DNA of 64,000 bases, taken from Sphingomonas sp. dw_22 (GTDB lineage: Bacteria > Pseudomonadota > Alphaproteobacteria > Sphingomonadales > Sphingomonadaceae). The notes beneath the pieces were generated by a model. That model did not search any database and was not told the DNA's origin. It saw nothing but the letters and a program-made list of their open reading frames with translations. The translations under genes were made by a program, and so were the position numbers. The stretch is taken from assembly GCF_018449795.1 (NCBI RefSeq), contig NZ_JAAVVE010000003.1, positions 62,001 through 126,000 of the forward strand, read 5' to 3'. This document shows positions 1-64,000 of the stretch, in pieces; the stretch's first letter is position 1, and every line of letters begins with the position of its first letter.

Positions 1-312
1 CGGGCGCTCCAGCGCCAGGCCTTTGTCGACTCGGCTCGCCGCGTGGAACTCGGCCTCCGTTCGGCACGCGCCGCGGCGATCGCCGGCGGAACACCTGTCC
101 ACTTCACGATCGCTCGCGATCGACACGGTTTCAGTATCGGGGACCGGAGCGAGCAGCTGCCACAGACAACGACCGTCAGGACGTCGGATCAGGACATCCT
201 CTTCTTCGCCGACGGCAGCGCGATCGGCAGCGAGGTCGAGGTCGTCGACGGCCATTATTTGCAGAGCATCGTCATTCGGAGCGCGCTCGGTACGATCGAG
301 CGCAAGCAATGA
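1..312 (+). CDS. gspH: GspH minor pseudopilin, C-terminal part (cut by window edge)
   Basis: The reading frame is open from the first base and ends at TGA 310-312, so only the last 103 residues are visible. The visible part lacks the prepilin signal and begins inside the long N-terminal helix; it continues with alternating beta-strand segments and an FFADGSA segment typical of the globular domain of GspH/FimT pseudopilins. GspH is a minor pseudopilin at the tip of the periplasmic type II secretion pseudopilus. The name rests on position: its stop overlaps the gspI start by 4 nt (309-312), matching the usual H-I-J order. Upstream gspE, gspF and gspG presumably lie to the left of the window (inference). 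Confidence 0.8.
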   Translation, partial: RALQRQAFVDSARRVELGLRSARAAAIAGGTPVHFTIARDRHGFSIGDRSEQLPQTTTVRTSDQDILFFADGSAIGSEVEVVDGHYLQSIVIRSALGTIERKQ

Positions 313-683
313 CGGCGAGCCATTCCGAAGCGGGATTCAGCCTGGTCGAGACGCTGGTCGCGCTGGCGATAATCGCCGGAATGTCCGCGCTCCTGTTCGA
401 GAGCGTCAGTGCGAACGCGCACTTCGCGCAAACCGTTGCGAAGCGCCGGGATGCCGTGCTGCTCGCGCAGTCGCTGCTGGCCGCGGTTGAGGCGCCGAGC
501 GATTCCGCCAGCGCTGCCGACACAGGCAGCGTCCGCGGCCTGACCTGGCGGATCACGCGAATCTCCCGATCCGGTGGCGCCCGCGACAGCGGCGTTCCGC
601 TCCAGGAAGTCTGGATCGTCATCTCCGACCGCGCGACCGGCCGGGGACTCACCGACGTGCGCACGCTGCGGTTGTCACGTTGA
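309..683 (+). CDS. gspI: GspI minor pseudopilin
   Basis: This 124-residue protein begins with a short charged leader and a class III prepilin cleavage site: Gly9 followed by FSLVETLVALAII, with the conserved Glu at position +5 of the mature protein. The length fits GspI, a minor pseudopilin that forms the tip complex with GspJ and GspK in the inner membrane and periplasm. Its ATG overlaps the gspH stop (ATGA) and the gspJ start lies 4 nt downstream, so the genes are translationally linked. The remainder has the small beta-rich globular domain expected. The assignment as I rather than H or G follows length and gene order. Confidence 0.88.
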   Translation: MTASHSEAGFSLVETLVALAIIAGMSALLFESVSANAHFAQTVAKRRDAVLLAQSLLAAVEAPSDSASAADTGSVRGLTWRITRISRSGGARDSGVPLQEVWIVISDRATGRGLTDVRTLRLSR

Positions 684-687
684 GACC

Positions 688-1380
688 ATGCGCGCTCGCC
701 CGCTCCCCACGCTTCGCGCCGGCGAATTGGGCTTCACGCTCATCGAGGTTCTCGTTTCGCTCGCGCTGATGGGAATGGCAGCGGCCCTGCTCCTGTCCGG
801 GCTTCGCATGGCGGGCCTGGTGGCGATGCACGAGCGAACGACCGGATCCGGTCTTGACGAGGTGATCGCAGCCCAGCGCGTGCTTCGGACGGGGATCGAG
901 CGTTTGCGGCCGATCGCTCGCGTCGACACCTCGGGTTCCGTCGTCGAATTTCGGGGCAACGATGCCGTGCTGAGCTACGTCGCGCCCCCGCTCGAGCGCC
1001 AGTCGCCCAATGCGCTGCAGCGGTTCCGGCTCGCACGCGCCACGAGCGGCGACCTGGTGCTCTACAGCGTGAGCACCCGGCAAGCGCGGATCGATCCAAG
1101 CGGCTTTGATCTTGTCGGCTGGACGCCGACCACGCTGCTGCGCGGCACCTCCAACCTATCGATCAGTTACCGCGGAGCGCCTGTAACGGGTGGCCCGCGG
1201 ACCTGGCTCAACGAATGGTGGGACAGGGGAAAGCCGCCGGAGCTCATTCGAATTCGTGTCGAGTTTCCGGCGGGCGACAGCAGGCAATGGCCCGACCTTC
1301 TGGTCCGGCCGCGGGCGACCACCACGACGACCTGCCAGGTCGACGGCACCACCAACGGCCGTTGCGGCGAACGTCCATGA
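688..1380 (+). CDS. gspJ: GspJ minor pseudopilin
   Basis: A 230-residue pseudopilin. The prepilin site is Gly15 followed by FTLIEVLVSLALMGM with Glu at +5 of the mature protein, then a hydrophobic helix and a large globular domain. GspJ is the larger partner of GspI/GspK in the tip complex that primes the pseudopilus. The frame is open further upstream (to 574) but that would overlap gspI by more than 100 nt; ATG 688, 4 nt after the gspI stop, puts the leader at a normal 15 residues. The C-terminal tail is rich in Thr and contains two Cys, which could form a disulfide (inference). Confidence 0.88.
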   Translation: MRARPLPTLRAGELGFTLIEVLVSLALMGMAAALLLSGLRMAGLVAMHERTTGSGLDEVIAAQRVLRTGIERLRPIARVDTSGSVVEFRGNDAVLSYVAPPLERQSPNALQRFRLARATSGDLVLYSVSTRQARIDPSGFDLVGWTPTTLLRGTSNLSISYRGAPVTGGPRTWLNEWWDRGKPPELIRIRVEFPAGDSRQWPDLLVRPRATTTTTCQVDGTTNGRCGERP

Positions 1381-2402
1381 CGGCGCGCGCCATTCTCGAC
1401 GCGGACATGCGCACCATTCGCCAATGGCTGCTTGGAGGCGTGCGCTGGTGGCTGGAGGAGATGCGTTCGCTCGTACCGGCGCAAGTCCGTCGGGGCCGGT
1501 CGAGCGATGGGCTCAAGCTGATCTATCGCGATGGCGCGCTGGTGCCTGGGGAGCCGCGCGGCAGCCGGGCTGTTTCAAAGCCGAGGCAGGGCACGCGAGT
1601 CACCATCATCGTGCCGGCCGCATTGTGTCTTTCGAGAGTGATCATCCGACCGCTTCTGGGTGACCGCGATCTCAGGCGGGTCATAGCGTTCGAGGCGGAT
1701 ACGCTCCTTCCGATCCCGGCCGGCGCTGCGATCGTCGCGGGCAGAGCTGCCGGTGCCGCTGGCGAGGCGGGCAAGATGCGGGTCGAAGTTGCGGGAATTC
1801 CCGCCGATACCGCCCAGGCGATTGCGGCGGCGATTCTGGCGGCAGGGGTAGTGCCGGCGCGCGTCGAACTGGAAGAGACTTCCGGCCAGTCGGCGCCGAT
1901 CGACTTCGCGCCAGCGATGCGCGAAGGCGGTTTGCTGCCCCAGCGGCGGAGCGCGACGCCGCTGATCTGGAGCCTCGTGGCGTTCCTGCTTTGCCTGAAT
2001 GTGGCCGTGGCGATCTGGCGCGATTCGGCGCGCGTCGCGCAATACGAAGAGCTCGTTCAAGGCCAGCAGCCCGCGATCAGCGTCGCACGGACAATCGCGC
2101 GCAGAAGCGAGCAGGACCGGCGACAGATCCTGCAGACAATCGCATTGCGCCGCTCGCACGATCCTTTGGCCGTCATGACGTCGGTTGGTGGCGCGCTGCC
2201 CAATGGCGCCTGGCTGCAGCGCTTCATATGGGACGGCGCCACCGTTCGCCTTGTCGGATACCGCCCGGCGAAATCCGACGTGGCAACCGCGCTGCGTCGC
2301 TCGGGTCGTTTCGCCGAGGTGCGCACCCTAGCCGACGAAACCCAGGCCGCCGTCGCGGCAGGAGAGCCCTTCGACCTAAGCGCGAAGGTCATCGGCCAAT
2401 GA
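1377..2402 (+). CDS. gspL: GspL-like inner-membrane assembly protein (PilN-type)
   Basis: A 341-residue protein whose start overlaps the gspJ stop (ATGA 1377-1380). It has an N-terminal cytoplasmic region of about 210 residues, a single membrane segment near residues 211-231 (TPLIWSLVAFLLCLNVAVAIW) and a periplasmic region that resembles PilN/GspL ferredoxin-like domains. GspL recruits the ATPase GspE and couples it to the pseudopilus and GspM. The protein is somewhat shorter than the enterobacterial GspL (about 400 residues), as in Xps-like systems. The name is supported by topology and by its place before gspM; sequence motifs alone are weak. Confidence 0.78.
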   Translation: MTARAILDADMRTIRQWLLGGVRWWLEEMRSLVPAQVRRGRSSDGLKLIYRDGALVPGEPRGSRAVSKPRQGTRVTIIVPAALCLSRVIIRPLLGDRDLRRVIAFEADTLLPIPAGAAIVAGRAAGAAGEAGKMRVEVAGIPADTAQAIAAAILAAGVVPARVELEETSGQSAPIDFAPAMREGGLLPQRRSATPLIWSLVAFLLCLNVAVAIWRDSARVAQYEELVQGQQPAISVARTIARRSEQDRRQILQTIALRRSHDPLAVMTSVGGALPNGAWLQRFIWDGATVRLVGYRPAKSDVATALRRSGRFAEVRTLADETQAAVAAGEPFDLSAKVIGQ

Positions 2403-2953
2403 TCGGCTCGGTTTCTTCGCGGGAACGGCGTTTGATCGCGCTGCTGATCCTCACCGCAGTGGTCGCGGCAGCCTATTATCTGGTGATCGAGCCGATCCTT
2501 GCGGGGTTCAGTGCTCGCGCCGACCGGACCGAACAGCTCGCGGCGACATATGTCCACAATCTGCGGACAATCGCCGCCATCCCCCGCCTGCGCCGCGAAG
2601 CCGAGGGCCGGCGCGCCGCCGCGGCCACGTTCGTCGTCAATGCAAAGAACATCGAAGCCGGCCGCGAGTACCTGAAGGATCGTCTCCAGCGCGCGATCGA
2701 AGGGGCGGGTGGCGAGTTCCGCGAAGGCAGCGATGCCGAAGGGCAGCCGGGTTGGGCGCGGGCACGCGCAACCGCCCGAGTGACGCTCCCCCAACTTACC
2801 GCTTCGCTCACGCGACTACAGAACGAGCCCCCCTGGATCATCGTCGAATCCGTCAGCGTCACCGCGAGCGATGCGCTCGTGACCGGTCAACCTTCAGCAA
2901 TGGACGTGGAAATTGAAGCTTCGGTTCCGCTTAGACCTGCCGCCGGTCGATAG
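2399..2953 (+). CDS. gspM: GspM-like inner-membrane assembly protein
   Basis: A 184-residue protein with one N-terminal membrane helix (about residues 10-33, LIALLILTAVVAAAYYLVIE) after a short cytoplasmic start, then a charged helical linker and a small alpha/beta periplasmic domain. This is the topology of GspM, the partner of GspL in the inner-membrane platform, and resembles the T2SSM type II subfamily found in non-enteric bacteria. ATG 2399 overlaps the gspL stop by 4 nt; a longer open frame to 1991 would run through gspL and is rejected. Its 3' end overlaps gspN by 41 nt. Confidence 0.78.
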   Translation: MIGSVSSRERRLIALLILTAVVAAAYYLVIEPILAGFSARADRTEQLAATYVHNLRTIAAIPRLRREAEGRRAAAATFVVNAKNIEAGREYLKDRLQRAIEGAGGEFREGSDAEGQPGWARARATARVTLPQLTASLTRLQNEPPWIIVESVSVTASDALVTGQPSAMDVEIEASVPLRPAAGR

Positions 2954-3425
2954 ATCGTCAGTGCTTCCGCTTCTGCTGGCGATGCTGCTTGGCGCGGCGC
3001 TCGCCTTTCAGGGGCTGCTGGGCAACGATCTCGACCTGCCGCTGCCCGGACCGGTCCGCGGGCCGTCCGGAGCCGTGCAGCCGGCCGATCGACCGCGCCC
3101 GGCCACCGGAGGACCGGCCGTGTTGGCGAGGTCGATGTTCGCGCCAGTCGCTGGTCCAGCAAGCGAGGCGGGATCGGGGCAGGGGCCGCTCGGCGCCTAT
3201 GCGGTAGTCGGTTCCATTCAGGTCGGTCGCACCGCCTACGCGGTGGTTCGAGCGCAGGACAGCAGCACCTTTCGAGCGAAGCCGGGCGGGAAAGTCGGCG
3301 AGTGGCGTATTCAAGCCGTGACCAGGGACGAGGTTCGCCTGTCGCGAGGCGGTGAGAGGCTGACGGTCCGGTTCGGACCGTCGGGTCCGTTCACGGTCAC
3401 GGCCACATCAGGGGGAACACAGTGA
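2913..3425 (+). CDS. gspN: GspN/PulC-like type II secretion protein
   Basis: A 170-residue bitopic protein: a basic N-terminus (MKLRFRLDLPPVDR), one membrane helix near residues 18-38 (LLLAMLLGAALAFQGLLG), a Pro/Gly/Arg-rich linker, then a compact beta domain (about residues 88-160) like the homology region of PulC/GspC. Such proteins link the inner-membrane platform to the secretin. No separate gspC is visible in the window, so this protein may do that job, as XpsN does in Xanthomonas (family knowledge). The start is TTG 2913, which overlaps gspM by 41 nt; ATG 2982 would delete the basic flank of the helix and is less likely. Confidence 0.72.
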   Translation: MKLRFRLDLPPVDRSSVLPLLLAMLLGAALAFQGLLGNDLDLPLPGPVRGPSGAVQPADRPRPATGGPAVLARSMFAPVAGPASEAGSGQGPLGAYAVVGSIQVGRTAYAVVRAQDSSTFRAKPGGKVGEWRIQAVTRDEVRLSRGGERLTVRFGPSGPFTVTATSGGTQ

Positions 3426-5491
3426 TGAGTCGTGGTCATGAACTTCGCGTCGGAATAGCAACGCTGGCACTCGCGGCCGCATCGTGCGCCCAAAACACAC
3501 CCCCGCAGCCAATCGCCGTGCCGCAGCCGCCGGCCATCGTCGCCGAAGCGGAGCGTGCGGAGCCGCAGGTGCGCTCGACGATTGTCGGCGGCGAAGCGTC
3601 GCCGCCGGAAGCCGCAGCGAAGAAGCCGCAGGCCGTCAAACCGGGCAACATCAGCGTCAATCTTCCAAAGGCTGACGTGCGCACGGTCGCCGCTTCGGTC
3701 CAGGAGGTCACCGGCGTTCCGATCGAAGTTGACGCGGGCGCGAACGGCCAGGTGACGCTGGTCACACCGGGCAGCGTCGCGCGCTCGGAAATCATAGGTC
3801 TCTTCGAGACCGCCTTGCGTTCGGCAAATCTCGCCCTCGTCCCGGTCGGGAGCGGCTATCTCGTCCGGACAGTGGCGGCGGCCCAAAGCCCCGTCTCCCC
3901 GGAGGCCGTCGGCTTCGGCACCGAAGTGATCACGCTGCAATTCATCAACGCGGACGAGGTGAAGAAGGTGCTCGACGGCGCGCTCCCCGGCGTGGTGACC
4001 GCCGTCGATGCCCCAGGCAACCGGATTACCATCGCAGGGACGACGGGCCAGCGCAGCAGCGCGCGCGATCTTCTCAAACAGTTCGACGTCAACTGGCTGC
4101 GGAACATGAGCTTCGCGCTCTTCGTGCCCGAGCGCACCGACGCGCGTATTATCGTCCCCGAACTCGACAAGCTCATCAACGCCAAGGACGCCCCAACCCG
4201 CGACCTCGTGCGGCTGATCACCATGGAGCGACTGAACGGTATCCTCGCCGTCAGCGCCCAGCGCCAATATCTGGAAGATGTCCGTCGGTGGATCGAGATA
4301 CTCGATCGGGAGGGAGAGAATTCCGAGCGCCGGATATTCGTTTACCCCGTCCAGAATGGCCGCGCACGCGATCTCGCGCGCACGCTGAACCGTGCATTCG
4401 GAAGCGGCGGCGACGACGAGGGGGAGGGAAACGGCGATCCCTTCGCTCAGAACGACCAGATCTCCGGGCGCTCCACGTCGTCGGCACCGCGCCCGCAAGT
4501 TGCCCAGAATGGCGCGCCACCCAGGAATGGCGGCGCAGCCGAGACGTCGCGAAATGCCGATCCCGATCGCCGGTCCGATACGGCTGGCGGGAAGATCACG
4601 GCCGATGAGGTCAACAACGCCATCGTCGTGTTCGGCACGCCGCGAGATTATGCGGTCATCGAGGACGCTCTTCGCAAGCTCGACGTGCCCCCCCTCCAGG
4701 TGATGATCGAGGCAGCGATCACCGAGGTGACGCTGACCGACACGTTGCGCTACGGTGTGCAGTGGAACTGGCTGACCGGAAACAGCAATTTCCGGATCAC
4801 CGACGGTGCCAGCATGCCGACCGGCGCGACGCAGTCGGGATTTTCGTACTTCCTCGCCGGCAGCAGCATTTCGGTCGCACTGAACGCCCTCGAGCAGCGC
4901 ACCAATGTCAAGGTCATCTCGGCGCCGAAGCTGGTCACGCTCAACAATCAGACCGCCGCGCTGCAAGTTGGCGACCAGGTGCCGGTCTCATCGGGTAGCG
5001 CGGTCAGCGTCGAGAATCCAACCGCGCCGATCGTCAACTCGATCGAGTATCGCGACACAGGCGTGATCCTCAAGGTGACGCCCCGGGTCAATGCCGGCGG
5101 TCTCGTTCTCCTCGACATTTCTCAGGAGGTGAGCGACGTCAACGCCAATGCGCCGGTCGCGAGCGGCGACCGCACACCCGCGTCTCCTACCATCTCCACC
5201 CGGCGGATCTCCACATCGGTCGCGGTGCAGGACGGCCAGGTCATCGCGCTCGGCGGGTTGTTCAAGGACTCCAAGAGCCTCGGCAAGAACGGCCTGCCGA
5301 TCCTTTCTCGGCTGCCGATCATCGGCGGCCTGTTCGGAAGCCACAACAACGTTCAGAATCGCACCGAACTGATCGTTCTTCTGAAACCTCACGTCATCCG
5401 CACGCCCGACGACGGCCGCGCCGTGACCGAGGAACTCAGGGCGAAGCTTCGGACCCTCGAGCCCTTCCGCTCCAAGGGCACGATTCCATGA
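3425..5491 (+). CDS. gspD: GspD secretin, type II secretion outer-membrane channel
   Basis: A secretin of about 688 residues. It has an N-terminal signal region ending ATLALAAASC, so it may be a lipoprotein although the lipobox is imperfect. N0 to N3 periplasmic domains follow (for example the N0 part near TPGNISVNLPKADVRTV-like residues 75-90 and repeated EVKKVL/EVNNAI KH-type modules), and a C-terminal secretin domain carrying VPVSSGSAV near residue 519 and GGLFKDS near 610. A Gly/Asn/Arg-rich insertion at about residues 325-390 separates the N2 and N3 modules. GspD forms the multimeric channel through which folded exoproteins leave. ATG 3425 overlaps the gspN stop; GTG 3422 is an in-frame alternative. 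Its stop overlaps gspK. Confidence 0.95.
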   Translation: MSRGHELRVGIATLALAAASCAQNTPPQPIAVPQPPAIVAEAERAEPQVRSTIVGGEASPPEAAAKKPQAVKPGNISVNLPKADVRTVAASVQEVTGVPIEVDAGANGQVTLVTPGSVARSEIIGLFETALRSANLALVPVGSGYLVRTVAAAQSPVSPEAVGFGTEVITLQFINADEVKKVLDGALPGVVTAVDAPGNRITIAGTTGQRSSARDLLKQFDVNWLRNMSFALFVPERTDARIIVPELDKLINAKDAPTRDLVRLITMERLNGILAVSAQRQYLEDVRRWIEILDREGENSERRIFVYPVQNGRARDLARTLNRAFGSGGDDEGEGNGDPFAQNDQISGRSTSSAPRPQVAQNGAPPRNGGAAETSRNADPDRRSDTAGGKITADEVNNAIVVFGTPRDYAVIEDALRKLDVPPLQVMIEAAITEVTLTDTLRYGVQWNWLTGNSNFRITDGASMPTGATQSGFSYFLAGSSISVALNALEQRTNVKVISAPKLVTLNNQTAALQVGDQVPVSSGSAVSVENPTAPIVNSIEYRDTGVILKVTPRVNAGGLVLLDISQEVSDVNANAPVASGDRTPASPTISTRRISTSVAVQDGQVIALGGLFKDSKSLGKNGLPILSRLPIIGGLFGSHNNVQNRTELIVLLKPHVIRTPDDGRAVTEELRAKLRTLEPFRSKGTIP

Positions 5492-6345
5492 AATGCACCG
5501 CGAACCGCGCCGGCGAGGAAGGCTATGCCCTGGTAGCAGCAGTTGCGAGCATCGCGGTGTTCGCGACGATGGCGCTGACCGTCCTGTCGGCCACGCGAAT
5601 GGCAATCGAGGACGTGGGGGCCGAGCAGGCACAGATGCAGGCGATCGCCGCGGCCGATGCCGGGATCGCACTCGCGCTCAGTCGCCTCCTGGCCGACGAT
5701 GTCACGCAGCGATGGGCGGCCGACGGCCGCGTTCGCTCGACCCGGTTTTCGGATGCCAACCTGCGCATCACCGTCAAGGACGAAAGGGGCAAGGTGCCGC
5801 TCGGCCTGCTGAATGAAAAGCAGGCAACCAAGCTCCTGGAGGAGGCCGGCCTCGACGGCGATCGCCTGCTGATCGCGCGCGATTCCCTCCTCGACTGGAT
5901 CGATGACGACAGCGACAAGCGGCCGTTCGGCGCGGAAGAACCTTATTATCGGGCAGCCGGATTGTTCCCGCCAGGAGGGAGAATCGCGTCGGTCGATGAA
6001 CTCGCTCTCGTCCGCGGCTTCGACGCGAGGACGATCGCCCGTATCCGTCCCTACGTCACGACTTATACGGTGCGCAGCGGCTTCGACGCGGAATACGCCG
6101 ACCCTCGCGCGCTCGCCGTCATGGACGAGGGCGGAGAAGGGGGACCAGCCGCGATCAACCGGGCGCGGGAACTCGCAGGGCAGCAGACCGCACTGGCCTT
6201 CGCCAATACCCCTTCACTCGCCGGCCGCCCGATTTCGATCGAGGTTGATGCCACGCTTCCCAGCGGCGCGCACGCGACGCGCACGATGATCGTCGAACTG
6301 ACCGGCACCACGGATCAGCCATATCTTGTGCGGGCCTATGACTAG
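5488..6345 (+). CDS. gspK: GspK minor pseudopilin
   Basis: A 285-residue protein with a prepilin-like start in which Gly12 precedes YALVAAVASIAVF. The Glu at +5 is absent, which is normal for GspK and distinguishes it from the other pseudopilins. Two alpha-helical SAM-like stretches follow (DSLLDWIDDDSDKRPFG and VDELALVRGFDARTIARI), the signature of the GspK alpha domain. GspK caps the GspI-GspJ tip. Its start overlaps the gspD stop (5488-5491) and it ends the operon. Position after gspD, rather than after gspJ, is a local rearrangement of the common Xps order. Confidence 0.92.
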   Translation: MKCTANRAGEEGYALVAAVASIAVFATMALTVLSATRMAIEDVGAEQAQMQAIAAADAGIALALSRLLADDVTQRWAADGRVRSTRFSDANLRITVKDERGKVPLGLLNEKQATKLLEEAGLDGDRLLIARDSLLDWIDDDSDKRPFGAEEPYYRAAGLFPPGGRIASVDELALVRGFDARTIARIRPYVTTYTVRSGFDAEYADPRALAVMDEGGEGGPAAINRARELAGQQTALAFANTPSLAGRPISIEVDATLPSGAHATRTMIVELTGTTDQPYLVRAYD

Positions 6346-6420
6346 CGATCGCTGTGCTCGACTGCTGGGCCACAATGAATTCCGGCTTCTCGATCTCGAG
6401 GCCACGACAAGGGAGTTGAG

Positions 6421-8838
6421 ATGATGGCGAATTCGAAACCGGTCGTGTCCGGCGGGCGGTCGGAGCTCGAAGAGTTGCTGGCACGCGGCGCCAAATTCCT
6501 GGCGAAGGGCAAACCGGCGAACGCGTTGCGTTCATTCGACGAGGCGCTCGCCCGCCATCCGACAAGCGCCGAGGCCTTCTGCCGCCGTGCCGACGCGCTT
6601 GCCGATCTCGGCCAGTGGCCGCAGGCACTCGCCAGCTACGATCGCGCGATCGCGCTGGATCCGCAGCTTTCCGAGGCACACGATTTCAAGGCCGTGTTGC
6701 TCAGCCAGGCCGGCCGGCTTGATGAGGCCCTCCGGAGCGTCGACCGCGCCTTGGCGGCTGCACCGGGGAACTTCAACGCTCTCAACAATCGCGCTCATAT
6801 CTTGCATGACCTTGGCCGCGCCGAGGAGGCGCTCGCCGCCTTTGATGTCGTCATTGCCCGCGAGCCCACCTTTCCCACGGGGCACTTTATGCGGGCCCGC
6901 ATACTCGCTGGTCTTGGCCGACACGAGGCGGCTCTTCTCGGCTTCGAACATGTGATCGAGCTCGATCCACAAAATATCGAAGCGCACTGCAACCGGGGCA
7001 CGGCATTGCTCTTTCTCGGGAAGCCGGCAGAGGGGATCGAGGCGTTTCGCCACGCGCTGGCGCTCAACCCGAACCATGCCGATGCCTTGGCAAACCTGGG
7101 TGACGCGCTCGCCAGCCAGCTGGAATATGGCGAAGCCGAAGACTGCTTTCGCCGTTGCATCGAGGTTCAGCCCAACCATGTCGAAGCGGGCCTGAGTCTC
7201 GGCCGGTTGCTCTCCTTGCAGCGCCGGTTTGATGAAGCCGGCCGCTGCTATCAGAAAGTCCTCTCGGTCGACCTGAACAACGCCCGCGCGCTCTACGGCC
7301 TTGCCCGGGCGATGGAGGAGTTCGGACAGCATCAGAGCGCGCTCATCTGCTACGATCACCTCCTGTCCTTCGCGCAGGACGACGCGCTCGCCCATCAGAA
7401 ACGCGGTCAGGTCATGCTCAGTCTCTCAAACCAGGCCGAGGCGATCCACAGCTTCGACAAGGCGGGCGCGCTCGATCCAGCCCTGGGCCTACCGGCAACG
7501 CGTCTATATGCGGCGATGCATTTGTCGCAATGGGATGGAATCGAGGATCAGCTGCAACAGGTGCGCGACGGCGTTGCGGATGGCCTGAGGGACATGATGG
7601 CGTTCCCGATTCTCTCGTTCGCGGATGATCCTGAGCTTCAGCTCGAAAGCTCCCGCATCATTGCGCGAAATCACGCGCAGCTTCCGGCTGTCCCGATCGC
7701 CGCGCGATATCCCCGGCACGAGAAAATTCGAATCGGATATTACTCCGCGGATTTCCATCATCATGCGACAATGCAGCTTTTCACCGAAACGCTCGAGGCA
7801 CATGATCGCGATCGGTTTGAGCTGTTCGGGTTCTGGTTCGGTCAAGAAAAAGATGACCAGTGGAACTCGCGCGCTCGAGCTTCCTTCGACCAATTCGTCG
7901 ATGTTCGCTTGCAAGACGACAAAGCGGCGGCGTTGCGGGCCCGCGAGATGGGGATCGATATCGCGATTGATCTCAAGGGATATACGCAAAACTGCAGGTT
8001 CGGGATCTTCGCCGAAAGGGCTGCACCGATTCAGGCCGGATATCTGGGCTATCCGGGAACGTCCGGGTCAACCTGTATCGACTATCTCCTTGCCGACAAT
8101 GTCGTGATTCACCCGAACTACCGAAAATTCATTTCCGAGAAAGTCGCCTATCTTCCTGGCAGCTATCAGGCGAATGCCCGTCTCGGACCGATTTCAAACC
8201 TGGCGACCCGTGCCGATGCGGGGCTACCCGAGCAGCTATTCGTATTCTGCTGCTTTAATCAGAACTATAAAATAGCGCCTGATGTGTTCCGGACATGGAT
8301 GACTATTCTTCGACAGGTGGATTCCAGCGTCCTTTGGCTTTGGGTCGATCGGGAGGTTGCGCGCGCGAATCTCTCACGTAGCGCGGAAGAACTCGGTATC
8401 GATGCCGATCGTCTCATCTTCGCCAATGCCGAACCGCTCGAGCGTCATCTTGACCGCCTGCAGCTTGCCGATCTGTTTCTCGACACTTTTCCATACAATG
8501 CGCACACAAGTGCCAGCGATGCTCTCCGGGCCGGCGTGCCTATCCTGACGCATGCCGGCAAGACCTTTGCGTCGCGCGTCGCGGCAAGCTTGCTGACGGA
8601 AGTCGGCCTCCCGGAGCTGATCGTCGATAGCTTCGCCGAATATGAGGCACTGGCAATTGCGCTCGGGCAAGACAAAGCGCGCATGGCCGAGACCAGGCGG
8701 CGCTTGCTCGCCGGTCGCGCTGGTTCAAGCCTGTTCGATCCTCATGCGACGGCGCGAAAGCTGGAAGCCGCCTACCGCGCGATGTACGAACGCTACCAGA
8801 GCGGCGAGGAGCCGGAAGATCTTCGCGTAGCCATCTGA
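6421..8838 (+). CDS. TPR-domain GT41 glycosyltransferase (SPINDLY/OGT-like)
   Basis: An 805-residue protein with about eleven tetratricopeptide repeats (residues about 15-400) followed by a GT41 catalytic region (about 435-805). Diagnostic stretches are RIGYYSADFHHHATM, IDLKGYT, AGYLGYPGTSG, FCCFNQNYKI, LWLWVD and the sugar-nucleotide-binding FLDTFPYNAHTSASDAL. GT41 enzymes attach a sugar from a nucleotide donor to Ser/Thr of proteins; in bacteria some modify flagellin or adhesins. No signal peptide is seen, so it should act in the cytoplasm. A good ribosome site (GGGAG) precedes ATG 6421. It lies 75 nt after gspK on the same strand. A paralogue sits at 37653-40046. The acceptor is unknown. 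Confidence 0.9.
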   Translation: MMANSKPVVSGGRSELEELLARGAKFLAKGKPANALRSFDEALARHPTSAEAFCRRADALADLGQWPQALASYDRAIALDPQLSEAHDFKAVLLSQAGRLDEALRSVDRALAAAPGNFNALNNRAHILHDLGRAEEALAAFDVVIAREPTFPTGHFMRARILAGLGRHEAALLGFEHVIELDPQNIEAHCNRGTALLFLGKPAEGIEAFRHALALNPNHADALANLGDALASQLEYGEAEDCFRRCIEVQPNHVEAGLSLGRLLSLQRRFDEAGRCYQKVLSVDLNNARALYGLARAMEEFGQHQSALICYDHLLSFAQDDALAHQKRGQVMLSLSNQAEAIHSFDKAGALDPALGLPATRLYAAMHLSQWDGIEDQLQQVRDGVADGLRDMMAFPILSFADDPELQLESSRIIARNHAQLPAVPIAARYPRHEKIRIGYYSADFHHHATMQLFTETLEAHDRDRFELFGFWFGQEKDDQWNSRARASFDQFVDVRLQDDKAAALRAREMGIDIAIDLKGYTQNCRFGIFAERAAPIQAGYLGYPGTSGSTCIDYLLADNVVIHPNYRKFISEKVAYLPGSYQANARLGPISNLATRADAGLPEQLFVFCCFNQNYKIAPDVFRTWMTILRQVDSSVLWLWVDREVARANLSRSAEELGIDADRLIFANAEPLERHLDRLQLADLFLDTFPYNAHTSASDALRAGVPILTHAGKTFASRVAASLLTEVGLPELIVDSFAEYEALAIALGQDKARMAETRRRLLAGRAGSSLFDPHATARKLEAAYRAMYERYQSGEEPEDLRVAI

Positions 8839-8879
8839 GACACGTTGCTGATTTGGCTCGGCCAGAAGAGGCAGCTCGG

Positions 8880-9653
8880 CTAAAGCCCAGGCGACTTGTC
8901 GCTTTCGGGCCGTGCTGCCGCTGGCGCGAGACCCCAAGGGGCAAAGACCGCGGGGGAGCGAGCGTCAGTGGCGGGGCTCGAGGCCAATTCACTTGTCGCC
9001 CCAGGCGACACCATGCCCGTTCCGGCGATAGGGCCCGGACGCCGATAGAAGATATGCGCTCCGATCTTGATCACGCGCTCCAGTTTCGGTGCCCAATATG
9101 GCGATACATAGTCGGCGTGATAGTTAACCGCGTCGCCGACACGCGCCGGGAGCTGTCCGTCAAGCGCCTGCTCGGCAATCGTTCGCGCGCGGGCAAACAC
9201 TTCGCCAGGCAAGCGGCGGCGCAGCGAGCCGTCGCAGGTGAAAGTGAACTGGCAGCCGGTCCTCTGTGTCGAGCCGGCGAACACCACATCGCACACCGAC
9301 TTTGGAAATGCCGGATGATGCACGCGATTCAGAATCACCTCGGCGACCGCCTGCTGCCCTTCGGGGCTCTCGAATCCGGCCTCATAGGCAATGGCCAACG
9401 TCAGGCATTCGACGGCTTGCGCTCGATCTTCGACGGGGAGGGGGACGGCCGACTGCGCATTGGCGCCGGATGGTGCAAAGACTTGCGCGGTCACCACGAC
9501 GGCACAAGCGAACATCCACCAAATCCGCCGTAGCGAGGCCGCGGCGGCGACAAAGCCGCGTAGGGACCCGCCGCCGCCCGCAATGACAGCGACAGCTTTA
9601 ACCGCCGGGCGTCCCAGTCGAAGTGTCATGTCGTCCGGCCTCGCCAAAATCAC
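8880..9653 (-). CDS. Cell-wall hydrolase, SleB/CwlJ-type (Hydrolase_2)
   Basis: A 257-residue protein convergent with the GT41 gene. The core (about residues 80-190) has the Hydrolase_2 pattern: AIAYEAGFESPEGQQAVAEV, then ILNRVHHPAFPKSVCDVVF and GCQFTFTCDG, then NYHADYVSPYW. Members are peptidoglycan-degrading lytic enzymes related to spore SleB and widespread in alphaproteobacteria. The long N-terminus contains a hydrophobic stretch (WMFACAVVVTAQVF) ending in SGANAQ, a plausible signal peptide if translation starts later than the first ATG, for example at 9629. The start is therefore uncertain. The C-terminal tail after residue 215 is low-complexity. Confidence 0.85.
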   Translation of the reverse strand: MILARPDDMTLRLGRPAVKAVAVIAGGGGSLRGFVAAAASLRRIWWMFACAVVVTAQVFAPSGANAQSAVPLPVEDRAQAVECLTLAIAYEAGFESPEGQQAVAEVILNRVHHPAFPKSVCDVVFAGSTQRTGCQFTFTCDGSLRRRLPGEVFARARTIAEQALDGQLPARVGDAVNYHADYVSPYWAPKLERVIKIGAHIFYRRPGPIAGTGMVSPGATSELASSPATDARSPAVFAPWGLAPAAARPESDKSPGL

Positions 9654-9681
9654 AGGACTGAGCTGACAATATGAAGAACTT

Positions 9682-9703
9682 CCGAGATAGCTCGCTATCC
9701 CGG
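9682..9703. promoter_or_regulatory. Dyad in divergent intergenic region
   Basis: GATAGC-TC-GCTATC (9686-9699) is a perfect 6-bp dyad with 2-nt centre, extended to CCG/CGG on the outside with one mismatch. It lies just upstream of the minus-strand hydrolase start and in front of the plus-strand gene at 9912, in a locally A/T-richer stretch. It could be an operator or a small hairpin; no function can be read directly. Confidence 0.35.
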
Positions 9704-9911
9704 TTCTCTATTTACAGCAATTGTTCAGAATAGGTGGCTGTAATCGTCTTGTAACCCCGCTATGTAAGGTGGCGACTGCGTGAAAATATCTAGCATGGCA
9801 GGTGCAAACGTCGACTCTTCTCTTATGGATTTTGTCAATTCCTGGCACAAAATTCGATCCCCATTGCGGCAAGAGTGGCGGCGCTGCCTGAACAACATGG
9901 AGAAGGGCGAG

Positions 9912-10544
9912 ATGATCGTGAAAATCGGGATTGTTGGATTGGTCTCCGCTGTGGGCTTGTCCGCGATCGCCTGGATGCACTCGGCGGAGGTGCCGGCGAG
10001 CAACGCGACGCTGAAGGCGCAACCGCCGGCTCTTATCAAGACCGTAGCGTCGCCGCCCCAGGAGCAGTCCCGGCCGATGCTGCCGCCGCGGATGCTGGAC
10101 TGCCGACTCGGCCGGATCACCAATTTCGATCCCAGCAGGGACCAGGCGCCGAGCGAATACAAATATGATGGCGACCATCCGTTCAGGCTGTTCCTGCCCT
10201 CGATTCCGGTGCGGACAACCGAGCCGCCGCGCTCCACCCAGGCTCCCGAGCCCGTCGATCCGCAGACTCGCATCGTTGCCGATCGGGATGGGATTTCAGC
10301 GGGCGCTGCCGGCCATCCGTTCGATCGCGTGGTCGACTATTGGCCAGAACGTGTGGAATTGACCACGCCGCTGGAGTCCGGCGAGGTCAACCTCATCATC
10401 CTGCAGCAGTCGGAAGGTCGAAAAGGGATGACGGATATCTTCATGACCAAGGCCAAGGATGCCGTCACCTACGACCAGGCACATCTCTATTCCGGGCGAT
10501 GCAAGGTGACGTCCGGGGACCGGGCAATGGCGGCGGCAGGCTAG
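9912..10544 (+). CDS. Unknown membrane-anchored protein
   Basis: I do not recognise this 210-residue protein. It has a short N-terminal hydrophobic helix (about residues 3-20, VKIGIVGLVSAVGLSAIAW) that could be an anchor or an uncleaved signal, followed by a Pro-rich linker (residues 30-60) and a globular domain with two Cys (MLDCRLGRI and SGRCKV) that could pair. The domain includes PFRLFLPSIPVR and a C-terminal VNLIILQQSEGRKGMTDIFMTK segment. ATG 9912 is preceded by AGAAGGGCGAG, so I prefer it to the earlier in-frame ATG codons at 9780 and 9897. No operon partner is close: the next gene is about 470 nt away. Confidence 0.6.
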   Translation: MIVKIGIVGLVSAVGLSAIAWMHSAEVPASNATLKAQPPALIKTVASPPQEQSRPMLPPRMLDCRLGRITNFDPSRDQAPSEYKYDGDHPFRLFLPSIPVRTTEPPRSTQAPEPVDPQTRIVADRDGISAGAAGHPFDRVVDYWPERVELTTPLESGEVNLIILQQSEGRKGMTDIFMTKAKDAVTYDQAHLYSGRCKVTSGDRAMAAAG

Positions 10545-11017
10545 CTGGCCAGGTTCAGAAAAACCGGGCGCCAGTCGCCGCCTGACAAGGGCTGACGATC
10601 GGTCGAAGTTGAAATAGCGCTACAATGGTCTGATACACTTTGCCGAACAAAATAGCGCCATTTTGGCTGGAAGATATGGTTCTGACTGCTTGCAAGAATC
10701 CGCATAGGAAAAGTGGCAAAAGCGTCATTATTCTGTCACAGAATTGGCATCAGGAATCGCTTAATGTTTTAACAATAGTCGCATTTCGACGCTATTTCTG
10801 TAGATCTGCGAATCTTGCCAAGTTGGCATAAAAATATTCCTGCGTTTCTCTGCCAAGCCAACCTCTTCGATGTGTCTATATACTGAGGGCAGGCATCATC
10901 GATGCTTGCGGCCCTGTGCCGGGGCGTCGCCCCGGCACAGGGCCGAACGTCGATGCCGAAGGGGGGGCTCGATTTATCCGGGCCTCTACGTCGGACCCTG
11001 ACCCCAGGGAGACGGCT
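10545..11017 (+). other. Gene-free region, A/T-rich then a strong hairpin
   Basis: No credible gene is seen in these 473 bases. The part from about 10610 to 10890 is clearly A/T-richer than its surroundings, as expected of a promoter region or of foreign DNA. The part from 10909 holds a perfect hairpin described separately. A ribosome site (CAGGGAGAC) at the right end serves the AraC-type gene at 11018. Confidence 0.5.
10909..10945. repeat. Perfect 17-bp inverted repeat with 3-nt loop
   Basis: CGGCCCTGTGCCGGGGC at 10909-10925 is the exact reverse complement of 10929-10945, separated by GTC. The stem is almost entirely G/C and has no T-tract on either side, so it is not a standard intrinsic terminator. 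It lies 70 nt upstream of the AraC-type gene, within what would be its 5' leader. A 13-nt part (GCCCTGTGCCGGG) recurs at about 12240. Confidence 0.8.
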
Positions 11018-11503
11018 ATGGAAGACGGCATGTTGATCGCGGGCCAGCAGGCCATGGATCGCACACCTGCTCCAGATTCCTTCGAACAGCATTTGATAGT
11101 GAACGATCGCCACGACGAGACCTCCCGTCGACGGGCTCGCAGGGCGCGGGCTCACTTGGCGCCGTGGCAGGCGAGCTTGGCCCGCGACATGATGCTCGCG
11201 CAGATCAGTTGTGGGCTGGCGCTCGCCGACATTGCCGCGCGGCTGAACATGACCGTCAACCACTTCATCAAGGCGTTCAGGGAGACTGAAGGCGTGGCCC
11301 CATATCACTGGTTCATGCAGCGCAGGATCGCCCGATCGATGGCGATGCTGCGCGACGAGACAATGACATTGTCCAAGGTCGCGGATGAATGCGGTTTCGC
11401 CGACCAAAGCCACTTCACGAAGGCGTTCACGCGCTTGCTCGGCGTTTCACCCGGACGCTGGCGCCGGAACGCCAAGAATGGCTCGCTCACCTTCGAGGAA
11501 TAA
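11018..11503 (+). CDS. AraC-family transcriptional regulator (DNA-binding domain only)
   Basis: A 161-residue protein consisting mostly of an AraC/XylS DNA-binding domain. The first helix-turn-helix is ALADIAARLNMTVNHFIKAF and the second is SKVADECGFADQSHFTKAF, followed by GVSPGRWRR. There is no obvious sensor domain; the first 55 residues are charged and probably disordered. Such short members often respond to a partner or act constitutively (family knowledge). ATG 11018 follows a CAGGGAG ribosome site. Targets are unknown; the neighbouring hydrolase, GT41 or capsule genes are candidates only by proximity. Confidence 0.85.
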   Translation: MEDGMLIAGQQAMDRTPAPDSFEQHLIVNDRHDETSRRRARRARAHLAPWQASLARDMMLAQISCGLALADIAARLNMTVNHFIKAFRETEGVAPYHWFMQRRIARSMAMLRDETMTLSKVADECGFADQSHFTKAFTRLLGVSPGRWRRNAKNGSLTFEE

Positions 11504-11608
11504 GAGGCCCTCGCCAACGCGATCCGGCCGAACCCGAGCGCGTGAAGCGGGTCGGCGTCGCAGAAGGTGGCGCACGCCGCTGTCTTGCGAAGTTCGATGA
11601 CCGGAAGG

Positions 11609-12169
11609 CTAGTGGAAATCTCGTTCGCTGGAATCCGGCGATGCGGCAGGGGGCGTATCCATGCTGGAGCGCGCTCGATCCATTGCGATCTGGATGTGCG
11701 AGAACATTTCGCGATCCCTTTCCTCGTCGAGGACGGACAGGGCCTCCATCAGCAGTAGGATCGCGCGTTGACGCCCAGGGCTGATGCCCGTCTGGCGAAG
11801 CGCATGCTTCGCGCCGATGAGGCCTCGGGGAGATGTCGCGAAGTTCCGCGAGGACGCGCAGGCAATATAGTTCTCGACGATTTCCTTGGCGGCCGGCGAC
11901 AGCTTGGCCTTCAGCTTGCTGCTGATCTTCGGCTTCAAGGATTGGGATGATTTCAGACTGGCGCTTTCGACTGTCCCGCGCTCCACCAGGACCGACAGCG
12001 CGCGTTGCAGATAGGCCTTCGCGTCGGTATCGAAATGTTCGAGAACGAGCAGGGCGTCATTGACGCACTCGGCGGCGACGCCGCAGAGGAATTCATCACT
12101 CTCTTCATTGTCCTCGGCCAAAAGGCCGCGCCCAGGCTCGTCCACCATTCTTCCCCAATCTATCATCAA
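11609..12169 (-). CDS. Unknown soluble protein
   Basis: A 186-residue acidic, helix-rich protein that I cannot assign. It has no signal peptide or membrane segment. Visible features are an acidic N-terminal stretch (LLAEDNEESDEFLCG), a predicted helical core (ECVNDALLVLEHFDTDAKAY, LQRALSVLVERG) and a Lys/Ser-rich segment (SLKPKISSKLKAKLSPAAK) before a second helical part. Codon usage looks coding (third positions G/C-rich) and no better frame overlaps. Starts at 12169, 12166 or 12148 are all possible; the last has GGGGAAGA directly upstream. It is convergent with the AraC-type gene. Confidence 0.55.
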   Translation of the reverse strand: MMIDWGRMVDEPGRGLLAEDNEESDEFLCGVAAECVNDALLVLEHFDTDAKAYLQRALSVLVERGTVESASLKSSQSLKPKISSKLKAKLSPAAKEIVENYIACASSRNFATSPRGLIGAKHALRQTGISPGRQRAILLLMEALSVLDEERDREMFSHIQIAMDRARSSMDTPPAASPDSSERDFH

Positions 12170-12925
12170 CCCCGACGGCGCGCAGCTAATGCAGGCAGCC
12201 GGACGCGCGTTCCAAAGTTGAAGTACTCGGAGGCGCTAAGCCCTGTGCCGGGCCGTGGAAACCTGAAGCATGGCTCAGGCGCGGACGCCTTTGGGCAGAG
12301 CCTTGGACATGCGCGTCCGCGGCCCGGTCGCCCTGGCTACCCGGCTCCATGCTGAGAGAGGTTTCCACGCCTCCGCTGCGTCTCCGCAGGCGGAGGCGTG
12401 CCTATGCAAATCACCGACCCGTTGCAAGGCAACTGGCACAATCGCCGCCATTCAATCTGTGTCGGTTTAGTACGGTGCATTGCCGCCAATGCCGCCGCCG
12501 CGGCAGGCGTAGCGTGCCGCTGCGCCGTCGCTGCGCACCTCTGGCGGCAAGCAAGAATCGGGTACCCCCTGTGGAAATGACTAGGGGCGGCTCCTGCGGT
12601 TGGGGATAGACCAACGACAGCGCGGCCTCGGCGCGACTTGTCCTCCGGAGCTTCGCACCAACGGCCGCATTTCGGTCTCAGCCCAAGTCAAGAGAATGCG
12701 CCCGACAATCCTCAAACGCGATAGCCAACCCGATCGAGCCCGGCGCCACCAGCCGTCATCGTCCCGCCGATTCGATGTGCCACGTCTGCTGCAGTCCGAA
12801 CCTGCGAAAGGCGATCGCAGTTTGACGGCGGCAACTCCGTTCTTGGGCAGCACGCGCAACTTCGTCTGCTCGATACCGAGCCTCGGGGTTGCCGCATGAT
12901 CGGGTATCTCTTGAACGCGAACGGC
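12170..12925. other. Gene-free region between unknown gene and kpsT
   Basis: No convincing gene is seen in these 756 bases; the open frames are short and lack start signals. It contains the nested inverted repeats at 12254-12400 (separate entry) and a smaller dyad CCCCT-N12-AGGGG at 12566-12587. The promoter for the minus-strand gene ending at 11609 should lie in the left part. Confidence 0.5.
12254..12400. repeat. Nested inverted repeats, candidate structured RNA or mobile repeat
   Basis: CGTGGAAACCT (12254-12264) pairs perfectly with 12359-12369. Inside it AGCATGG (12267-12273) pairs with 12347-12353, and GCGGACGC (12281-12288) pairs with 12313-12320, giving a long branched or rod-like fold. 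The right foot overlaps a second hairpin whose 11-bp arms (12366-12376 and 12390-12400) are perfect and whose loop contains a further TGCG/CGCA pair. The two folds compete for 12366-12369. There is no adjoining coding gene and no T-tract. Confidence 0.5.
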
Positions 12926-13588
12926 TCAGGCCGCCCGGCGCTGGTGCCATTGATGGACGTCGATCGCTTCCTGGATCGTGTCGAAGAAGGTCAGCTTGCC
13001 GTCGTTCAGCACGGCTCCTCGTTCGCAGAAGCTCAACAGCGTCTGCGGGTCGTGCGATACCATCACCAGCGTTCCCTCGCGCCGCCGCTCGGTCAGCGCG
13101 GCGTGACAGCGATCACGAAAACGCTCGTCGCCCGCGCCGGTGACCTCGTCGACGAGATAGCAGTCGAAATCGATCGCCAGACTGATCCCGAACGCGAGGC
13201 GGGCCTGCATTCCCGACGAGTAGGTCTTGACCGGCTGGCGGAAATAGGGGCCGAGCTGCGCGAAATCCTCAACGAAAGCCAGCATTGGCTCGACCTTGCG
13301 CCGATAGACCCGAGCGATGAATCGGACATTGTCGGCGCCTGTCAGGCTCGCCTGGAAGGCGCTCGAATAGCCGATCGGCCAAGACACCGTCATGCGGCGA
13401 TCGATCCGTCCCGCAGTCGGCATTTCCACGCCGGCAAGCAGCCGCAGAAGCGTCGATTTACCGGCGCCATTCGCGCCACAAATTCCGATCGCCTCGCCAG
13501 GTCTTACGCTGAAGCTCGCCTTGCGCAGTACCGTCTTGCGGAGATTTCGCGCGTGATACGTCATCGAGACATTGTTGAAACGGATCAT
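12926..13588 (-). CDS. kpsT: Capsule polysaccharide ABC exporter, ATP-binding subunit
   Basis: A 220-residue ATPase of the KpsT/Wzt group. Walker A is GANGAGKST (about residues 38-46), the signature is YSSGMQARLAFG (about 122-133) and Walker B is CYLVDEVTGAGD. The shortness and the IGYSSAFQASLTGADNVRFIARVY segment after the Q-loop are typical of polysaccharide exporters. It should energise KpsM (gene at 32311-33126) in moving finished chains across the inner membrane. The gene is alone on the minus strand and about 19 kb from kpsM, which is unusual because the two are normally adjacent. It is divergent from the glycosyltransferase at 13696 with 107 nt between them. Confidence 0.92.
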   Translation of the reverse strand: MIRFNNVSMTYHARNLRKTVLRKASFSVRPGEAIGICGANGAGKSTLLRLLAGVEMPTAGRIDRRMTVSWPIGYSSAFQASLTGADNVRFIARVYRRKVEPMLAFVEDFAQLGPYFRQPVKTYSSGMQARLAFGISLAIDFDCYLVDEVTGAGDERFRDRCHAALTERRREGTLVMVSHDPQTLLSFCERGAVLNDGKLTFFDTIQEAIDVHQWHQRRAA

Positions 13589-13695
13589 CGCACGAGTCCT
13601 TTATTGGAGACGCCATTCTCCGGTGATCCGGATAACCGTCAAGGCAAATATGCCGAAGCGCCAGCGGCTCAAGCGTCGGCCGGGTCTTTGCCCAA

Positions 13696-14958
13696 ATGAC
13701 TGCACCATTGTCCAATGTCGAGCGGCTGCGTCTGCTCTACGACCCGAATTACGTGGGTCACGTCGGCACGCTGAACGGCGGCGCACCCGTGCAAGTGTGC
13801 ATGGAGAGCCGGATGCTGAACGATCAGTCCGGCACCGGGGTCGCGACTTATGCGCGGGTGCTGGCCGACTGCCTGGCGGCCGCTGGCGCGGAGCCGCTCA
13901 TTCTCGATGACGGTCGGCAGTTCGATCCCCATCCGCGCTCGCGTGTCGCGCGGTGGCTCTCCGCTGCGCGGGGATCCGGGCGCACGGCGGTGGCCGTGGA
14001 ACCGAGCGCGACGCCGGCGCCGACGCAGTGGATCGCGCGCGATATTTTTAAGGAGGCGCAGGTCTTCTTCAACATTCACGGACGCCCGCTACCGGTCACG
14101 TTCGATCGCCCGCCGGAGGTCATGCACTGGACCTACCCGACACCGATCTACGTCGTGGGGGCGAAGAATCTCTACACTGTTCACGACCTGATCCCTCTGG
14201 CGCATCCGCATCTGACGCCGATCCCGACGACACGGCACCGGTCGATCCTGCGCGGTATCGCCGATCAGGCACACAGCATCGTCACCGTCTCCGAGACCGT
14301 GCGGCAGTTGGTGATCGAGCACCTCGGCCTCAGCCCGGAAAGGGTCACCAACACCTATCAGGCGATCGAAACGCCGCTCCAGTCCGACCCGCCGCTCCCG
14401 TCGGACCTCCGCTCCGGCCGCTACTTCTTCTTCTGCGGTCGCGTGGAGCGTCGCAAGAACCTTGCACGCCTCGCGCGAGCGCTCGCCGAGAGCCGGTCGA
14501 ACTTGCCCCTGGTGATCGTCGGACCTGCCGTCGATGGCGAGGAAGAGCTGGAGGCGATACTGCGCGCCTCGCCGAACGTTCGGCGCATCGCCTGGGTACC
14601 GCGCAACGAGCTGATCGGGCTGATGCGCCGTGCGCGCGCCTTGCTTTTTCCCTCGCTCGCAGAGGGGTTCGGGTTGCCGATCGTCGAGGCAATGACCCTG
14701 GGCTGTCCCGTGCTCACCTCCTCGAAAGGGGCTGCTGCGGAGATCGCTGGCAAGGCCGCGATGCTGGTCGACCCCTTCGACGCAGCGGCGCTCGCGGAGG
14801 CAATCAGCCGGCTGGACCAGGACGACGCACTGTGCATGCGTCTGCGCGCCGCCGGGTTCAGCCGCGGGAGGAGGTTCACGCCCGAACTCTACGCGCGCCG
14901 CCTGCGCGCCCTTTACGCGAGTGCGCTTGCCTCCGGCGCAACTGGAGCAAGCGGATGA
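13696..14958 (+). CDS. GT4-type glycosyltransferase
   Basis: A 420-residue glycosyltransferase family 4 enzyme with the GT-B fold. The N-terminal domain carries SGTGVATYARVLADCL, and MHWTYPTPIYVVGAKNLYTVHDLIPL typical of capsule-locus GT4 enzymes (about residues 137-165). The C-terminal nucleotide-sugar domain has FFFCGRVERRKNLARLARAL and the E-x7-E region FPSLAEGFGLPIVEAM. It probably adds a hexose to the growing capsule chain; donor and linkage are unknown. It is the first gene of the plus-strand capsule operon and overlaps the next gene by 4 nt. It is clearly paralogous to that next gene. Confidence 0.88.
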   Translation: MTAPLSNVERLRLLYDPNYVGHVGTLNGGAPVQVCMESRMLNDQSGTGVATYARVLADCLAAAGAEPLILDDGRQFDPHPRSRVARWLSAARGSGRTAVAVEPSATPAPTQWIARDIFKEAQVFFNIHGRPLPVTFDRPPEVMHWTYPTPIYVVGAKNLYTVHDLIPLAHPHLTPIPTTRHRSILRGIADQAHSIVTVSETVRQLVIEHLGLSPERVTNTYQAIETPLQSDPPLPSDLRSGRYFFFCGRVERRKNLARLARALAESRSNLPLVIVGPAVDGEEELEAILRASPNVRRIAWVPRNELIGLMRRARALLFPSLAEGFGLPIVEAMTLGCPVLTSSKGAAAEIAGKAAMLVDPFDAAALAEAISRLDQDDALCMRLRAAGFSRGRRFTPELYARRLRALYASALASGATGASG

Positions 14959-16352
14959 CGACGCACGGCCAGGCCCTCATTCGCGTCGGAGTCGACGGGT
15001 TCAATCTCGGCATGCGTGAGGGAACCGGGGTCGCGACCTATGCGCGCTCGCTCGCCGAGGCCTGCCATGAACTCGGCCGGCCCGTCGACCTCGTCTACGG
15101 GCTCAATGTCCCGGCATCCGCGCCGCCGGAGCAGCGCGAAACCCTCTTCTTCAGTGCGCTCGCCCAGACGCAGGCCCCGACCGGCCAGGCGCCGCGCGCT
15201 TCAACCGTTCGGAAGATCCGTCGCCTCCTTCTTCGGCCGGGCGTGCGCGAACTCGTCGAGGTTCCGGCCTCAGGTCGGGTCATCCGGAAGGGATTCGCGC
15301 AGCGGGTTCCCGCCTATGACCGGCTGTTCACCTTCAATGCTCTTTTCACACTCGGCGAGCGCTATTTTCGCCGGTTCGGTCGCCTCATGCCGGTGAGCGT
15401 GCCGCAGCCGCCGGAGATCATGCATTGGACATACCCGGTCCCGGTGAGGATGGTCGGCAGCAGAAACGTCTACACCATCCACGATCTCGTGCCGCTGCGG
15501 CTCCCTTTTCTGAGCCTCGAGGACAAGCGCTACCACGAGCGCCTCCTCCACGCCTGCATTGCGCACGCGGCGCATGTGCTCACGGTCTCCGAGCATTCCC
15601 GCTCGGACATCCTGAACTTCCTTCCCATCGCACCCGATCACGTTACCAACACCTACCAGGCGCTTCCGCCCCACCGCGGGGCGGAGCGATCCAACGAGGA
15701 ACTCGCTCGCAACCTTCGGGCGATCTTCAATCTCGAGGCGGGCGGCTACTTCCTCTATTTCGGTGCAATCGAACCGAAGAAGAATGTCGGCAGACTGATC
15801 GAAGGATATCTCTCCTCAGCCCTCGACACGCCGCTCGTAATCGCCGGCCCCGACGCCTGGGGCGCCGCGGAGGAACTCCAGCTCCTCGACGGGGACGGGG
15901 CGGCGCGCGCTCGCCAGGCCGGCCGGCTGCGGCGCGTCGGCTACGTTCCGACCGAACACCTGGAGCAACTTGTCGCCGGCGCCCGCGCCGTGATCTTTCC
16001 ATCGCTGTACGAGGGATTCGGCCTGCCCGCCCTCGAAGCCATGTCCGCCGGCGCCCCGCTGATCTACGGCTCCGAGGGCGCACTGCCGGAGATCGTCGGC
16101 GCAGCCGGCGTCATGATCGATCCCTATGACGTCGATGCGATCGGCCGCGCGCTCCTGGCGCTCGATCAAGACGAGCGATTGCGGTCCGACCTCAAGTCCG
16201 CAGGGGGGCTGCGCGCACTCGATTTCACCATGCCGCAATATCGCGCGCGCATTGACGCAATCCACAAGCAGCTCATCCACGACGCCCCGCGACCTGGCCG
16301 GGCGAGCATCTTTCCGAAGACTCCAAATACCCTCAGCGGAGAACTTACCTGA
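14955..16352 (+). CDS. GT4-type glycosyltransferase
   Basis: A 465-residue GT-B glycosyltransferase. Landmarks are REGTGVATYARSLAEACHEL near the start, MHWTYPVPVRMVGSRNVYTI and HDLVPLRLPF, then YFLYFGAIEPKKNVGRLIEG and FPSLYEGFGLPALEAM in the donor domain. An insertion of about 60 residues after residue 45, compared with the preceding paralogue, suggests a different acceptor. ATG 14955 overlaps the upstream stop (ATGA); a longer open frame to 14832 is rejected. Its own stop overlaps the kpsD start by one base. Tandem GT4 genes of this type usually build the capsule repeat unit (inference). Confidence 0.88.
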   Translation: MTTHGQALIRVGVDGFNLGMREGTGVATYARSLAEACHELGRPVDLVYGLNVPASAPPEQRETLFFSALAQTQAPTGQAPRASTVRKIRRLLLRPGVRELVEVPASGRVIRKGFAQRVPAYDRLFTFNALFTLGERYFRRFGRLMPVSVPQPPEIMHWTYPVPVRMVGSRNVYTIHDLVPLRLPFLSLEDKRYHERLLHACIAHAAHVLTVSEHSRSDILNFLPIAPDHVTNTYQALPPHRGAERSNEELARNLRAIFNLEAGGYFLYFGAIEPKKNVGRLIEGYLSSALDTPLVIAGPDAWGAAEELQLLDGDGAARARQAGRLRRVGYVPTEHLEQLVAGARAVIFPSLYEGFGLPALEAMSAGAPLIYGSEGALPEIVGAAGVMIDPYDVDAIGRALLALDQDERLRSDLKSAGGLRALDFTMPQYRARIDAIHKQLIHDAPRPGRASIFPKTPNTLSGELT

Positions 16353-17497
16353 TGCCGCGCACCCATCGCGCCAACGTCAAACCGGTAGCCACCTTGCTCG
16401 CTTCGTCGCTGGCTCTGGCGGGCTGCGCGACTTTGCCCACCAGCGGACCTACCTCGGCCGAGATCTCACGGGCACAGAGGAGCCTCGACAACTTCGATCT
16501 CGTCGATGTCGACGCGGCTGCGCTCGAAAGAATCTCCGCCTCGCCATCGACGGGGAAGGGGCGTCTTGCGCCGCTGGCTGTCGATGGGTTTGTCGACACG
16601 ATCGGTCCGGGTGACGTGCTGCAGATTGCGATCTACGAGGTAGGTGCACCGCTCTTCGGCTCGCGTGCCGGCGCGACGGCTGAGCTGTCGACGGGTTCGA
16701 GCAGCGGCGAGACCTTGCCACCGGTGACCGTGGCGCGCGACGGGCACATCACGATCCCTTGGGCCAGCCACGTCGTCGCGGCAGGCAAGACACCCGATGA
16801 GCTCGCGGAAGAGCTGAGCGCCGCCTACCGGCGCAATTCGGAGAATCCGCAGGTGATGGTCGCCATCCGCGAAAATGTGAACAACACCATCATCGTACAG
16901 GGCGACGTGAAAAAGCCCGGACGGCTTCCGCTGACGCTCGCGCGCGAGCGCCTGCTCGACGCGATCGCCATCTCCGGCGGATCCGCCAACCCGAGCCTCG
17001 ACAGCGTCGTCAAGATCAACCGGGCAGAACGTGCCGCGGAAGAGCCGCTGAGCGCGATCGAACCCGGATCGGAAGACGATCTTCGTCTTCTGCCCCAGGA
17101 CCGTATCTCGGTGACATTCCGCCCGCGCACCTTCACCGTGCTCGGCGCGACCGGCAAGGTCTCGGAGATTCCCTTCCAGAGCCCGCGCGTCTCCCTGATC
17201 GAGGCGATCGGCCGGAGCGGCGGGCCCAGCGACGAGCGCGCCGATCCCGCTGCGATCTTCGTCTTCCGCTATGAACCGGCCGAATATGACGGGTCGCCCG
17301 CTGCCGGTTCGCGTCCGGTCGCCTACAAGCTCAACATGCGCCAGCCAGAGAGCTACTTTCTCGCCCAGCGCTTCGAGATGCGGCCACGCGACGTCATCTA
17401 TATCGCCAACGCCGGCGCCAATATCCCGACCAAGGCGATCCAGGTGCTGAGCCTCTTCTTCTCGCCGTTCTACACGGCGAAGGTGCTGAGCCAGTGA
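16352..17497 (+). CDS. kpsD: Outer-membrane capsule export lipoprotein (KpsD/Wza-like)
   Basis: A 381-residue lipoprotein: signal peptide ending in the lipobox LALAGC (Cys about residue 24). The polysaccharide-export domain follows (VDTIGPGDVLQIAIYEVG, about residues 80-97) with DGHITIPWASHVVAAGKT, then SLBB-like beta-grasp domains including IIVQGDVKKPGRLPL and TFTVLGATGKVSEIPF. It ends with an amphipathic segment that may cross the outer membrane. It forms the outer-membrane channel that joins KpsE/KpsM. Length is nearer to Wza/CtrA/BexD (about 380) than to E. coli KpsD (about 560). The symbol is by role. It overlaps the preceding gene by one base. Confidence 0.9.
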   Translation: MPRTHRANVKPVATLLASSLALAGCATLPTSGPTSAEISRAQRSLDNFDLVDVDAAALERISASPSTGKGRLAPLAVDGFVDTIGPGDVLQIAIYEVGAPLFGSRAGATAELSTGSSSGETLPPVTVARDGHITIPWASHVVAAGKTPDELAEELSAAYRRNSENPQVMVAIRENVNNTIIVQGDVKKPGRLPLTLARERLLDAIAISGGSANPSLDSVVKINRAERAAEEPLSAIEPGSEDDLRLLPQDRISVTFRPRTFTVLGATGKVSEIPFQSPRVSLIEAIGRSGGPSDERADPAAIFVFRYEPAEYDGSPAAGSRPVAYKLNMRQPESYFLAQRFEMRPRDVIYIANAGANIPTKAIQVLSLFFSPFYTAKVLSQ

Positions 17498-17610
17498 AGC
17501 TGATTGGCCTTTCGACCGTCTTCGGGCGTGACACGTCCCCTCGCGAACCCCGACCTGAGGTCAGCGGACTTCCTCCGCATCGACCTCCAGCACAAGAAGG
17601 AGAACTGCGG

Positions 17611-18507
17611 ATGAACGCGCAGATCGACCCGAGAGCAAGACAGCCCGAGCTGCCGATTCCCGATGGCCTTGGCAGGGATGAGATACTCGCCGCTCTCACC
17701 AGCTTTTCCATCGACGGCGCCGGTCCGGGTGAACTCGACGCCTATGCGCGGGAGGATTGCGACCGTTTCCTCCACACGCTCTCGCTGGTTCCGCCTGGCC
17801 CGCTCAAGATTCTCGAAGTGGGTGCCAACCCATATTTCCTGACTTATCTCTTGAAGAAATTCCGGCCCGAGGCGCAGCTCACGCTGGTCAACTATTTCGG
17901 CGGGGAAGCTGACAAGAAGAGACAATCGCTCGCCGTGTCAGCCACGGACGGAGCCGTGGAAAGATATGATCTCGAATATCACAATGTGAACGTCGAGGAG
18001 GCCGATCTGCCCTTCGAGGAAAGCAGCTTCGACCTGGTGCTCTATTGCGAAGTTATCGAGCACATGCTGAACGACCCGGTAGCGACGCTCAGGCGCGTCA
18101 AGCATGTGCTTAGGCAAGATGGCTGGCTGGTGCTGACGACGCCCAACGTGGCCCGGCTGGAGAACGTCGCGCGCCTCGTAGCGGGCAGCAACATCTATGA
18201 TCCCTATTCCGGCTATGGGCCTTATGGCCGGCACAACCGGGAATATAATCGCCACGAGCTGCACCACCTCCTGCGCTACTGCGGTTTCAGCGAGGAGCTG
18301 TTCTTCACCGCGGACGTGCATCCCAACCGGGCGGGCGATTTCGTCAGCGTCGAACGGCTCGAGCCGCTGTTGCGCGATCGCGCGGCCGATCTGGGTCAGT
18401 ACCTCTTCACCCGGCAGCGGAACACCGGGCCGATGGCTCGCCAGCTGCCAGGCTGGCTCTACCGCAGCTATCCGGCCGAGGCGCTCGACATGACGGAGAC
18501 GCTTTAG
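17611..18507 (+). CDS. SAM-dependent methyltransferase
   Basis: A 298-residue class I methyltransferase. Motif I is KILEVGANPYFLTYLLKKF, motif II VNYFGG, and the post-motif region has SSFDLVLYCEVIEHMLNDP and GWLVLTTPNVARLENVARL, as in Methyltransf_11/23 proteins that act on sugars or lipid-linked glycans. The frame is open back to GTG 17494, where it would overlap kpsD, but ATG 17611 has a strong ribosome site (AGAAGGAGAAC) 7-10 nt upstream, so I chose it. In the capsule operon it probably methylates a sugar of the polymer, perhaps as a chain-end cap (inference). Confidence 0.82.
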   Translation: MNAQIDPRARQPELPIPDGLGRDEILAALTSFSIDGAGPGELDAYAREDCDRFLHTLSLVPPGPLKILEVGANPYFLTYLLKKFRPEAQLTLVNYFGGEADKKRQSLAVSATDGAVERYDLEYHNVNVEEADLPFEESSFDLVLYCEVIEHMLNDPVATLRRVKHVLRQDGWLVLTTPNVARLENVARLVAGSNIYDPYSGYGPYGRHNREYNRHELHHLLRYCGFSEELFFTADVHPNRAGDFVSVERLEPLLRDRAADLGQYLFTRQRNTGPMARQLPGWLYRSYPAEALDMTETL

Positions 18508-18557
18508 GTGAAGGTCGCCATTCCACCTTTTCTGATTTCCGCTGGAGAACCTCCGAG

Positions 18558-20291
18558 ATGAGCACCCAGGATGGGATTGCCGAGCATGCCGAGGCCGACC
18601 AGCGGCCGGGAAAGCGGCGGCCGACGATATCCGACGTGGCGCGCGCATATCGGTTGTTTCTGGGACGCGAGCTCGAGAGCGCCTCGATGGCGGGGTTCCA
18701 CATCGGCAACTCGCCGGATCTGTGGGATCTCGTGGAAACCGTCTCGACCTGCGCGGAGGCCAGTCGTCAGCGCGTTGCGGAGGCAGCGGCGGCAATGCGG
18801 ACGTTTCAAGGTCAGCTATCGCTGGAACTCGACGCATCTCCCGCGCAGCTTGAGGCGCTTCGCCATGCCACGATGGACGCCTGGAAGGCTAAGGGTCTCG
18901 GCCGATATGATGAGTGGCTCCGTCAAGGCGTGGACCATTTTGCGAAGCGTAGCGGAAGATGGAACCTCGAGAAGACGCTGGAACGCGGCAAGATCGAGGC
19001 GACCGATCTTCTCGGAACATTAAGCCGCCTTGGCTGGGCCGGTCCTGTCGACGCGACGATCACCGTTGTTGGTGCCCAGGCATTTCGCATGCGCGAGGCC
19101 GCGCCGCATCTCGTCGGCGTGGAACTGGTCGAATCCGATCTCGCGCTCGCGGAGCGTGCGCAAGCTCCCGGGAGCGGAACGAGCCCCCGGGCGCTCTCCA
19201 TCACGGACTATGACGGAGATCCGCCGGAGACCGACATCTTCTATTCGGTATCCGCCCTGCAATATGCGCCGCCGCCGCTCTTGCTCGACATGCTTCGGTG
19301 CTTCCTTGCCCGCGTACGGCCCGGCGGCGTCGCGGCCTTTCAGGTGCCGTGCTACCTTCACGATTATCAATTCGGCATCGACGCCTATCTCTCGGGCGAG
19401 GGCCGAGACACAGCCGGCGAACTGCATTGCGTGCCGCAATCCCGAATACTCGCACTGCTTTCGCAAGAAGGCTTCCAGCTCCTCGAGGTCAGTCCCGACG
19501 AGCGGGTCGGGAAGTTCGGGCTCTCCTACTTCTTCGTCGCGGAAAAGACGGTTTCCGCCGCCGCGCTCCGTTCGCCGGAGCATGCTGCAACAATCACCGG
19601 AAATGAGGATATGATCGTGGATCAGACGATGGCTAAAAGCGAGCTCGGACAGGCGGTGCAGGCGCGCGAGTGGTTCCACCGTATCGACTTGGGGGATGGG
19701 CTGATAACCCCGGGCGGCGACGATTCGCCCTATAAGCTGACCGCACTCGGGCTCCCGAAGGATCTCAGCGGGAAGTCCGTCCTGGACGTCGGCGCCTGGG
19801 ACGGCTTCTTCTCGTTCGAATGCGAGCGACGCGGCGGCGCGCAAGTGGTGGCGTCGGATTCCTATTGCTGGAACGGGCAGGGCGTTTTCGACGGCGGTGG
19901 ATTTCGTCTCGCCCACGCGGCACTGGAATCGCGCGTCGTCCCCCTGAACGCGAGCGTCGAGCAACTCGACCCCGCCGTGCACGGGACGTTCGACTATGTG
20001 CTGTTCCTCGGCGTCCTCTATCACGCGAGAGATCCGCTCGGTTATCTGGCGAAGGTGCGCGCGCTCTGCCGAGGTACGGCCATCATCGAAACGGTGGTCG
20101 ACGCACTCGACGTCGATCGACCGGCGCTCATTTTTTATCCGGGCGCGACGCTGAACCGCGATGGGTCGAATTTCTTCGGCCCCAATGAGGCCGCCGTGAT
20201 CGCGATGTGCAAGGAAGTAGGCTTCTCGCGCGTCGAGGTCGCCAACAGGTTCTACTACGACAACAGAATGGTCTTCCACGCCCACGTCTGA
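18558..20291 (+). CDS. Two-domain methyltransferase, second domain CmoB-like
   Basis: A 577-residue protein. Residues about 18-60 resemble the DUF4214 module (SDVARAYRLFLGRELES). Residues about 95-335 look like a class I methyltransferase whose motif I is degraded (ITVVGAQAF instead of an acidic GxGxG), ending in RVRPGGVAAFQVPCYLHDY. Residues about 350-577 form a second, intact methyltransferase with WFHRIDLGDGLITPGG, then SVLDVGAWDGFFSFECERRG and LFLGVLYHARDPLGYL, the pattern of the CmoB/DUF1698 family. ATG 18558 lies 50 nt after the upstream gene with GGAGAACCTCCGAG before it. Its place among capsule genes suggests glycan methylation rather than tRNA modification (inference). Confidence 0.8.
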   Translation: MSTQDGIAEHAEADQRPGKRRPTISDVARAYRLFLGRELESASMAGFHIGNSPDLWDLVETVSTCAEASRQRVAEAAAAMRTFQGQLSLELDASPAQLEALRHATMDAWKAKGLGRYDEWLRQGVDHFAKRSGRWNLEKTLERGKIEATDLLGTLSRLGWAGPVDATITVVGAQAFRMREAAPHLVGVELVESDLALAERAQAPGSGTSPRALSITDYDGDPPETDIFYSVSALQYAPPPLLLDMLRCFLARVRPGGVAAFQVPCYLHDYQFGIDAYLSGEGRDTAGELHCVPQSRILALLSQEGFQLLEVSPDERVGKFGLSYFFVAEKTVSAAALRSPEHAATITGNEDMIVDQTMAKSELGQAVQAREWFHRIDLGDGLITPGGDDSPYKLTALGLPKDLSGKSVLDVGAWDGFFSFECERRGGAQVVASDSYCWNGQGVFDGGGFRLAHAALESRVVPLNASVEQLDPAVHGTFDYVLFLGVLYHARDPLGYLAKVRALCRGTAIIETVVDALDVDRPALIFYPGATLNRDGSNFFGPNEAAVIAMCKEVGFSRVEVANRFYYDNRMVFHAHV

Positions 20292-20379
20292 CCCGGCATT
20301 GTCCCGGAATTTCTCATGGACCATCCGGCGCCCGCGAACACCTGCGCCGGCCAGCAGCGACAAGGCAAGGTCGAAGACG

Positions 20380-22209
20380 ATGGACGTATCCGTTCCAACA
20401 TTCCCGGACTTGGCCAAGGGCGTGCGGCCCGGCCTCAATCTTCTGCTCCTTGGCAATTGCCAGCTCGAGAGTATCGCCCAGGCTGCGCCGTCGCTCGGGC
20501 ATACGGCACACCATCAGCTTATGGAATCGTTACGACATTCCGCGATTCCGGCGGTGGCAACCGGGAACTTCGATGCTGCGGTTGTGTCCCTGACCCTGCG
20601 CCACATCGTCAGCGACGCCACCGGCCTGTTCTTCGGAGCCGCAGATATGGCGCTGGCGCGGCTGCAGGACGAGAGCCAGGCCGAGGAACTCCTCGAGCGT
20701 TGTTCGGCGCTGATTGACCGCAGGCTCGACGCGCTCCAGCCGGCTCTGGCCGGCCTGCCATCATTCGTCGCCTCCTTCCTCGAGCCCAGCTTCAACTACT
20801 TCGGGACGCTGATCGACCCCTATGGGCCGACTGCGCCGCGCGCGGTCATGCGCGAGCTCAACCGCCGCTTTGCCGCGCTGGTTCGCAACCGGCCCAATTT
20901 CTATTTCCTGGACATCAATGATCTCGCCAACGCGGCCGGTCGGATGAATTTCCACGACGATGCTGTTGCCGGCTCGCTGCATGGTTCAGTCATCAGCGAA
21001 GCAATGGCCGAATATGACCGCGACAGGTTTGAAGTGCCGGCGCCCAATTCCGACTTCTTCGACTATCCCGCTTATTCAATGGCGTTCGCCGAGCTCTTCT
21101 GGGGCAGCATGGCCACTGCGCTTGCCGTCATCCGGCAGGACGATCCCGTCAAGCTCATCGTCGTCGATCTCGATGATACCTTGTGGCGCGGTGTCGCCGC
21201 AGACTCCGACTTGCCGCATTGGGCGCGAACGGAAGGGTGGCCGATCGGCTTCGTGGAAGCGCTGCTCTTCTTCAAACGCCGCGGCGGGCTGCTGGCGATC
21301 TGCAGCAAGAATGACAGGGAAAGCACTTTGGAGCGGCTGCGCGCGATCTGGCATGGCGCCCTGGTCGAGGAGGATTTCTCGGCGATCCGTATCAACTGGC
21401 AATCCAAGGCGGAAAATATCGCCGAAATCATCGCGGAAACCAATATTCTCGCGGGCAATACCCTCTTCATCGACGATAATCCCCGGGAACTGGACGAGGT
21501 TGTCGCGCGCCTCCCCGATATCCGCGTACTCGGCGGCCGCCCGCACGACTGGCGCCGAACCATCCTTTGCGCCCCGCAGACGCAAGTGCACACGATCACT
21601 GCTGAATCGAGCCGCAGGACCGAGCTTGTCCGCGCCCGCGCATCGCGCGAAGCGGCGAAATTGGAGCCGACGGGGAGCCGCGAGGAGTGGCTGGCGTCGC
21701 TTTCGCTTTCCGAGGACATCGTCCGCGTCGAGGATCCATTGTCGCCCGAAGCGGTGCGCGCCTTCGAGCTCATCAACAAGACCAACCAGTTCAACACGAC
21801 CGGCAAGCGCTGGACCTTGCCGGACTTCCATGCCTTCCTGGGCGGAACGGGCATTTGCCTGGTGGCGAGCCTCAAGGACAGGAATGTCGACAACGGCATT
21901 ATCGGCGTGAGCCTCATCCAGGACGGCGAGATCGTCCAAACGTTGCTTTCATGCCGGGTTTTCGGGCTGGGCGCGGAGATCGTCCTTGGACGGCAGGCTA
22001 CCGCGGTCGCCCTGCGGCAGGCTCCGTTCGCGATCGGCCGCATCGTTGATACGGGCAGGAACTTCACCTGCCATGCCTATTTCGAGGCGCTGGGCTACAG
22101 GCGCGAGGGGCCCGTCTTTCGGGCACACCAGCCCTGCGCGATGCCGCCCTGGATCACGACAACCGGATTCGACGTTGCCGCAGACAGCGACCGTCTGCTG
22201 CGCGCTTGA
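20380..22209 (+). CDS. FkbH-like HAD-IIIC protein (glyceryl-ACP type), divergent
   Basis: A 609-residue FkbH-like protein. The N-terminal region (about 1-250) starts LNLLLLGNCQLESIAQ, an SGNH-like fold. The HAD-IIIC domain follows with motif I VVDLDDTLWRG (catalytic Asp near 263 and 265), motif II AICSKND and motif IV FIDDNPRE. The C-terminal part is acetyltransferase-like and carries FELINKTNQFN (about residue 459). FkbH enzymes take 1,3-bisphosphoglycerate, dephosphorylate it and load glyceryl on an acyl carrier protein (family knowledge, e.g. OzmB). ATG 20380 is chosen over TTG 20299. Motif I is followed by an unusual ADSDLPHWARTEG instead of GVIGDDG, so its substrate may differ from its paralogue at 22931. 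Confidence 0.82.
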   Translation: MDVSVPTFPDLAKGVRPGLNLLLLGNCQLESIAQAAPSLGHTAHHQLMESLRHSAIPAVATGNFDAAVVSLTLRHIVSDATGLFFGAADMALARLQDESQAEELLERCSALIDRRLDALQPALAGLPSFVASFLEPSFNYFGTLIDPYGPTAPRAVMRELNRRFAALVRNRPNFYFLDINDLANAAGRMNFHDDAVAGSLHGSVISEAMAEYDRDRFEVPAPNSDFFDYPAYSMAFAELFWGSMATALAVIRQDDPVKLIVVDLDDTLWRGVAADSDLPHWARTEGWPIGFVEALLFFKRRGGLLAICSKNDRESTLERLRAIWHGALVEEDFSAIRINWQSKAENIAEIIAETNILAGNTLFIDDNPRELDEVVARLPDIRVLGGRPHDWRRTILCAPQTQVHTITAESSRRTELVRARASREAAKLEPTGSREEWLASLSLSEDIVRVEDPLSPEAVRAFELINKTNQFNTTGKRWTLPDFHAFLGGTGICLVASLKDRNVDNGIIGVSLIQDGEIVQTLLSCRVFGLGAEIVLGRQATAVALRQAPFAIGRIVDTGRNFTCHAYFEALGYRREGPVFRAHQPCAMPPWITTTGFDVAADSDRLLRA

Positions 22210-22239
22210 GCGCGGGCGGCGAGTGCAGGGGGGAATGAT

Positions 22240-22929
22240 ATGATCCGGAATATCGAGGACGACATCAGGACAGGGTGCCTGGCACGCACTGGCATGGAGC
22301 CGGCGGAGCTTTCGATGCAGTTCGCCAGCTTTGGCAACGACTGCGAATTTGGCTTCGTCCAGCGTCACTTCGGTGCCGAGCCGATCAGCATCTTCCGATG
22401 GGCCAACCCCAAGGCCGACATGATCCTGCACGGCCTCAGGACCAATTTCGCGGACCTTGGCGAAGACCTCGCCGTCGAACTCGACAGGCAGCAGCCGCGA
22501 CGGGAATGGATCATCGTCGATCGCTTCTACGCGCTCCGGCAACACACCTTCATTTTCGAAGGCGATCCGAAAGAAGAGAATATCGAGGTCAATATCCGCA
22601 GGCACCTCGCCTTTCTGCGGCGGCAGCTCCAGGAGGATATTGCGCTTGGCGAAAAGATCTTCGTCATAAAGTCGGCGCCCAACGTGCCGGAGCAGACCGC
22701 CCGGACCATCGCCCTGGCGCTGCGCGAACTGGGACCCGGCTGGCTGCTTTGGGTGGTCGACGAGCCGGGTGGACCCGCCGTCGAGCGCGTCCAGGACGGC
22801 CTGCTCAAAGCCAGGGTCAACGGCCTCCTTTGGGAAGGACATCCGCGCTGGTTCGAGATGCAATGCGCGTGGGCGCAGTGGCTGGAAGCGATGATGCAAG
22901 CCTGGCAGCTCGTTAATCAGGACCGGTAG
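22240..22929 (+). CDS. Papain-like cysteine peptidase family protein (DUF1796-like)
   Basis: A 229-residue protein. The N-terminal block FASFGNDCEFGFVQRHFGAEP (about residues 28-48) with a Cys directly before EFG resembles the putative papain-like peptidase family DUF1796, proteins often encoded beside glycosyltransferases. A central HTFIFEGDPKEENIEVNIRR and a C-terminal LWEGHPRWFEMQCAWAQW follow. No signal peptide. The Cys could be catalytic, making an acyl-enzyme that would suit a role in moving a glyceryl group from ACP (inference). Only one nucleotide separates its stop from the next start, and it sits between the two FkbH-like genes, so it very probably works with them. Confidence 0.65.
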   Translation: MIRNIEDDIRTGCLARTGMEPAELSMQFASFGNDCEFGFVQRHFGAEPISIFRWANPKADMILHGLRTNFADLGEDLAVELDRQQPRREWIIVDRFYALRQHTFIFEGDPKEENIEVNIRRHLAFLRRQLQEDIALGEKIFVIKSAPNVPEQTARTIALALRELGPGWLLWVVDEPGGPAVERVQDGLLKARVNGLLWEGHPRWFEMQCAWAQWLEAMMQAWQLVNQDR

Positions 22930-22930
22930 G

Positions 22931-24817
22931 ATGAGCGGATTGCATTGGCTGCCCGACGATCCATCGTGGCGCCCGCGGCTGAAAGCCTTGCGGGAATCCG
23001 CAGCCTCGCCGCAGGCATGGTCCGAAGCGGTCGCGCTCGCCAATCTGCGGATGGATGCCATGCAGACCAACGCGCTCGACGCCACCGTGCGCGCGCTGTT
23101 CGGCGCCGCGCTCCCGGCGGGGCTGGCCGCCAAGCCGATCAGGCTGGCGCTGCTCGGCACATGCACCATGACCCATCTGCATGGCGCGATCCGGGTCGCC
23201 GGGCTGCGGCGCGGCACATGGATCGACATCTACGAGAATGACTATGGCCAGTATCTGCAGGAACTCGCCGATCCCGCCTCCGCCCTCCACGCGTTCCGGC
23301 CGGACACCGTCCTGCTCGCGCTCGACGCGCACCATCTTTGCCTCGGCCTGTCCACGGCCCAGGATCTGGAGGCGCATCTGCGCGAGCGGACTGCCCATAT
23401 CGCCGAATGCTGGCGCCTCCTCAGGCAGAGCTTTCGTTGCCCGGTGATCCACCAGACGCCGCTGCCGGTGCATCCGCGCCTGATCGGCCTCAACGAGCAT
23501 CGCCACCCGGCCTCGGCCGCGCATTTCATCGACGCATTGAACCGCGATCTGCGCCGCCTCGCCGAAGACACCGGCGTCGATCTCCTGGCGCTCGACGGCC
23601 GCGCTGCGCGCGACGGTCTCGCGGCCTGGTTCGATCCTGACCTGTGGTATCGCGCGAAACAGGAGGTTTCGCCGGCGGCCGCCCCGATGTTCGGCGATCT
23701 CCTGGGCCGCCTGCTGGCCGCCCAGCAGGGCCGCTCGTTCAAATGCCTCGTGCTCGATCTGGACAACACCATCTGGGGTGGCGTGATCGGAGACGATGGA
23801 ATGGCAGGGATCGTTCTTGGCCAGGGCAGCCCGCTCGGCGAAGCCTATTCGGCATTCCAGGGCTATGTCCGCGATCTGGTCCGACGCGGCGTCCTTCTCG
23901 CCGTCTGCTCCAAGAACGACGAGGCCACCGCGCTCGAGCCGTTCGATGCCCATCCGGACATGACGTTGCGGCGCGCCGACATCGCCAGCTTCGTCGCCAA
24001 CTGGACCGACAAACCCGCCAATCTCAAGGCGATCGCGACCGACCTCAACATCGGGCTCGACAGCCTGGTGTTCGTCGACGACAATCCCGTCGAGCGCGCG
24101 CTGGTGCGCCAGGAACTGCCGATGGTCGCCGTTCCCGAGACCAGTGATGAGCCGATCGCTTCCATCCGGGCGCTCGAGGACGGCGGCTATTTCGAGAGTA
24201 TAGCGGTCACCGAGGACGATCGCGCGCGCACCGCGCAGTATCAGGACAATCGGGGCCGCGAAGCGGTGAAGGCCTCCGCCACCGATCTCGATAGCTATCT
24301 TCTAAGCCTGGACATGGAGCTAACCGTCAAGCCGTTCGACACGATCGGATTGCGGCGCACGGTCCAGCTCATCAACAAGACGAACCAGTTCAATCTCACC
24401 ACCCGGCGCTATGCCGAGGAAGAGATCCGGGCGGTTATGGCCGACCCGGGCGCCATAGGGCTCCAGCTGCGCCTGACCGATCGGTTCGGCGACAATGGCA
24501 CGATCGCCGTCGTGATCGGCGAGCTTCAGGAGGATGGCGATGTCCTGATCGACAGCTGGCTGATGTCCTGCCGTGTCCTCGGCCGCCAGGTTGAATCGGC
24601 CACGCTGAACCTGATCGCGGCGCGCGCCCTGAAACTCGGCGGGCGGCGGCTCATCGGCGAATATCTGCCGACCGCGAGGAACGGCATGGTCAAGGATCAT
24701 TACGCTCGCCTGGGCTTCACGCTCATCGAGACCCGGGACGATGGTGCAAGCCGCTGGGTCCTCGATCTTGCCGGCTTCACGCCGGCGAAGAGTTTCCTGA
24801 CGGTGACCGAAGCCTGA
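22931..24817 (+). CDS. FkbH-like HAD-IIIC protein (glyceryl-ACP type), canonical
   Basis: A 628-residue FkbH-like protein with all canonical blocks. The N-terminal SGNH-like domain includes LALLGTCTMTHL. HAD-IIIC motif I is LVLDLDNTIWGGVIGDDG (Asp near 275), then VLLAVCSKNDEATAL and LVFVDDNPVERALVRQ. The C-terminal acyltransferase-like domain carries VQLINKTNQFNLTTRRY (about residue 477) and RFGDNGTIAVVIG. It should form glyceryl-S-ACP from 1,3-bisphosphoglycerate with the acyl carrier protein encoded 23 nt downstream (24841). Start ATG 22931 is one base after the upstream stop. Such loading modules are known from polyketide pathways; here the context is capsule synthesis. Confidence 0.88.
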   Translation: MSGLHWLPDDPSWRPRLKALRESAASPQAWSEAVALANLRMDAMQTNALDATVRALFGAALPAGLAAKPIRLALLGTCTMTHLHGAIRVAGLRRGTWIDIYENDYGQYLQELADPASALHAFRPDTVLLALDAHHLCLGLSTAQDLEAHLRERTAHIAECWRLLRQSFRCPVIHQTPLPVHPRLIGLNEHRHPASAAHFIDALNRDLRRLAEDTGVDLLALDGRAARDGLAAWFDPDLWYRAKQEVSPAAAPMFGDLLGRLLAAQQGRSFKCLVLDLDNTIWGGVIGDDGMAGIVLGQGSPLGEAYSAFQGYVRDLVRRGVLLAVCSKNDEATALEPFDAHPDMTLRRADIASFVANWTDKPANLKAIATDLNIGLDSLVFVDDNPVERALVRQELPMVAVPETSDEPIASIRALEDGGYFESIAVTEDDRARTAQYQDNRGREAVKASATDLDSYLLSLDMELTVKPFDTIGLRRTVQLINKTNQFNLTTRRYAEEEIRAVMADPGAIGLQLRLTDRFGDNGTIAVVIGELQEDGDVLIDSWLMSCRVLGRQVESATLNLIAARALKLGGRRLIGEYLPTARNGMVKDHYARLGFTLIETRDDGASRWVLDLAGFTPAKSFLTVTEA

Positions 24818-24840
24818 GCCCATTCCGCCGAAAGAAGAGC

Positions 24841-25101
24841 ATGATGACCGAATCCGAGATTTACCCGATCCTCGCCGAGATCTTCAGCGACGCCTTCCTG
24901 CACGAGGTTCCGCTCGCGCCCGAACTGACCGCGGACGATGTCGATGGCTGGGACAGCTTCAAACACATCGAAATCGTCATCGCGGTCGAGCAGCGATTCG
25001 GTGTTCGTTTCAGGACACGCGAGATCGACGGCCTGCATTCGGTCGGCGATCTCGTCGCCTTGATCGGGGCAAGGCGGGACGGCCAAAGCGCGATCGCCTG
25101 A
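24841..25101 (+). CDS. Acyl carrier protein
   Basis: An 86-residue acyl carrier protein. The 4'-phosphopantetheine site is the Ser of DGWDSFKHIEIVIAVEQRFG (Ser39 if the first ATG is used), preceded by an acidic helix and followed by the usual helix II and GDLVALIGAR. The variant DSF rather than DSL is common in non-fatty-acid ACPs. It should carry the glyceryl or another short acyl group made by the neighbouring FkbH-like proteins. Two ATG codons in a row (24841, 24844) follow AAGAAGAG. It is the last gene of the plus-strand capsule operon. Confidence 0.9.
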   Translation: MMTESEIYPILAEIFSDAFLHEVPLAPELTADDVDGWDSFKHIEIVIAVEQRFGVRFRTREIDGLHSVGDLVALIGARRDGQSAIA

Positions 25102-25354
25102 ATTGGAGGACTGTACGGGTCGCCGGCGATCCCGGACAAGGCCGATCCGGCGGATACCGGACGATCATCGTTTTCCGGGCGGAGGAGCGTCCGGTGTCTG
25201 GAGCTGACCCATCGCGAATTGGACATTGAGATTGCGGCCGAGCGGCTGACGGAAGTGGCCCGATGGCCCGGCCCTCCGCCTGCTGTCGTGAAGCGAAAAG
25301 GGATCGCAGCGCTCATGTGAGCGGAGTCCCCGCGCGCCAGCCGCGCCCGACCAA

Positions 25355-25440
25355 CTCATGATGATCATGAGCTGGCCTAGATTATAATCCTGCGTGGATC
25401 AGCCCGCCGGCTGGTCGCGTGGCAAGCGAGTGTTCGAAGC
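25355..25440 (-). pseudogene. Decayed fragment of a methyltransferase gene
   Basis: Read on the minus strand, this stretch matches the 3' part of the intact methyltransferase gene at 26571-27284. The intact gene encodes PPSGGMTMYDYDLGQVMIIL; the fragment encodes PAGGL, then after a one-base shift DYNLGQLMIIM. At the DNA level GGCCAG-STCATGATCATC and CCGGCGGG are shared, with a frameshift and stop codons elsewhere. Similarity fades after the MIIM block. It is therefore an old partial duplicate or the remnant of a second gene copy, lying on the other side of the toxin-antitoxin pair from the intact gene. Confidence 0.6.
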
Positions 25441-25482
25441 CGAGGCCCATCGCAAGAACGAGAGGAGGAAGGTTGTAGCGCC

Positions 25483-25510
25483 TTGAATCCGGATGAGCTT
25501 GTTATATATT
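25483..25510 (+). promoter_or_regulatory. Candidate promoter of the DUF433/DUF5615 pair
   Basis: TTGAAT (25483-25488) and TATATT (25505-25510) are separated by 16 nt, a close match to a housekeeping promoter, and lie 22 nt before ATG 25533. A ribosome site GAGGGAG follows at about 25518-25524. The A/T-rich -10 stands out in this GC-rich window. Confidence 0.5.
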
Positions 25511-25532
25511 CCCTGGTGAGGGAGTAATTACC

Positions 25533-26111
25533 ATGCCCAACGGATTTTCCGCACGCGAAGTTGCCGAACTGGCAAATGTCCCCGTCCGCGCGGTGGATAA
25601 GGCGATCGAGGAAAAGGTGCTGGCAGGCATCCGCGCGAGCACGCGGGGACGGCGACGCATGTTGCCGCTTCATGCTGTACCCTATGCCGCGATCGTGGCA
25701 CGGCTGCCGGTGACCCTCACGCTGGCCGCCAAGCGCGATCTTGCTCGCACGCTCGGCGAGCGCGAGCCCGACCGGATGACCGATCCGCTGGAAATCGCGC
25801 CCGCCGTGATGGTTGACGTGTCCGCCTTGGTCGGGCGCGATCTTGCCGAGCGCGCCGCACGCTACGGCCGGGCGCGCGAGGATCATATTGTGATTGATCC
25901 CGAAATCATGGGCGGGACGCCAGCGCTGCGCGGAACGCGCATGACGGTCTATTCGGTTCTGGGTCGCTTGGACGGCGGCGATAGCATCGACGATATATTG
26001 GAGGATAACCCGCACCTGACGCGCGAAGCGGTGGAAACGGCGGCGCTCTATGCCCGCACGCATCCCATCGTTGGTCGCCCAGGCGGGAGGCCCTGGGCGA
26101 AAGCCGCTTGA
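25533..26111 (+). CDS. DUF433-family antitoxin with N-terminal helix-turn-helix
   Basis: A 192-residue protein. The N-terminus FSAREVAELANVPVRAVDKAIEE is a MerR/excisionase-like helix-turn-helix, and the C-terminus (about residues 115-180) is a DUF433 domain (IVIDPEIMGGTPALRGTRMTVY and DGGDSIDDILEDNPHLT). DUF433 proteins are the antitoxin or regulator partners of DUF5615 PIN-like proteins (family knowledge). It should bind its own promoter and neutralise the product of the next gene, which it overlaps by 4 nt (TTGA). The pair sits exactly where two long capsule operons converge, which suggests it arrived later or stabilises the locus. Confidence 0.82.
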   Translation: MPNGFSAREVAELANVPVRAVDKAIEEKVLAGIRASTRGRRRMLPLHAVPYAAIVARLPVTLTLAAKRDLARTLGEREPDRMTDPLEIAPAVMVDVSALVGRDLAERAARYGRAREDHIVIDPEIMGGTPALRGTRMTVYSVLGRLDGGDSIDDILEDNPHLTREAVETAALYARTHPIVGRPGGRPWAKAA

Positions 26112-26485
26112 AACTGTTCATCGACGAATGTCTGTCGCCGCAACTCGCGCGTAACCTCAACGAGACGGGTGAGCATGATGCCGTGCATCCGCGAGACAGA
26201 AACCGTCTTGGTGAGCCGGATCACGTCGTTCTGGCGCTCTGTGTCGCCGAAGACCGAGTGATCGTGACAGAGAACGCGGTCGACTTCCGCAAGCTGGTGG
26301 CGCGCGAGGAACTGCATCCCGGCCTGATCGTGCTGCCGAGTGTCTCGCGCGATCTGTCGCTTCAGCTCTTGGCCGATGCCATCGCCCATCTGACCGCGGT
26401 CGGCGAGCCTTCCGACGTGATGGTCAATCACGTCCTGGAAGTCAGCGCAGGGGGCGTGTTTACGCTCTTGCCGCTTCCCGAATAG
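26108..26485 (+). CDS. DUF5615 PIN-like toxin
   Basis: A 125-residue PIN-like protein. It begins KLFIDECLSPQLARNL, the DUF5615/Mut7-C-like start with the first acidic residue of the active site. HAVHPRDR and VIVTENAVDFRKL follow, carrying the further acidic and polar residues of the fold, then HPGLIVLPS. The family is predicted to be a ribonuclease toxin. The start is TTG 26108, overlapping the antitoxin stop, so expression is translationally coupled and probably kept low. The activity has not been shown for this gene and is inferred from family. Confidence 0.82.
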   Translation: MKLFIDECLSPQLARNLNETGEHDAVHPRDRNRLGEPDHVVLALCVAEDRVIVTENAVDFRKLVAREELHPGLIVLPSVSRDLSLQLLADAIAHLTAVGEPSDVMVNHVLEVSAGGVFTLLPLPE

Positions 26486-26570
26486 CCAGGCTGGCGAAAC
26501 CGAAGCGGTGGCCCGGACCACCTCGATTGAATTCGGGCGCCAGATACCTATCCGAACCAAGCAGTTCTGA

Positions 26571-27284
26571 TCATCCCTTCCTGCCGATCAGGATCACGCC
26601 ATGATGGCCAGAATGGTTGGTGTACTGCGCGGTCAAGCGGTGGATCCCCGCCCGATTCAGGATGATCATGACCTGGCCGAGGTCGTAATCATACATGGTC
26701 ATCCCGCCGGATGGCGGCGTCGAGATCAGTGGACGATAGTCCTCGCCGTTCCAGCGCACCACCTCGGTCCCATCGTCCTGGGGGCGGCACGCGCCGACGT
26801 CCCGCCCCGTCGTGATGTGGAGCGTGATTGCGCCGCCGCTCCTGAGCTTGCCCACCAGCTCCGAAATAATCCGCGCGCCGCGGCTCGGCGGAATATGCTG
26901 GAAGACAATGAGCGAGTTGATCCAGTCAAGTTCGACCACGGGAAGCTGGTCGGTGTAGGTCACATTCGCTGGCGCCTGCTGCCGCGCGATCTCGAGCATC
27001 GCGGGAGCGACGTCGATACCATAGACCGACTCTGCCATCGTCGCCATCACCCTGGTGAGCCGGCCGACGCCGCAGCCGAAGTCCAGGGCCACGCTGGGCT
27101 TGAAGTCCCCATAGTGGGCCTTGAGCAGGTCGACCTGCCATTGCACGTCCTGACGTCCGCTCGCCCAGAAGCGCTCCAGCGCCTCATCGGTTAAGTTGCC
27201 CCGCAGATAGGCGTGATCCGTTATGACCCCAAAATAGGGCTCGCTGTTCGCAATCTCCGCCCAGTCGGAATCCGTGTCCCTCAT
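26571..27284 (-). CDS. SAM-dependent methyltransferase
   Basis: A 237-residue class I methyltransferase. Motif I is VALDFGCGVGRLTRVMA (about residues 62-78), then YGIDVAPAMLEIAR, and LDWINSLIVFQHIPPSRG in the motif IV-V region with GGAITLHITTG afterwards. ATG 27284 has AGAAGAAC just upstream; the open frame continues to 27563 inside the next gene and is not used. It is the last gene of the minus-strand capsule operon and probably methylates a sugar of the polymer or its end (inference). A degenerate copy of its 3' part lies at 25355-25440. Confidence 0.85.
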   Translation of the reverse strand: MRDTDSDWAEIANSEPYFGVITDHAYLRGNLTDEALERFWASGRQDVQWQVDLLKAHYGDFKPSVALDFGCGVGRLTRVMATMAESVYGIDVAPAMLEIARQQAPANVTYTDQLPVVELDWINSLIVFQHIPPSRGARIISELVGKLRSGGAITLHITTGRDVGACRPQDDGTEVVRWNGEDYRPLISTPPSGGMTMYDYDLGQVMIILNRAGIHRLTAQYTNHSGHHGVILIGRKG

Positions 27285-27360
27285 TGTTCTTCTGCCTTTG
27301 AAAACTTGGCGCTGCTTTGGAAGGGCGACGCGATGAGAAGGGAGGCGCGCGCGGCGGACA

Positions 27361-28443
27361 TCAGGCCGACCAGGCGTAAAAGTCGATCCTGTCGGTCTCG
27401 AGCCTATCCGGCAGCGCGGCCAGGGCCCCGACGTCGCTTCCAAGATCGATCGCGCCTTTTTCGGGAGAAATCGCGGTGAAGCGGCAATATCCTGCCTGTG
27501 ACAGGAGGCGCAGATAGTCCGCGGGGTCGACGCCCGAATATTCCCGGAGCAAGTCCGGCGCATATTCGGCGATGAGATGCGGCCGCCATCGGGTCAGGAT
27601 GTCCCTCGCACCCGCCAGCGCCCGATAGTCGAAGCCATCCAGTGCGATCACGATGAAATCGACTCGCTGATCGGTCGGAATGATCGAATCGAGGGTTCGG
27701 GCATAGACGATCGGCGCATCTCCGTTCGTGAGGTCATCGAAGCTGGCATCGCGGGCCGAAGCGACCCCGTCGCTCGTTACCAGCGCGATAAAGCCGTCGC
27801 CGTCCGCTGCCGCGAACGGCAGGACATCGACGGTGTCGAGCGCATGAGCCGTGACGTTGGCCAGGAGCGCGCGCATCTTTTCGGGGTGTGGCTCGAGCGC
27901 GACCACCCGCCCGATCGGCCCAACCTTGCGTGCCGCGTGGACCGCGAATGCACCAGCGCCGGCTCCGATATCGACGACGTACATGCCCTGCTTGAGGACG
28001 CTGGCGATCGCCCCGGCCAAGTGCGGTTTGTGCCGCCCGGTCTCCCGCACGGTGCGCTCGACGCTCGTTTGCGGCGCGGGCAAGTAGAGGTCGAGGCCGT
28101 TGACCTGCGTTCTGGTCGGCCCGTCCGGTTGCTGCACCGGTTGCCGATATCGGGTGAGGTGCTCCTGGGAAAAGAGAAAATGCTTAACGAGATTGTGGAC
28201 GCTGATGCCGTCCCGGACGCATTCGAGATGATGCGGCGCGCCGATCGGATCGGGAATGCGATTGAGCAGAAGGCGATAGCAGTTCCAGAGATCGGCGAGC
28301 GTCGCGGGCAAGTCCGCGTTGATCTCGTTGCTATCGGCTTCATTCGCCCGCCACATGGCTTCCAGCTCGACCATCCTGGCATTGTCGTTGGCGATGATCT
28401 CCGAGACCGCCTCGCGCCAGATCTCCATTGGAAATTCTGACAT
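27361..28443 (-). CDS. FkbM-family methyltransferase
   Basis: A 360-residue protein with an N-terminal helical region of about 120 residues and a C-terminal FkbM methyltransferase domain. Motifs are GMYVVDIGAGAGAFAVHAAR (about 165-184), VVALEPHPEKMRALLANV, and the late DFIVIALDGFDYRALAGAR with HLIAEYAPDLL. FkbM enzymes O-methylate sugars or polyketides; in capsule and LPS loci they are common. ATG 28443 (MSEFP) follows GGAGTCTAGG; ATG 28458 and GTG 28503 are in-frame alternatives. It lies 93 nt after the TPR-GT4 gene and 76 nt before the next methyltransferase start. Confidence 0.85.
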   Translation of the reverse strand: MSEFPMEIWREAVSEIIANDNARMVELEAMWRANEADSNEINADLPATLADLWNCYRLLLNRIPDPIGAPHHLECVRDGISVHNLVKHFLFSQEHLTRYRQPVQQPDGPTRTQVNGLDLYLPAPQTSVERTVRETGRHKPHLAGAIASVLKQGMYVVDIGAGAGAFAVHAARKVGPIGRVVALEPHPEKMRALLANVTAHALDTVDVLPFAAADGDGFIALVTSDGVASARDASFDDLTNGDAPIVYARTLDSIIPTDQRVDFIVIALDGFDYRALAGARDILTRWRPHLIAEYAPDLLREYSGVDPADYLRLLSQAGYCRFTAISPEKGAIDLGSDVGALAALPDRLETDRIDFYAWSA

Positions 28444-28536
28444 CGTCCTAGACTCCATTTTCCCGGCCGGGCCGACGAGCGGACAAGCGAGGTCCAGCTT
28501 CACCCGGGCAGTGCCTCAATTTGCGATGATGAGCCT

Positions 28537-31014
28537 TCACGATGACACGGCTGCGATGGCCGGTTCGCCGGCACGCTCCCGGTTGAACGCAAGATTGTCG
28601 AGGTTCGAAAGGGCCACCGCCTCGAGGAAGGACGAACGCGCCCCTGAATCGTTCGCTCGGCAAAGGTAGAAGCCCACCACGCCGACCGAAACCACTCGGG
28701 GGTCCAGCCCCTCGGTGACCGTGCGCAGATCGACCGTCGCGGTCCCTTCCACAAGGAGGCGCAAGACGCGGTCGGCAGGAACAGTATCGAGCTCGAACGA
28801 TGTCCACTTGAACGCGCCGCGGGGAAGCACACCGCCTTGCGATTGGGCCCCGGGTAGATTGGCAGTCCACGGGCAATCCGCGGTAGGGAGCCCGTGGAGC
28901 TGGACATAAAGGCGAATGCCTTCATTCAGATCGTCTGGTAGCCCGATCTCCAGCGTTCCGCCCTGCGCCTTCGTCCAGCATCCCCAGTCGTCTGGACCCC
29001 ACCAGCCTCCACCGGCGCGAAAGATCTCCCCCGACCGCATGCCGGGCCAGATCCGTGTCGCGAAATTGCGAACGATGGGGTGATAGGCGCCGAGCGTCGC
29101 GACGGGGACGCGATAGGCTTGGTCCCCCGCGACCTGGGTGTCTTCCGCCCAGAGCCGCATCGACGCGGATAGCTGCGTCGCGATCTCGTCCCAGGCTCGG
29201 GGCGAGAAATCCTCCGCGATCTTGGCTTCCCGCTCTGCCCTGATGGCCGGTTCGAAGATGAGCTGCTCGAGTGCGGCGGTCATGCGCGGCGTCGAGCCGG
29301 CCTCGAAATAATGCGCGAACACGCCGCCCGCCTCCGGCAGGGAGGAGGCGTCCGAGACGAGCGGCACCTTTCCGTAGCAAAGCGATTCGGTGACCGGCAG
29401 GCCCCAGCCCTCGTAGTTGCTCGGATAGAGCGTAAAGAGACAGCTCCGGTAGAGCAGGTCCAGTTCCGCGTCCGACAGTCCGGAGAGCATGACGACCCGC
29501 TCGCGAAGCCCGTCATGCGCCGCGAGCCGCGCATAGACGGCATCGTTGAGCCATCCCTTGTTGCCGACGCACACCAGCTTCGGCACGCGCCGCGCGCCAT
29601 GCTCGCGCAGCAGACTGATCCAGGCATCGAATGCCCCGATATGGTTCTTGCGGGATTCAACCGTGGAGATGAACAGCACGAAATCCGATCGGCCGATTCC
29701 CCATTTCGCAAGCTCGGTACGCCCAAGCGGCGTGCTGACCGGTTTCCGAAAATCGGCATCGAGCCGGACCACGACGACCTTCTCTTCCGCGACCTCATGG
29801 CCGAGGGTCGCCGCCACCTTGAGCAGGTCGCGCTTGGTCGCTTCGGAGTTCACGAAGAAATAGTCGGCGTGCTCGAAGGCGCCCATTGCCCAGCTGATGA
29901 AGTCGCGGGTCAGCTCCTTCGTGCAGTGCTCGCTTGCCATCACCGGGATCACGTCGTGGACGAAGGGAACATAGTGGATGCCGAACTTGGCCTTCGCCTG
30001 CCGGACGTACAGGAAATAGTTCTGGAGCCACCATGACGTGCCCAGGTTGACGAGGAAGGCGCCGCGCGGGAAGGCGAGGGGCTCGGACATTGCCATCGTC
30101 AGCCGCAGTTTCGTGAGCGCGGACACCCATTCCGGCGCGTTCAGCTCGCCGCTCGCCAGACTCAGCCGGCACAGCAGCAGGAACAGTGCGGGCGCGATCT
30201 CGACCCACTCGTCGCGATGGTCGAGAAAAGCGCAGATCCGCAGCGGCTGATGACCGTTACGCAGGGCGCTGCGGATCACTTCGATCTGTACCCGCTGGAT
30301 ACCCGTGGGCAGCCGAGCACCGTTGAAATATGAAATCAGGTCGGAAACGTCGAACAGGATCGCAGGGCCGCTGCCGATACCGCCGGTCTCATTGCTCTGC
30401 CCGGCGTCGGGATGGAGCTTCTCCAGAAGCGCTTCGGTGGTCTCGAGGAGTTCGAGCTGATCGCCCGTACCCTCGCGTCGAAGCGCCGTTGCCAGGCTGT
30501 CGAGGGCAGAACGCGCCCGCGTCGTCGCGCTCGAAACGGGGTCTTGCTCGCCCAAAGCGGCGTCGGCTCCAAAATTCGTGATTGCCATGATGTCCTCGGG
30601 CGTGATTTCGATGTTTCGCGCCATCAGCATGTGAAGCTCTGCCAGGGCGTCTCCATTGCTCGGGTTCGCCCGCACCGCCGCGATATAACTCCGCGCGGCA
30701 CTCCCGATCTGTCCCGTCTCCTTGTAAAGGTGCCCGAGATGCAGGTACGGATCACTGTCCGGCTTCATTCGCAAAGCCTCGCGATACGCATCCTCCGCGG
30801 TGCGGTAATCGCCAATCTTACGCAGCATATGGCCATACTGAATCCAGACGTGCGCGAGCGACGGATCTCGCCCGAGCGCTTCACGAAAGAGCGAGACCGC
30901 AGCCGCATGGTCGCCGCGACCGCGCGCATCGTTCGCCGCCCTGAGGATCGTATGAACCTTGCCGGAGACCGGAACCCCGGCGGATTTGCGATATTTGAGC
31001 TTGTCGATGAACAT
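28537..31014 (-). CDS. TPR-GT4 glycosyltransferase, multidomain
   Basis: An 825-residue protein. Residues about 20-130 form tetratricopeptide repeats (AAVSLFREALGRDPSLAHVW, AEDAYREALRMKPDSDPYLH). Residues about 220-640 are a GT-B glycosyltransferase of family 4 type with YFNGARLPTGIQRVQIEV and HYVPFVHDVIPVMAS, then FVLFISTVESRKNHIGAFDA and TLYPSNYEGWGLPVTESL. Residues about 660-825 form a beta-rich extension with VQLHGLPTADCPW that I cannot name; it may bind carbohydrate. Large proteins of this kind polymerise or extend capsule and O-antigen chains. Start ATG 31014 lies 10 nt after the kpsE stop. Confidence 0.85.
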   Translation of the reverse strand: MFIDKLKYRKSAGVPVSGKVHTILRAANDARGRGDHAAAVSLFREALGRDPSLAHVWIQYGHMLRKIGDYRTAEDAYREALRMKPDSDPYLHLGHLYKETGQIGSAARSYIAAVRANPSNGDALAELHMLMARNIEITPEDIMAITNFGADAALGEQDPVSSATTRARSALDSLATALRREGTGDQLELLETTEALLEKLHPDAGQSNETGGIGSGPAILFDVSDLISYFNGARLPTGIQRVQIEVIRSALRNGHQPLRICAFLDHRDEWVEIAPALFLLLCRLSLASGELNAPEWVSALTKLRLTMAMSEPLAFPRGAFLVNLGTSWWLQNYFLYVRQAKAKFGIHYVPFVHDVIPVMASEHCTKELTRDFISWAMGAFEHADYFFVNSEATKRDLLKVAATLGHEVAEEKVVVVRLDADFRKPVSTPLGRTELAKWGIGRSDFVLFISTVESRKNHIGAFDAWISLLREHGARRVPKLVCVGNKGWLNDAVYARLAAHDGLRERVVMLSGLSDAELDLLYRSCLFTLYPSNYEGWGLPVTESLCYGKVPLVSDASSLPEAGGVFAHYFEAGSTPRMTAALEQLIFEPAIRAEREAKIAEDFSPRAWDEIATQLSASMRLWAEDTQVAGDQAYRVPVATLGAYHPIVRNFATRIWPGMRSGEIFRAGGGWWGPDDWGCWTKAQGGTLEIGLPDDLNEGIRLYVQLHGLPTADCPWTANLPGAQSQGGVLPRGAFKWTSFELDTVPADRVLRLLVEGTATVDLRTVTEGLDPRVVSVGVVGFYLCRANDSGARSSFLEAVALSNLDNLAFNRERAGEPAIAAVSS

Positions 31015-31024
31015 GGCGCGCCAA

Positions 31025-32305
31025 TCAATCCGCGTGCTCGCGAAGGCCGGACAGAATCAGCCAGCCGATCGCATAGGCAAAGAGGAGACCGAAGAAGACC
31101 GTGGCGATGATCGTCAGGCGTTTTGGAAAGAGCGCCTTCACCGGCATGTTCGGCTCGACGACCGGTACGATGAAAAGCTGTTGCTTGAGGAGCTGCTCGC
31201 GCGCGGACTGATAGCTTGCCTGCGCCGCCTCGAAGCGCTTGGCGGCGAGTTGCTGGCGCATTTGCAGTTCCTCGTAATTCCCCAGCCCGGCCGCGACCGA
31301 GCGCGCCGAGCCAGCCAGGCGGGCCTTTGCCGCCGCAACCTGGCCATCGAGCGATGCAACCTGACGGGACATGAGACGATATTGCGGCGCCGTCGGCGGC
31401 AGGCCGGCGGCCATCGCCTGAAACTGCGCCCGCGCGCGCGCCGCCTGCTCCTGGAGGGACGCGGCAAGCTGGATCTGCGCCGTGCTCGACTTCTCCGGGT
31501 CGGCGTCCCGCGCCGCCTGACGAAACCCGGTCAGCTTCGCCTGAATCTGGTTGATGCCGGCCTCGGCTTCACGCAGCTGCCGCGCGGAGGCGGCGAGCCC
31601 ATCGTCGAACATGCGCCGGTTCAGCTTGTTGACGCGCGCTTCGCCGAGGCGAAGCAGATCGTCTGCAAGACGCTTGGCATCGTCCGGACGGAAGGCTCGG
31701 ACGCTCAGAGAGCTGATCCCGGTCTCGGTCGCCGTCGTCAAATGCACCATCGTGCCATAGAATTTGTGCAGCGTTTCCGGCGCCGGCGCGGCATCCCACA
31801 GACGCGATGCGACATCCGCCTCGGGCCGGCGGAATATGTCGGTCAGCCTCTGGCTGCCGAGAGCACGCACCGCGTCATGGGAGAGCAGATAGGCATCGAC
31901 GCTATGCGCATCCGCGGTCACCGGTCCCTGCGCCAGCCCGAGCATCTGTCCCAGGCCATTCGCGGGAGACGCTGGCTGCGGGGTGCGAACAATGAACTGG
32001 GCAGACGATTCATACTGATCCGCCGCGATCCCGTATTCGAAAGCCGTCGCAACCAATGTCGGCAAGCAGACGAGCAGCACGAATGGATGGAGCAGCCGAC
32101 GCCATCCCCGATATTTCGGCGCTACTTCCTCGTCGGTCTCGATCTCCTCATCCTGTGGCGGAAAGCCGCCCGGCGCGAATGCCTCGGCGGGACTTTGTCG
32201 CATCAGCAGTCGCGGCTTGAGGCCGATTTCGGGTGCGCCGAGGGCGTCGTCGGCGACAACCTCGTGCGGTGGCTCGTTCGAAGGGCGTGCGGGTTTTGTG
32301 CGCAT
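31025..32305 (-). CDS. kpsE: Capsule export inner-membrane co-polymerase (KpsE/CtrB-like)
   Basis: A 426-residue polysaccharide co-polymerase of the KpsE/BexC/CtrB type. It has a Pro/Glu-rich cytoplasmic N-terminus, a first membrane helix near residues 77-97 (FVLLVCLPTLVATAFEYG), a long periplasmic coiled coil (about 220-370, with LREAEAGINQIQAKLTGF) and a second helix at the C-terminus (LTIIATVFFGLLFAYAIGW) preceded by the Pro-rich PNMPVKALFPKR motif. It spans the periplasm between KpsM and KpsD. ATG 32305 sits 5 nt past the kpsM stop; the open frame to 32380 overlaps kpsM and is rejected. Confidence 0.9.
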   Translation of the reverse strand: MRTKPARPSNEPPHEVVADDALGAPEIGLKPRLLMRQSPAEAFAPGGFPPQDEEIETDEEVAPKYRGWRRLLHPFVLLVCLPTLVATAFEYGIAADQYESSAQFIVRTPQPASPANGLGQMLGLAQGPVTADAHSVDAYLLSHDAVRALGSQRLTDIFRRPEADVASRLWDAAPAPETLHKFYGTMVHLTTATETGISSLSVRAFRPDDAKRLADDLLRLGEARVNKLNRRMFDDGLAASARQLREAEAGINQIQAKLTGFRQAARDADPEKSSTAQIQLAASLQEQAARARAQFQAMAAGLPPTAPQYRLMSRQVASLDGQVAAAKARLAGSARSVAAGLGNYEELQMRQQLAAKRFEAAQASYQSAREQLLKQQLFIVPVVEPNMPVKALFPKRLTIIATVFFGLLFAYAIGWLILSGLREHAD

Positions 32306-32310
32306 GGCGA

Positions 32311-33126
32311 TCAACTCAGATGCACGTGGCGGCGCAGCACGCGAAGGAGGAGCAATCCGGCGGTGGTGAGCGCCATGCACCAGCCGATGATGTAGATCGG
32401 ATTGAAATAGGGACTGTCGTAGCTCTCGAAGACGCCGCTATGGATCATCTCGAAGATCTGATTCATCGGCGACCAGCCCAGCCACGACCGATAGGGCTGC
32501 GGGATCCAGGCCAGGATGAAGAAGGCACCCGAAATCGGCATCGCGATATAGGTCGCCGGATGGACCAGCTTGGCGGTCGCCTTGCTGAAATAGACGCCCG
32601 TGGCGATTGCCATCGACAAGGCGAAGGAGAACCAGGTCAGGAGCACGATCCCAGCCATCAAGCGCAGCGGGCGCGCCGGCGCATCCGCAACGCCCGCGAG
32701 ATTGGCCAGCAGCATGAGGAAGACGAACGCACCGACCGTGGAAAGCATCTCGAGGACTGCGCGCGCGACCAACATGTCGAAGATCGTCACCATGCGATGG
32801 AAGAGCAGCTGCTTGTTGCTTTCCAGCGTCGCCTCGGAACGCGAGACGATCGAACGGAAGATCATGAACGTGCAATAGCCGGTCAAGGTGAAGGGAATGA
32901 TGCGGATGTCGTTGCCATGGGTCGAGCCCGGATTGCCGAAATGGAGCGCCGCCACGGCGGTCGCCAGCGTCAGCGGTTCGACCAACATCCACAGATAGCC
33001 GATATTGTCGCGCCCATAGCGGGTCTGCAACTCGCGCAATATCAGCGCACCGATGACGTGGCGCTGCGAGTCAAGCGCTTCGAGGGTGCGCGAGAGACCG
33101 CCGCGCATCTGGAAGGCGTCGATCAT
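32311..33126 (-). CDS. kpsM: Capsule polysaccharide ABC exporter, membrane subunit
   Basis: A 271-residue ABC-2 permease with six membrane segments. The N-terminal cytoplasmic helix has ALILRELQTRYGRDNIGYLW and LVEPLTLA, the hallmark of KpsM/Wzm/CtrC. The final segments include YFNPIYIIGWCMALTTAGLL. With KpsT it moves the lipid-linked capsule chain across the inner membrane. ATG 33126 overlaps the stop of the upstream glycosyltransferase gene by 4 nt (ATGA). The ATPase gene is not adjacent but at 12926. Confidence 0.92.
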   Translation of the reverse strand: MIDAFQMRGGLSRTLEALDSQRHVIGALILRELQTRYGRDNIGYLWMLVEPLTLATAVAALHFGNPGSTHGNDIRIIPFTLTGYCTFMIFRSIVSRSEATLESNKQLLFHRMVTIFDMLVARAVLEMLSTVGAFVFLMLLANLAGVADAPARPLRLMAGIVLLTWFSFALSMAIATGVYFSKATAKLVHPATYIAMPISGAFFILAWIPQPYRSWLGWSPMNQIFEMIHSGVFESYDSPYFNPIYIIGWCMALTTAGLLLLRVLRRHVHLS

Positions 33127-34409
33127 CCGGCCGCGACCTCCTCGACGAACGACAGCGCGCTCTGCACGTGCGCCTCCCAGGTTTTCGGTCGCCATCCCGC
33201 CAGTCGCATCTTCTGTGCGGCACGCCGCCTACTCGCCGGCGCGCAATAGTCGAGGATGGCTTGTCGCCACCCGACGGCATCGATCGGGTCGAAATAATCG
33301 GGGACGGTTCCACCGGCTTCCCGGTGCGCCGGAATATCGCTCGCGATGACAGGGACGCCCGCCGCCAGTGCTTCGGCAACAGGCATCCCGAACCCCTCGG
33401 CAAAGGACGGCATCAACAGCGCCCGGGCACCCGCGAGCAGCTGGCGAAGCCGATTGTCGGGGAGGCGAGGAAGTTCGCGAACACATCCCTGCAGCCCAGG
33501 GCAGCGCTCGAGCAGGTCGACGATGTTCTCGTTTTCCCAGCCCCGGCGACCCACCAGATAGAGCACGGGGGTTCCAACGGTGCCGAGCGCATCCACCATC
33601 GAACGCCAGATGTGCAGAAGCAGCAGATGGTTCTTGCGCGGCTCGATCGTGGACAGGCAGACGAAATAATTGCCGTCCGGCCACCCCTGAGATGGCGGCT
33701 GCGACAGCCGGGCGTCGACGCCGAAATGCGCCACGCGCGCAGGCCGAGGCCGAAATTCCATGTCAGCCCTCCCAAGCAACGATTCCAGCGTAGCGTGGGA
33801 GTTGGTCAAAATGCCGTCAGCATAGTTCTCGATCGTTCGCAGACGCCGCGAGTGCCGCTCGGGTCCGTTGGGCCGGGCATATTCCGGGTGCGAGATCGGG
33901 ATGATGTCGTGCACCATGCAGACGAACTGCGCCCGTTCCCGCCGAAGCTTGCCCGCAACCACCGCCGGGTGCTGGAGGTGATGCGGCGAGACCTGCAGAA
34001 CGACGCGCGCTGCATTGGTCGGGGGCACGGGGCGCGGCCGCAGCGACCAGCAATGCGACAGGGCCGTGAGCCGGCTGCGCCCTATGGGCTCCGCGTCGCC
34101 GAAGATCTCCCAGCGCTCCTCGGTCCTGTCGAGGAACGCCTCCACATGGGGCAGGGGGAGGCGCCCGTAAATGCCTGTGGGATGCACAGCGGCATAGTGA
34201 AGGCGGCCCGGGATCATGCGAGCGAGAGCCCGCGCATAGGCCATCTCGACCCGATCAATGCCGGTAGGCGAGGGATGAAGGGCTCGCGACAAGAGCCGCG
34301 ACAGATCGAGCACGACTTCTGGCGCCCGCTCCGGTCGCCGCGGGGCAGCACCTCCGCTCGAGAATTGGTAGGGGCGACCCTCATCCACGGTCCTGGGAAG
34401 AAACATCAT
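33123..34409 (-). CDS. GT4-type glycosyltransferase
   Basis: A 428-residue GT-B enzyme. Landmarks are VVLDLSRLLSRALHPSPTG and IDRVEMAYARAL, then QFVCMVHDIIPISHPEYARP, and NYFVCLSTIEPRKNHLLLLH plus LMPSFAEGFGMPVAEALAAG in the donor domain. The order is the same as in other capsule-locus GT4 enzymes of the window (13696, 14955, 28537). The start at ATG 34409 or the adjacent ATG 34406 overlaps the kpsS stop in an ATGATG arrangement; the frame open to 34535 inside kpsS is not used. It lies in the operon between kpsS and kpsM, so it may add the first sugars on the Kdo linker (inference). Confidence 0.87.
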   Translation of the reverse strand: MMFLPRTVDEGRPYQFSSGGAAPRRPERAPEVVLDLSRLLSRALHPSPTGIDRVEMAYARALARMIPGRLHYAAVHPTGIYGRLPLPHVEAFLDRTEERWEIFGDAEPIGRSRLTALSHCWSLRPRPVPPTNAARVVLQVSPHHLQHPAVVAGKLRRERAQFVCMVHDIIPISHPEYARPNGPERHSRRLRTIENYADGILTNSHATLESLLGRADMEFRPRPARVAHFGVDARLSQPPSQGWPDGNYFVCLSTIEPRKNHLLLLHIWRSMVDALGTVGTPVLYLVGRRGWENENIVDLLERCPGLQGCVRELPRLPDNRLRQLLAGARALLMPSFAEGFGMPVAEALAAGVPVIASDIPAHREAGGTVPDYFDPIDAVGWRQAILDYCAPASRRRAAQKMRLAGWRPKTWEAHVQSALSFVEEVAAG

Positions 34410-35647
34410 GCGCTCACCCTTGCTGACGCGCTCGCCGTGGAACTCGTCTCCGCGACCCGGCACAATCTGGCGACAGCTGCGGGAAGCAGGTGCGCTCTGG
34501 CATTGGCGTTGCTGAAGCCGCCGCGGAGCAGGCATCGGGCAACCAGCACGCGCCGAAAGGCATCATAGATTTCGAGCTGCGGTTTGCCCGGCGATGCCCA
34601 GAACGTATCGAGAATACCCTGGTGGGTGACACCCGGAAGATCATAGACGGCCGCGCCGAGCACGGCCACGGGCGTGCCGGCGGAAAGCGCGAGCGTGCCC
34701 GTGGTGCTGTTCACCGTCACTACGCCCGCGGCCCTGGCCACCAGGGCATCGATATGGCCGTGCTCGAGGAAGAGCACGCGGTCCGCGACGCCATTTGCCA
34801 GCGCAATCCTTCGAACGATCCCGCGCCAGCCCTTCAGCCCATTGTCGAGCGGATGTTCCTTGATCACCAGGAGCGTATCGGCCGGCGCGTGCCGCGCGAA
34901 GGAGCATAGAATCTGCTCGATCGCTTCCGTCATGCCGGAGAAGGGCGAGTGGGTTCTGATCTGGTGGTCGGAATCGAGCTGCAGCGGGACCACGAAATAG
35001 CGGGATCTACCAATTCGGCGGCCGCTCAGCCTGGCTCGCAGACGCCCGATCGGCCGCGTCGCGAAGCGAAGCGCCCATCCGGCGAATTCCGTCGAGGCGC
35101 GGTAGGGCCGGTGCGAGCGATAGCCGCGAAAGCGTGGCCGCAGAAGGCAGCCGGCCGCGAAGTAGAGCAGCGCCTCGATCGCGCGTTGACGAAAGCTGAC
35201 CGGGATCGGCTGATACGCTGGGACCGGCGGCAGCCCCTTCGCGAGGTGCAGATATTCCTGCGGATCACGCGGCAGGCTCGAATGGCCGTTGACGCCGCCG
35301 CGTTCGAGCGTAATCCAGTCCGGGCGGATATACCCCTCCTCGAACACATGCACCGTCACTGCGCGTCGCTTCGCGATCTCCACCGCGGCGGCGTGCAGCG
35401 GCCTGCAGTCTCCGAAAAGAACGATGTCGGTCACGGCTTCCCGGTCCAGGAGCGCTGCCAGATCGCCTGGCCATTCGCCGATCGTCCCTGCGAAATTGTC
35501 GGCCGGTCCTCGCCAATCGAGCCAGTCGCCGCCGTTGAAGTTGACGCGGGAACACTGATTCCCCAGCGCTGTCAGGCGGGCTGCCAGCTCCCGGAAGAAT
35601 GGACCGGGCGGACCCTGAAGAAAGAGGAAGCTGCGCGCGGGCATCAT
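34406..35647 (-). CDS. kpsS: Capsule Kdo-linker glycosyltransferase KpsS
   Basis: A 413-residue protein of the KpsS/LipB family. Signature stretches are RSFLFLQGPPGPFFRELA at the start, VNFNGGDWLDW, IVLFGDCRPLHAAAVEIA, HVFEEGYIRPDWITLERGG, FVVPLQLDSDHQIRTHSPF, LVIKEHPLDNGLKGW and GVVTVNSTTGTLALSAGTP. KpsS transfers the first Kdo residue to lysophosphatidylglycerol, starting the glycolipid anchor of group 2 capsules (family knowledge). Starts at ATG 35647 and 35644 overlap the kpsC stop (ATGATG). It is coupled in the same way to the glycosyltransferase downstream. Confidence 0.93.
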   Translation of the reverse strand: MMPARSFLFLQGPPGPFFRELAARLTALGNQCSRVNFNGGDWLDWRGPADNFAGTIGEWPGDLAALLDREAVTDIVLFGDCRPLHAAAVEIAKRRAVTVHVFEEGYIRPDWITLERGGVNGHSSLPRDPQEYLHLAKGLPPVPAYQPIPVSFRQRAIEALLYFAAGCLLRPRFRGYRSHRPYRASTEFAGWALRFATRPIGRLRARLSGRRIGRSRYFVVPLQLDSDHQIRTHSPFSGMTEAIEQILCSFARHAPADTLLVIKEHPLDNGLKGWRGIVRRIALANGVADRVLFLEHGHIDALVARAAGVVTVNSTTGTLALSAGTPVAVLGAAVYDLPGVTHQGILDTFWASPGKPQLEIYDAFRRVLVARCLLRGGFSNANARAHLLPAAVARLCRVAETSSTASASARVSA

Positions 35648-37392
35648 GCCGACACCCCTGCAAGCTTGCGTCCAACCAGTGCCAGCTTGCCCTGTGCCGT
35701 TCGCATGCGCGCGAGCAGGGATGATTGCTCGCTCGAGGCGCGGCTGTGTCGCTCGACGACCACTTCGGGCGGGCAAGGAAGGGACGTTTCCGGGTCGAGA
35801 TAGCGCGGATAGAGGATGAGCGCTCCAGCGATGAGCTCCTCAAGGCTCAAGAGCCGCTTCCGCCGCGGGATTGATGGTCCGAGATCGGTGGTGAGACCCC
35901 ATCCGGCATAGAATGGCTGACCATGGGTTACGACCGCGCGCCGGCGCATCAGCGCTTCCAGCCCCGCCAGCGACGTCAGAGCATGCACGCAATCGACTTG
36001 ATCGAGCAATGCGGCCATCGATCCGTGCGGAACGACTGCATCGGCATACCGAAGTGCCTCGCGCTCGGCGACATGTCCCTTGCGAAGTCCTGCCGCGACG
36101 TCCGGATGCGGACGATATGCGATCCAGGCGTCGGGTTCGGCCGCTCTGGCACGACGCAAAAGATCAAGGTTGCCGGTGACTCCACCGGCTCCAAGACGCA
36201 CGGCGAGATCGTCCTCGACCTGGCCTGGCACGAGAACCTTCCGAACCCCAGATGGAAGCTCGATCCCCTCCGTGTTTCCGGCCGCATATTTCGTGATCCC
36301 GCCCGCGATGAGCACCTGGATCAGGCGTCCCGCCCGGGCCTTCAATTCGTCGGTGAAATTCGCCGTCGAAAGGATCAGTTCGAGGTCGCTCGGCCGGGAT
36401 GGATCATAGTAGATGCCCGCCATGTCGACCACGATCGAGCGAGGCGGGTGGAGCTTCGATCCCAGGCCGACCGACCGGACGAAGCCATCCTCGATGCGCG
36501 CCAGTGACGCGCCGGCGTCGTCCGCGCGATCCTGCAGTTCAGTCGGCACGCGCGAAGGCCAGACAGCGATTGTCTTGCCGGCCGGCATCTTCGCAATTTG
36601 CTGGACCCGCACGAAACGAGCGGGCTTTCCGGACCACAGCGATTGCGCGATCGCTTCTCGCTTCCAGGCTGAAATTCCGGCAACAGCGGAAATGGGCCGA
36701 TTGACGTCGATCGCGGCGCGCCAGGCACCCAGCTGCTCTATCCATTCAAGCGCGCCGATAGGCGCGCCGAAATACGGGTCGAAATAGTCGAAAAGATCGA
36801 TTTCCGCGACCATATGATCGAAGGCAGCGCTCGGCTCGACCTGAGTGCCGGTATCGAGGTCGAATAGCTGCTTTCCCGCGGCGGCCGCCAGCAACCCGAC
36901 TTCGTCCCCCGGTGCCGCAAACACGCGAGCCGCCTGACCTAGAACTGGCCAAGGATCGCATTTCCCGACCAGGCACTGCCACTCCACGAAACCGGTGCCG
37001 TGTAGCTTCGATTCCAAGCTGAAGACAGTGGCGGGCGGCGCCGATTGCCACCAAAATAACGTGGTGCCGAGCTCGCCGAGACCACGGGCGCACACAAGCG
37101 CTTGTTCCAGCGTTCGTGCTCGCACCAAAGTATCGAACGAGGGGAGCGCAGGCCTGTCGCTCCAGAAAGCGCCGCCGACGCGAAGACGCGCGATGGCACT
37201 GACGACTTCAAGACCGCTGCCCTTCCGGTGAAAGCCAGCACTTGAAGGATCCCTCCTCCTCGGAGCGCCGGCGAACCGCGCACCGGGGAAGGGGGGCGCA
37301 CGAAGGAGGGGCACGCGCGATTCCGCCACCGAAGCAGAGCCGCGGAACAGGCGAGATCGCAGTCTGGTCGTTGGTTTCTGAAGTCGCGTCAT
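35644..37392 (-). CDS. kpsC: Capsule Kdo-linker glycosyltransferase KpsC, N-module shortened
   Basis: A 582-residue KpsC-like protein. The C-terminal GT99 module (about residues 245-560) is complete: ISAWKREAIAQSLWSG, IAVWPSRVPTEL, RIEDGFVRSVGLG, PPRSIVVDMAGIYYDPSRPS, AYRPHPDV, SLAGLEALMRRRAVVTHGQPF and YAGWGLTTDLG. The N-terminal module is represented only by its tail (about 60-240, ending DLFDYFDPYFGAPIGALEWI). E. coli KpsC is about 675 residues with two GT modules that alternate two Kdo linkages. First 60 residues are Arg/Pro-rich and the start at ATG 37392 is doubtful. KpsC extends the Kdo linker begun by KpsS. It is first in the minus operon. Confidence 0.88.
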   Translation of the reverse strand: MTRLQKPTTRLRSRLFRGSASVAESRVPLLRAPPFPGARFAGAPRRRDPSSAGFHRKGSGLEVVSAIARLRVGGAFWSDRPALPSFDTLVRARTLEQALVCARGLGELGTTLFWWQSAPPATVFSLESKLHGTGFVEWQCLVGKCDPWPVLGQAARVFAAPGDEVGLLAAAAGKQLFDLDTGTQVEPSAAFDHMVAEIDLFDYFDPYFGAPIGALEWIEQLGAWRAAIDVNRPISAVAGISAWKREAIAQSLWSGKPARFVRVQQIAKMPAGKTIAVWPSRVPTELQDRADDAGASLARIEDGFVRSVGLGSKLHPPRSIVVDMAGIYYDPSRPSDLELILSTANFTDELKARAGRLIQVLIAGGITKYAAGNTEGIELPSGVRKVLVPGQVEDDLAVRLGAGGVTGNLDLLRRARAAEPDAWIAYRPHPDVAAGLRKGHVAEREALRYADAVVPHGSMAALLDQVDCVHALTSLAGLEALMRRRAVVTHGQPFYAGWGLTTDLGPSIPRRKRLLSLEELIAGALILYPRYLDPETSLPCPPEVVVERHSRASSEQSSLLARMRTAQGKLALVGRKLAGVSA

Positions 37393-37652
37393 TTCCGCCC
37401 GATGGATTCGGAGGGCTCAGGCCCACGCGCTGTTATCGCTTACGGCCGTGGCACCCCGACTGGGGATTCCCCGAGTGGATGAGAAGAAATTGCGAGCCGA
37501 TCGGGCAGTCAGCGGGATTTCGGACGACCAGAACATTTTTTGCGCACCGCTTGCCAGATTCGACCCGCGCGAGTGTCCTTCTAGTGGGGACGGCTCCGGC
37601 TGCAGCTGCAGCCGCGCTGGGGATACTTCCGCGAGCTGAAGGATGGTCGGCG

Positions 37653-40046
37653 GTGTCAACGCGATTTGCCCAAGCGTCCGAGGGTTTGAAGCGAGCGGCC
37701 GACCTGCAGGGTCAAGGCAGGCTGATGGACGCGCTGCGCGTGCTCGACGAAACGGCGGCGTCGGAGCCCGACAATGCGCAGGTCCTGTGCAGTCGCGGTG
37801 ATGTCCTTACCGATCTCGGCCGATATGGCGCAGCGATCGAGACCTACGATGCGGCCATCCGAATCCGCCCCGATCAATCCGAACTCTACGACTTCAAGGG
37901 CATTGCGCTCGCGCTGGACGGGCGTCTCGAGGAAGCGCTCTTTTGCCTTGATCAGGCGCTCGAAATTGCCCCGGATAGTCTGAACACGATGAATAACAGA
38001 GCCAATGTCCTGAAGAAGCTTGGGCGCCTGGACGAAGCGGTACAGCAATTCGATAGCGTAATAGCCAGATTGCCCAATTTTGCGCCCGCCCACAACAATA
38101 AGGGAAGCGCGCTTGTCGCTCTCAGGCGCTTTGACGAAGCGATCGCCAGCTTCGATCTAGTGCTCGAGTTCGACCCGGCTCAAATCGAAGCGCGAACCAA
38201 CCGCGCCGGCGCACTGGTCAGGGCGGGCCGTTTGGAAGAAGCCGCAGACGCCTATCGCGGCATTCTGGCGATCTATCCAGACCACGTCGAATCGCTGCTC
38301 AATCTCGGGGAACTTCTCGCCGCGCTCGGGAAAGCGGATGATGCGCTCGGCAATTTCGCCCAAATTCTCGCAAGCTATCCGGACAACGTGGACGCATTGT
38401 TCGGCCGCCCCTTGGCCTTCGCGGGCGAAATGCGGTTCGACGAGGCCGTGCCCTATTACAAGCGCATTCTCGAGATCGATCGCAACCATGTGGGCGCTCT
38501 CGATAACCTCGGAATTGCGCTGGTGCGGCTTGGGCGGCTCACGGAAGCCCTTCACTACTATGACCACGCGATCGAAACCGAACCTGCGAATGCGTATCTC
38601 TGGAGGAACCGCAGCACCATCCTTCGCGAGCTGAACGATCTCGAAGAGGCTCTCACTTCGCTCGATCGGGCGCTGGCGATCGATCCTGCTCTCCCCCAGG
38701 CATTTGAGATGCGGTTGCACATTGCGGCCCAGCTCGCCCAATGGGATCAGTTCGATCGAGAGGTTGGCGAACTTTCAGACAGGATCGCCAAAGGCCTCGG
38801 CAACATTGCGCCGTTCCCGCTTCTGGCTCTGAGCGACGATCCGCAACTTCATCGCACCTGTGCGGAAGACTATTGCAGACGATGGAATCCGCCGTCCCCG
38901 GCAGGAAATATCGCCTGGCATCGAGGTTCGCGCGGCCAGCTTCGGATCGGCTATTTCTCTGCGGATTTTCACTCGCATGCGACGATGCATCTCTTTCTCG
39001 AGACGCTCCAGGCACACGACCGCGAGCGCCTCAAGCTGTTCGCCTTCTCATTCGGTCCACCTATCGACGATGAAGCACATCGTGGCGCCAGAGCCGCTTT
39101 CGACGAATTCATCGATGTTCGCTCCATGTCGGATCAGGCGGTTGTCCACCGGGCGCGCGAGCTGCAGCTCGACATCGGCGTGGACTTGAAGGGATACACG
39201 AAGGATTCGCGCTGGAAGCTGTTTTCCGGCCGACCTGCTCCGGTGCAGGTCAGCTACCTTGGGTATCCTGCGACCATGGGCAACCCGTACATCGACTATA
39301 TCCTGGCCGATAGGGTGTTGATCCCCTTTGGCAGCGAGCAATTCTATTCCGAGAAAATCGTGTTCCTCCCGGGGAGCTATCAGCCTAATGGACCGATTAG
39401 GGAGATCGTGCCACGCGCAAAGCGCTCGGATTATGGTCTGCCTGACCAGACGTTCGTCTACTGTTGCTTCAACAATAATTACAAGATCACGCCTGACGTG
39501 TTTTCGACCTGGATGCGAATACTAAAGGCCACGCAAGGCAGCATTCTTTGGCTTTGGGTGGATCATGCCTCCGCTCGACGCAATCTGCGTCAACACGCGA
39601 CCGACAGCGGAGTTGACGCTGAGCGCATAATCTTCGTCGACCGGGCGGAGCGCGAAGGTCATTTGGACCGTCTCCGCCTCGCTGATCTGTTTCTCGACAC
39701 ATTGCCATACAATGCCCACACGACCGCCAGCGATGCGCTCCGGGTGGGGCTTCCGCTCCTAACCTGCGCGGGTCAATCCTTCGCTGCCCGGGTCGCCGCT
39801 AGTCTCCTTACCGAGGTCGGTCTCCCCGAGCTCGTTACCACGAGCCTAGAGGCTTACGAGGATCTCGCGGTTCAGCTCGGTACCGATCCGCAGCGCACAG
39901 CAATATTGCGTGCGAAGCTTTCTCGGAAATTGGGTACGAGCTCTCTCTTCGATCCCGCGCAGATGGCGCGCAAGCTGGAGGCCGCCTTTTTCAGCATGCA
40001 CGAGCGACGGATGAACGACCTGTCGATGGACCACATCTATCTCTAA
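37653..40046 (+). CDS. TPR-domain GT41 glycosyltransferase (SPINDLY/OGT-like), second copy
   Basis: A 797-residue protein with about eleven TPRs (residues about 10-390) and a GT41 region (about 430-797). Shared landmarks with the gene at 6421 are RIGYFSADFHSHATMHLF, DLKGYTKDSRWKLF, YLGYPATMGNPYIDY, VYCCFNNNYKITPDVF, ILWLWVDHAS and DLFLDTLPYNAHTTASDAL. The frame is open to 37242, but that part reads as low-complexity Arg-rich sequence and overlaps kpsC. GTG 37653 has AAGGA about 9 nt upstream and gives the same length as the paralogue. It should glycosylate a protein or glycan in the cytoplasm; no acceptor is identified. It is divergent from kpsC. Confidence 0.87.
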   Translation: MSTRFAQASEGLKRAADLQGQGRLMDALRVLDETAASEPDNAQVLCSRGDVLTDLGRYGAAIETYDAAIRIRPDQSELYDFKGIALALDGRLEEALFCLDQALEIAPDSLNTMNNRANVLKKLGRLDEAVQQFDSVIARLPNFAPAHNNKGSALVALRRFDEAIASFDLVLEFDPAQIEARTNRAGALVRAGRLEEAADAYRGILAIYPDHVESLLNLGELLAALGKADDALGNFAQILASYPDNVDALFGRPLAFAGEMRFDEAVPYYKRILEIDRNHVGALDNLGIALVRLGRLTEALHYYDHAIETEPANAYLWRNRSTILRELNDLEEALTSLDRALAIDPALPQAFEMRLHIAAQLAQWDQFDREVGELSDRIAKGLGNIAPFPLLALSDDPQLHRTCAEDYCRRWNPPSPAGNIAWHRGSRGQLRIGYFSADFHSHATMHLFLETLQAHDRERLKLFAFSFGPPIDDEAHRGARAAFDEFIDVRSMSDQAVVHRARELQLDIGVDLKGYTKDSRWKLFSGRPAPVQVSYLGYPATMGNPYIDYILADRVLIPFGSEQFYSEKIVFLPGSYQPNGPIREIVPRAKRSDYGLPDQTFVYCCFNNNYKITPDVFSTWMRILKATQGSILWLWVDHASARRNLRQHATDSGVDAERIIFVDRAEREGHLDRLRLADLFLDTLPYNAHTTASDALRVGLPLLTCAGQSFAARVAASLLTEVGLPELVTTSLEAYEDLAVQLGTDPQRTAILRAKLSRKLGTSSLFDPAQMARKLEAAFFSMHERRMNDLSMDHIYL

Positions 40047-40472
40047 GAACTTCCCCCGTGTGCGGTCGCCGCGTCGAGCGGGCGCCTGATATTGGCGCCT
40101 CCATTTCGAGGCACAGAGTGCGGGCGCGCACCAGGATTTACGCGGAAAATTGTCGAAAATCGGTCCCCGGTGAATCCCTAGCCCTGCAACGATCCAGCCG
40201 GACTATGCCTCGGTCCGTCCGAGACTGAACAGCTGAGTCGGCGACGAATCGGCGCTGCTGGTTGGCTGCCGGTCGACTTGGCAAGGGCGTGGGATGGATA
40301 TGGAAAGCTCGCTCAATATCGCGGCCGCTGGCCGTTTCCACCCAGCCTTGACGCGCTCGCTGCTGACGTCCGCGCCGTCCGGAAGCAACGACAGGCAGGA
40401 TAGTCTTCGGTGCGCCGCCGAAGCAGATTCTGGGTCAGTCGGAAGATCTGATCAACAGAAGGATGAATCCCG
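40047..40472. other. Gene-free region upstream of the OmpH-like gene
   Basis: No gene is supported in these 426 bases. A small hairpin with GGCGCC arms lies at about 40081-40099, shortly after the GT41 stop, but it has no T-tract. The ribosome site for the next gene (AGAAGGATG) is at the right end. Confidence 0.45.
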
Positions 40473-41084
40473 ATGCGCACTTTCCTGTTCCTTGCAATCG
40501 CAGCTTCACTTGCCGGACCGAGCCAGGCTCAGACGCCGCCGGCGCCAAGTGCAAACACCCTCGGCGGGCCGGCCGTGGCGGGCGTGTGCCTGCTGTCACG
40601 CCAAGACGTTTTCGCGAAATCCAAAGTCGGTATGGCCGCAGCCGACAGGCTTCGCATTCTAGCGGACGACGCTCAGAAGGAACTCGAAACAGAGCGCGCG
40701 CCCGTCGAGGCCGATGTGCAAAAATACAATACGGAGCAGGCCAAGCTGACCCCGGCCCAGCGCCAGGAGCGACAGAAGGCGCTTGCCGATCGGATCAGGC
40801 CCATCGACGACAAAACCCGCCAGCGTCAAAGCGAGATCGAGGCAACGCGAGCGAAGGCGCTGCAGCGCATCTCCGCCGATGTCGAGCCGGTGCTCGCCCA
40901 AGTATACAAGCAGCGCAATTGCGGGCTGCTTGTCGATCGTAATTCGGTCCTCGGCGGCAACATGGCCAACGATCTCACCGATGCAGTGGTGCAGGGGCTC
41001 GACGCGAAAGTCTCGACCATTACGTTCGATCGCGAGACACTGGCTTCGGCGCCAAGCGCGACATGGACCCCCGGTTCGAACTGA
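40473..41084 (+). CDS. OmpH/Skp-family periplasmic protein
   Basis: A 203-residue exported protein. A signal peptide (about residues 1-19, ending SQAQ) is followed by a short Pro/Ala linker and an OmpH-like domain: a first strand VAGVCLLSRQDVFAKSKVG, a long charged coiled coil (about 60-140, LADDAQKELETERAPVEADV) and a last strand CGLLVDRNSVLGG. Skp/OmpH proteins are periplasmic chaperones for outer-membrane proteins. This one is divergent, with two Cys (residues about 38 and 150) and a C-terminal extension. It stands alone, not next to bamA/lpxD, so a role in capsule or secretin assembly is possible but unproven. Confidence 0.78.
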   Translation: MRTFLFLAIAASLAGPSQAQTPPAPSANTLGGPAVAGVCLLSRQDVFAKSKVGMAAADRLRILADDAQKELETERAPVEADVQKYNTEQAKLTPAQRQERQKALADRIRPIDDKTRQRQSEIEATRAKALQRISADVEPVLAQVYKQRNCGLLVDRNSVLGGNMANDLTDAVVQGLDAKVSTITFDRETLASAPSATWTPGSN

Positions 41085-41548
41085 TCAGGTGGTTCAGCTC
41101 CGGTCGAAACCGAGATCGATCCTGAGGCGATCTCTAACGCCATCGACCCGCCGGTGCGGAGTCGCCACGATGTTGAATTGCGTCTTCAGGGGTTGGAGAT
41201 GGTAGCGCCAGGTTATCCCCGGCCTCTACCCAGACACCGCTGGTTTTCCCCTTTGCAGCGGCGTGACGGGTCCGTCTTCAGACCGCCAGGAACCCAGCCG
41301 ACCGCTCACCTTGGCGATGGGACCGCGACTAAGGTCGCGGTCCCTTTTTTTGGTATAGGGACCACAAAGTTTAGCGGTAACAGAAGCCCTGACCAATCGA
41401 TTTATTTCGGCCCCAGTTTTTGCCAAAAGTGGGTGCCTCCGGTGTCCTACAGGTAGGAAGAGATGAAACGTCGACCGTGTCCAGGCCGCAAGCTCGCGGC
41501 CAGGGCACAGGCGATTTTGACACATGGTTCGGATGCGCGGACAGGTTG
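41085..41548. other. Region between OmpH-like gene and IS element
   Basis: No gene is supported. The left part ends in a strong rho-independent terminator (41319-41351), preceded by smaller hairpins that may belong to a small RNA. The part from 41341 to the IS end is A/T-richer and may be the remains of the mobile element whose integrase lies on the other side of the IS. Confidence 0.5.
41319..41351 (+). terminator. Rho-independent terminator
   Basis: GGGACCGCGAC (41319-41329), a TAAG loop and GTCGCGGTCCC (41334-41344) form a perfect 11-bp stem followed directly by seven T residues. It terminates plus-strand transcription and lies 235 nt after the OmpH-like stop, which is long for that gene alone and is compatible with a small RNA ending here. 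Confidence 0.92.
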
Positions 41549-41574
41549 TGACGTGCTCCCCATTTCTCCTCCAG

Positions 41575-42440
41575 TCATAACTGGAGTCCGGGGTTGTCAT
41601 GGTGCCCTTGCGGGCGGGGTTGCACAACTCGCTTGGCAGCATCGGCGGGCGTCAGCCCGCCTATCCCGCTATGCGGTCGCACATGGTTGTAGTCGTGGCG
41701 CCAGCCGCTCAGCACCGAGCGGGCATGGCTCAACGACGCGAACAGCGTCTCGTTCAGGCATTCGTCGCGCAAGCGACCATTAAAGCTTTCGACGTAGCCG
41801 TTCTGCTGCGGCTTGCCCGGCGCGATGTAGTGCCACTCGATCTGCCGGTCCGGTGCCCAGCGCAGGATCGCCAAGCTGGTCAGCTCGGTCCCGTTGTCGC
41901 TCACGATCATCAGCGGCTTGCCGCCGCCGCGATGATCGCATCGAGCTCGCGAGCAACACGCGCTCCTGACAGCGACGTATCGACCACCAGCGCGAGGTTC
42001 TCGCGCGTGAAGTCATCGACGACGGCAAGGATGCGGATGCGCCCGCTGCACACCAGGGTATCGCTCACAAAGTCCAGGCTCCACCGTTGGTTCGGACCTT
42101 GCGGCAACGTCATCGGTGCCGGCGTGCCCATCGCTCGCTTGCGGCCGCGGCGCCGCCGCACCCGCAGGTTCTCCTCGCGATACAGCCGCAGCAGCTTCTT
42201 GTGGTTCATGACCAGCCCCTCTCGCGCCAGCATGATCCCCAGCCGACGGTAGCCGAACCGGCGACGCTCGAGCGCGATCTCGCGAAGACGCGACCGCAGG
42301 TCGCCATCATCACTACGCCGATGCGCATAGCGCATCGACGATCGATCCACGTTGAGAATGGCGCACGCCCGACGCTCGCTGATGCCGAAGGTCTGTCGAA
42401 CTTCCTCGACAGCCCTTCGGCGAACGGCAGGCTTTACCAG
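41575..42440 (-). pseudogene. IS3-family transposase orfB, frameshifted
   Basis: The orfB frame begins in the -1 frame relative to orfA (LVKPAVRRRAVEEVRQTFG) and runs through SERRACAILNVDRSSMRY and WSLDFVSDTLV, which holds the first Asp of the DDE triad. It then hits a stop at 41910-41912 after [10 protein letters not shown]. The continuation [24 protein letters not shown] with the second Asp and the Glu lies in another frame to 41575. The break is in the repeated GCC/GGC tract at 41921-41930, consistent with loss of one base. A run of A at the orfA end (TCAAAAAGC) could be the programmed -1 slip site. Confidence 0.85.
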
Positions 42441-42700
42441 CTTTTTGAGGCAACCTCCTTCAGCACCGCATTATCGAGCATCGCATCGGCCAGCAGTCGC
42501 TTCAGCCGCGCGTTCTCGTCCTCCAGCACCTTCAGCTTGCGCGCCTGCGACACATCCATGACGCCATAGGTCGCCTTCCATTTGTAGAATGTCGCGCTGC
42601 TCACGCCGTGCTTGCGGCACACGTCCGCCGTCGATGACCCAGCTTCCTGCTCACGCAGGATCGCTATGATCTGCTCCTCGCTAAACCTGCTGCGCTTCAT
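42434..42700 (-). CDS. IS3-family transposase orfA
   Basis: An 88-residue IS3-type OrfA: MKRSRFSEEQIIAILREQEA, a helix-turn-helix (TADVCRKHGVSSATFYKWKA) that binds the terminal repeats, and a leucine-zipper-like tail (LKVLEDENARLKRLLADAML). ATG 42700 is preceded by GAGGAGGA; TTG 42715 is also open. OrfA is complete here and can repress or, by frameshift, form OrfAB, but the downstream orfB is broken. Confidence 0.9.
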   Translation of the reverse strand: MKRSRFSEEQIIAILREQEAGSSTADVCRKHGVSSATFYKWKATYGVMDVSQARKLKVLEDENARLKRLLADAMLDNAVLKEVASKSW

Positions 42701-42761
42701 CGTCGTCCTCCTCAATGAAGGACTCTAGCTTAAACTGGCGGAGTTTCAGGGGAGCACGTCA

Positions 42762-42994
42762 ATACTTGCCGCCCAATCACGAGCGTCAGCGATGCTGTGG
42801 GCGGGGTAGGAACTGAGCGTCGCTCTGTGAAAGGTCTTTTTGCCGGAAAGTCGACGCCGATATTTCCAGACGCGGGTAACCCGGCCGCGTCCGGTATGGA
42901 CTTCGATGTAGAGGCCGGGCGTGTGGGGATCGCTAAGACTGTCCGAGCGCAGTGCCTCGACATTCGTAGGGGGCCAATTGAGTTTCTGGGTCAT
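42762..42994 (-). pseudogene. Tyrosine integrase, N-terminal fragment cut by the IS
   Basis: Only about 77 codons remain: QKLNWPPTNVEALRSDSLSD, then PGLYIEVHTGRGRVTRVWKY, then GKKTFHRATLSSYPAHSIAD and ARDWAASI. This is the arm-binding N-terminal domain of P4-like phage or island integrases, with the usual GLYIEV and WKYR blocks. The gene runs into the IS right end at 42761 and the catalytic half is not found on the other side of the IS. It is read away from the partial tRNA, the typical place of an island integrase. Confidence 0.82.
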
Positions 42995-43047
42995 GTGCCA
43001 TCCGACTGATTCGGAGCGATGACAGACTAATTTTCACGGTCACAAAT

Positions 43048-43118
43048 CGGGCACAACAGGTGTCCTCACCTGTCTTCAAATGTCTTCATTTGTCCCGATT
43101 TTGGTGCCCGTGTTGTGC
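43048..43118. repeat. Four TGTC repeats at exact 10-bp spacing inside an inverted repeat
   Basis: TGTC starts at 43061, 43071, 43081 and 43091, with the units TGTCCTCACC, TGTCTTCAAA, TGTCTTCATT and TGTCCCGATT. They are flanked by GCACAACA (43051-43058) and its complement TGTTGTGC (43111-43118); CGGGCAC and GTGCCCG overlap the same flanks. The array lies between the integrase start and the tRNA fragment, where integrase arm sites and int promoters are expected. Confidence 0.7.
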
Positions 43119-43195
43119 ACGCAGTCGCCTTTTGCAGCCGCCAAAGCGGCCAAAAAGCCCGGATTTCTGCGGTTTTCCATTGTCTTGAGCAGGAC

Positions 43196-43235
43196 GTTTA
43201 CAAAACCGCTGCTCTACCAGCTGAGCTAAACCGGC
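43196..43235 (-). tRNA. tRNA-Thr (TGT), 5' half only
   Basis: Read on the minus strand from 43235, GCCGGTT is the acceptor 5' strand, then TA, the D arm GCTCAGCTGGTAGAGC, A, GCGGT and the loop TTTGTAA with anticodon TGT. The match to tRNA-Thr stops after position 40: the next bases are GTCCTGC instead of CGC plus T arm, and nothing complementary to the acceptor follows. It is therefore not a functional tRNA. The break in the anticodon arm beside an integrase fragment suggests a site-specific integration border. Confidence 0.85.
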
Positions 43236-43254
43236 ATCCGGCGCTCCCCATGCG

Positions 43255-44118
43255 TCAGGGAACGCCGAAGGTCCAGCCCTCGGTGCGCGCGAGTTGCGGG
43301 GTGAGGGCGGTGGGGGACCATAGTTCCGGCTGGTTCGCGGCCACGCGCAGCCAGGCGGCGCTGAGCATCGCGTCGGTGGCGTGGTCGTCATAGCGGGCGA
43401 GCGGGGCGTGGGGTTCGGAGCCGAAGGCGGCCAGCATCGTATCGAGCGTGGCGGCGTCGCGGATCTTGGAGACGCCCTTGCGCATGCCCGCAAGACGCGC
43501 GGCGAGGGCGGTGTAGATCTCGACCAGCACGGGGCCTTGCGCGGGCACCGGGTCGAAGGGCCAGAGGCCGATCCTGCCGCGCAGGCGGTGGAGGACGCGC
43601 ATGCCGGTGAGGCTCGACTTGCCGACCTGGGAGGCGCCGACCAGGTTGAAGCAGCTATAGGGCGAGAGGCGCATCGCCTCCTGGCCATGCTCGCAGACCC
43701 GGAAGCGGCCGCGGCCGGGCGGGAACAGGTCACCGCAATCGCCCAACTGGCGGAAATGGCGGCGGGCGTCCGGGTGGCCGACGAAGCTGGTGGCGGCGAG
43801 ATGCGGATCGGCGGCGCTCATCGTATCGACCAGGCGCCAGAGCGCGGGGCCGTCGGGCGGCGAGGCTTCCCAGCCGGGGAAATAGGCGCTTTCGTCGTGG
43901 AACGGGAAGGCGGGGGAAAGGTCGAGGCCGATCAGGGCGCGGGTGTTGGTGGCGGCGAGGTCTTCCAGATATTCGAGGATGTCCTGGCGGGACCAGTTGC
44001 GGTCGACCAGCGTGGGGGCGGCGCTGCCGGTTCGGGCATGGGCGACGGCCAGGCCCTTGGGGCGTTCGACTGCCTGGCCGGACCAGTCGATTGCGATGAA
44101 ATCGGTGAAGGGGACCAC
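43255..44118 (-). CDS. DUF429-like predicted nuclease
   Basis: A 287-residue protein. It begins DFIAIDWSGQAVERPKGLAV, the first strand of an RNase H-like fold with the acidic residue and SG turn of the DUF429 family, and contains LIGLDLSPAFPFHDES with a second acidic cluster. The C-terminal DDHATDAMLSAAWLR block is where DUF429 proteins carry their last acidic residues. Function of the family is unknown; nuclease activity is predicted from fold. It lies directly after the tRNA fragment (20 nt) and before a 139-bp inverted-repeat element. Confidence 0.7.
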   Translation of the reverse strand: MVPFTDFIAIDWSGQAVERPKGLAVAHARTGSAAPTLVDRNWSRQDILEYLEDLAATNTRALIGLDLSPAFPFHDESAYFPGWEASPPDGPALWRLVDTMSAADPHLAATSFVGHPDARRHFRQLGDCGDLFPPGRGRFRVCEHGQEAMRLSPYSCFNLVGASQVGKSSLTGMRVLHRLRGRIGLWPFDPVPAQGPVLVEIYTALAARLAGMRKGVSKIRDAATLDTMLAAFGSEPHAPLARYDDHATDAMLSAAWLRVAANQPELWSPTALTPQLARTEGWTFGVP

Positions 44119-44123
44119 TCAAA

Positions 44124-44262
44124 TCCTCCCCGGAACGGGGAGGGGGACCAGCCGCAGGCTGGTGGAGGGGGCCTGCTTTCCACGAGCGGCAGCGCCTGAG
44201 GAGAACGGGGCCCCCTCCACCACGCCCTTCGGGCGCGGTCCCCCTCCCCGTTCCGGGGAGGA
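44124..44262. repeat. 139-bp element with perfect 26-bp terminal inverted repeats
   Basis: Bases 44124-44149 are the exact reverse complement of 44237-44262. Each arm is itself partly self-complementary (CCCCGGAACGGGG). The inside has further short dyads (GCCGCAGGCTGG and GCGCCCGAAGGGCG-type). It lies between two genes of the same strand, starting 5 nt upstream of the DUF429-like start. G/C-rich elements of this sort are scattered in sphingomonad genomes (general knowledge); it may be a REP/MITE-like repeat or an RNA-stabilising hairpin. Confidence 0.8.
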
Positions 44263-44263
44263 A

Positions 44264-44611
44264 TTAGGGGCGTTCATGCAGGTTGGCGGCGATGCGTTGC
44301 GGCTTCTTCGCCCGATCCCACCAGGCGCGCTGGATGTAGAGCTCGATCCGCTCGCGCGCGCCGGTGCCGTAGCGGACCAGCAGCATCGGGTAGTTGCGAT
44401 AGTGATCGGTCTGCCAGAAGGTGTCGGGATCGGTCTCGAACAGGATTTCCTTCTCGGGATTGGTCACCGCCAGCGCGAAGCTGCTGTTCTCGCGGCCGGG
44501 GGACAGGAAACCCTTGCCGTTGATCTTGGGGCAGGGCGTGCCCCACCATTTCTCCACCGTTACGTCGGGGAGAGAGCAGGCATAGGCGACGGCATCGTCC
44601 CAGTCATGCAT
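44264..44611 (-). CDS. MmcQ/YjbR-family protein
   Basis: A 115-residue protein of the MmcQ/YjbR family: VEKWWGTPCPKINGKGFLSP, FALAVTNPEKEILFETDPDT, DHYRNYPMLLVRYGTGARER and IQRAWWDRAKK. These small proteins adopt a CyaY-like fold; the biological role is not established. ATG 44611 overlaps the rarA stop by 8 nt, so it is translationally coupled to rarA. A longer open frame to 44755 lies inside rarA and is rejected. Confidence 0.85.
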   Translation of the reverse strand: MHDWDDAVAYACSLPDVTVEKWWGTPCPKINGKGFLSPGRENSSFALAVTNPEKEILFETDPDTFWQTDHYRNYPMLLVRYGTGARERIELYIQRAWWDRAKKPQRIAANLHERP

Positions 44612-45923
44612 CGCGGCGCTTGCCCCGCATCTCGTTCCACCAGGCGATGCGCTCGGCGATGCGCTTTTCGTGGCCGCGATCGGTGGGGGTGTAGAAGGTC
44701 TGGGGGGCCATCTCCTCGGGCCAGTAATTGTCGCCGGAGAAGCCGCCCTCGGCATCGTGGTCGTACTGATAGCCCTTGCCGTAGCCGATCTGCTTCATGA
44801 GCTTGGTGGGGGCGTTGAGGATGTTCTGCGGCGGCATCAGCGAGCCGGTCTCCTTGGCGGAGCGCCAGGCGGCGCCCTGGGCCTTGTAGGAGGCGTTCGA
44901 TTTGGGGGCGGTGGCGAGATAAAGGCAGGCTTGCACGATCGCCAGCTCGCCCTCGGGGCTGCCCAGGAAATCGTAGGTGTCCTTGGCGGCGATGCACTGG
45001 ACCAGCGCATTGGGGTCGGCGAGGCCGATGTCCTCGACCGCGGCACGGACAAGGCGGCGCAGCACGAACAGCGGCTCCTCGCCGGCGGTGAGCATGCGGG
45101 CGAGATAGTAGAGCGCGGCCTGGGGATCGCTGCCGCGGATCGACTTATGGAGCGCGGAGATGAGGTTGTAATGCCCCTCGCGGTCCTTGTCGTAGACGGC
45201 GACGCGGCGCTGGAGGAAATCGCCCAGCGCGGCCGGATCGAGCGGCTCGGGGAAGCTGACCGAGAACAGGGTTTCGGCCTGGTTGAGCAGGAAGCGGCCG
45301 TCGCCGTCGGCGCTGGCGACCAGCGCGTCGCGGGCTGCGGGAGTGAGGGGGAGGCGGCGTTCCTCCAGTTCCTCGGCACGGTCGAGCAGCTTGCTCAGCG
45401 CCTTGTGGTCGAGCCGGTGGAGGATCAGCACCTGGGCGCGGCTGAGGAGCGCGGCGTTGAGCTCGAAGCTCGGATTTTCGGTGGTGGCGCCGACCAGCGT
45501 GACGGTGCCGTCCTCGACATAGGGGAGGAAGCCGTCCTGCTGGGCGCGGTTGAAGCGGTGGATTTCGTCCACGAACAACAGCGTCTTGCGGCCCAGCCGG
45601 GCATATTCGCGGGCTTCGGCGAAGACCTTCTTCAGGTCCGCAACCCCCGAGAAAACTGCGGAAATCGCGACGAAGCGCAGGCCCACGGCATCGGCGAGCA
45701 GGCGGGCGATCGTGGTCTTGCCGGTGCCGGGCGGACCCCAGAGGATGATCGAACTGAGCTTGCCCGCGGCGACCATGCGGCCGATCGCGCCCTCGGGGCC
45801 GGTGAGATGCTCCTGGCCCACTACTTCCTCCAGATGCCGGGGGCGCAGGCGATCGGCGAGGGGGCCGCCGACCGGTGCCTCGGCGGCGGTGGGTTCGGGG
45901 TCTGCGGCGAAGAGGTCGGACAT
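44604..45923 (-). CDS. rarA: Replication-associated recombination ATPase RarA (MgsA)
   Basis: A 439-residue AAA+ ATPase. Walker A is GPPGTGKTT (about residues 64-72), Walker B LLFVDEIHRFNRAQQD, sensor 1 TLVGATTENPSFELN, and arginine-finger ALLSRAQV. The C-terminal MgsA part includes YNLISALHKSIRGSDPQAAL, YYLARMLTAGEEP and NYWPEEMAPQTFYTPTDRG. RarA acts at stalled replication forks with SSB and RecA. Length is normal. It is co-transcribed with the MmcQ/YjbR gene. Divergent from the PadR-family gene with 117 nt between. Confidence 0.97.
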   Translation of the reverse strand: MSDLFAADPEPTAAEAPVGGPLADRLRPRHLEEVVGQEHLTGPEGAIGRMVAAGKLSSIILWGPPGTGKTTIARLLADAVGLRFVAISAVFSGVADLKKVFAEAREYARLGRKTLLFVDEIHRFNRAQQDGFLPYVEDGTVTLVGATTENPSFELNAALLSRAQVLILHRLDHKALSKLLDRAEELEERRLPLTPAARDALVASADGDGRFLLNQAETLFSVSFPEPLDPAALGDFLQRRVAVYDKDREGHYNLISALHKSIRGSDPQAALYYLARMLTAGEEPLFVLRRLVRAAVEDIGLADPNALVQCIAAKDTYDFLGSPEGELAIVQACLYLATAPKSNASYKAQGAAWRSAKETGSLMPPQNILNAPTKLMKQIGYGKGYQYDHDAEGGFSGDNYWPEEMAPQTFYTPTDRGHEKRIAERIAWWNEMRGKRRDA

Positions 45924-45993
45924 CGGTGGATAGATAGGGCTTCACGCCGATGTTCGCAAAAGTTGCGCGGAAGGGGGTTACATACGCTATTTC

Positions 45994-46005
45994 AAGATAT
46001 ATCTT
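45994..46005. promoter_or_regulatory. Palindrome AAGATATATCTT, candidate PadR operator
   Basis: A perfect 12-bp A/T-rich palindrome 36 nt upstream of the PadR-family start and between it and divergent rarA. PadR proteins bind such dyads in their own promoters; the related YqjI of E. coli regulates itself this way (family knowledge). Confidence 0.6.
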
Positions 46006-46040
46006 AGACGCATCTAGACTCATATGGGAGCGAACGCGCG

Positions 46041-46631
46041 ATGCGTATCCATTTTCATCATCACGGCCGGGACGACCGGCATTGCGGCCCGCGCCATCGC
46101 GGCTGGGGTCGCGGATTAGGCGGCGGCTATGGCGGCTGGGGCATGGCCGAGGGGCGCGAAGGCGGCCGCGGGCGGCGCATGTTCGACGGCGGCGAGCTGC
46201 GGCTGATCCTGCTCAAGCTGATCGAGGAGCAGCCGCGCCACGGCTATGACCTGATCCGCGAGATCGAGGAGCGCTCCGGCGGCGCCTATGCGCCCAGCCC
46301 CGGCGTGATCTATCCGACGCTGACCATGCTCGACGACATGGAGCTGATCGAGGAGCGGAAGACCGAAGGCGCCAAGAAGCAGTTCGGCATCACCGCCGCG
46401 GGCCAGGCGCACCTGGCCGAGCGCGAGGCCGAGGTGGAGGCGCTGTTCGCGCGGCTTGCCGAACTGGGCAGCGTGCAGGCACGCACCAGCGGCGGCCCGA
46501 TTCGACGGGCGATGCACAATTTGCGGTCGGTGTTGCAGGAGCGTCTTTCTTCCTCGGAAGTTGACGGCGACACGTTGCATCAGGTCGCGGCGATCCTCGA
46601 CGAAGCCGCGCAGAAGATCGAACGGCTCTGA
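46041..46631 (+). CDS. PadR-family transcriptional regulator
   Basis: A 196-residue PadR regulator. The first 45 residues are His/Gly/Arg-rich (MRIHFHHHGRDDRHCGPRHR), a possible metal-binding tail as in the nickel-responsive YqjI group. The winged-helix domain has LRLILLKLIEEQPRHGYDLI, SPGVIYPTLTMLDDMELI and FGITAAGQAHLAEREAEVEA. The C-terminal helix supports dimerisation. It is followed on the same strand by a DUF2218 gene, a partner commonly found with PadR and siderophore-related genes, which suggests a metal- or iron-linked role (inference). Confidence 0.92.
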   Translation: MRIHFHHHGRDDRHCGPRHRGWGRGLGGGYGGWGMAEGREGGRGRRMFDGGELRLILLKLIEEQPRHGYDLIREIEERSGGAYAPSPGVIYPTLTMLDDMELIEERKTEGAKKQFGITAAGQAHLAEREAEVEALFARLAELGSVQARTSGGPIRRAMHNLRSVLQERLSSSEVDGDTLHQVAAILDEAAQKIERL

Positions 46632-46707
46632 GGCGCGGGTGCCCCGGATCGACATTTTGCGGCGCCGGCTCGGGATCGTGCCGGCGCCCACAACAGAGGA
46701 AAAGCCC

Positions 46708-47031
46708 ATGACGATCGCCACCGTGACGGCCTCCGCACATGTGCAGACTGCGAACGCCAGCAAATATCTCCAGCAGCTCTGCAAGCATTGGGAGCATAAT
46801 CTTCAAGTGGAGTTCACGCCCGAGAACGGGACGGTGATCTTCCCCAGGGACGCGCGCGGGGCGGACCATCCCGGCGACGCGGTGGTGACGTTCAACGCGG
46901 TCGAGGACGGGCTGGACGTGCGGATCGACGCCTCGTCCGAGGCGCAGCTTGCGGGGCTGAAGGATGCGGTGGCGCGGCATGTCGACCGCTTCGCGTTCCG
47001 CGAGGGGGCGCTGGCTTATGACTGGCGTTAG
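46708..47031 (+). CDS. DUF2218-family protein
   Basis: A 107-residue protein of the DUF2218 family: ASAHVQTANASKYLQQLCKHW at the start, GTVIFPRDARGADHPGDAVV in the middle, and LKDAVARHVDRFAFREGALA near the end. The family occurs next to siderophore-interacting proteins and PadR regulators; its activity is unknown. ATG 46708 follows AGAGGAAAAGCCC; the frame is open upstream into the PadR gene region but without a good start. It is probably under control of the PadR protein encoded just before it. Confidence 0.85.
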   Translation: MTIATVTASAHVQTANASKYLQQLCKHWEHNLQVEFTPENGTVIFPRDARGADHPGDAVVTFNAVEDGLDVRIDASSEAQLAGLKDAVARHVDRFAFREGALAYDWR

Positions 47032-47335
47032 GTTGTGTCTATCTCGGGCTGGGTGAGCGGCTGCGAAGCAGCCGCGCGGAGCTGCGCTCCGCTCTACCCC
47101 TCTCCAAGCTGCGCTAGGCGCTAAAGCGCCAAGCTTCGCTATCCTCTCCCCTATCAAGGGGAGAGGAGGTGCAGGGGCGATTACATGTTGCGGGATCGCA
47201 ACTAAATCGCGGCCTCGCGAATAATTCCCTCACATTTCCCCGGCTTTGCCGCTTTGTGCATTGCCCGCGCCGCGCGAATGTCTTTCTATCCTCCCATGGC
47301 CAGGCCGGAAAACCGGCGGTGCTTTGGAGGGATGG
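47032..47335. other. Repeat-rich gene-free region
   Basis: No gene is seen in these 304 bases. They hold several hairpins: GCGGCTGC-GAA-GCAGCCGC (47057-47075), a GGCGCT/AGCGCC hairpin near 47117-47130, and CCTCTCCCCT-ATCA-AGGGGAGAGG (47143-47166). None is followed by a clear T-tract. They are similar in style to the element at 44124-44262. The ribosome site TTTGGAGGG for the halogenase-like gene is at the right end. Confidence 0.6.
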
Positions 47336-48844
47336 ATGGAGGATCGCGGTTCGGGCAGCCAGGTGGTGAAGCGTGTCGTCGTCGCGGGGGGCGGCACGGC
47401 CGGATGGGTCGCGGCCACGGCGCTGGTGCGGCACCTGGGACCGCTGCTCGACATCACGCTGGTCGAATCGGACGAGATCGCCACCGTCGGCGTGGGCGAA
47501 TCGACCGTGCCGACGTCGCGGACGTTCCACAACCTGATGGGGATCGACGAGCGCCGCTTCATGAGCGCCGCCCAGGCGACCTTCAAGCTCGGCATCGAGT
47601 TCCGGAACTGGGGCGCGATCGGCGATCGCTACATCCACTCGTTCGGCACCACCGGCAAGCGGCCGAACTGGATGGCGGACTTCCACCATTTCTGGCTCCA
47701 CGCCAAATCGCAGGGCTTTGGCGGCGACCTTTCGGACTATTATTTCGAATTGCAGGCCGGCGAGGCGAACCGGTGCTCGACCGAGAGCCAGCCGCCGCTC
47801 AATTACGCCTTCCACATCGATGCGTCGCGCTATGCCCGCTTCCTGCGCGGCCTGGCCGAGCCGGCGGGAGTCAAGCGCGTCGAGGGCAAGATCCAGGAGG
47901 TCGCGCTCGATCCGGAGACGGGGTTCATCGACGCGCTCGTGCTCGAATCGGGCGCGCGCATCGAAGGCGATTTGTTCCTCGACTGCACCGGGTTCCGCGC
48001 GCTGCTGATCGAGCAGGCGCTGGAGACCGGCTTCGAGGATTGGGGCCAGTGGATCACCACCGACAGCGCGGTCGCGGTCCAGTCCAGCTCGATCAATCCG
48101 CCCCAGCCCTATACCGCCGCGATCGCGCACGAGGCCGGCTGGCGCTGGCGCATCCCGTTGCAGCACCGCGAGGGCAACGGCGTGGTCTTCTGCAGCGAGT
48201 TCCTGTCGGCCGACGAGGCGCGGGCCAAGCTGCTCGCCGAGATCGAGGGGGAACCGCTCGTCGAGCCATGGCTGGTGCGCTTCAAGACCGGCATGCGGCG
48301 CAAGGCGTGGAACCGGAACTGCGTCGCGCTCGGCCTGGCCGGGGGGTTCATCGAACCGCTGGAATCGACCAGCATCCATCTGATGAAGATCGCGGTGACG
48401 CGGCTGATCGAGGATTTCCCCTTCGACGGATGCCATGACGCGCTGGTCAACCGCTTCAACCAGAAATCGCGCATCGAATTCGAGGGCATCCGCGACTTCA
48501 TCATCCTCCATTATCACCAGACCGAGCGCGACGATTCGGGCTTCTGGCGGCGATGCCGGACGATGGAGATTCCGGATACGCTGGCGCAGCGGATCGCGCT
48601 CTTCCGTGAGAGCGGCATGGCATACCAGACGCAGGACGAGCTGTTCCGGGTCGATTCCTGGGTGCAGGTGCTGCAGGGCCAGCGGCTGGAGGCGCGCGGC
48701 CATCATCGCGTCGCGGCGATGATGCCGGAGCAGGATCTCCGCCGGGCGCTGGACGAACTGCGGATGCGGATCGTGGGCGCGGTCGCCGATCTGCCGGGCC
48801 ATCCGGAGTATCTGGCGCGTTACTGCCCGGCCGAGACGTCCTGA
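47336..48844 (+). CDS. Flavin-dependent tryptophan-halogenase-like enzyme
   Basis: A 502-residue protein of the tryptophan halogenase family. The FAD site is VVVAGGGTAGWVAATAL (about residues 15-31), followed by VGVGESTVPTSRTFHNLMG. The catalytic Lys region is ATFKLGIEFRNWG (Lys about 84) and the family signature W-x-W-x-I-P is present as GWRWRIPLQ (about 268-276). LAGGFIEPLESTSIHL is the second FAD/substrate block. These enzymes use FADH2, oxygen and halide to chlorinate or brominate an indole or similar ring. No flavin reductase gene is adjacent. Many alphaproteobacterial homologues sit in TonB-receptor regulons; the substrate is unknown. Confidence 0.92.
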   Translation: MEDRGSGSQVVKRVVVAGGGTAGWVAATALVRHLGPLLDITLVESDEIATVGVGESTVPTSRTFHNLMGIDERRFMSAAQATFKLGIEFRNWGAIGDRYIHSFGTTGKRPNWMADFHHFWLHAKSQGFGGDLSDYYFELQAGEANRCSTESQPPLNYAFHIDASRYARFLRGLAEPAGVKRVEGKIQEVALDPETGFIDALVLESGARIEGDLFLDCTGFRALLIEQALETGFEDWGQWITTDSAVAVQSSSINPPQPYTAAIAHEAGWRWRIPLQHREGNGVVFCSEFLSADEARAKLLAEIEGEPLVEPWLVRFKTGMRRKAWNRNCVALGLAGGFIEPLESTSIHLMKIAVTRLIEDFPFDGCHDALVNRFNQKSRIEFEGIRDFIILHYHQTERDDSGFWRRCRTMEIPDTLAQRIALFRESGMAYQTQDELFRVDSWVQVLQGQRLEARGHHRVAAMMPEQDLRRALDELRMRIVGAVADLPGHPEYLARYCPAETS

Positions 48845-48995
48845 GCCTCCAGCTTTCGGCTCCCGGGCTGGCGGGCCGCTTGCGATGCCTTGGCTCTTGT
48901 GCCGGTCGATCCGCCCTTCGCTAGTGTCGGATTCAATCGATTGGAATCGGTTTTCCCCCGGCCTTCGCCGGGGAAGGTGCTTCAACCAGGCGGTT

Positions 48996-50291
48996 TCATG
49001 CGCCGGTTACGCGCCATATGACATTGCCCAGATCATCCGCGATCAGCAGCGCGCCGGTCCTGTCGATCGCGAGGCCGACGGGGCGACCGCGCGCATGGCC
49101 CTTGCCGTCGAGGAAGCCGGTGACGACGTCCTGCGCCTTGCCGCTGGGCTTGCCGCCGCTGAAGGGCACCCAGACGACCCTGTAGCCGTTGAAATGGCCG
49201 CGATCCCAGCTGCCATGCTCGCCGATAAAGGCGCCGCCGCGATAGGCGGGGGGCAGGCTGGCGCCGGTGTAGAAGGCCATGCCCAGCGGCGCCACATGCG
49301 AGCCCAGGCTATAATCGGGCGGGATCGCCTTCGCGACCATGTCGGGCCGCTCGGGCTTGACGCGCGGATCGACATGCTGGCCCCAATAGCTCCACGGCCA
49401 GCCGTAGAACGCACCGTCGCGCACCGAAGTCATATAATCGGGCACCAGATCCGGACCCAGCTCGTCGCGCTCGTTGATGACGGCCCATAGCTGCCCGGTC
49501 TCGGGATTGAAGCTCAGCCCGTTGGGATTGCGCAGGCCCGTGGCATAGGCGCGATGGGCGCCGGTCGCGCGATCGACTTCCCAGATGCGGGCCCGGTCCC
49601 GCTCGGCCTCGATCCCGTTCTCGGTGATGTTGCTGTTCGAGCCGATGCCGACATAGAGCTTGGTGCCGTCCGGGCTGGCGACGAGGCTCTTGGTCCAGTG
49701 ATGGTTGATCGGGCCGCCCGGCAGCTCGGTGAGGACGGTGCCAGGCGCGGTGATCCGGGTCTGGCCGGTGGCATAGGGATAGCGGACGATCGCGTCCTTG
49801 TTGGCGACGTAGAGGTCGCCGCCGACCAGGGCCACGCCGAAGGGGGAGTTCAGGTGATCGAGGAACACCGTGCGCAGCTCGGGCTTGCCGTCGCCATCGG
49901 CATCGCGCAGCAGCGTGATCTGGTTGGCGCCCTGCACCTTGCTGTGGCCGAAGCTCTGGACCCAATCGACCACGATATCCTTTGGCCGGGAGACCGGTTC
50001 GCTGTTCCCCTTGGGCTCGACCGCGAGGATATCGCCGTTCGGCAGCACGAAGATCGAGCGCACGTCCTTGAAGCCGCTCGCGAATGCGGCGACCTTCAGC
50101 CCCTGCGGGACCATGGGCGTCTGATCGCCCCAGGGGATGGGCGGGGCGATGCGCATCGGCGGCAGCAGATACTGGTTCTGCGCGGGCAGGCCGGGATTGG
50201 GGCCGACCTGCGCATCGGTGGGGCCGCCGCCGCCGCAGCCGGCCAGGGAAAGCGAGGTGCTGCAAAGCGCCACTATCGTCGATGCACGCAT
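48996..50291 (-). CDS. Sorbosone-dehydrogenase-like beta-propeller lipoprotein
   Basis: A 431-residue exported protein. The signal ends in the lipobox LSLAGC (Cys about residue 19) followed by GGGG. The rest is a six-bladed propeller of the L-sorbosone dehydrogenase / soluble glucose dehydrogenase (GDH-B-like) type: LPNGDILAVEPKGNSEPVS, NSPFGVALVGGDLYVANKDA, YATGLRNPNGLSFNPETGQL, YGWPWSYWGQHVDPRVKPER and GAFIGEHGSWDRGHFNGYRV, where PQQ and Ca ligands lie in relatives. It probably oxidises a sugar-like substrate in the periplasm. It is coupled to the preceding DUF2231 gene, whose stop overlaps this start by one base. Confidence 0.87.
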   Translation of the reverse strand: MRASTIVALCSTSLSLAGCGGGGPTDAQVGPNPGLPAQNQYLLPPMRIAPPIPWGDQTPMVPQGLKVAAFASGFKDVRSIFVLPNGDILAVEPKGNSEPVSRPKDIVVDWVQSFGHSKVQGANQITLLRDADGDGKPELRTVFLDHLNSPFGVALVGGDLYVANKDAIVRYPYATGQTRITAPGTVLTELPGGPINHHWTKSLVASPDGTKLYVGIGSNSNITENGIEAERDRARIWEVDRATGAHRAYATGLRNPNGLSFNPETGQLWAVINERDELGPDLVPDYMTSVRDGAFYGWPWSYWGQHVDPRVKPERPDMVAKAIPPDYSLGSHVAPLGMAFYTGASLPPAYRGGAFIGEHGSWDRGHFNGYRVVWVPFSGGKPSGKAQDVVTGFLDGKGHARGRPVGLAIDRTGALLIADDLGNVIWRVTGA

Positions 50292-50728
50292 CACCGGGCC
50301 TCCTGCCGCGCTTCGAGTGCATAGCCGAGCCAGCTCGTCACCACTGCGAGCAGCGCGACGATCGCCGACAGGATCAGCCCGGTCGGCACCACCGACGTCC
50401 AGGCATCGCGGCTGTGGACGAAGCCGTTGACCAGCGCGAGCAGCAGCATCGCCGCCGTGGCGAGGCTGTGCGGCCAGGGCCGCTGGCGGCGACCGCGCCT
50501 GCGGTTCGACACCGCATCGACGATCCCGACAAGTGCCGCCAGCACGCCCATCAGCACGCCGCCGGTAATCAGCCAGATGGAGAAGTTCGCCCACATCATC
50601 TGCGCGGTGTTCGCATAGGTGATGTCGGTGACGAGCGCCGCGGTGAAGAACGCCAGCGGATAGGCGGAGAGTATCCCGTGGATCGGATGCGTCCGGAGGG
50701 GAGCAGGGGACGGAAAGGCGGTAGCCAT
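50291..50728 (-). CDS. DUF2231-family membrane protein
   Basis: A 145-residue integral membrane protein with four predicted helices. The start RTHPIHGILSAYPLAFFTA is typical of DUF2231, followed by MMWANFSIWLITGGVLMGVL and AMLLLALVNGFVHSRDAW. Family members may bind heme or serve as membrane partners of periplasmic oxidoreductases (tentative). ATG 50728 is chosen; the frame to 50896 has no support. It is the first gene of a two-gene unit with the sorbosone-dehydrogenase-like gene, which suggests it passes electrons from that enzyme (inference). Confidence 0.82.
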   Translation of the reverse strand: MATAFPSPAPLRTHPIHGILSAYPLAFFTAALVTDITYANTAQMMWANFSIWLITGGVLMGVLAALVGIVDAVSNRRRGRRQRPWPHSLATAAMLLLALVNGFVHSRDAWTSVVPTGLILSAIVALLAVVTSWLGYALEARQEAR

Positions 50729-50826
50729 GCGCGGTGGTCCTGCGTCTGGAGGAGTGCCGCTGCTACGTATGAGAAGCGTAGTTCGTTCCGCCGGGATCGA
50801 TCCCGCAACCGGCTTCGGTGCGCCCG

Positions 50827-51981
50827 TCAACCCGCCGTTCGGCGCGCCATCATTTCCAGATAGGCGTCGAGCACGGCCTGGTTGATCGAATCCCACACAT
50901 AGGCTTCGGCCTTGGCATGGCCGGCGGCGCCGGCGGTGCGGCGGAGCTCGGGGTTCTGGATCAGCCGGGCGATCGCGTCGGCATAGGCGCTGACGTCGCG
51001 CGGGGGGACGAGGAAGCCGTTGACGCCGTCCTCGACCAGATCGATCGCGCCGGTGGCGCGCGCGGCGACAACGGGGACGCCGCAGGCCATCGTCTCCAGG
51101 GTCACGTTGCCGAAGGTCTCGGTGACGGAAGGATTGAACAGCACGTCCATCGAGGCGACGGCGCGGCCCAGCGCATCGCCGCGCTGGAAGCCGGCGAACG
51201 CGGCCTCGGGCACGCGCTCGGCGAACCAGCCGCGCGCCGGGCCGTCGCCGATGACGAGCACGCGGTGCGGCACGCCGCGCTCGGTGAGCGCGTTGCAGAC
51301 GCCGGCGAAGATATCGAGGCCCTTTTCCAGCACCAGCCGGCCGAGAAAGCCGATCGCGAACTCGTCATCGGCGATGCCGAGCGACCGGCGCCATTCGAGG
51401 CTGCGCATCCCCGGGTTGAAGCGATCGTGGTTCACGCCGCGCGACCAGATGCCGATCGGCGTGGTGACGCCCCATCCGCGGATCATGTCGGCGGTCGACT
51501 TGCCGGGGGTCACGACCTGGTCGACGCGATTGTAGAAGCGGGTCAGGCCCTTGATTATCAGCGGCGCGAGGAAGCCGAGATGATAATAGCTGGGATAGGT
51601 CTCGAACCTGGTGTGGAGCGAGGCGAAGGTGGCGATGCCGCGCTTGCGCGCCCAGGTCACCGCGCGGTGACCCAGCACTTCGGGGGCCGAGACATGGACG
51701 ATGTTGGGGGCGAACGCCTCCAGGTCGCGGCGGATGCCGGCGGGCAGGCTGACCGCGAACTTGTATTCGGCGCGGCCGCCGGGGACCGGGAGCGAGGGCA
51801 CGCTGACCAGATCGCCCGCGGGCTCGAACGCCGGGGTGCTGGTGGTCGGCGAATAGACGCGGACCTGCACGCCCTGGCGCAGCAGATAGTCGACGAGCAG
51901 GTTCAGCGCCTGGTTCGCACCGTCGCGAACGTAATTGTAATTGCCGCTGAAGAGCGCGACGCGAAGGTCGGAGGGTTGCAT
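50827..51981 (-). CDS. GT4-type glycosyltransferase, mannosyltransferase-like
   Basis: A 384-residue GT-B enzyme. The N-terminus RVALFSGNYNYVRDGANQAL and NIVHVSAPEVLGHRAVTWAR, with FASLHTRFETYPSYYHL, are shared with the MgtA/PimB/SqdX-like subgroup. The donor domain has IGFLGRLVLEKGLDIFAGV, LVIGDGPARGWFAERVP, FNPSVTETFGNVTLETMACG and VAARATGAIDLVEDGVNGF. It probably adds a hexose to a glycolipid. ATG 51981 is chosen; upstream frame is non-coding. It is not part of the capsule locus. Confidence 0.9.
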   Translation of the reverse strand: MQPSDLRVALFSGNYNYVRDGANQALNLLVDYLLRQGVQVRVYSPTTSTPAFEPAGDLVSVPSLPVPGGRAEYKFAVSLPAGIRRDLEAFAPNIVHVSAPEVLGHRAVTWARKRGIATFASLHTRFETYPSYYHLGFLAPLIIKGLTRFYNRVDQVVTPGKSTADMIRGWGVTTPIGIWSRGVNHDRFNPGMRSLEWRRSLGIADDEFAIGFLGRLVLEKGLDIFAGVCNALTERGVPHRVLVIGDGPARGWFAERVPEAAFAGFQRGDALGRAVASMDVLFNPSVTETFGNVTLETMACGVPVVAARATGAIDLVEDGVNGFLVPPRDVSAYADAIARLIQNPELRRTAGAAGHAKAEAYVWDSINQAVLDAYLEMMARRTAG

Positions 51982-52058
51982 TGGTCGCGGCGCATAGCGG
52001 GCGGGGGAGTGGGGGGCAAGATTTTGCGTCCGGCGTCGATTCCTCGCCCTGGAACAAT

Positions 52059-52349
52059 TCAGAGGCGACGCGGGGCGTCCATTCGCTGGTGCAGAATACG
52101 AACGACAGCGATCCCATAGCGCGTCTGCCGGAAATAGATGACATGCTGCTCGACGTTCCGCCGACGATAGCCGGGCCGGATAGTCGCGCAGCTTTGGGAT
52201 TGCAGCGGAGCTTCGGCCAGGCTGGCGCAGGCCGCTTCGATAAGATCGGTGTAGCGGAGCGCCTGAGGCAGTCCCCATTGCGCTACAGTGTAATCGAAAA
52301 CCCCGTCCAGATCGCGCTGTGCCTTCGGACTGAGCCGATATTCAGCCAT
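52059..52349 (-). CDS. parE: ParE-family toxin
   Basis: A 96-residue RelE/ParE superfamily toxin: AEYRLSPKAQRDLDGVFDYT, QALRYTDLIEAACASLAEAP, and a C-terminal RRRNVEQHVIYFRQTRYGIA-VVRILHQRMD block, whose HQRMD ending is typical of ParE. ParE proteins poison DNA gyrase. ATG 52349 overlaps the parD stop by 8 nt, so the toxin is translated only when the antitoxin is. Functional state cannot be judged, but all core blocks are present. Confidence 0.92.
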   Translation of the reverse strand: MAEYRLSPKAQRDLDGVFDYTVAQWGLPQALRYTDLIEAACASLAEAPLQSQSCATIRPGYRRRNVEQHVIYFRQTRYGIAVVRILHQRMDAPRRL

Positions 52350-52587
52350 GCTGCGCGGCTTTGCGCTGCTTGAAGGCGCCAAAGTCGAAGCGCTCCGGCT
52401 CGCCGCTCTGTTCGCCCTCCACGATCGCCTGGCGAATGGTCTCGAGCTCGAAACTGCGCTCCTGCTCGCGGCGGATCAGGTCGCGGATCGCCTCGCTGTC
52501 GTTGGTGTAGCTGCCGGCGGCGATCTGCTCCGCGATCCAGGCATCCTGCTGCTCGGTAAGCGTGATCGTCTTGCGCACGGTTCCCAT
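52342..52587 (-). CDS. parD: ParD-family antitoxin
   Basis: An 81-residue ribbon-helix-helix antitoxin: VRKTITLTEQQDAWIAEQIA and GSYTNDSEAIRDLIRREQER form the DNA-binding half, and the acidic tail (EGEQSGEPERFDFGAFKQRK) binds the toxin. Typical of the Caulobacter-type ParD. It should repress its own promoter and neutralise ParE. It is first in the operon and shares 8 nt with parE. Confidence 0.93.
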   Translation of the reverse strand: MGTVRKTITLTEQQDAWIAEQIAAGSYTNDSEAIRDLIRREQERSFELETIRQAIVEGEQSGEPERFDFGAFKQRKAAQHG

Positions 52588-52713
52588 CGCTCCAGCTCCA
52601 GTTAAAATGAGATCATCATATTATTGGTGCAATTTAGTGCGGTTCGGAATGGTGGGCAAGAACCGTGAAATGCGACCTTGTTCCCTTCCTGTTCTCGCGG
52701 TATGTCCTTGCCC

Positions 52714-54084
52714 ATGGCGAAGCCCCAGAAGCGTTATGTCTGCCAGGCCTGCGGGTCGGTCGCGTCGAAATGGGCGGGGCAATGCGCCGATTGCGGGGAC
52801 TGGAACACGCTCGTCGAGGATGCCGGCGGCGTGGTGACGCCGTTCCAGGCGCGGCATAACCTCCAGTCGGGCGGGCGGGCGATTCAGCTCAGCGGGCTGA
52901 ACAGCGACATCGCGTTGCCCGAGCGGATGGCGACCGGGATCGCCGAGCTCGACCGGGCGCTGGGCGGCGGGTTCGTGGAAGGATCGGCCACGCTGATCGG
53001 CGGCGATCCGGGGATCGGCAAGTCGACATTGCTGCTCCAGGCGGCGGCGAAGATCGCCACGCGGGGGCTGAGCGTCGCCTATGTCTCGGGCGAGGAGGCG
53101 GCGGACCAGGTGCGGCTGCGGGCGCGACGGCTGGGGCTGGGCAATGCGCCGGTGCAGCTCGCGGCGGCGACTTCGGTGCGCGATATCCTGACGACGCTGG
53201 GGGAGGGTGCGCCGCCGGCGCTGCTGGTGATCGATTCGATCCAGACGATGCATTCGGACCTGATCGAGGGCGCGCCGGGGACGGTGAGCCAGGTGCGGGC
53301 GAGCGCGGGCGAGCTGATCCGCTTCGCCAAGGAGCGCGGCACGGCGCTGGTGCTGGTGGGGCATGTCACCAAGGACGGCAGCATCGCGGGGCCGCGCGTG
53401 CTGGAGCATATGGTCGATACCGTGCTGGCCTTCGAGGGCGAGCGCAGCCACCAGTATCGCATCCTGAGGGCGGTCAAGAACCGCTTTGGCGGCACCGACG
53501 AGATCGGCGTGTTCGCGATGGAGAGCGAGGGGCTTTCGGAAGTCTCCAATCCCTCTTCGCTGTTCCTGACCCAGCGCGACGAGAGCGTGACGGGGACGAT
53601 CGTGTTTCCGGCGCTGGAGGGGACGCGGCCGGTGCTGGTCGAGGTGCAGGCGCTGACGGTGCGGCTGGCGAGCGGCGCGACGCCGCGGCGGGCGGTGGTC
53701 GGCTGGGATTCGGCGCGGCTGTCGATGGTGCTGGCGGTGCTGGAGGCGCGGTGCGGGCTGAGCTTCTCGTCGTGCGAGGTGTATCTGAACATCGCGGGGG
53801 GATACCGGGTGCAGGATCCGGCGGCGGACCTGGCGGTGGCGGCGGCTCTGGTTTCCGCGCTGGCCGAGCGGCCGATGCCGGCGGACGCGGTGGCGTTCGG
53901 CGAGATCGCGCTGTCGGGCGAGGTGCGGCCGGTGGCGCATGGGGCCTTGCGGTGCCGGGAAGCGGGCAAGCTGGGCTTCGCGCGGGCGCTGGCGCCGGTG
54001 ACGCAGGCCAAGGACAAGGGCGGGCTGGAGATCGCGGGGTTCCGGACGCTCGGGGCGTTCGTGGACCATCTGCTGGGGCGGTAG
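52714..54084 (+). CDS. radA: DNA repair protein RadA
   Basis: A 456-residue RadA/Sms protein. It has a zinc finger CQACGSVASKWAGQCADCG at residues 9-27, a RecA-like core with Walker A GGDPGIGKST (about 97-106), VAYVSGEEAADQVRLRA, LLVIDSIQTMHSDLIEGAPG, the KNRFG motif (AVKNRFGGTDEIG, about residue 252) and a Lon-like C-terminal domain. RadA drives branch migration in recombination repair. ATG 52714 is chosen because it starts MAKPQKRYVC as in homologues; the frame extends 12 codons upstream. cvpA lies about 1.7 kb downstream, with an APC permease gene in between. Confidence 0.97.
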   Translation: MAKPQKRYVCQACGSVASKWAGQCADCGDWNTLVEDAGGVVTPFQARHNLQSGGRAIQLSGLNSDIALPERMATGIAELDRALGGGFVEGSATLIGGDPGIGKSTLLLQAAAKIATRGLSVAYVSGEEAADQVRLRARRLGLGNAPVQLAAATSVRDILTTLGEGAPPALLVIDSIQTMHSDLIEGAPGTVSQVRASAGELIRFAKERGTALVLVGHVTKDGSIAGPRVLEHMVDTVLAFEGERSHQYRILRAVKNRFGGTDEIGVFAMESEGLSEVSNPSSLFLTQRDESVTGTIVFPALEGTRPVLVEVQALTVRLASGATPRRAVVGWDSARLSMVLAVLEARCGLSFSSCEVYLNIAGGYRVQDPAADLAVAAALVSALAERPMPADAVAFGEIALSGEVRPVAHGALRCREAGKLGFARALAPVTQAKDKGGLEIAGFRTLGAFVDHLLGR

Positions 54085-54236
54085 GGGTAGGTGGCGGCAG
54101 TGTGTCCGCTTCTGGTCACACGGAGGGACTGGCTGCCATCCAGGAAGAGGCTGTTGGAGATCGTCAATGCGCAAGGTAGGGTCGGCCCGCTCGCGCCATG
54201 AAGCTCCGGGCACGATTCTTCTTGTCGGGGGGCGAT

Positions 54237-55661
54237 ATGGCGACGGTCGAGGCACGATCCTACGAACCATCGCTAACGCGCACGCTGACCTTGCTGCCGG
54301 CGATGGCGCTGATCGTGACGAACGTCGTCGGCACCGGCATCTTCACCAAGACGCGCGCGATGACCTGCAATGTCGGCTCGCCCTGGCTCGTCCTGCTCGC
54401 CTTCGCGGCGGCGGGCCTGCTCACCCTCGCGGGCGCGCTCACCTTCGCCGAGCTGGGGGCGATGCTACCGCGCTCCGGCGGGCACTACACCTATATCGGC
54501 ACCGCCTTCGGCCGCTTCTGGGCCTTCCTGTTCGGCTGGATGGAGACCCTGCTCGATGGCGCCGCCAGCGTCGCCGCGATCGCCATGGTCTTCGCGATCT
54601 TCCTGAACGACCTGACCGGGGGCGCACTCTCTTCAGGCGAGGTGCTGCTCGCCACGCTCGCGACGATCGGCGCGACGACGTTGCTGGCAAGCGCCTCGAT
54701 GCACGCGAACGGCAGAGTCGTCGCCGTCATGACGGCCCTGAAGCTGCTCTTGATCGCAGGGATCGGCGTGGCCGCCTTCTGGGTCGCGGATGGTTCGTTC
54801 GCGCATTTCGCCGGCAATGCGGCGGGCGCGGCATGCGCGGACGTGTCGCTGAGCGCCAGACACGGGATCGCCGGGTTCGGCGCGGCGATGATCGGCGCCT
54901 TATGGGCCTATAATGGCTGGGCTGACCTGTCCTTCGTTGCCGAGGAGGTCCGGCGGCCGGGCGTGACGCTGCCGCGTGCCATCATCGGCTCCAGCCTGCT
55001 CGTCATCGCGCTCTATCTTCTCGTCAACCTCGGCTATTTCTTCGCACTCGACCCGAAAACGATTGCCGGCCTGCCGGAAACCGCCTCGGTGGCCGGCGCG
55101 GTCCTTTCGCGATTGTTCGGCGCAGGCGGCGCATCGCTGCTGATCGTCGCCATGATGATCTCGACCGCCGGCGCCCTTCACTCGACGTCGCTGTCGATCG
55201 CGCGCATCCCCTTCGGCATGGCCCGTGATGGCCTGCTGCCGGCATGGCTGGCGGCTGTCTCGCCGAGGAGCCGGGTGCCGGTTCACGCCACGCTTCTGGT
55301 CGGCCTGTGCGCCGGCCTGTTCGCGCTCTCCGGGACATTCGACGCGCTGACCGACATGATCGTCTTCGCGCTGCTGTTCTTCAACGGGCTGGGCGTCGCC
55401 TCCGTCTATGTCCTGCGCCGCTCGCTCCCGCGGCTCGACCGTCCCTATCGCGTTCCCGGCTATCCTTTCGTGCCGGCGGCCTTCCTGATCGTCAGCGCCG
55501 CCTTGATGCTGAACACGTTGATCACGGCACCTGCCCGGGCTCTGATGGGTGTGGCACTCGTCGCAACGGGCGTTCCCGTCTACCTGTTCTTTTCGCGGCG
55601 TTCGCGGGCGGTTGCGGCATGGGATGATGACCGCTTTTCAGGCGGCATCGAAGATCTCTGA
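54237..55661 (+). CDS. APC-superfamily amino acid permease
   Basis: A 474-residue permease with about twelve membrane helices. The first helix has the unwound GTGIFTK motif (LIVTNVVGTGIFTKTRA), followed by GALTFAELGAMLPRSGGHYT, the LAT/CAT-type consensus. Later ALWAYNGWADLSFVAEEVRRP and SIARIPFGMARDGLLPAW support an amino acid transporter of the LAT-like group. ATG 54237 has a run of G upstream; ATG 54198 is also in frame. It is a stand-alone gene inserted between radA and cvpA, which are usually close in sphingomonads, so it may be a later addition (inference). Confidence 0.9.
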   Translation: MATVEARSYEPSLTRTLTLLPAMALIVTNVVGTGIFTKTRAMTCNVGSPWLVLLAFAAAGLLTLAGALTFAELGAMLPRSGGHYTYIGTAFGRFWAFLFGWMETLLDGAASVAAIAMVFAIFLNDLTGGALSSGEVLLATLATIGATTLLASASMHANGRVVAVMTALKLLLIAGIGVAAFWVADGSFAHFAGNAAGAACADVSLSARHGIAGFGAAMIGALWAYNGWADLSFVAEEVRRPGVTLPRAIIGSSLLVIALYLLVNLGYFFALDPKTIAGLPETASVAGAVLSRLFGAGGASLLIVAMMISTAGALHSTSLSIARIPFGMARDGLLPAWLAAVSPRSRVPVHATLLVGLCAGLFALSGTFDALTDMIVFALLFFNGLGVASVYVLRRSLPRLDRPYRVPGYPFVPAAFLIVSAALMLNTLITAPARALMGVALVATGVPVYLFFSRRSRAVAAWDDDRFSGGIEDL

Positions 55662-55791
55662 TCGGCTGACTTCGGGGGCGATGGCGGCCTTCGCCGGCGA
55701 GGAGATTCCGCACTGCCATGCAACGCTGCCCTCAGGGGGAGTTGGCGCCGCGCCGCTTCCGCGATAGGTCGCGCATCGGGAGGGTGATTGC

Positions 55792-56349
55792 GTGACCGGA
55801 CTGGACATCATCGTGCTGATCGTGATCTGCGGGGCGGCCGTGCTCGGCTTCGTGCGCGGGTTCGTGACCGAGGTGCTGGCGTTCGTCGCCTGGATCCTGG
55901 TCGTGGTGGCGATCAAGTTCTTCCATACGACCGTGACCGGGTGGCTCACCGGGCTGATCGGGACGGAGCAGGGGGCGGCGGTGCTTGCCTTCGCGATCCT
56001 GGGCGGCGTGACCTATTTCGCCGGGCGGCTGCTCGCCAACAATCTGGGATCGCGGATGCGCGACGGCTTCCTGGGGCCGATCGACCGGGCGCTGGGGCTG
56101 GGCTTCGGTGCGCTCAAGGGGCTGATCCTGGTGAGCGTCGCCTTCCTGCTGCTGGTGCTGGTGTTCGATACCGTGGGCGGCGGGCGTTCGCAGCGGCCGG
56201 ACTGGATCACCAAGTCGATGACCTATCCGATGCTCGACGCGACCAGCGCGGGAATCGCGGATTTCGTCGACCGGCGGCGCAAGGGTGAGCCGGTGTTCGG
56301 GGAAGCGGAGCCGGACGACCGTGAAGCGAATGCGAGCGCGCCGAGGTAA
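55792..56349 (+). CDS. cvpA: CvpA-family membrane protein
   Basis: A 185-residue protein with four membrane helices: LDIIVLIVICGAAVLGFVRG with the conserved GFxRGF, then EVLAFVAWILVVVAIKFF, AVLAFAILGGVTYFAGRLL and LGFGALKGLILVSVAFLLL. CvpA is needed for colicin V production and for envelope stress resistance in E. coli; its exact role is open. Start is GTG 55792, with GGGAGGGTG upstream. It leads a string of overlapping or closely spaced genes. Confidence 0.93.
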   Translation: MTGLDIIVLIVICGAAVLGFVRGFVTEVLAFVAWILVVVAIKFFHTTVTGWLTGLIGTEQGAAVLAFAILGGVTYFAGRLLANNLGSRMRDGFLGPIDRALGLGFGALKGLILVSVAFLLLVLVFDTVGGGRSQRPDWITKSMTYPMLDATSAGIADFVDRRRKGEPVFGEAEPDDREANASAPR

Positions 56350-56398
56350 TTCGGTGCAGGGCCTCGCATCTCGGCGCCCGGTCCACTAAGTCCCGGGC

Positions 56399-56824
56399 AT
56401 GAACGCGCCGCTCTACAATACCCAGATCCTGCGGCTCGCCGCTTCGATTCCGTTCCAGGAGCGGTTGCCGGCGCCCGCAGTAACTTCCGAGAAGCGCTCG
56501 CCGGTGTGCGGGAGCCGCGTGACCGTCGATATCGACATGGCCGAGGGCCGCGTCTCGGCGGTGGGGATGCTGGTGCGGGCCTGCGCGCTGGGCCAGGCTT
56601 CGGCGGCGCTGATGGCGGCGCATGTCGTGGGGCGGACAGCCGGGGAACTGGCCGAGGCGCGCGATCAGCTGACCGCCTGGCTGGCCGGCGAGCGTGCCGA
56701 GCCGCCCGAATGGCCGGGGTTCGAGCTGTTCGTGCCGGCATTGCCGCACCGCGCGCGCCACCCCTCGATCCGGCTGGCGTTCGAGGCGGCCGCCGAGGCT
56801 GCGGCGCAGGCGGAGGCGGGCTGA
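56399..56824 (+). CDS. Iron-sulfur cluster scaffold-like protein (IscU/SufU-type)
   Basis: A 141-residue protein with the core of an IscU/NifU-N scaffold: SEKRSPVCGSRVTVDIDMAE with the first Cys, and VRACALGQASAALMAAHVVG with the second. The third Cys of IscU is not visible, which is characteristic of the shorter scaffold-like proteins of sphingomonads. It would hold an Fe-S intermediate or act as a regulator. The stop overlaps the next start by 1 nt. Function as a true scaffold is uncertain because a ligand is missing. Confidence 0.8.
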   Translation: MNAPLYNTQILRLAASIPFQERLPAPAVTSEKRSPVCGSRVTVDIDMAEGRVSAVGMLVRACALGQASAALMAAHVVGRTAGELAEARDQLTAWLAGERAEPPEWPGFELFVPALPHRARHPSIRLAFEAAAEAAAQAEAG

Positions 56825-58611
56825 TGGAGGGGCATGCGGACGGAGGACTCTCTCTGCTGACCGACGCCGTGCCGATGCTCGGCTTCGCGCTCGTCTTTGT
56901 GCTGGTGTTCCGCCGGCTGGGGCTGGGGCAGACGCTGGGCTTCCTGGTCGCGGGCGCGGTGATCGGGCCGCAGGTGCTGGGGCTGGTGGGCGATGCCGAA
57001 TCGAAGCTGGGCATCGCCGAGCTGGGCATCGCGCTGCTGCTGTTCCTGGTCGGGCTGGAGCTGAGCCCGAGCCGATTGTGGCGGATGCGTCGCGACATCT
57101 TCGGGCTGGGTCTGATGCAGGTGTCGCTGTGCGGGCTGGCGCTGGCCGGGCTGGTATGGGCCGCGACGCAATCGACGCTGGGCGCGGCGCTGGCGCTGGG
57201 CCTGCCGCTGGCGCTGTCTTCCACCGCGCAGGTGCTGCCGCTGCTGCAATCGGCGGGCCGGCTGCGGACTCCATTCGGCGAACGAGCCTTCGCGATCCTG
57301 CTGTTCCAGGATCTGTCGATCGTGCCGCTCATCACGATCGTCGCGGCGCTCTCGCGCAATCCGGCCGACCAGAGCGGGCCGCCGGGATGGCTGCTGGCGG
57401 CCTATACCGTCGTCGCGATCGTCGGGCTGGTGCTGGTGGGGCGCTTCCTGCTGCGGCCGCTGTTCCAGCTGATCGGCAATCTGGGCGAGCGCGAGATGTT
57501 CGTCTTTGCCGGGCTGTTCGCGGTGATCGCCAGCGCGGCGCTGATGGAGGCGCTGGGGCTGTCCGCCGCGCTGGGGGCGTTCATCGCCGGCGTGATGCTG
57601 GCCGATTCGCCCTATCGGCACGAGCTGGAGGCGGACGTCGAGCCGTTCCGCGCGATCCTGCTGGGGCTGTTCTTCCTGGCGGTGGGGATGTCGCTGGACC
57701 TGCGCGTGATCGCCGCGAACCCGCTGTTCGTGGCGGGCATGGCGCTGGCGCTGATTGCGATCAAGGCGGCGCTCATCATGGGCATGGCGATGCTGTTCGG
57801 CGCGAAGCTGCGCAATGCGTTCGCGCTGGGCGTGCTGCTGAGCCAGGGCGGCGAATTCGGCTTCGTGCTGTTTGCCCAGGCGCAGAAGGCGATGCTGATC
57901 GAGGGGCAGGCGGCGAGCATCTTCGGCGCGATCGTCACGCTGTCGATGGCGACCACGCCGTTCCTGATGATGGCGACCCGCAGGATGCGCGCCGAGCCCG
58001 CGCGGAGCGCCGCGCACCTCCAGACGCCGCAGCATGACGGCAGCAACGCAGTGCTCGTCGGCTATGGCCGCTTCGGCCAGACGGTGGCGCAGATGCTGAT
58101 CGGCCAGGGCATCCCGGTGACGCTGGTGGATACCGATGTCGAGATGATCGAGACCGCCGGCGATTTCGGCATGAAGGTCTATTATGGCGACGGCACGCGG
58201 ATCGACATATTGCGCCAGGCCGGTGCCGACGATGCCGAGCTGCTGCTCTTCTGCCAGGACGGCGACAATCTGGACACCGAGGCGCTGGAATCGATCCACC
58301 ACGCTTTTCCCAAGGCGAGCATCCTGGTGCGCGCCTATGACCGGCGATCGGTGATGAAGATGAAGGGCGCGCCGGTGGCGGGGATCGTCCGCGAGATGCT
58401 GGAGAGCGCGATCGTGATGGCGCGGCGGGCGATGGAGGCAGTCGACGTCGACGGGGCCGAGATCGACAAGACCGAGAGCGAATATCGTCGCCGCGATGCC
58501 GCGCGGCTCGATATCCAGAAGGAGACCGGCGATCTCTATGCCGCGCGCGATCGCATGTTCAGCCAGGGGGCAGGGGCGGCGGCTGCCGAATCGGACGTGA
58601 ATCCGCGGTGA
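56824..58611 (+). CDS. Kef-type monovalent cation:proton antiporter
   Basis: A 595-residue CPA2 transporter. About twelve membrane helices (residues 10-395) include GFLVAGAVIGPQVLGLVGDA, LGIALLLFLVGLELSP and FQDLSIVPLITIVAAL, all KefB/KefC hallmarks. A cytoplasmic RCK/TrkA-N domain (about 402-520) has AVLVGYGRFGQTVAQMLIGQ and VYYGDGTRIDILRQAGADDA. It should exchange K+ for H+, and may be gated by glutathione adducts as in E. coli. ATG 56824 overlaps the upstream stop; the frame open to 56506 lies inside the scaffold gene. Confidence 0.93.
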   Translation: MEGHADGGLSLLTDAVPMLGFALVFVLVFRRLGLGQTLGFLVAGAVIGPQVLGLVGDAESKLGIAELGIALLLFLVGLELSPSRLWRMRRDIFGLGLMQVSLCGLALAGLVWAATQSTLGAALALGLPLALSSTAQVLPLLQSAGRLRTPFGERAFAILLFQDLSIVPLITIVAALSRNPADQSGPPGWLLAAYTVVAIVGLVLVGRFLLRPLFQLIGNLGEREMFVFAGLFAVIASAALMEALGLSAALGAFIAGVMLADSPYRHELEADVEPFRAILLGLFFLAVGMSLDLRVIAANPLFVAGMALALIAIKAALIMGMAMLFGAKLRNAFALGVLLSQGGEFGFVLFAQAQKAMLIEGQAASIFGAIVTLSMATTPFLMMATRRMRAEPARSAAHLQTPQHDGSNAVLVGYGRFGQTVAQMLIGQGIPVTLVDTDVEMIETAGDFGMKVYYGDGTRIDILRQAGADDAELLLFCQDGDNLDTEALESIHHAFPKASILVRAYDRRSVMKMKGAPVAGIVREMLESAIVMARRAMEAVDVDGAEIDKTESEYRRRDAARLDIQKETGDLYAARDRMFSQGAGAAAAESDVNPR

Positions 58612-58988
58612 AGAACCGGCCCTTCCGCGTCCGGATGGGGTTCGCGGTGGCGGGGATGCGCGCATGCTGGCGCGGCGAGGCGAGCTTTCGGACCCAGGTG
58701 CGGCTCGCAGGCATCGCGCTGGCGGTGCTGATCGTGCTGCGGCCGGCACCGATCTGGTGGGCGGCGGTGGCGCTGAGCTGTGCGGCGGTGCTGGCGCTCG
58801 AGCTGCTCAACTCGGCGATGGAGGCGGTGATCGACCGGCTGCATCCCGAGATCCATCCCGCGATCGGACTGGCCAAGGACATGCTGGCGGGCGCGGTATT
58901 GACGACGAGCATTGCGGCGCTGGCCGTGGGGGTGGCGATGGTGGCGGATGCGGGACCGCGCTTCCTGCGCGAGATCGGAGCTTGGTGA
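58608..58988 (+). CDS. dgkA: Diacylglycerol kinase
   Basis: A 126-residue integral membrane kinase of the DgkA type with three helices. The core has MRACWRGEASFRTQVRL at the first cytoplasmic helix, AVLALELLNSAMEAVIDRL with the catalytic Glu and Asn, and HPAIGLAKDMLAGAVLTTS with the KD-AA-like block. It phosphorylates diacylglycerol for phospholipid recycling. The GTG start (58608) overlaps the upstream stop (GTGA), and its stop overlaps the next start. Confidence 0.95.
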   Translation: MKNRPFRVRMGFAVAGMRACWRGEASFRTQVRLAGIALAVLIVLRPAPIWWAAVALSCAAVLALELLNSAMEAVIDRLHPEIHPAIGLAKDMLAGAVLTTSIAALAVGVAMVADAGPRFLREIGAW

Positions 58989-59326
58989 TGCGGATTGCTA
59001 TGGTGCTGGCGGCGCTTTCGGGCGCGCTCGCGGTGGCGGCGGGAGCGTTCGGCGCGCATGGCGCGAGCGGCGAGGCGGCGGAATGGCTCAAGACCGGCGG
59101 GCATTACCAGCTCGTCCATGCCGTGGCGGCGCTGGTGGCGGTGCGGATGCAGGCGAAGGGGCCGGCCTGGCTGTTCGTCGCGGGGGCCATGCTGTTCGCG
59201 GGGACGCTGTACCTGATGGCGCTGGGGCTGCCGCGCTGGCTGGGGGCGGTGACGCCGCTGGGCGGGACGGCGATGATTGCGGGATGGCTGTGGCTGGCGG
59301 TGCGAGCGGCGCGCAGCGGAGAGTGA
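58988..59326 (+). CDS. DUF423-family membrane protein
   Basis: A 112-residue protein with four hydrophobic helices. The start ALSGALAVAAGAFGAHGASG, then YQLVHAVAALVAVRM and FAGTLYLMALG, is the DUF423 (YwdK/YgdD) pattern. Function is unknown. ATG 58988 overlaps the dgkA stop (TGATG). A longer frame to 58664 lies inside dgkA and is rejected. Confidence 0.88.
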   Translation: MRIAMVLAALSGALAVAAGAFGAHGASGEAAEWLKTGGHYQLVHAVAALVAVRMQAKGPAWLFVAGAMLFAGTLYLMALGLPRWLGAVTPLGGTAMIAGWLWLAVRAARSGE

Positions 59327-59337
59327 GAGGAGAAGAC

Positions 59338-60447
59338 ATGGTGCGTGGTCTGATCGCGTTCGGCGCGATGATGGTGCTTGCCGCCCCGGCGGCGGCGCAG
59401 AATTTCGGGCTGGACAGGCGCGACGCCAATTTCGGCGAGCGGCTGACGCTGATCGACGAAAGCCAGGCGCCGGTGATCGGCCCGGACGATCCGGGGCTGG
59501 CGGGCAACAAATCGGGGTTCGAGAACGGTTTCACGTTGAAGCTGGGCGACACCTATCACCTGTTCATCTCCGAGATGTTCGGGCGGCCGCATCTCGACCT
59601 GCGCATCGCGCACTGGACGAGCAAGGACGCGATCCACTGGACCCGCAAGGGCGTGGTGATGGGGAGCAAGCCCGGGCGCTCGGCGGAGAATCCCTTCTCC
59701 GAGGTCTGGATGCAGACGGTGATCTTTGACAGGAAGACCGATCGCTGGAACCTGTTCTACATCGCCTATCGCGGCGGTAGCCCAGCGCATGGCGAGGCGC
59801 TGAACATGGATTACGAAGGCGTCGCCCGCCGCGCGGTGGCGGAGGTGCCGGGGATCGAGGGCATCGACGGGCCGTTCAAGGATGCGGGCGTCGCGATGGC
59901 GCCTGGCGGCAAGGATGCCGCCCTGTGGGAGGGGCAGCAGGGGCTCGATTCCTTCTTCCCCTATCCGGTGGGCGACAAATGGGTGGCACTGCACGGCAGC
60001 CACAATCATTTCCCGGTCGCGCCCTGGCAGGTGGGCGTCGCGACGGCGCCAGGCATGGATTCGAGCGTCTGGACTCGCGTGCCGAGCGAGCAGCCCTCGC
60101 CGATCGAGGGACTGTTCATCGAGAACCCGATCGTGAACCGCCTGCCCAACGGACATTATATCGCCGTGTACGACGCCAATCATTTCGCGCCGAACCAGCC
60201 CGAGATCGCGGCCAATCCAGGCAATTCGGTGGGCTACAGCATCTCCGAGGACGGTATCCACTGGCACCAGGGCCGATCGCTGGTGGTGCAGACGACCGAG
60301 GCGAGCAACTGGGCGTCGGATCTCCGCACGCCGCTGGGGCTGGTGCCCGAGGGCGATGGGATCTTTACCCTGCTCTACACGGGCAAGATGAAGGACAAGC
60401 CGTTCTGGGCGATCGGGCGGGTGCGGGTGAAGCTGACCGGCGATTGA
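59338..60447 (+). CDS. Exported five-bladed-propeller glycosidase-like protein
   Basis: A 369-residue protein with a signal peptide (residues about 1-21, ending PAAAQ) and a propeller fold of the GH32/43/62-like kind: YHLFISEMFGRPHLDLRIAH, then WTSKDAIHWTRKGVVMGSKP, then WMQTVIFDRKTDRWNLFYIA and GYSISEDGIHWHQGRSLVVQ, with the repeated xDxxHW blades. It probably cleaves or binds a sugar in the periplasm or outside. A catalytic pair cannot be fixed by eye. Ribosome site GAGGAGA precedes ATG 59338. It is convergent with the M1 peptidase gene. Confidence 0.75.
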   Translation: MVRGLIAFGAMMVLAAPAAAQNFGLDRRDANFGERLTLIDESQAPVIGPDDPGLAGNKSGFENGFTLKLGDTYHLFISEMFGRPHLDLRIAHWTSKDAIHWTRKGVVMGSKPGRSAENPFSEVWMQTVIFDRKTDRWNLFYIAYRGGSPAHGEALNMDYEGVARRAVAEVPGIEGIDGPFKDAGVAMAPGGKDAALWEGQQGLDSFFPYPVGDKWVALHGSHNHFPVAPWQVGVATAPGMDSSVWTRVPSEQPSPIEGLFIENPIVNRLPNGHYIAVYDANHFAPNQPEIAANPGNSVGYSISEDGIHWHQGRSLVVQTTEASNWASDLRTPLGLVPEGDGIFTLLYTGKMKDKPFWAIGRVRVKLTGD

Positions 60448-60463
60448 GCGGCGGCGCTTCCGA

Positions 60464-62335
60464 TTATTCGGCCACCAGCTTCGCGAGGCCCGCCGCGACG
60501 GTCGGGTGATAGCCCGCCTTGGCCGCTTTGTAGAGCTGGCGGGCGATCGGTTTGCCCCAATCGCCCTGCGCCATCAGCCCGCGATAGACCGGATAGATGA
60601 GCAGGCCGCGGCCGACACTCGTAGCGAAAGCGCGGATCGAGGGGATCGCGGGATCGTAGCGGTTGGCGATGGCGAGCTCGGCCCAGGCGGAGCGGACATA
60701 GGCGTTGCTGGAGGCGGACAGGCCGAGCGTCTCGTCCAGTTCCTTTAGGCGCTCCGGGCTCTGCTGGCGGGGCAGGCCATTCAGGAAGCGGAGCCATTGC
60801 TGGGTGCTCCAGCCCTGCGGCTGGACGGCGGAAACGGGACCGCCGGCCTTGACCGTCGCCAGCCTGGCATCGACCGCGGCAAGCGTGGCGGACGGGATGT
60901 GTACTGCATTGTCGGGCAGCCCCGGCTGATAGGCCCAGCGATCGAGCTGGAGCTTCGCCTCCAGCGCCGCGTCGCCCTTGATGAGGTTGGCGCGCAGGTC
61001 CGCCAGGAAGCCGGCGGTCGTCTGGGGCTGGAAGGCGTGGCGATCGAAATAGGATTTGAGATACGCGTCCCAGCGCGCGCGGCCGACGGCGCGCTCGATC
61101 GTGCGCAGGAAGGTCGAGCCCTTGAAATAGTCGAGCTGGCCGGCGGTGGCGCCGGGATCGCCGTGGAGGCGGGTGGTGGGGGCGTCGGCGCCACCGGCCT
61201 CGGTGATGTCCTTGTTCAGGCCGTCCCAGTCGAGATCGGCATAGATGGCGGCGCGATCGGGGCCGTAGACCGCCTCCATGATGCGGTTCTCGAAATAGGT
61301 GGTGAAGCCCTCGTTGAGCCAGCTATCCGACCAGGTGGCGTTGGTCACGAGGTTGCCCGACCAGCTATGCGCGAGCTCGTGCGCGACGACATCGGTGTTC
61401 GAACGGTCGCCGGTGACGATCGTGGGGGTGAGGAAGGTGAGGGTGGGGTTCTCCATCCCGCCGAAGGGGAAGCTGGGCGGCAGGACGAGCATGTCGTAGC
61501 GACCCCAGCGATAGGGGCCGTAGAGCGCCTGGGCGGCGTCGATCATCTTCTCGACATCGCCGACTTCGTGCGCGGCGGCGTCGAGCTGCGAGGGCTCGGT
61601 CCAGACGCCCGAGCGGGGGCCGGTGGCCTTGAAGGCGAGATCGCCGACCGCGAGCGCGATCAGATAGGGCGGGACGGGCTTGTCCATCCGGAAATGGAAG
61701 GTCTGCCAGCCGGGGCCGGCGGGCGTGCCTTTCGCGCCGTCGATGCGCTCGCCGCTCATCACCGCGACCAGATCGGCGGGGACGGTGATCGCCGCCGACC
61801 AGGTCTGGCGGATGCCGGGGCTGTCCTGGGTGGGGATCCAGCTGCGGTTGTTGATCGGCTGGCCCTGGCTGAAGAGATAGGGCCTGGCCTTGCCGGCGGT
61901 GAGCTCGGGCGCGAGCCATTGCAGTGCCGAAGCGCCGGGCTTCGAGCTGTATCGGATGATGATCCGCTGGGCGCCGTTAAGCTGGATGGTGAGCGCGGAG
62001 CCCAGCTCCTTGTCGCGTTCGCCGAGCGTGAAGGGCAGGGGCTTGCCGGCGGCATCGGTGATCGCGGCGATGTCGAGATCGTCGGCGTCGAGGACGATCT
62101 CCTTCGCGCCCGGCGCGGCGAGGATGTCGAGCCTCGCGGTGCCGGACATGGTCTTCGCGGCGAAATCGGCGCGCAGGGCGAGATCGACATGGGTGACGCG
62201 GGCGATCTCGGGCCGGGCATGGGTCCAGACGTCCTTCGCCTCCGGAGCGGTGAGGATCGGGGCGACGGGCGCGGTCTGGGCGAGGGCGGAGCTGGTGGTC
62301 ATGAGCGCGGCAAGGGCCGGGAGGAGGATATTCAT
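60464..62335 (-). CDS. M1-family aminopeptidase, exported
   Basis: A 623-residue zinc peptidase with a signal peptide (residues about 1-19, ending ALAQT). The substrate-binding motif is GGMENPTLTF and the zinc site is VVAHELAHSWSGNLVTN (about residues 316-332) followed by WLNEGFTTYFENRI, as in leukotriene A4 hydrolase-type M1 enzymes. The C-terminal helical domain ends GYHPTVAAGLAKLVAE. It trims N-terminal residues from peptides in the periplasm. Start ATG 62335 is preceded by GGAGGAGGATATTC-like purines in the correct orientation only weakly, but signal peptide position supports it. Confidence 0.95.
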   Translation of the reverse strand: MNILLPALAALMTTSSALAQTAPVAPILTAPEAKDVWTHARPEIARVTHVDLALRADFAAKTMSGTARLDILAAPGAKEIVLDADDLDIAAITDAAGKPLPFTLGERDKELGSALTIQLNGAQRIIIRYSSKPGASALQWLAPELTAGKARPYLFSQGQPINNRSWIPTQDSPGIRQTWSAAITVPADLVAVMSGERIDGAKGTPAGPGWQTFHFRMDKPVPPYLIALAVGDLAFKATGPRSGVWTEPSQLDAAAHEVGDVEKMIDAAQALYGPYRWGRYDMLVLPPSFPFGGMENPTLTFLTPTIVTGDRSNTDVVAHELAHSWSGNLVTNATWSDSWLNEGFTTYFENRIMEAVYGPDRAAIYADLDWDGLNKDITEAGGADAPTTRLHGDPGATAGQLDYFKGSTFLRTIERAVGRARWDAYLKSYFDRHAFQPQTTAGFLADLRANLIKGDAALEAKLQLDRWAYQPGLPDNAVHIPSATLAAVDARLATVKAGGPVSAVQPQGWSTQQWLRFLNGLPRQQSPERLKELDETLGLSASSNAYVRSAWAELAIANRYDPAIPSIRAFATSVGRGLLIYPVYRGLMAQGDWGKPIARQLYKAAKAGYHPTVAAGLAKLVAE

Positions 62336-62388
62336 GACGTGCTGCTATGCCGATCGCGGCCGGACGGCAACCGCTCCCCAATCGCCGG

Positions 62389-62793
62389 TCATCGTGCCTG
62401 GATCATTTTCCATCCATTCCCCGAGGGATCGCGGAAACCGGCGTCGACGCTGCCATAACGCTCGATCGGCTCCTGCGTGAACTCCACGCCGCCAGCGTGC
62501 ATCCGGTCATAGGCGGCACGGCAATCGTCGACGGCGAGCACGAGCGGCGGCATCGCGCCCTTTGCCACAAGCTCGCGCAGGGTCTGCGCGGTCGCCGCGT
62601 CCACCGTCGGCGGCTGTGGCACGAACAGGCCGAGCTGGAGGGAGGGCTGGTCCGGATGCTGCACCGTGAGCCAGCGATAATCGCCGTTTCGCGCATCGGT
62701 GTGGACGCGGAAACCCAGCTTCTCGACGTAGAATGCAAGCGCTTCGTCCTGATCGCGGACATAGATACCGATAGTTGCGACACCCTGGCTCAT
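62389..62793 (-). CDS. VOC-family (glyoxalase/bleomycin-resistance) protein
   Basis: A 134-residue vicinal-oxygen-chelate protein: VATIGIYVRDQDEALAFYVE and KLGFRVHTDAR in the first beta-alpha-beta-beta-beta unit, RWLTVQHPDQPSLQLGLFV, then LVLAVDDCRAAYDRMHAGGV and FRDPSGNGWKMIQAR in the second. His/Glu metal ligands expected of the fold are partly seen (HP, and no clear final Glu). The substrate is unknown. ATG 62793 overlaps the AraC regulator stop by 4 nt, so the two are one unit. Confidence 0.9.
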   Translation of the reverse strand: MSQGVATIGIYVRDQDEALAFYVEKLGFRVHTDARNGDYRWLTVQHPDQPSLQLGLFVPQPPTVDAATAQTLRELVAKGAMPPLVLAVDDCRAAYDRMHAGGVEFTQEPIERYGSVDAGFRDPSGNGWKMIQAR

Positions 62794-63290
62794 GGAACCT
62801 CCTTTTCCTGGGACACGCTCCTATTATCGCCCGCTTCCTGCCGCCGCTTCTCCGAAACTGCTATGTTGAGATCGGGCCGATGGGCGGCGCTCAGGATGCA
62901 GGCCGGCACGCGCCCGGGCTGGTGCGGGGCGGATTTCTCCCGCGCGCGCAAGGCGTGCGGGCTTTCGCCCGTGATGTCGCGGAAGGTGCGCCCGAACGTT
63001 CCAAGGCTGTTCCAGCCGGTCGCGAACGCGATCTCGGTGATGGACAGGTCGGTCTCCCGCAGGAATGCCGTGGCCCGCTCGATCCGCCGCGTGAGCAGGT
63101 AGCGGTGCGGCGGCATGCCGAAGGCCTGTCTGAACGATCGCGCGAAATGAGCCTCCGAGACTCCGCTCACGCGCGCCAGCCGCGGCACGGTCCACGCCTC
63201 GTGCGAGGCGGCGTCCATCCGGTCCCTGGCGCGCAGCAGGCGGCGCAGAAGCTCGGGATCCTGGCCTGTACCTCCGCGTTCAGCTGCCAC
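62790..63290 (-). CDS. AraC-family transcriptional regulator
   Basis: A 166-residue regulator with the AraC DNA-binding domain at its N-terminus: WTVPRLARVSGVSEAHFARS and FRQAFGMPPHRYLLTRRIER, then LSITEIAFATGWNSLGTFGR and TFRDITGESPHALRAREK. The rest is a basic tail. The start is GTG 63290, 10 nt from the aroB stop; a later start is possible. It shares 4 nt with the VOC gene and probably regulates it, a common pairing. Confidence 0.88.
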   Translation of the reverse strand: MAAERGGTGQDPELLRRLLRARDRMDAASHEAWTVPRLARVSGVSEAHFARSFRQAFGMPPHRYLLTRRIERATAFLRETDLSITEIAFATGWNSLGTFGRTFRDITGESPHALRAREKSAPHQPGRVPACILSAAHRPDLNIAVSEKRRQEAGDNRSVSQEKEVP

Positions 63291-63299
63291 GGCCGGGGT

Positions 63300-64000
63300 T
63301 CAGGGCCGCGCGTCGAGGAAGGCGGCGACCTCTGTCAGATCCACCGTCTTGTCGAGATAGGTCTTCCCGATGCCGTGCGCGAGCAGGAAGGGGAGGGTGC
63401 CGGCGGCCATCTTCTTGTCGTGGAGCATGTGCTCGACCAGCCGCGCGCCGCTGGCGGTGACGCCGGCCGCTGCGAGGCCGTCGGGCAGGCCGATGGCGCG
63501 GAGATGGGCGGCGACGCGCTCGGCGTCCTGGCCGGGGCAGAGGCCCTTGCGCGCGGAGAAGCCGAAGGCGAGGGCCATGCCGGCGGCTACGCCCTCGCCG
63601 TGGAGGAGCCTGGAGGAGAAGCCGGTCTCGGCCTCCAGCGCATGGCCGAAGGTGTGGCCGAGATTGAGGAGGGCGCGCTTGCCCGTCGTCTCGCGCTCGT
63701 CCTCCGCGACGATGCGGGCCTTGGCGGATACCGAATGGGCGATCGCATGCTCGCGCGCGGCCGGGTCTCCGGCGAGTAGCGCGGCGGCATTGGCCTCGCA
63801 CCATTCGAAAAAGGCGAAATCGTCGATCAGGCCGTATTTCACGACCTCGGCATAGCCGGCGCGCAGCTCGCGGGGCGGGAGGGTGTCGAGCACCTGCGGA
63901 TCGATCAGGACCAAAGCGGGCTGGTGGAAGGCGCCGATCAGGTTCTTGCCGGCGCGGCTGTTGATCGCGGTCTTGCCGCCTACCGACGAATCGACCTGGG
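63300..64000 (-). CDS. aroB: 3-dehydroquinate synthase, C-terminal part (cut by window edge)
   Basis: The reading frame is open through the right edge, so the N-terminus is missing; about 233 residues are visible. [20 protein letters not shown] and [20 protein letters not shown] are the signature of AroB, followed by [16 protein letters not shown], and [20 protein letters not shown] and [15 protein letters not shown] with the metal-binding His residues. AroB makes 3-dehydroquinate from DAHP in the shikimate pathway. aroK is probably just beyond the edge (inference). The stop lies 9 nt upstream of the AraC regulator start. Confidence 0.97.

Follow-up and report, generated by a model that had tools for sequence, protein, structure and literature searches.

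A recurrent P2–FkbH–ACP gene triad in a Kps-type capsule locus of Sphingomonas, with P2 as a candidate ACP-dependent acyltransferase

FkbH proteins acting with an acyl carrier protein (ACP) are a source of glyceryl-ACP (PMC7489565, in excerpt), and glyceric-acid groups are known on glycans (PMC3068675, PMC10609480 and PMC9912281, in excerpts). The locus described here raises the question of what such a pair supplies, and to which acceptor, when its genes lie among capsule genes. We analyzed a window of 64,000 nucleotides from Sphingomonas sp. dw_22, in which a tight + strand row of four genes, FkbH1, P2, FkbH2 and ACP, is surrounded by parts of a Kps-type system. Weighing the evidence below, we give about even chances to a route in which FkbH2 charges the ACP with glyceryl and P2 hands the glyceryl group, perhaps O-methylated, to the capsule glycan.

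The row within the capsule locus

The four genes lie in the order and at the positions given in the initial annotation (20380–25101), with short gaps of 30, 1 and 23 bp, and the motifs it had noted in the FkbH pair, DLDDT/DLDNT and LINKTNQFN, are present. FkbH1 has an in-frame ATG at 20380, and the row thereby begins 88 bp downstream of the end of the preceding gene, or 7 bp if a TTG start is used. The row is part of a + strand block (13696–25101) shared with glycosyltransferases and an export gene. The Kps genes of the supposed "Kps capsule operon" are present, but since this block is flanked by kps genes on the − strand, "locus" is a better term than "one operon". The Kps parts around the row comprise KpsS/C, KpsE, KpsM, KpsT and a KpsD/VexA-like protein (Table 1). 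Assignment to the Kps type follows from Pfam matches above cut-off for two Capsule_synth proteins, the ABC parts and Poly_export; the NCBIfam models for KpsE, KpsM and KpsS match below their own cut-offs, and none of the NCBIfam models matches the KpsC-like protein. The picture of a capsule locus with its own FkbH/ACP supply module is supported. A promoter and terminator scan gave 4 and 9 sites versus 1.8 and 8.0 in shuffled sequence, which is no usable signal above background.

Table 1. Genes of the row and of the surrounding capsule locus (positions in the window).
Feature	Coordinates	Strand	Evidence
KpsT-like ABC ATPase	12926..13588	-	PF00005 65.0 bits; polysaccharide-export ATPase models top-ranked, below cut-offs
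GT4 glycosyltransferase	13696..14958	+	PF00534 94.9 bits
GT4 glycosyltransferase	14952..16352 (longest ORF from 14832; downstream start chosen)	+	PF00534 72.6 bits
Outer-membrane polysaccharide export protein, KpsD/VexA-like	16352..17497	+	PF02563 and PF22461 above cut-off; VexA model 88.8 bits, below equivalog cut-off
Methyltransferase	17494..18507	+	PF08241 42.7 bits
Methyltransferase directly upstream of FkbH1, C-terminal SAM domain	18558..20291	+	PF13489 49.1 bits, PF08003 42.9 bits
FkbH1, HAD-IIIC FkbH protein, clade without nearby ACP	20380..22209	+	TIGR01686 169 bits
P2, 229-aa cysteine protein, remote DUF1796 relative (putative papain-like), candidate ACP-dependent acyltransferase	22240..22929	+	hhalign, Cys35
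FkbH2, canonical FkbH (FkbH_N, HAD and C-terminal domain)	22931..24817	+	TIGR01686 285 bits; PF21211 43.6 bits
ACP, Ser39 in GWDSF as predicted phosphopantetheine site	24841..25101	+	PF00550 22.0 bits
Methyltransferase	26571..27563	-	PF08241 43.0 bits
FkbM-family methyltransferase	27361..28503	-	TIGR01444 75.9 bits (cut-off 37.7); PF05050
TPR and GT4 glycosyltransferase	28537..31014	-	Domain matches
KpsE-like inner-membrane export protein	31025..32380	-	TIGR01010 185.8 bits (cut-off 437.5)
KpsM-like ABC permease	32311..33195	-	PF01061 37.7 bits; KpsM model 96.1 bits (cut-off 300)
GT4 glycosyltransferase	33123..34535	-	PF13692 59 bits
KpsS-like capsule protein	34406..35776	-	PF05159 278.9 bits; KpsS model 259.2 bits (cut-off 600)
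KpsC-like capsule protein (name inferred)	35644..37392	-	PF05159 151.9 bits, two stretches; no NCBIfam match

The lack of a polyketide synthase, noted initially, is borne out by searches of the whole genome. PF00109 gave one full ketosynthase match (C9, a 423-aa FabF-like frame) and two matches of about 40 residues each, and no NRPS condensation domain (PF00668) was found in the genome; use of the ACP by a PKS or NRPS was rejected on these searches.

Four methyltransferase genes surround the module. The product of the gene directly upstream of FkbH1 may hold a second SAM domain at residues 172–257 (PF13649 best stretch), matches TIGR04290 at 68.6 bits, below cut-off, and could possibly O-methylate the acyl group or the glycan. 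Terminal modifications are frequent in ABC-exported glycans, and the module might place a methylated glyceryl terminator on one chain end or on the lipid linker, not on each repeat. The four methyltransferase genes fit such a cap, as does the di-O-methylglyceric acid on a Campylobacter surface sugar (PMC3068675, in excerpt). We consider it unlikely, since the window proteins scanned include no recognisable terminator kinase; the sequence does not distinguish a chain end from a repeat.

Recurrence of P2 beside a loader and an ACP

P2 relatives were found with a 7-member profile scan requiring the motif [SG][LIF]G[DN][ND]CE[FL]G; a single-sequence P2 search of the genome contigs returned none. 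The survey covers the best 79 of 154 relatives, whose loci share ancestry and do not count as independent, and FkbH lies within 1.5 kb of P2 in 24 of these 79 against about 0.09 expected, so that the adjacency is not due to chance. All 24 FkbH-bearing loci contain an ACP. In another 14 of the 79 an AMP-binding ligase takes the place of FkbH, again with an ACP in 13, and neither loader is found in 41, the closest relatives of P2 (L054–L056) included. Taken together, an ACP is present in 37 of the 38 loci with a loader versus 2 of the 41 without, where the AMP-binding partner was recognised after inspection of the neighbours and ACPs of the same loci supplied the ACP profile. Cut contigs do not explain the missing loaders, since at least 3 kb of sequence is available on both sides of P2 in 26 of the 41. 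Likewise, FkbH is present in 40 of 48 genomes with P2 relatives (from 50 of the 79 loci; L069 was left out, and one genome has two loci) versus 16 of 196 genomes of the window's order. As judged by sequence, P2, FkbH2 and the ACP constitute a recurrent triad with an exchangeable loader.

The association claimed for the window therefore recurs elsewhere, but the two-FkbH order does not, each of the 24 triads having one FkbH, and kps neighbours are usually lacking. The window's arrangement, with P2, FkbH and ACP consecutive on a single strand, is repeated in 6 of the 24. Among the best 79 of 154 P2 loci, a KpsT-like ATPase occurs in 5, a KpsM relative in none, and relatives of the window's glycosyltransferases in one (L064). 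The triad neighbours scanned (57 of 116 proteins listed) include 2 WcbI proteins and 5 methyltransferases in varied surroundings, with no glycosyltransferase family among the 25 matches listed of 79.

Since triads outside the window are usually not beside capsule genes, the acceptor may not be the capsule. The row could be a horizontally acquired cassette in a capsule island, its acyl-ACP destined for another glycan, a protein or a small metabolite. This is consistent with (i) the varied neighbours, (ii) the finding of the P2 family, among 296 genomes searched from the window's order, in the window's own genome alone, and (iii) a second FkbH–KASIII–ACP–hexapeptide locus in the same genome (L044, whose KASIII is on a different contig from the row). 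We nevertheless regard a target other than the capsule as distinctly improbable, given the close spacing of the row within a block of glycosyltransferases and an export gene and the PKS and NRPS searches without a find. At phylum level there were four P2 matches; G665 (E 3.9e-4) resembles a spurious frame.

We judged FkbH membership by NCBIfam TIGR01686 (curated cut-off 146.65 bits), which both FkbH1 and FkbH2 pass. An alignment of 16 FkbHs, both window proteins included, shows no variation at the HAD residues DxDxT, K342 and D364–D365 or at C524, the SCR cysteine. FkbH2 exceeds the 27 bits needed for FkbH_N (PF21211), and the N-terminus of FkbH1 falls below at 16.6 bits; FkbH2 also matches PDB entry 3slr (BF1531) at E 5.7e-63. 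In a tree built by a quick method, with SH-aLRT support only and long branches flagged (win_FkbH1 among them), FkbH2 is nested inside the main P2-associated clade, with 62% identity to L104, and FkbH1 groups separately with Rhizobium/Azospirillum plasmid FkbHs (SH-aLRT 100); 3 of the 24 triad FkbHs fall outside the main clade. The relatives of FkbH2 have a nearby ACP in every triad locus, versus 0 of 7 loci of the FkbH1 clade (L136 is only 3.2 kb long, L010 and L011 are one strain, and L170 and L171 one genome). The phylogeny thus points to FkbH2 belonging with P2 and the ACP, and to FkbH1 deriving from a different clade.

This argues against the initial idea of a paired FkbH set working on a single ACP, whether as two donors or in two steps. 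They are adjacent and both intact at the invariant residues, yet the FkbH1 clade lacks nearby ACPs and each triad has a single FkbH, and we give a shared ACP little credence. An AF2 model of FkbH1 was discarded (pLDDT 62, pTM 0.39), and an FkbH2 search of viral contigs gave one distant match.

The ACP call was confirmed by PF00550 (cut-off 20.8 bits). The serine of the DSF motif noted initially is Ser39, invariant across 18 aligned ACPs, and the protein is 57% identical to the triad ACPs of L057, L070 and L083. Our prediction is that FkbH2 charges this ACP with glyceryl taken from 1,3-bisphosphoglycerate.

P2 and its candidate function

Its conserved link to FkbH and ACP makes P2 the most informative part of the row; the initial annotation gave it no role and called it DUF1796-like. 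No Pfam model reaches its cut-off on P2 (SGNH comes closest, at E 0.096), and NCBIfam yields nothing at E ≤ 0.001. The P2 family aligned to a 5-member DUF1796 alignment with an hhalign probability of 94.7 (E 6e-8, residues 29–165), co-linear over 136 columns and with a common S-x-G-x-x-C motif, and the negative control, P2 against FkbH, gave 0.2. P2 against one single DUF1796 protein gave a non-significant 0.4, and the Pfam model PF08795, which has no match in the genome, was absent from the P2 matches up to E 10. Plain membership of Pfam DUF1796 was accordingly rejected, and what stands of the label is a remote, profile–profile homology. We know of no function for DUF1796, and our literature search returned no paper on it.

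Cys35 is kept in 89 of the 90 P2-family copies with letters at that site. G32, C35, E36 and G38 are invariant in an alignment of 39 of the best 79 relatives, partly by construction since the scan required the motif; copies lacking the motif were for this reason examined separately, and 9 of the 10 with letters at that site keep the cysteine, the exception being a serine in L099. The histidine of the expected papain-like dyad is not invariant in the 39 aligned relatives. The AF2 model of P2 (pLDDT 90.1) could not be matched confidently to any fold (the top match, 2g6t, has Z 7.9 and rmsd 4.5 with 184 aligned), Foldseek returned none at E ≤ 0.001, no chain listed among the fold-search matches is papain-like by name, and searching PDB sequences with the P2 profile turned up weak ribosomal-protein matches only (E 0.14 or worse). 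With its nearly invariant cysteine, P2 is a candidate ACP-dependent acyltransferase.

Other FkbH–ACP pairs bear on this assignment. Among 18 FkbH loci of the window's order, 11 contain an ACP; a 94-aa ORF adjoining the FkbH of L042 is ACP-like by eye, so that 11 may be 12. Near several FkbH–ACP pairs we found acyltransferases or candidates for one: MBOAT (L037 and L043; by annotation L174 and L176), WcbI (L173), hexapeptide enzymes (L039 and L044) and GNAT (L046). In Sinorhizobium meliloti strains, an FkbH gene on pSymB adjoins one that is MBOAT-like by eye (L177). Because the Pfam check of neighbours covered 6 of the 11 ACP-bearing loci of the order (L037, L039, L041, L043, L044 and L046) and L038 in part, these occurrences are not a rate.

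P2 might not be the transferase at all but a thioesterase, chaperone or ACP docking protein, with transfer carried out by the C-terminal domain of FkbH2, by FkbH1 or by an unrecognised domain. The C-terminal region, which we take to be GNAT-like, has the invariant SCR cysteine in all 16 aligned FkbHs, several P2 relatives are fused to TPR repeats, which would suit docking, and 41 of the best 79 of 154 P2 loci are loader-less. However, several FkbH–ACP pairs have a separate acyltransferase gene nearby despite the same FkbH C-terminal region, and P2 accompanies the ACP whichever loader is present; we therefore see a non-transferase P2 as unlikely.

In the route that we favor, FkbH2 would take 1,3-bisphosphoglycerate, remove the phosphate and charge the ACP phosphopantetheine with glyceryl. 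The ACP would then pass its acyl group to P2, probably to Cys35, and P2 would esterify it to a hydroxyl on the capsule polysaccharide or on the linker while these are still in the cytoplasm, ahead of export by Kps. O-methylation of the sugar or of the glyceryl group may fall to the methyltransferases encoded nearby, and FkbH1 would have an accessory or separate role. More tentatively, and with the odds somewhat against it, P2 may be the founder of a family of soluble Cys-dependent acyltransferases that move acyls from dedicated ACPs (glyceryl from FkbH, other acids from AMP-binding ligases) to glycans. DUF1796 proteins encoded in surface-glycan loci would then be kin to P2 and share its chemistry.

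Comparison with known systems

Acyl groups on capsules and O-antigens shape host and phage recognition, and our literature searches returned little on the synthesis and attachment of glyceroyl-type groups, whose presence on surface glycans is already known. The P2–FkbH–ACP module itself was not found in these searches, nor was any paper joining FkbH or HAD-IIIC with capsules, O-antigen or polysaccharides, or joining DltB/MBOAT, an acyl carrier protein and polysaccharide O-acylation. The papers found that combine FkbH with MBOAT concern nonribosomal peptides. As a defined three-protein system, the triad points to a function for a family related to DUF1796, and it suggests why FkbH and ACP genes keep appearing together where no polyketide synthase is encoded.

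Tetronate and methoxymalonyl-ACP modules (FkbGHIJK, Mad7/Mad8) likewise use an FkbH protein with a stand-alone ACP (PMC7489565, in excerpt). Here, in contrast, the pair lies in a capsule locus with P2 and no PKS was found in the genome; the proteins scanned (12926–37392) include neither a release enzyme of the FabH type nor any acyl-ACP dehydrogenase, hence no FkbGHIJK-type pair of dehydrogenase genes. The flagellar glycosylation locus of Campylobacter jejuni also includes an fkbH-domain gene, cj1302, in a surface-glycan setting (PMC7099621, in excerpt), and its methylglyceric product is di-O-methylglyceric acid on pseudaminic acid. Unlike in the window, the glycan is that of flagellin and not a Kps capsule, the group is linked to Cj1295, and P2 is not mentioned in the excerpt.

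Closer in composition are alphaproteobacterial ACP–FkbH–MBOAT cassettes (L037, L043, L174 and L176; L037 and L176 also with a methyltransferase), which combine FkbH, ACP and an acyltransferase. These use a membrane MBOAT, whereas in the window P2 occupies the corresponding position, and a search of the genome revealed no MBOAT. Dlt D-alanylation (DltABCD) employs an adenylation-enzyme loader, a carrier protein and an MBOAT transferase with an SGNH partner to transfer D-alanine. The predicted roles in the window follow the same plan of loader, carrier protein and acyltransferase acting on an envelope polymer; the adenylation loader, the MBOAT with its SGNH partner and the D-alanine acyl set Dlt apart. 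If the assignment of P2 is correct, its family would be a counterpart of the MBOAT/Dlt systems that operates without a membrane enzyme.

Putative loaders beside P2 and ACP

The four genes FkbH1, P2, FkbH2 and ACP lie within a Kps-type capsule locus (see table) of a 4.37 Mb genome in 96 contigs, rated 99.99% complete, in which the window is G000:C23:62001-126000. Their placement in the initial annotation was borne out, with intergenic gaps of 30, 1 and 23 bp. That annotation had also read the two FkbHs, the cysteine protein P2 and the ACP as one glyceryl-ACP module of a capsule operon, a reading which is partly supported and which we re-centre on a recurrent P2–FkbH2–ACP triad.

A seven-member P2 profile identified 154 relatives in GTDB genomes, the best 79 of which were kept as loci (L-numbers); many of these best 79 carry the names Acetobacteraceae or Methylobacterium. 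FkbH is present in 24 of the best 79, always within 1.5 kb of a P2 domain (domain-match gaps of 99 to 1,345 bp); each of these loci also contains an ACP. At the density of FkbH in 48 of the P2-family genomes (52 matches in ~245 Mb), ~0.09 FkbH neighbours would be expected among the 79 loci, versus the 24 observed. The window's same-strand order P2, FkbH, ACP recurs in L070, L085, L104, L117, L122 and L127; L057 shares it, but there 2.7 kb separate that P2 copy from FkbH.

Fourteen further loci of the 79 contain an AMP-binding ligase and no FkbH, 13 of them with an ACP, and one locus (L070) has both enzymes. Ligase identity was assigned by Pfam for L069, L094 and L110 and by clustering for the remaining loci. 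Counting FkbH or ligase as a loader, ACP is found in 37 of 38 P2-family loci with a loader versus 2 of 41 without. Speaking against the triad, neither loader occurs in these 41 of the best 79, which include the closest P2 relatives (L054–L056); 26 of the 41 have at least 3 kb on both sides. The ligase in place of FkbH is a putative alternative loading route. Ten of the 13 loci combining P2, ACP and ligase are L069, L071, L075, L081, L082, L094, L101, L110, L116 and L129.

Features of the window and of two further loci of the same genome (window positions unless a contig is named)
Feature	Position	Strand	Remark
Upstream locus L172	G000:C23:42100-62000		open frame spanning 3,373 codons or more, then type II secretion-like genes (by eye)
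GspD-type secretin	3422-5491
TPR + GT41 (OGT-like) protein	6421-8838	+	flanks capsule island
Kps-type capsule locus	12.9-37.4 kb
KpsT-like ATPase		-	first in capsule locus
Two GT4 enzymes, KpsD/VexA-like export protein, two methyltransferase genes		+	in this order, before FkbH1
FkbH1	20380-22209	+
P2	22240-22929	+
FkbH2	22931-24817	+
ACP	24841-25101	+
DUF433 + DUF5615/PIN-like pair	25533-26485	+	immediately 3' of ACP, before the - strand capsule genes; likely toxin-antitoxin
Two methyltransferases, TPR-GT4, KpsE, KpsM, GT4, KpsS, KpsC-like		-	past the DUF433/DUF5615 pair
TPR + GT41 (OGT-like) protein	37242-40046	+	flanks capsule island
Transposase pieces with integrase core domains	41575-42715	-	probably IS3-type; close to island edge
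Tryptophan halogenase family protein	47246-48844	+	599.7 bits
Second FkbH locus L044	G000:C56:103400-123390		FkbH, KASIII, ACP, SDR-like gene (by eye), hexapeptide transferase

P2 and its family

P2 is a member of an unnamed family with a remote relation to DUF1796. All its Pfam matches fall below cut-off and it has no NCBIfam match; profile comparison of the family with DUF1796 gave a probability of 94.7 (E 6e-8, residues 29-165), versus 0.2 in a control comparison with FkbH, and comparison with one single DUF1796 protein gave 0.4. The AF2 model of P2 is good (pLDDT 90.1), and a search of solved structures with it returned no confident relative. F28, G32, C35, E36, G38 and Q41 are invariant in P2 and the 39 of 79 relatives aligned, an invariance that is partly built in, since the search itself demanded part of the motif. 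The cysteine is retained in 9 of 10 copies lacking the search motif (the remaining copy has Ser) and in 89 of 90 copies overall. P2 forms the C-terminal part of TPR proteins in L063, L069, L070 and L104; L057 carries a WcbI domain and TPRs N-terminal of it. The family is rare: within the window's order it occurs in 1 of 296 genomes, this genome only, and it was found in 4 of 398 genomes of the phylum sample (counting this genome; one other is doubtful) and 8 of 72,556 plasmid records.

Two FkbH lineages

FkbH2 and the ACP are members of known families. Scoring above the Pfam cut-off, the ACP also retains the invariant serine. Both FkbHs exceed the TIGR01686 cut-off; in the PDB, 3slr (BF1531, labelled uncharacterized) is the sole sequence that either of them matches. 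An FkbH_N domain is recognisable in FkbH2 and none was recognised in FkbH1. Across 16 aligned FkbHs, the HAD residues (DxDxT, K342, D364 and D365) and the C-terminal SCR cysteine are invariant, and the CSKN cysteine close to HAD motif II varies.

In a 52-row tree, FkbH2 falls in a group of 23 (SH-aLRT 100) comprising itself, 21 of the 24 triad FkbHs and the FkbH of L039, whose genome belongs to the window's genus; the other three triad FkbHs fall outside. FkbH2 is 62% identical to the FkbH of L104, from a Methylocystaceae genome. FkbH1 clusters with three plasmid-borne Rhizobium/Azospirillum FkbHs (SH-aLRT 100), joined by four more (SH-aLRT 96), and no ACP was found in these seven FkbH1-like loci (five strains or genomes; one locus just 3.2 kb). 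Two of them (L011, L012) are located with polysaccharide export genes, L011 having a weak DUF1796 match ~6 kb away; the neighbours of two others (L169, L170) resemble housekeeping genes. Within the window's order, ACP lies near 11 of 18 FkbH loci (two from this genome), and six of the seven ACP-less loci form a group adjoining that of FkbH1 (join support 89). Because of its tree placement and its relatives' gene neighbourhoods, FkbH1 probably does not act as a further loader of FkbH2's kind.

Possible acyl transfer and comparison with known systems

The initial annotation had named a polyketide or nonribosomal synthase just outside the window that uses the ACP as refuting its reading, and the search did not bring such a refutation; this genome has a single full-length PF00109 match, besides two of ~40 residues, and no NRPS condensation domain. 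Acyltransferase-type enzymes lie near FkbH–ACP pairs elsewhere: MBOAT in L037 and L043 (and, by annotation, L174 and L176), a WcbI-family putative acetyltransferase in L173, a hexapeptide transferase in L039 and L044, and GNAT in L046. None was recognised beside the pair in L041 or L175, and L049 has MBOAT and FkbH, with no ACP found. Methyltransferases are likewise near in L037, L039, L175 and L176. In S. meliloti Rm41, a tractable species, an MBOAT-like gene (by eye) adjoins FkbH on pSymB (L177). P2 is a candidate ACP-dependent acyltransferase, a role inferred from gene neighbourhoods: (i) it occupies the acyltransferase position in the window, (ii) no MBOAT was found in this genome and (iii) P2 keeps with ACP when the loader differs.

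Within the literature collection searched, no text linking FkbH to capsule or O-antigen came up, and none on DUF1796. Excerpts of published work describe related chemistry: D-glyceroyl in Pragia O-antigen (PMC10609480), N-glyceroyl pseudaminic acid in Tannerella (PMC9912281) and, in C. jejuni, pseudaminic acid bearing di-O-methylglyceric acid (PMC3068675, PMC3958885), with the fkbH-domain gene cj1302 in the flagellar glycosylation locus (PMC7099621). ACP genes are reported, again in excerpt, from flagellin glycosylation islands of Enterobacteriaceae (PMC4875605), and for suomilides the portions consulted propose FkbH domains with glycerate methylation and sulfation (PMC8609519, PMC13122637). 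Judged from sequence, the FkbH1–P2–FkbH2–ACP set is a new form of FkbH/ACP acyl supply, in which the roles of the proteins are putative.
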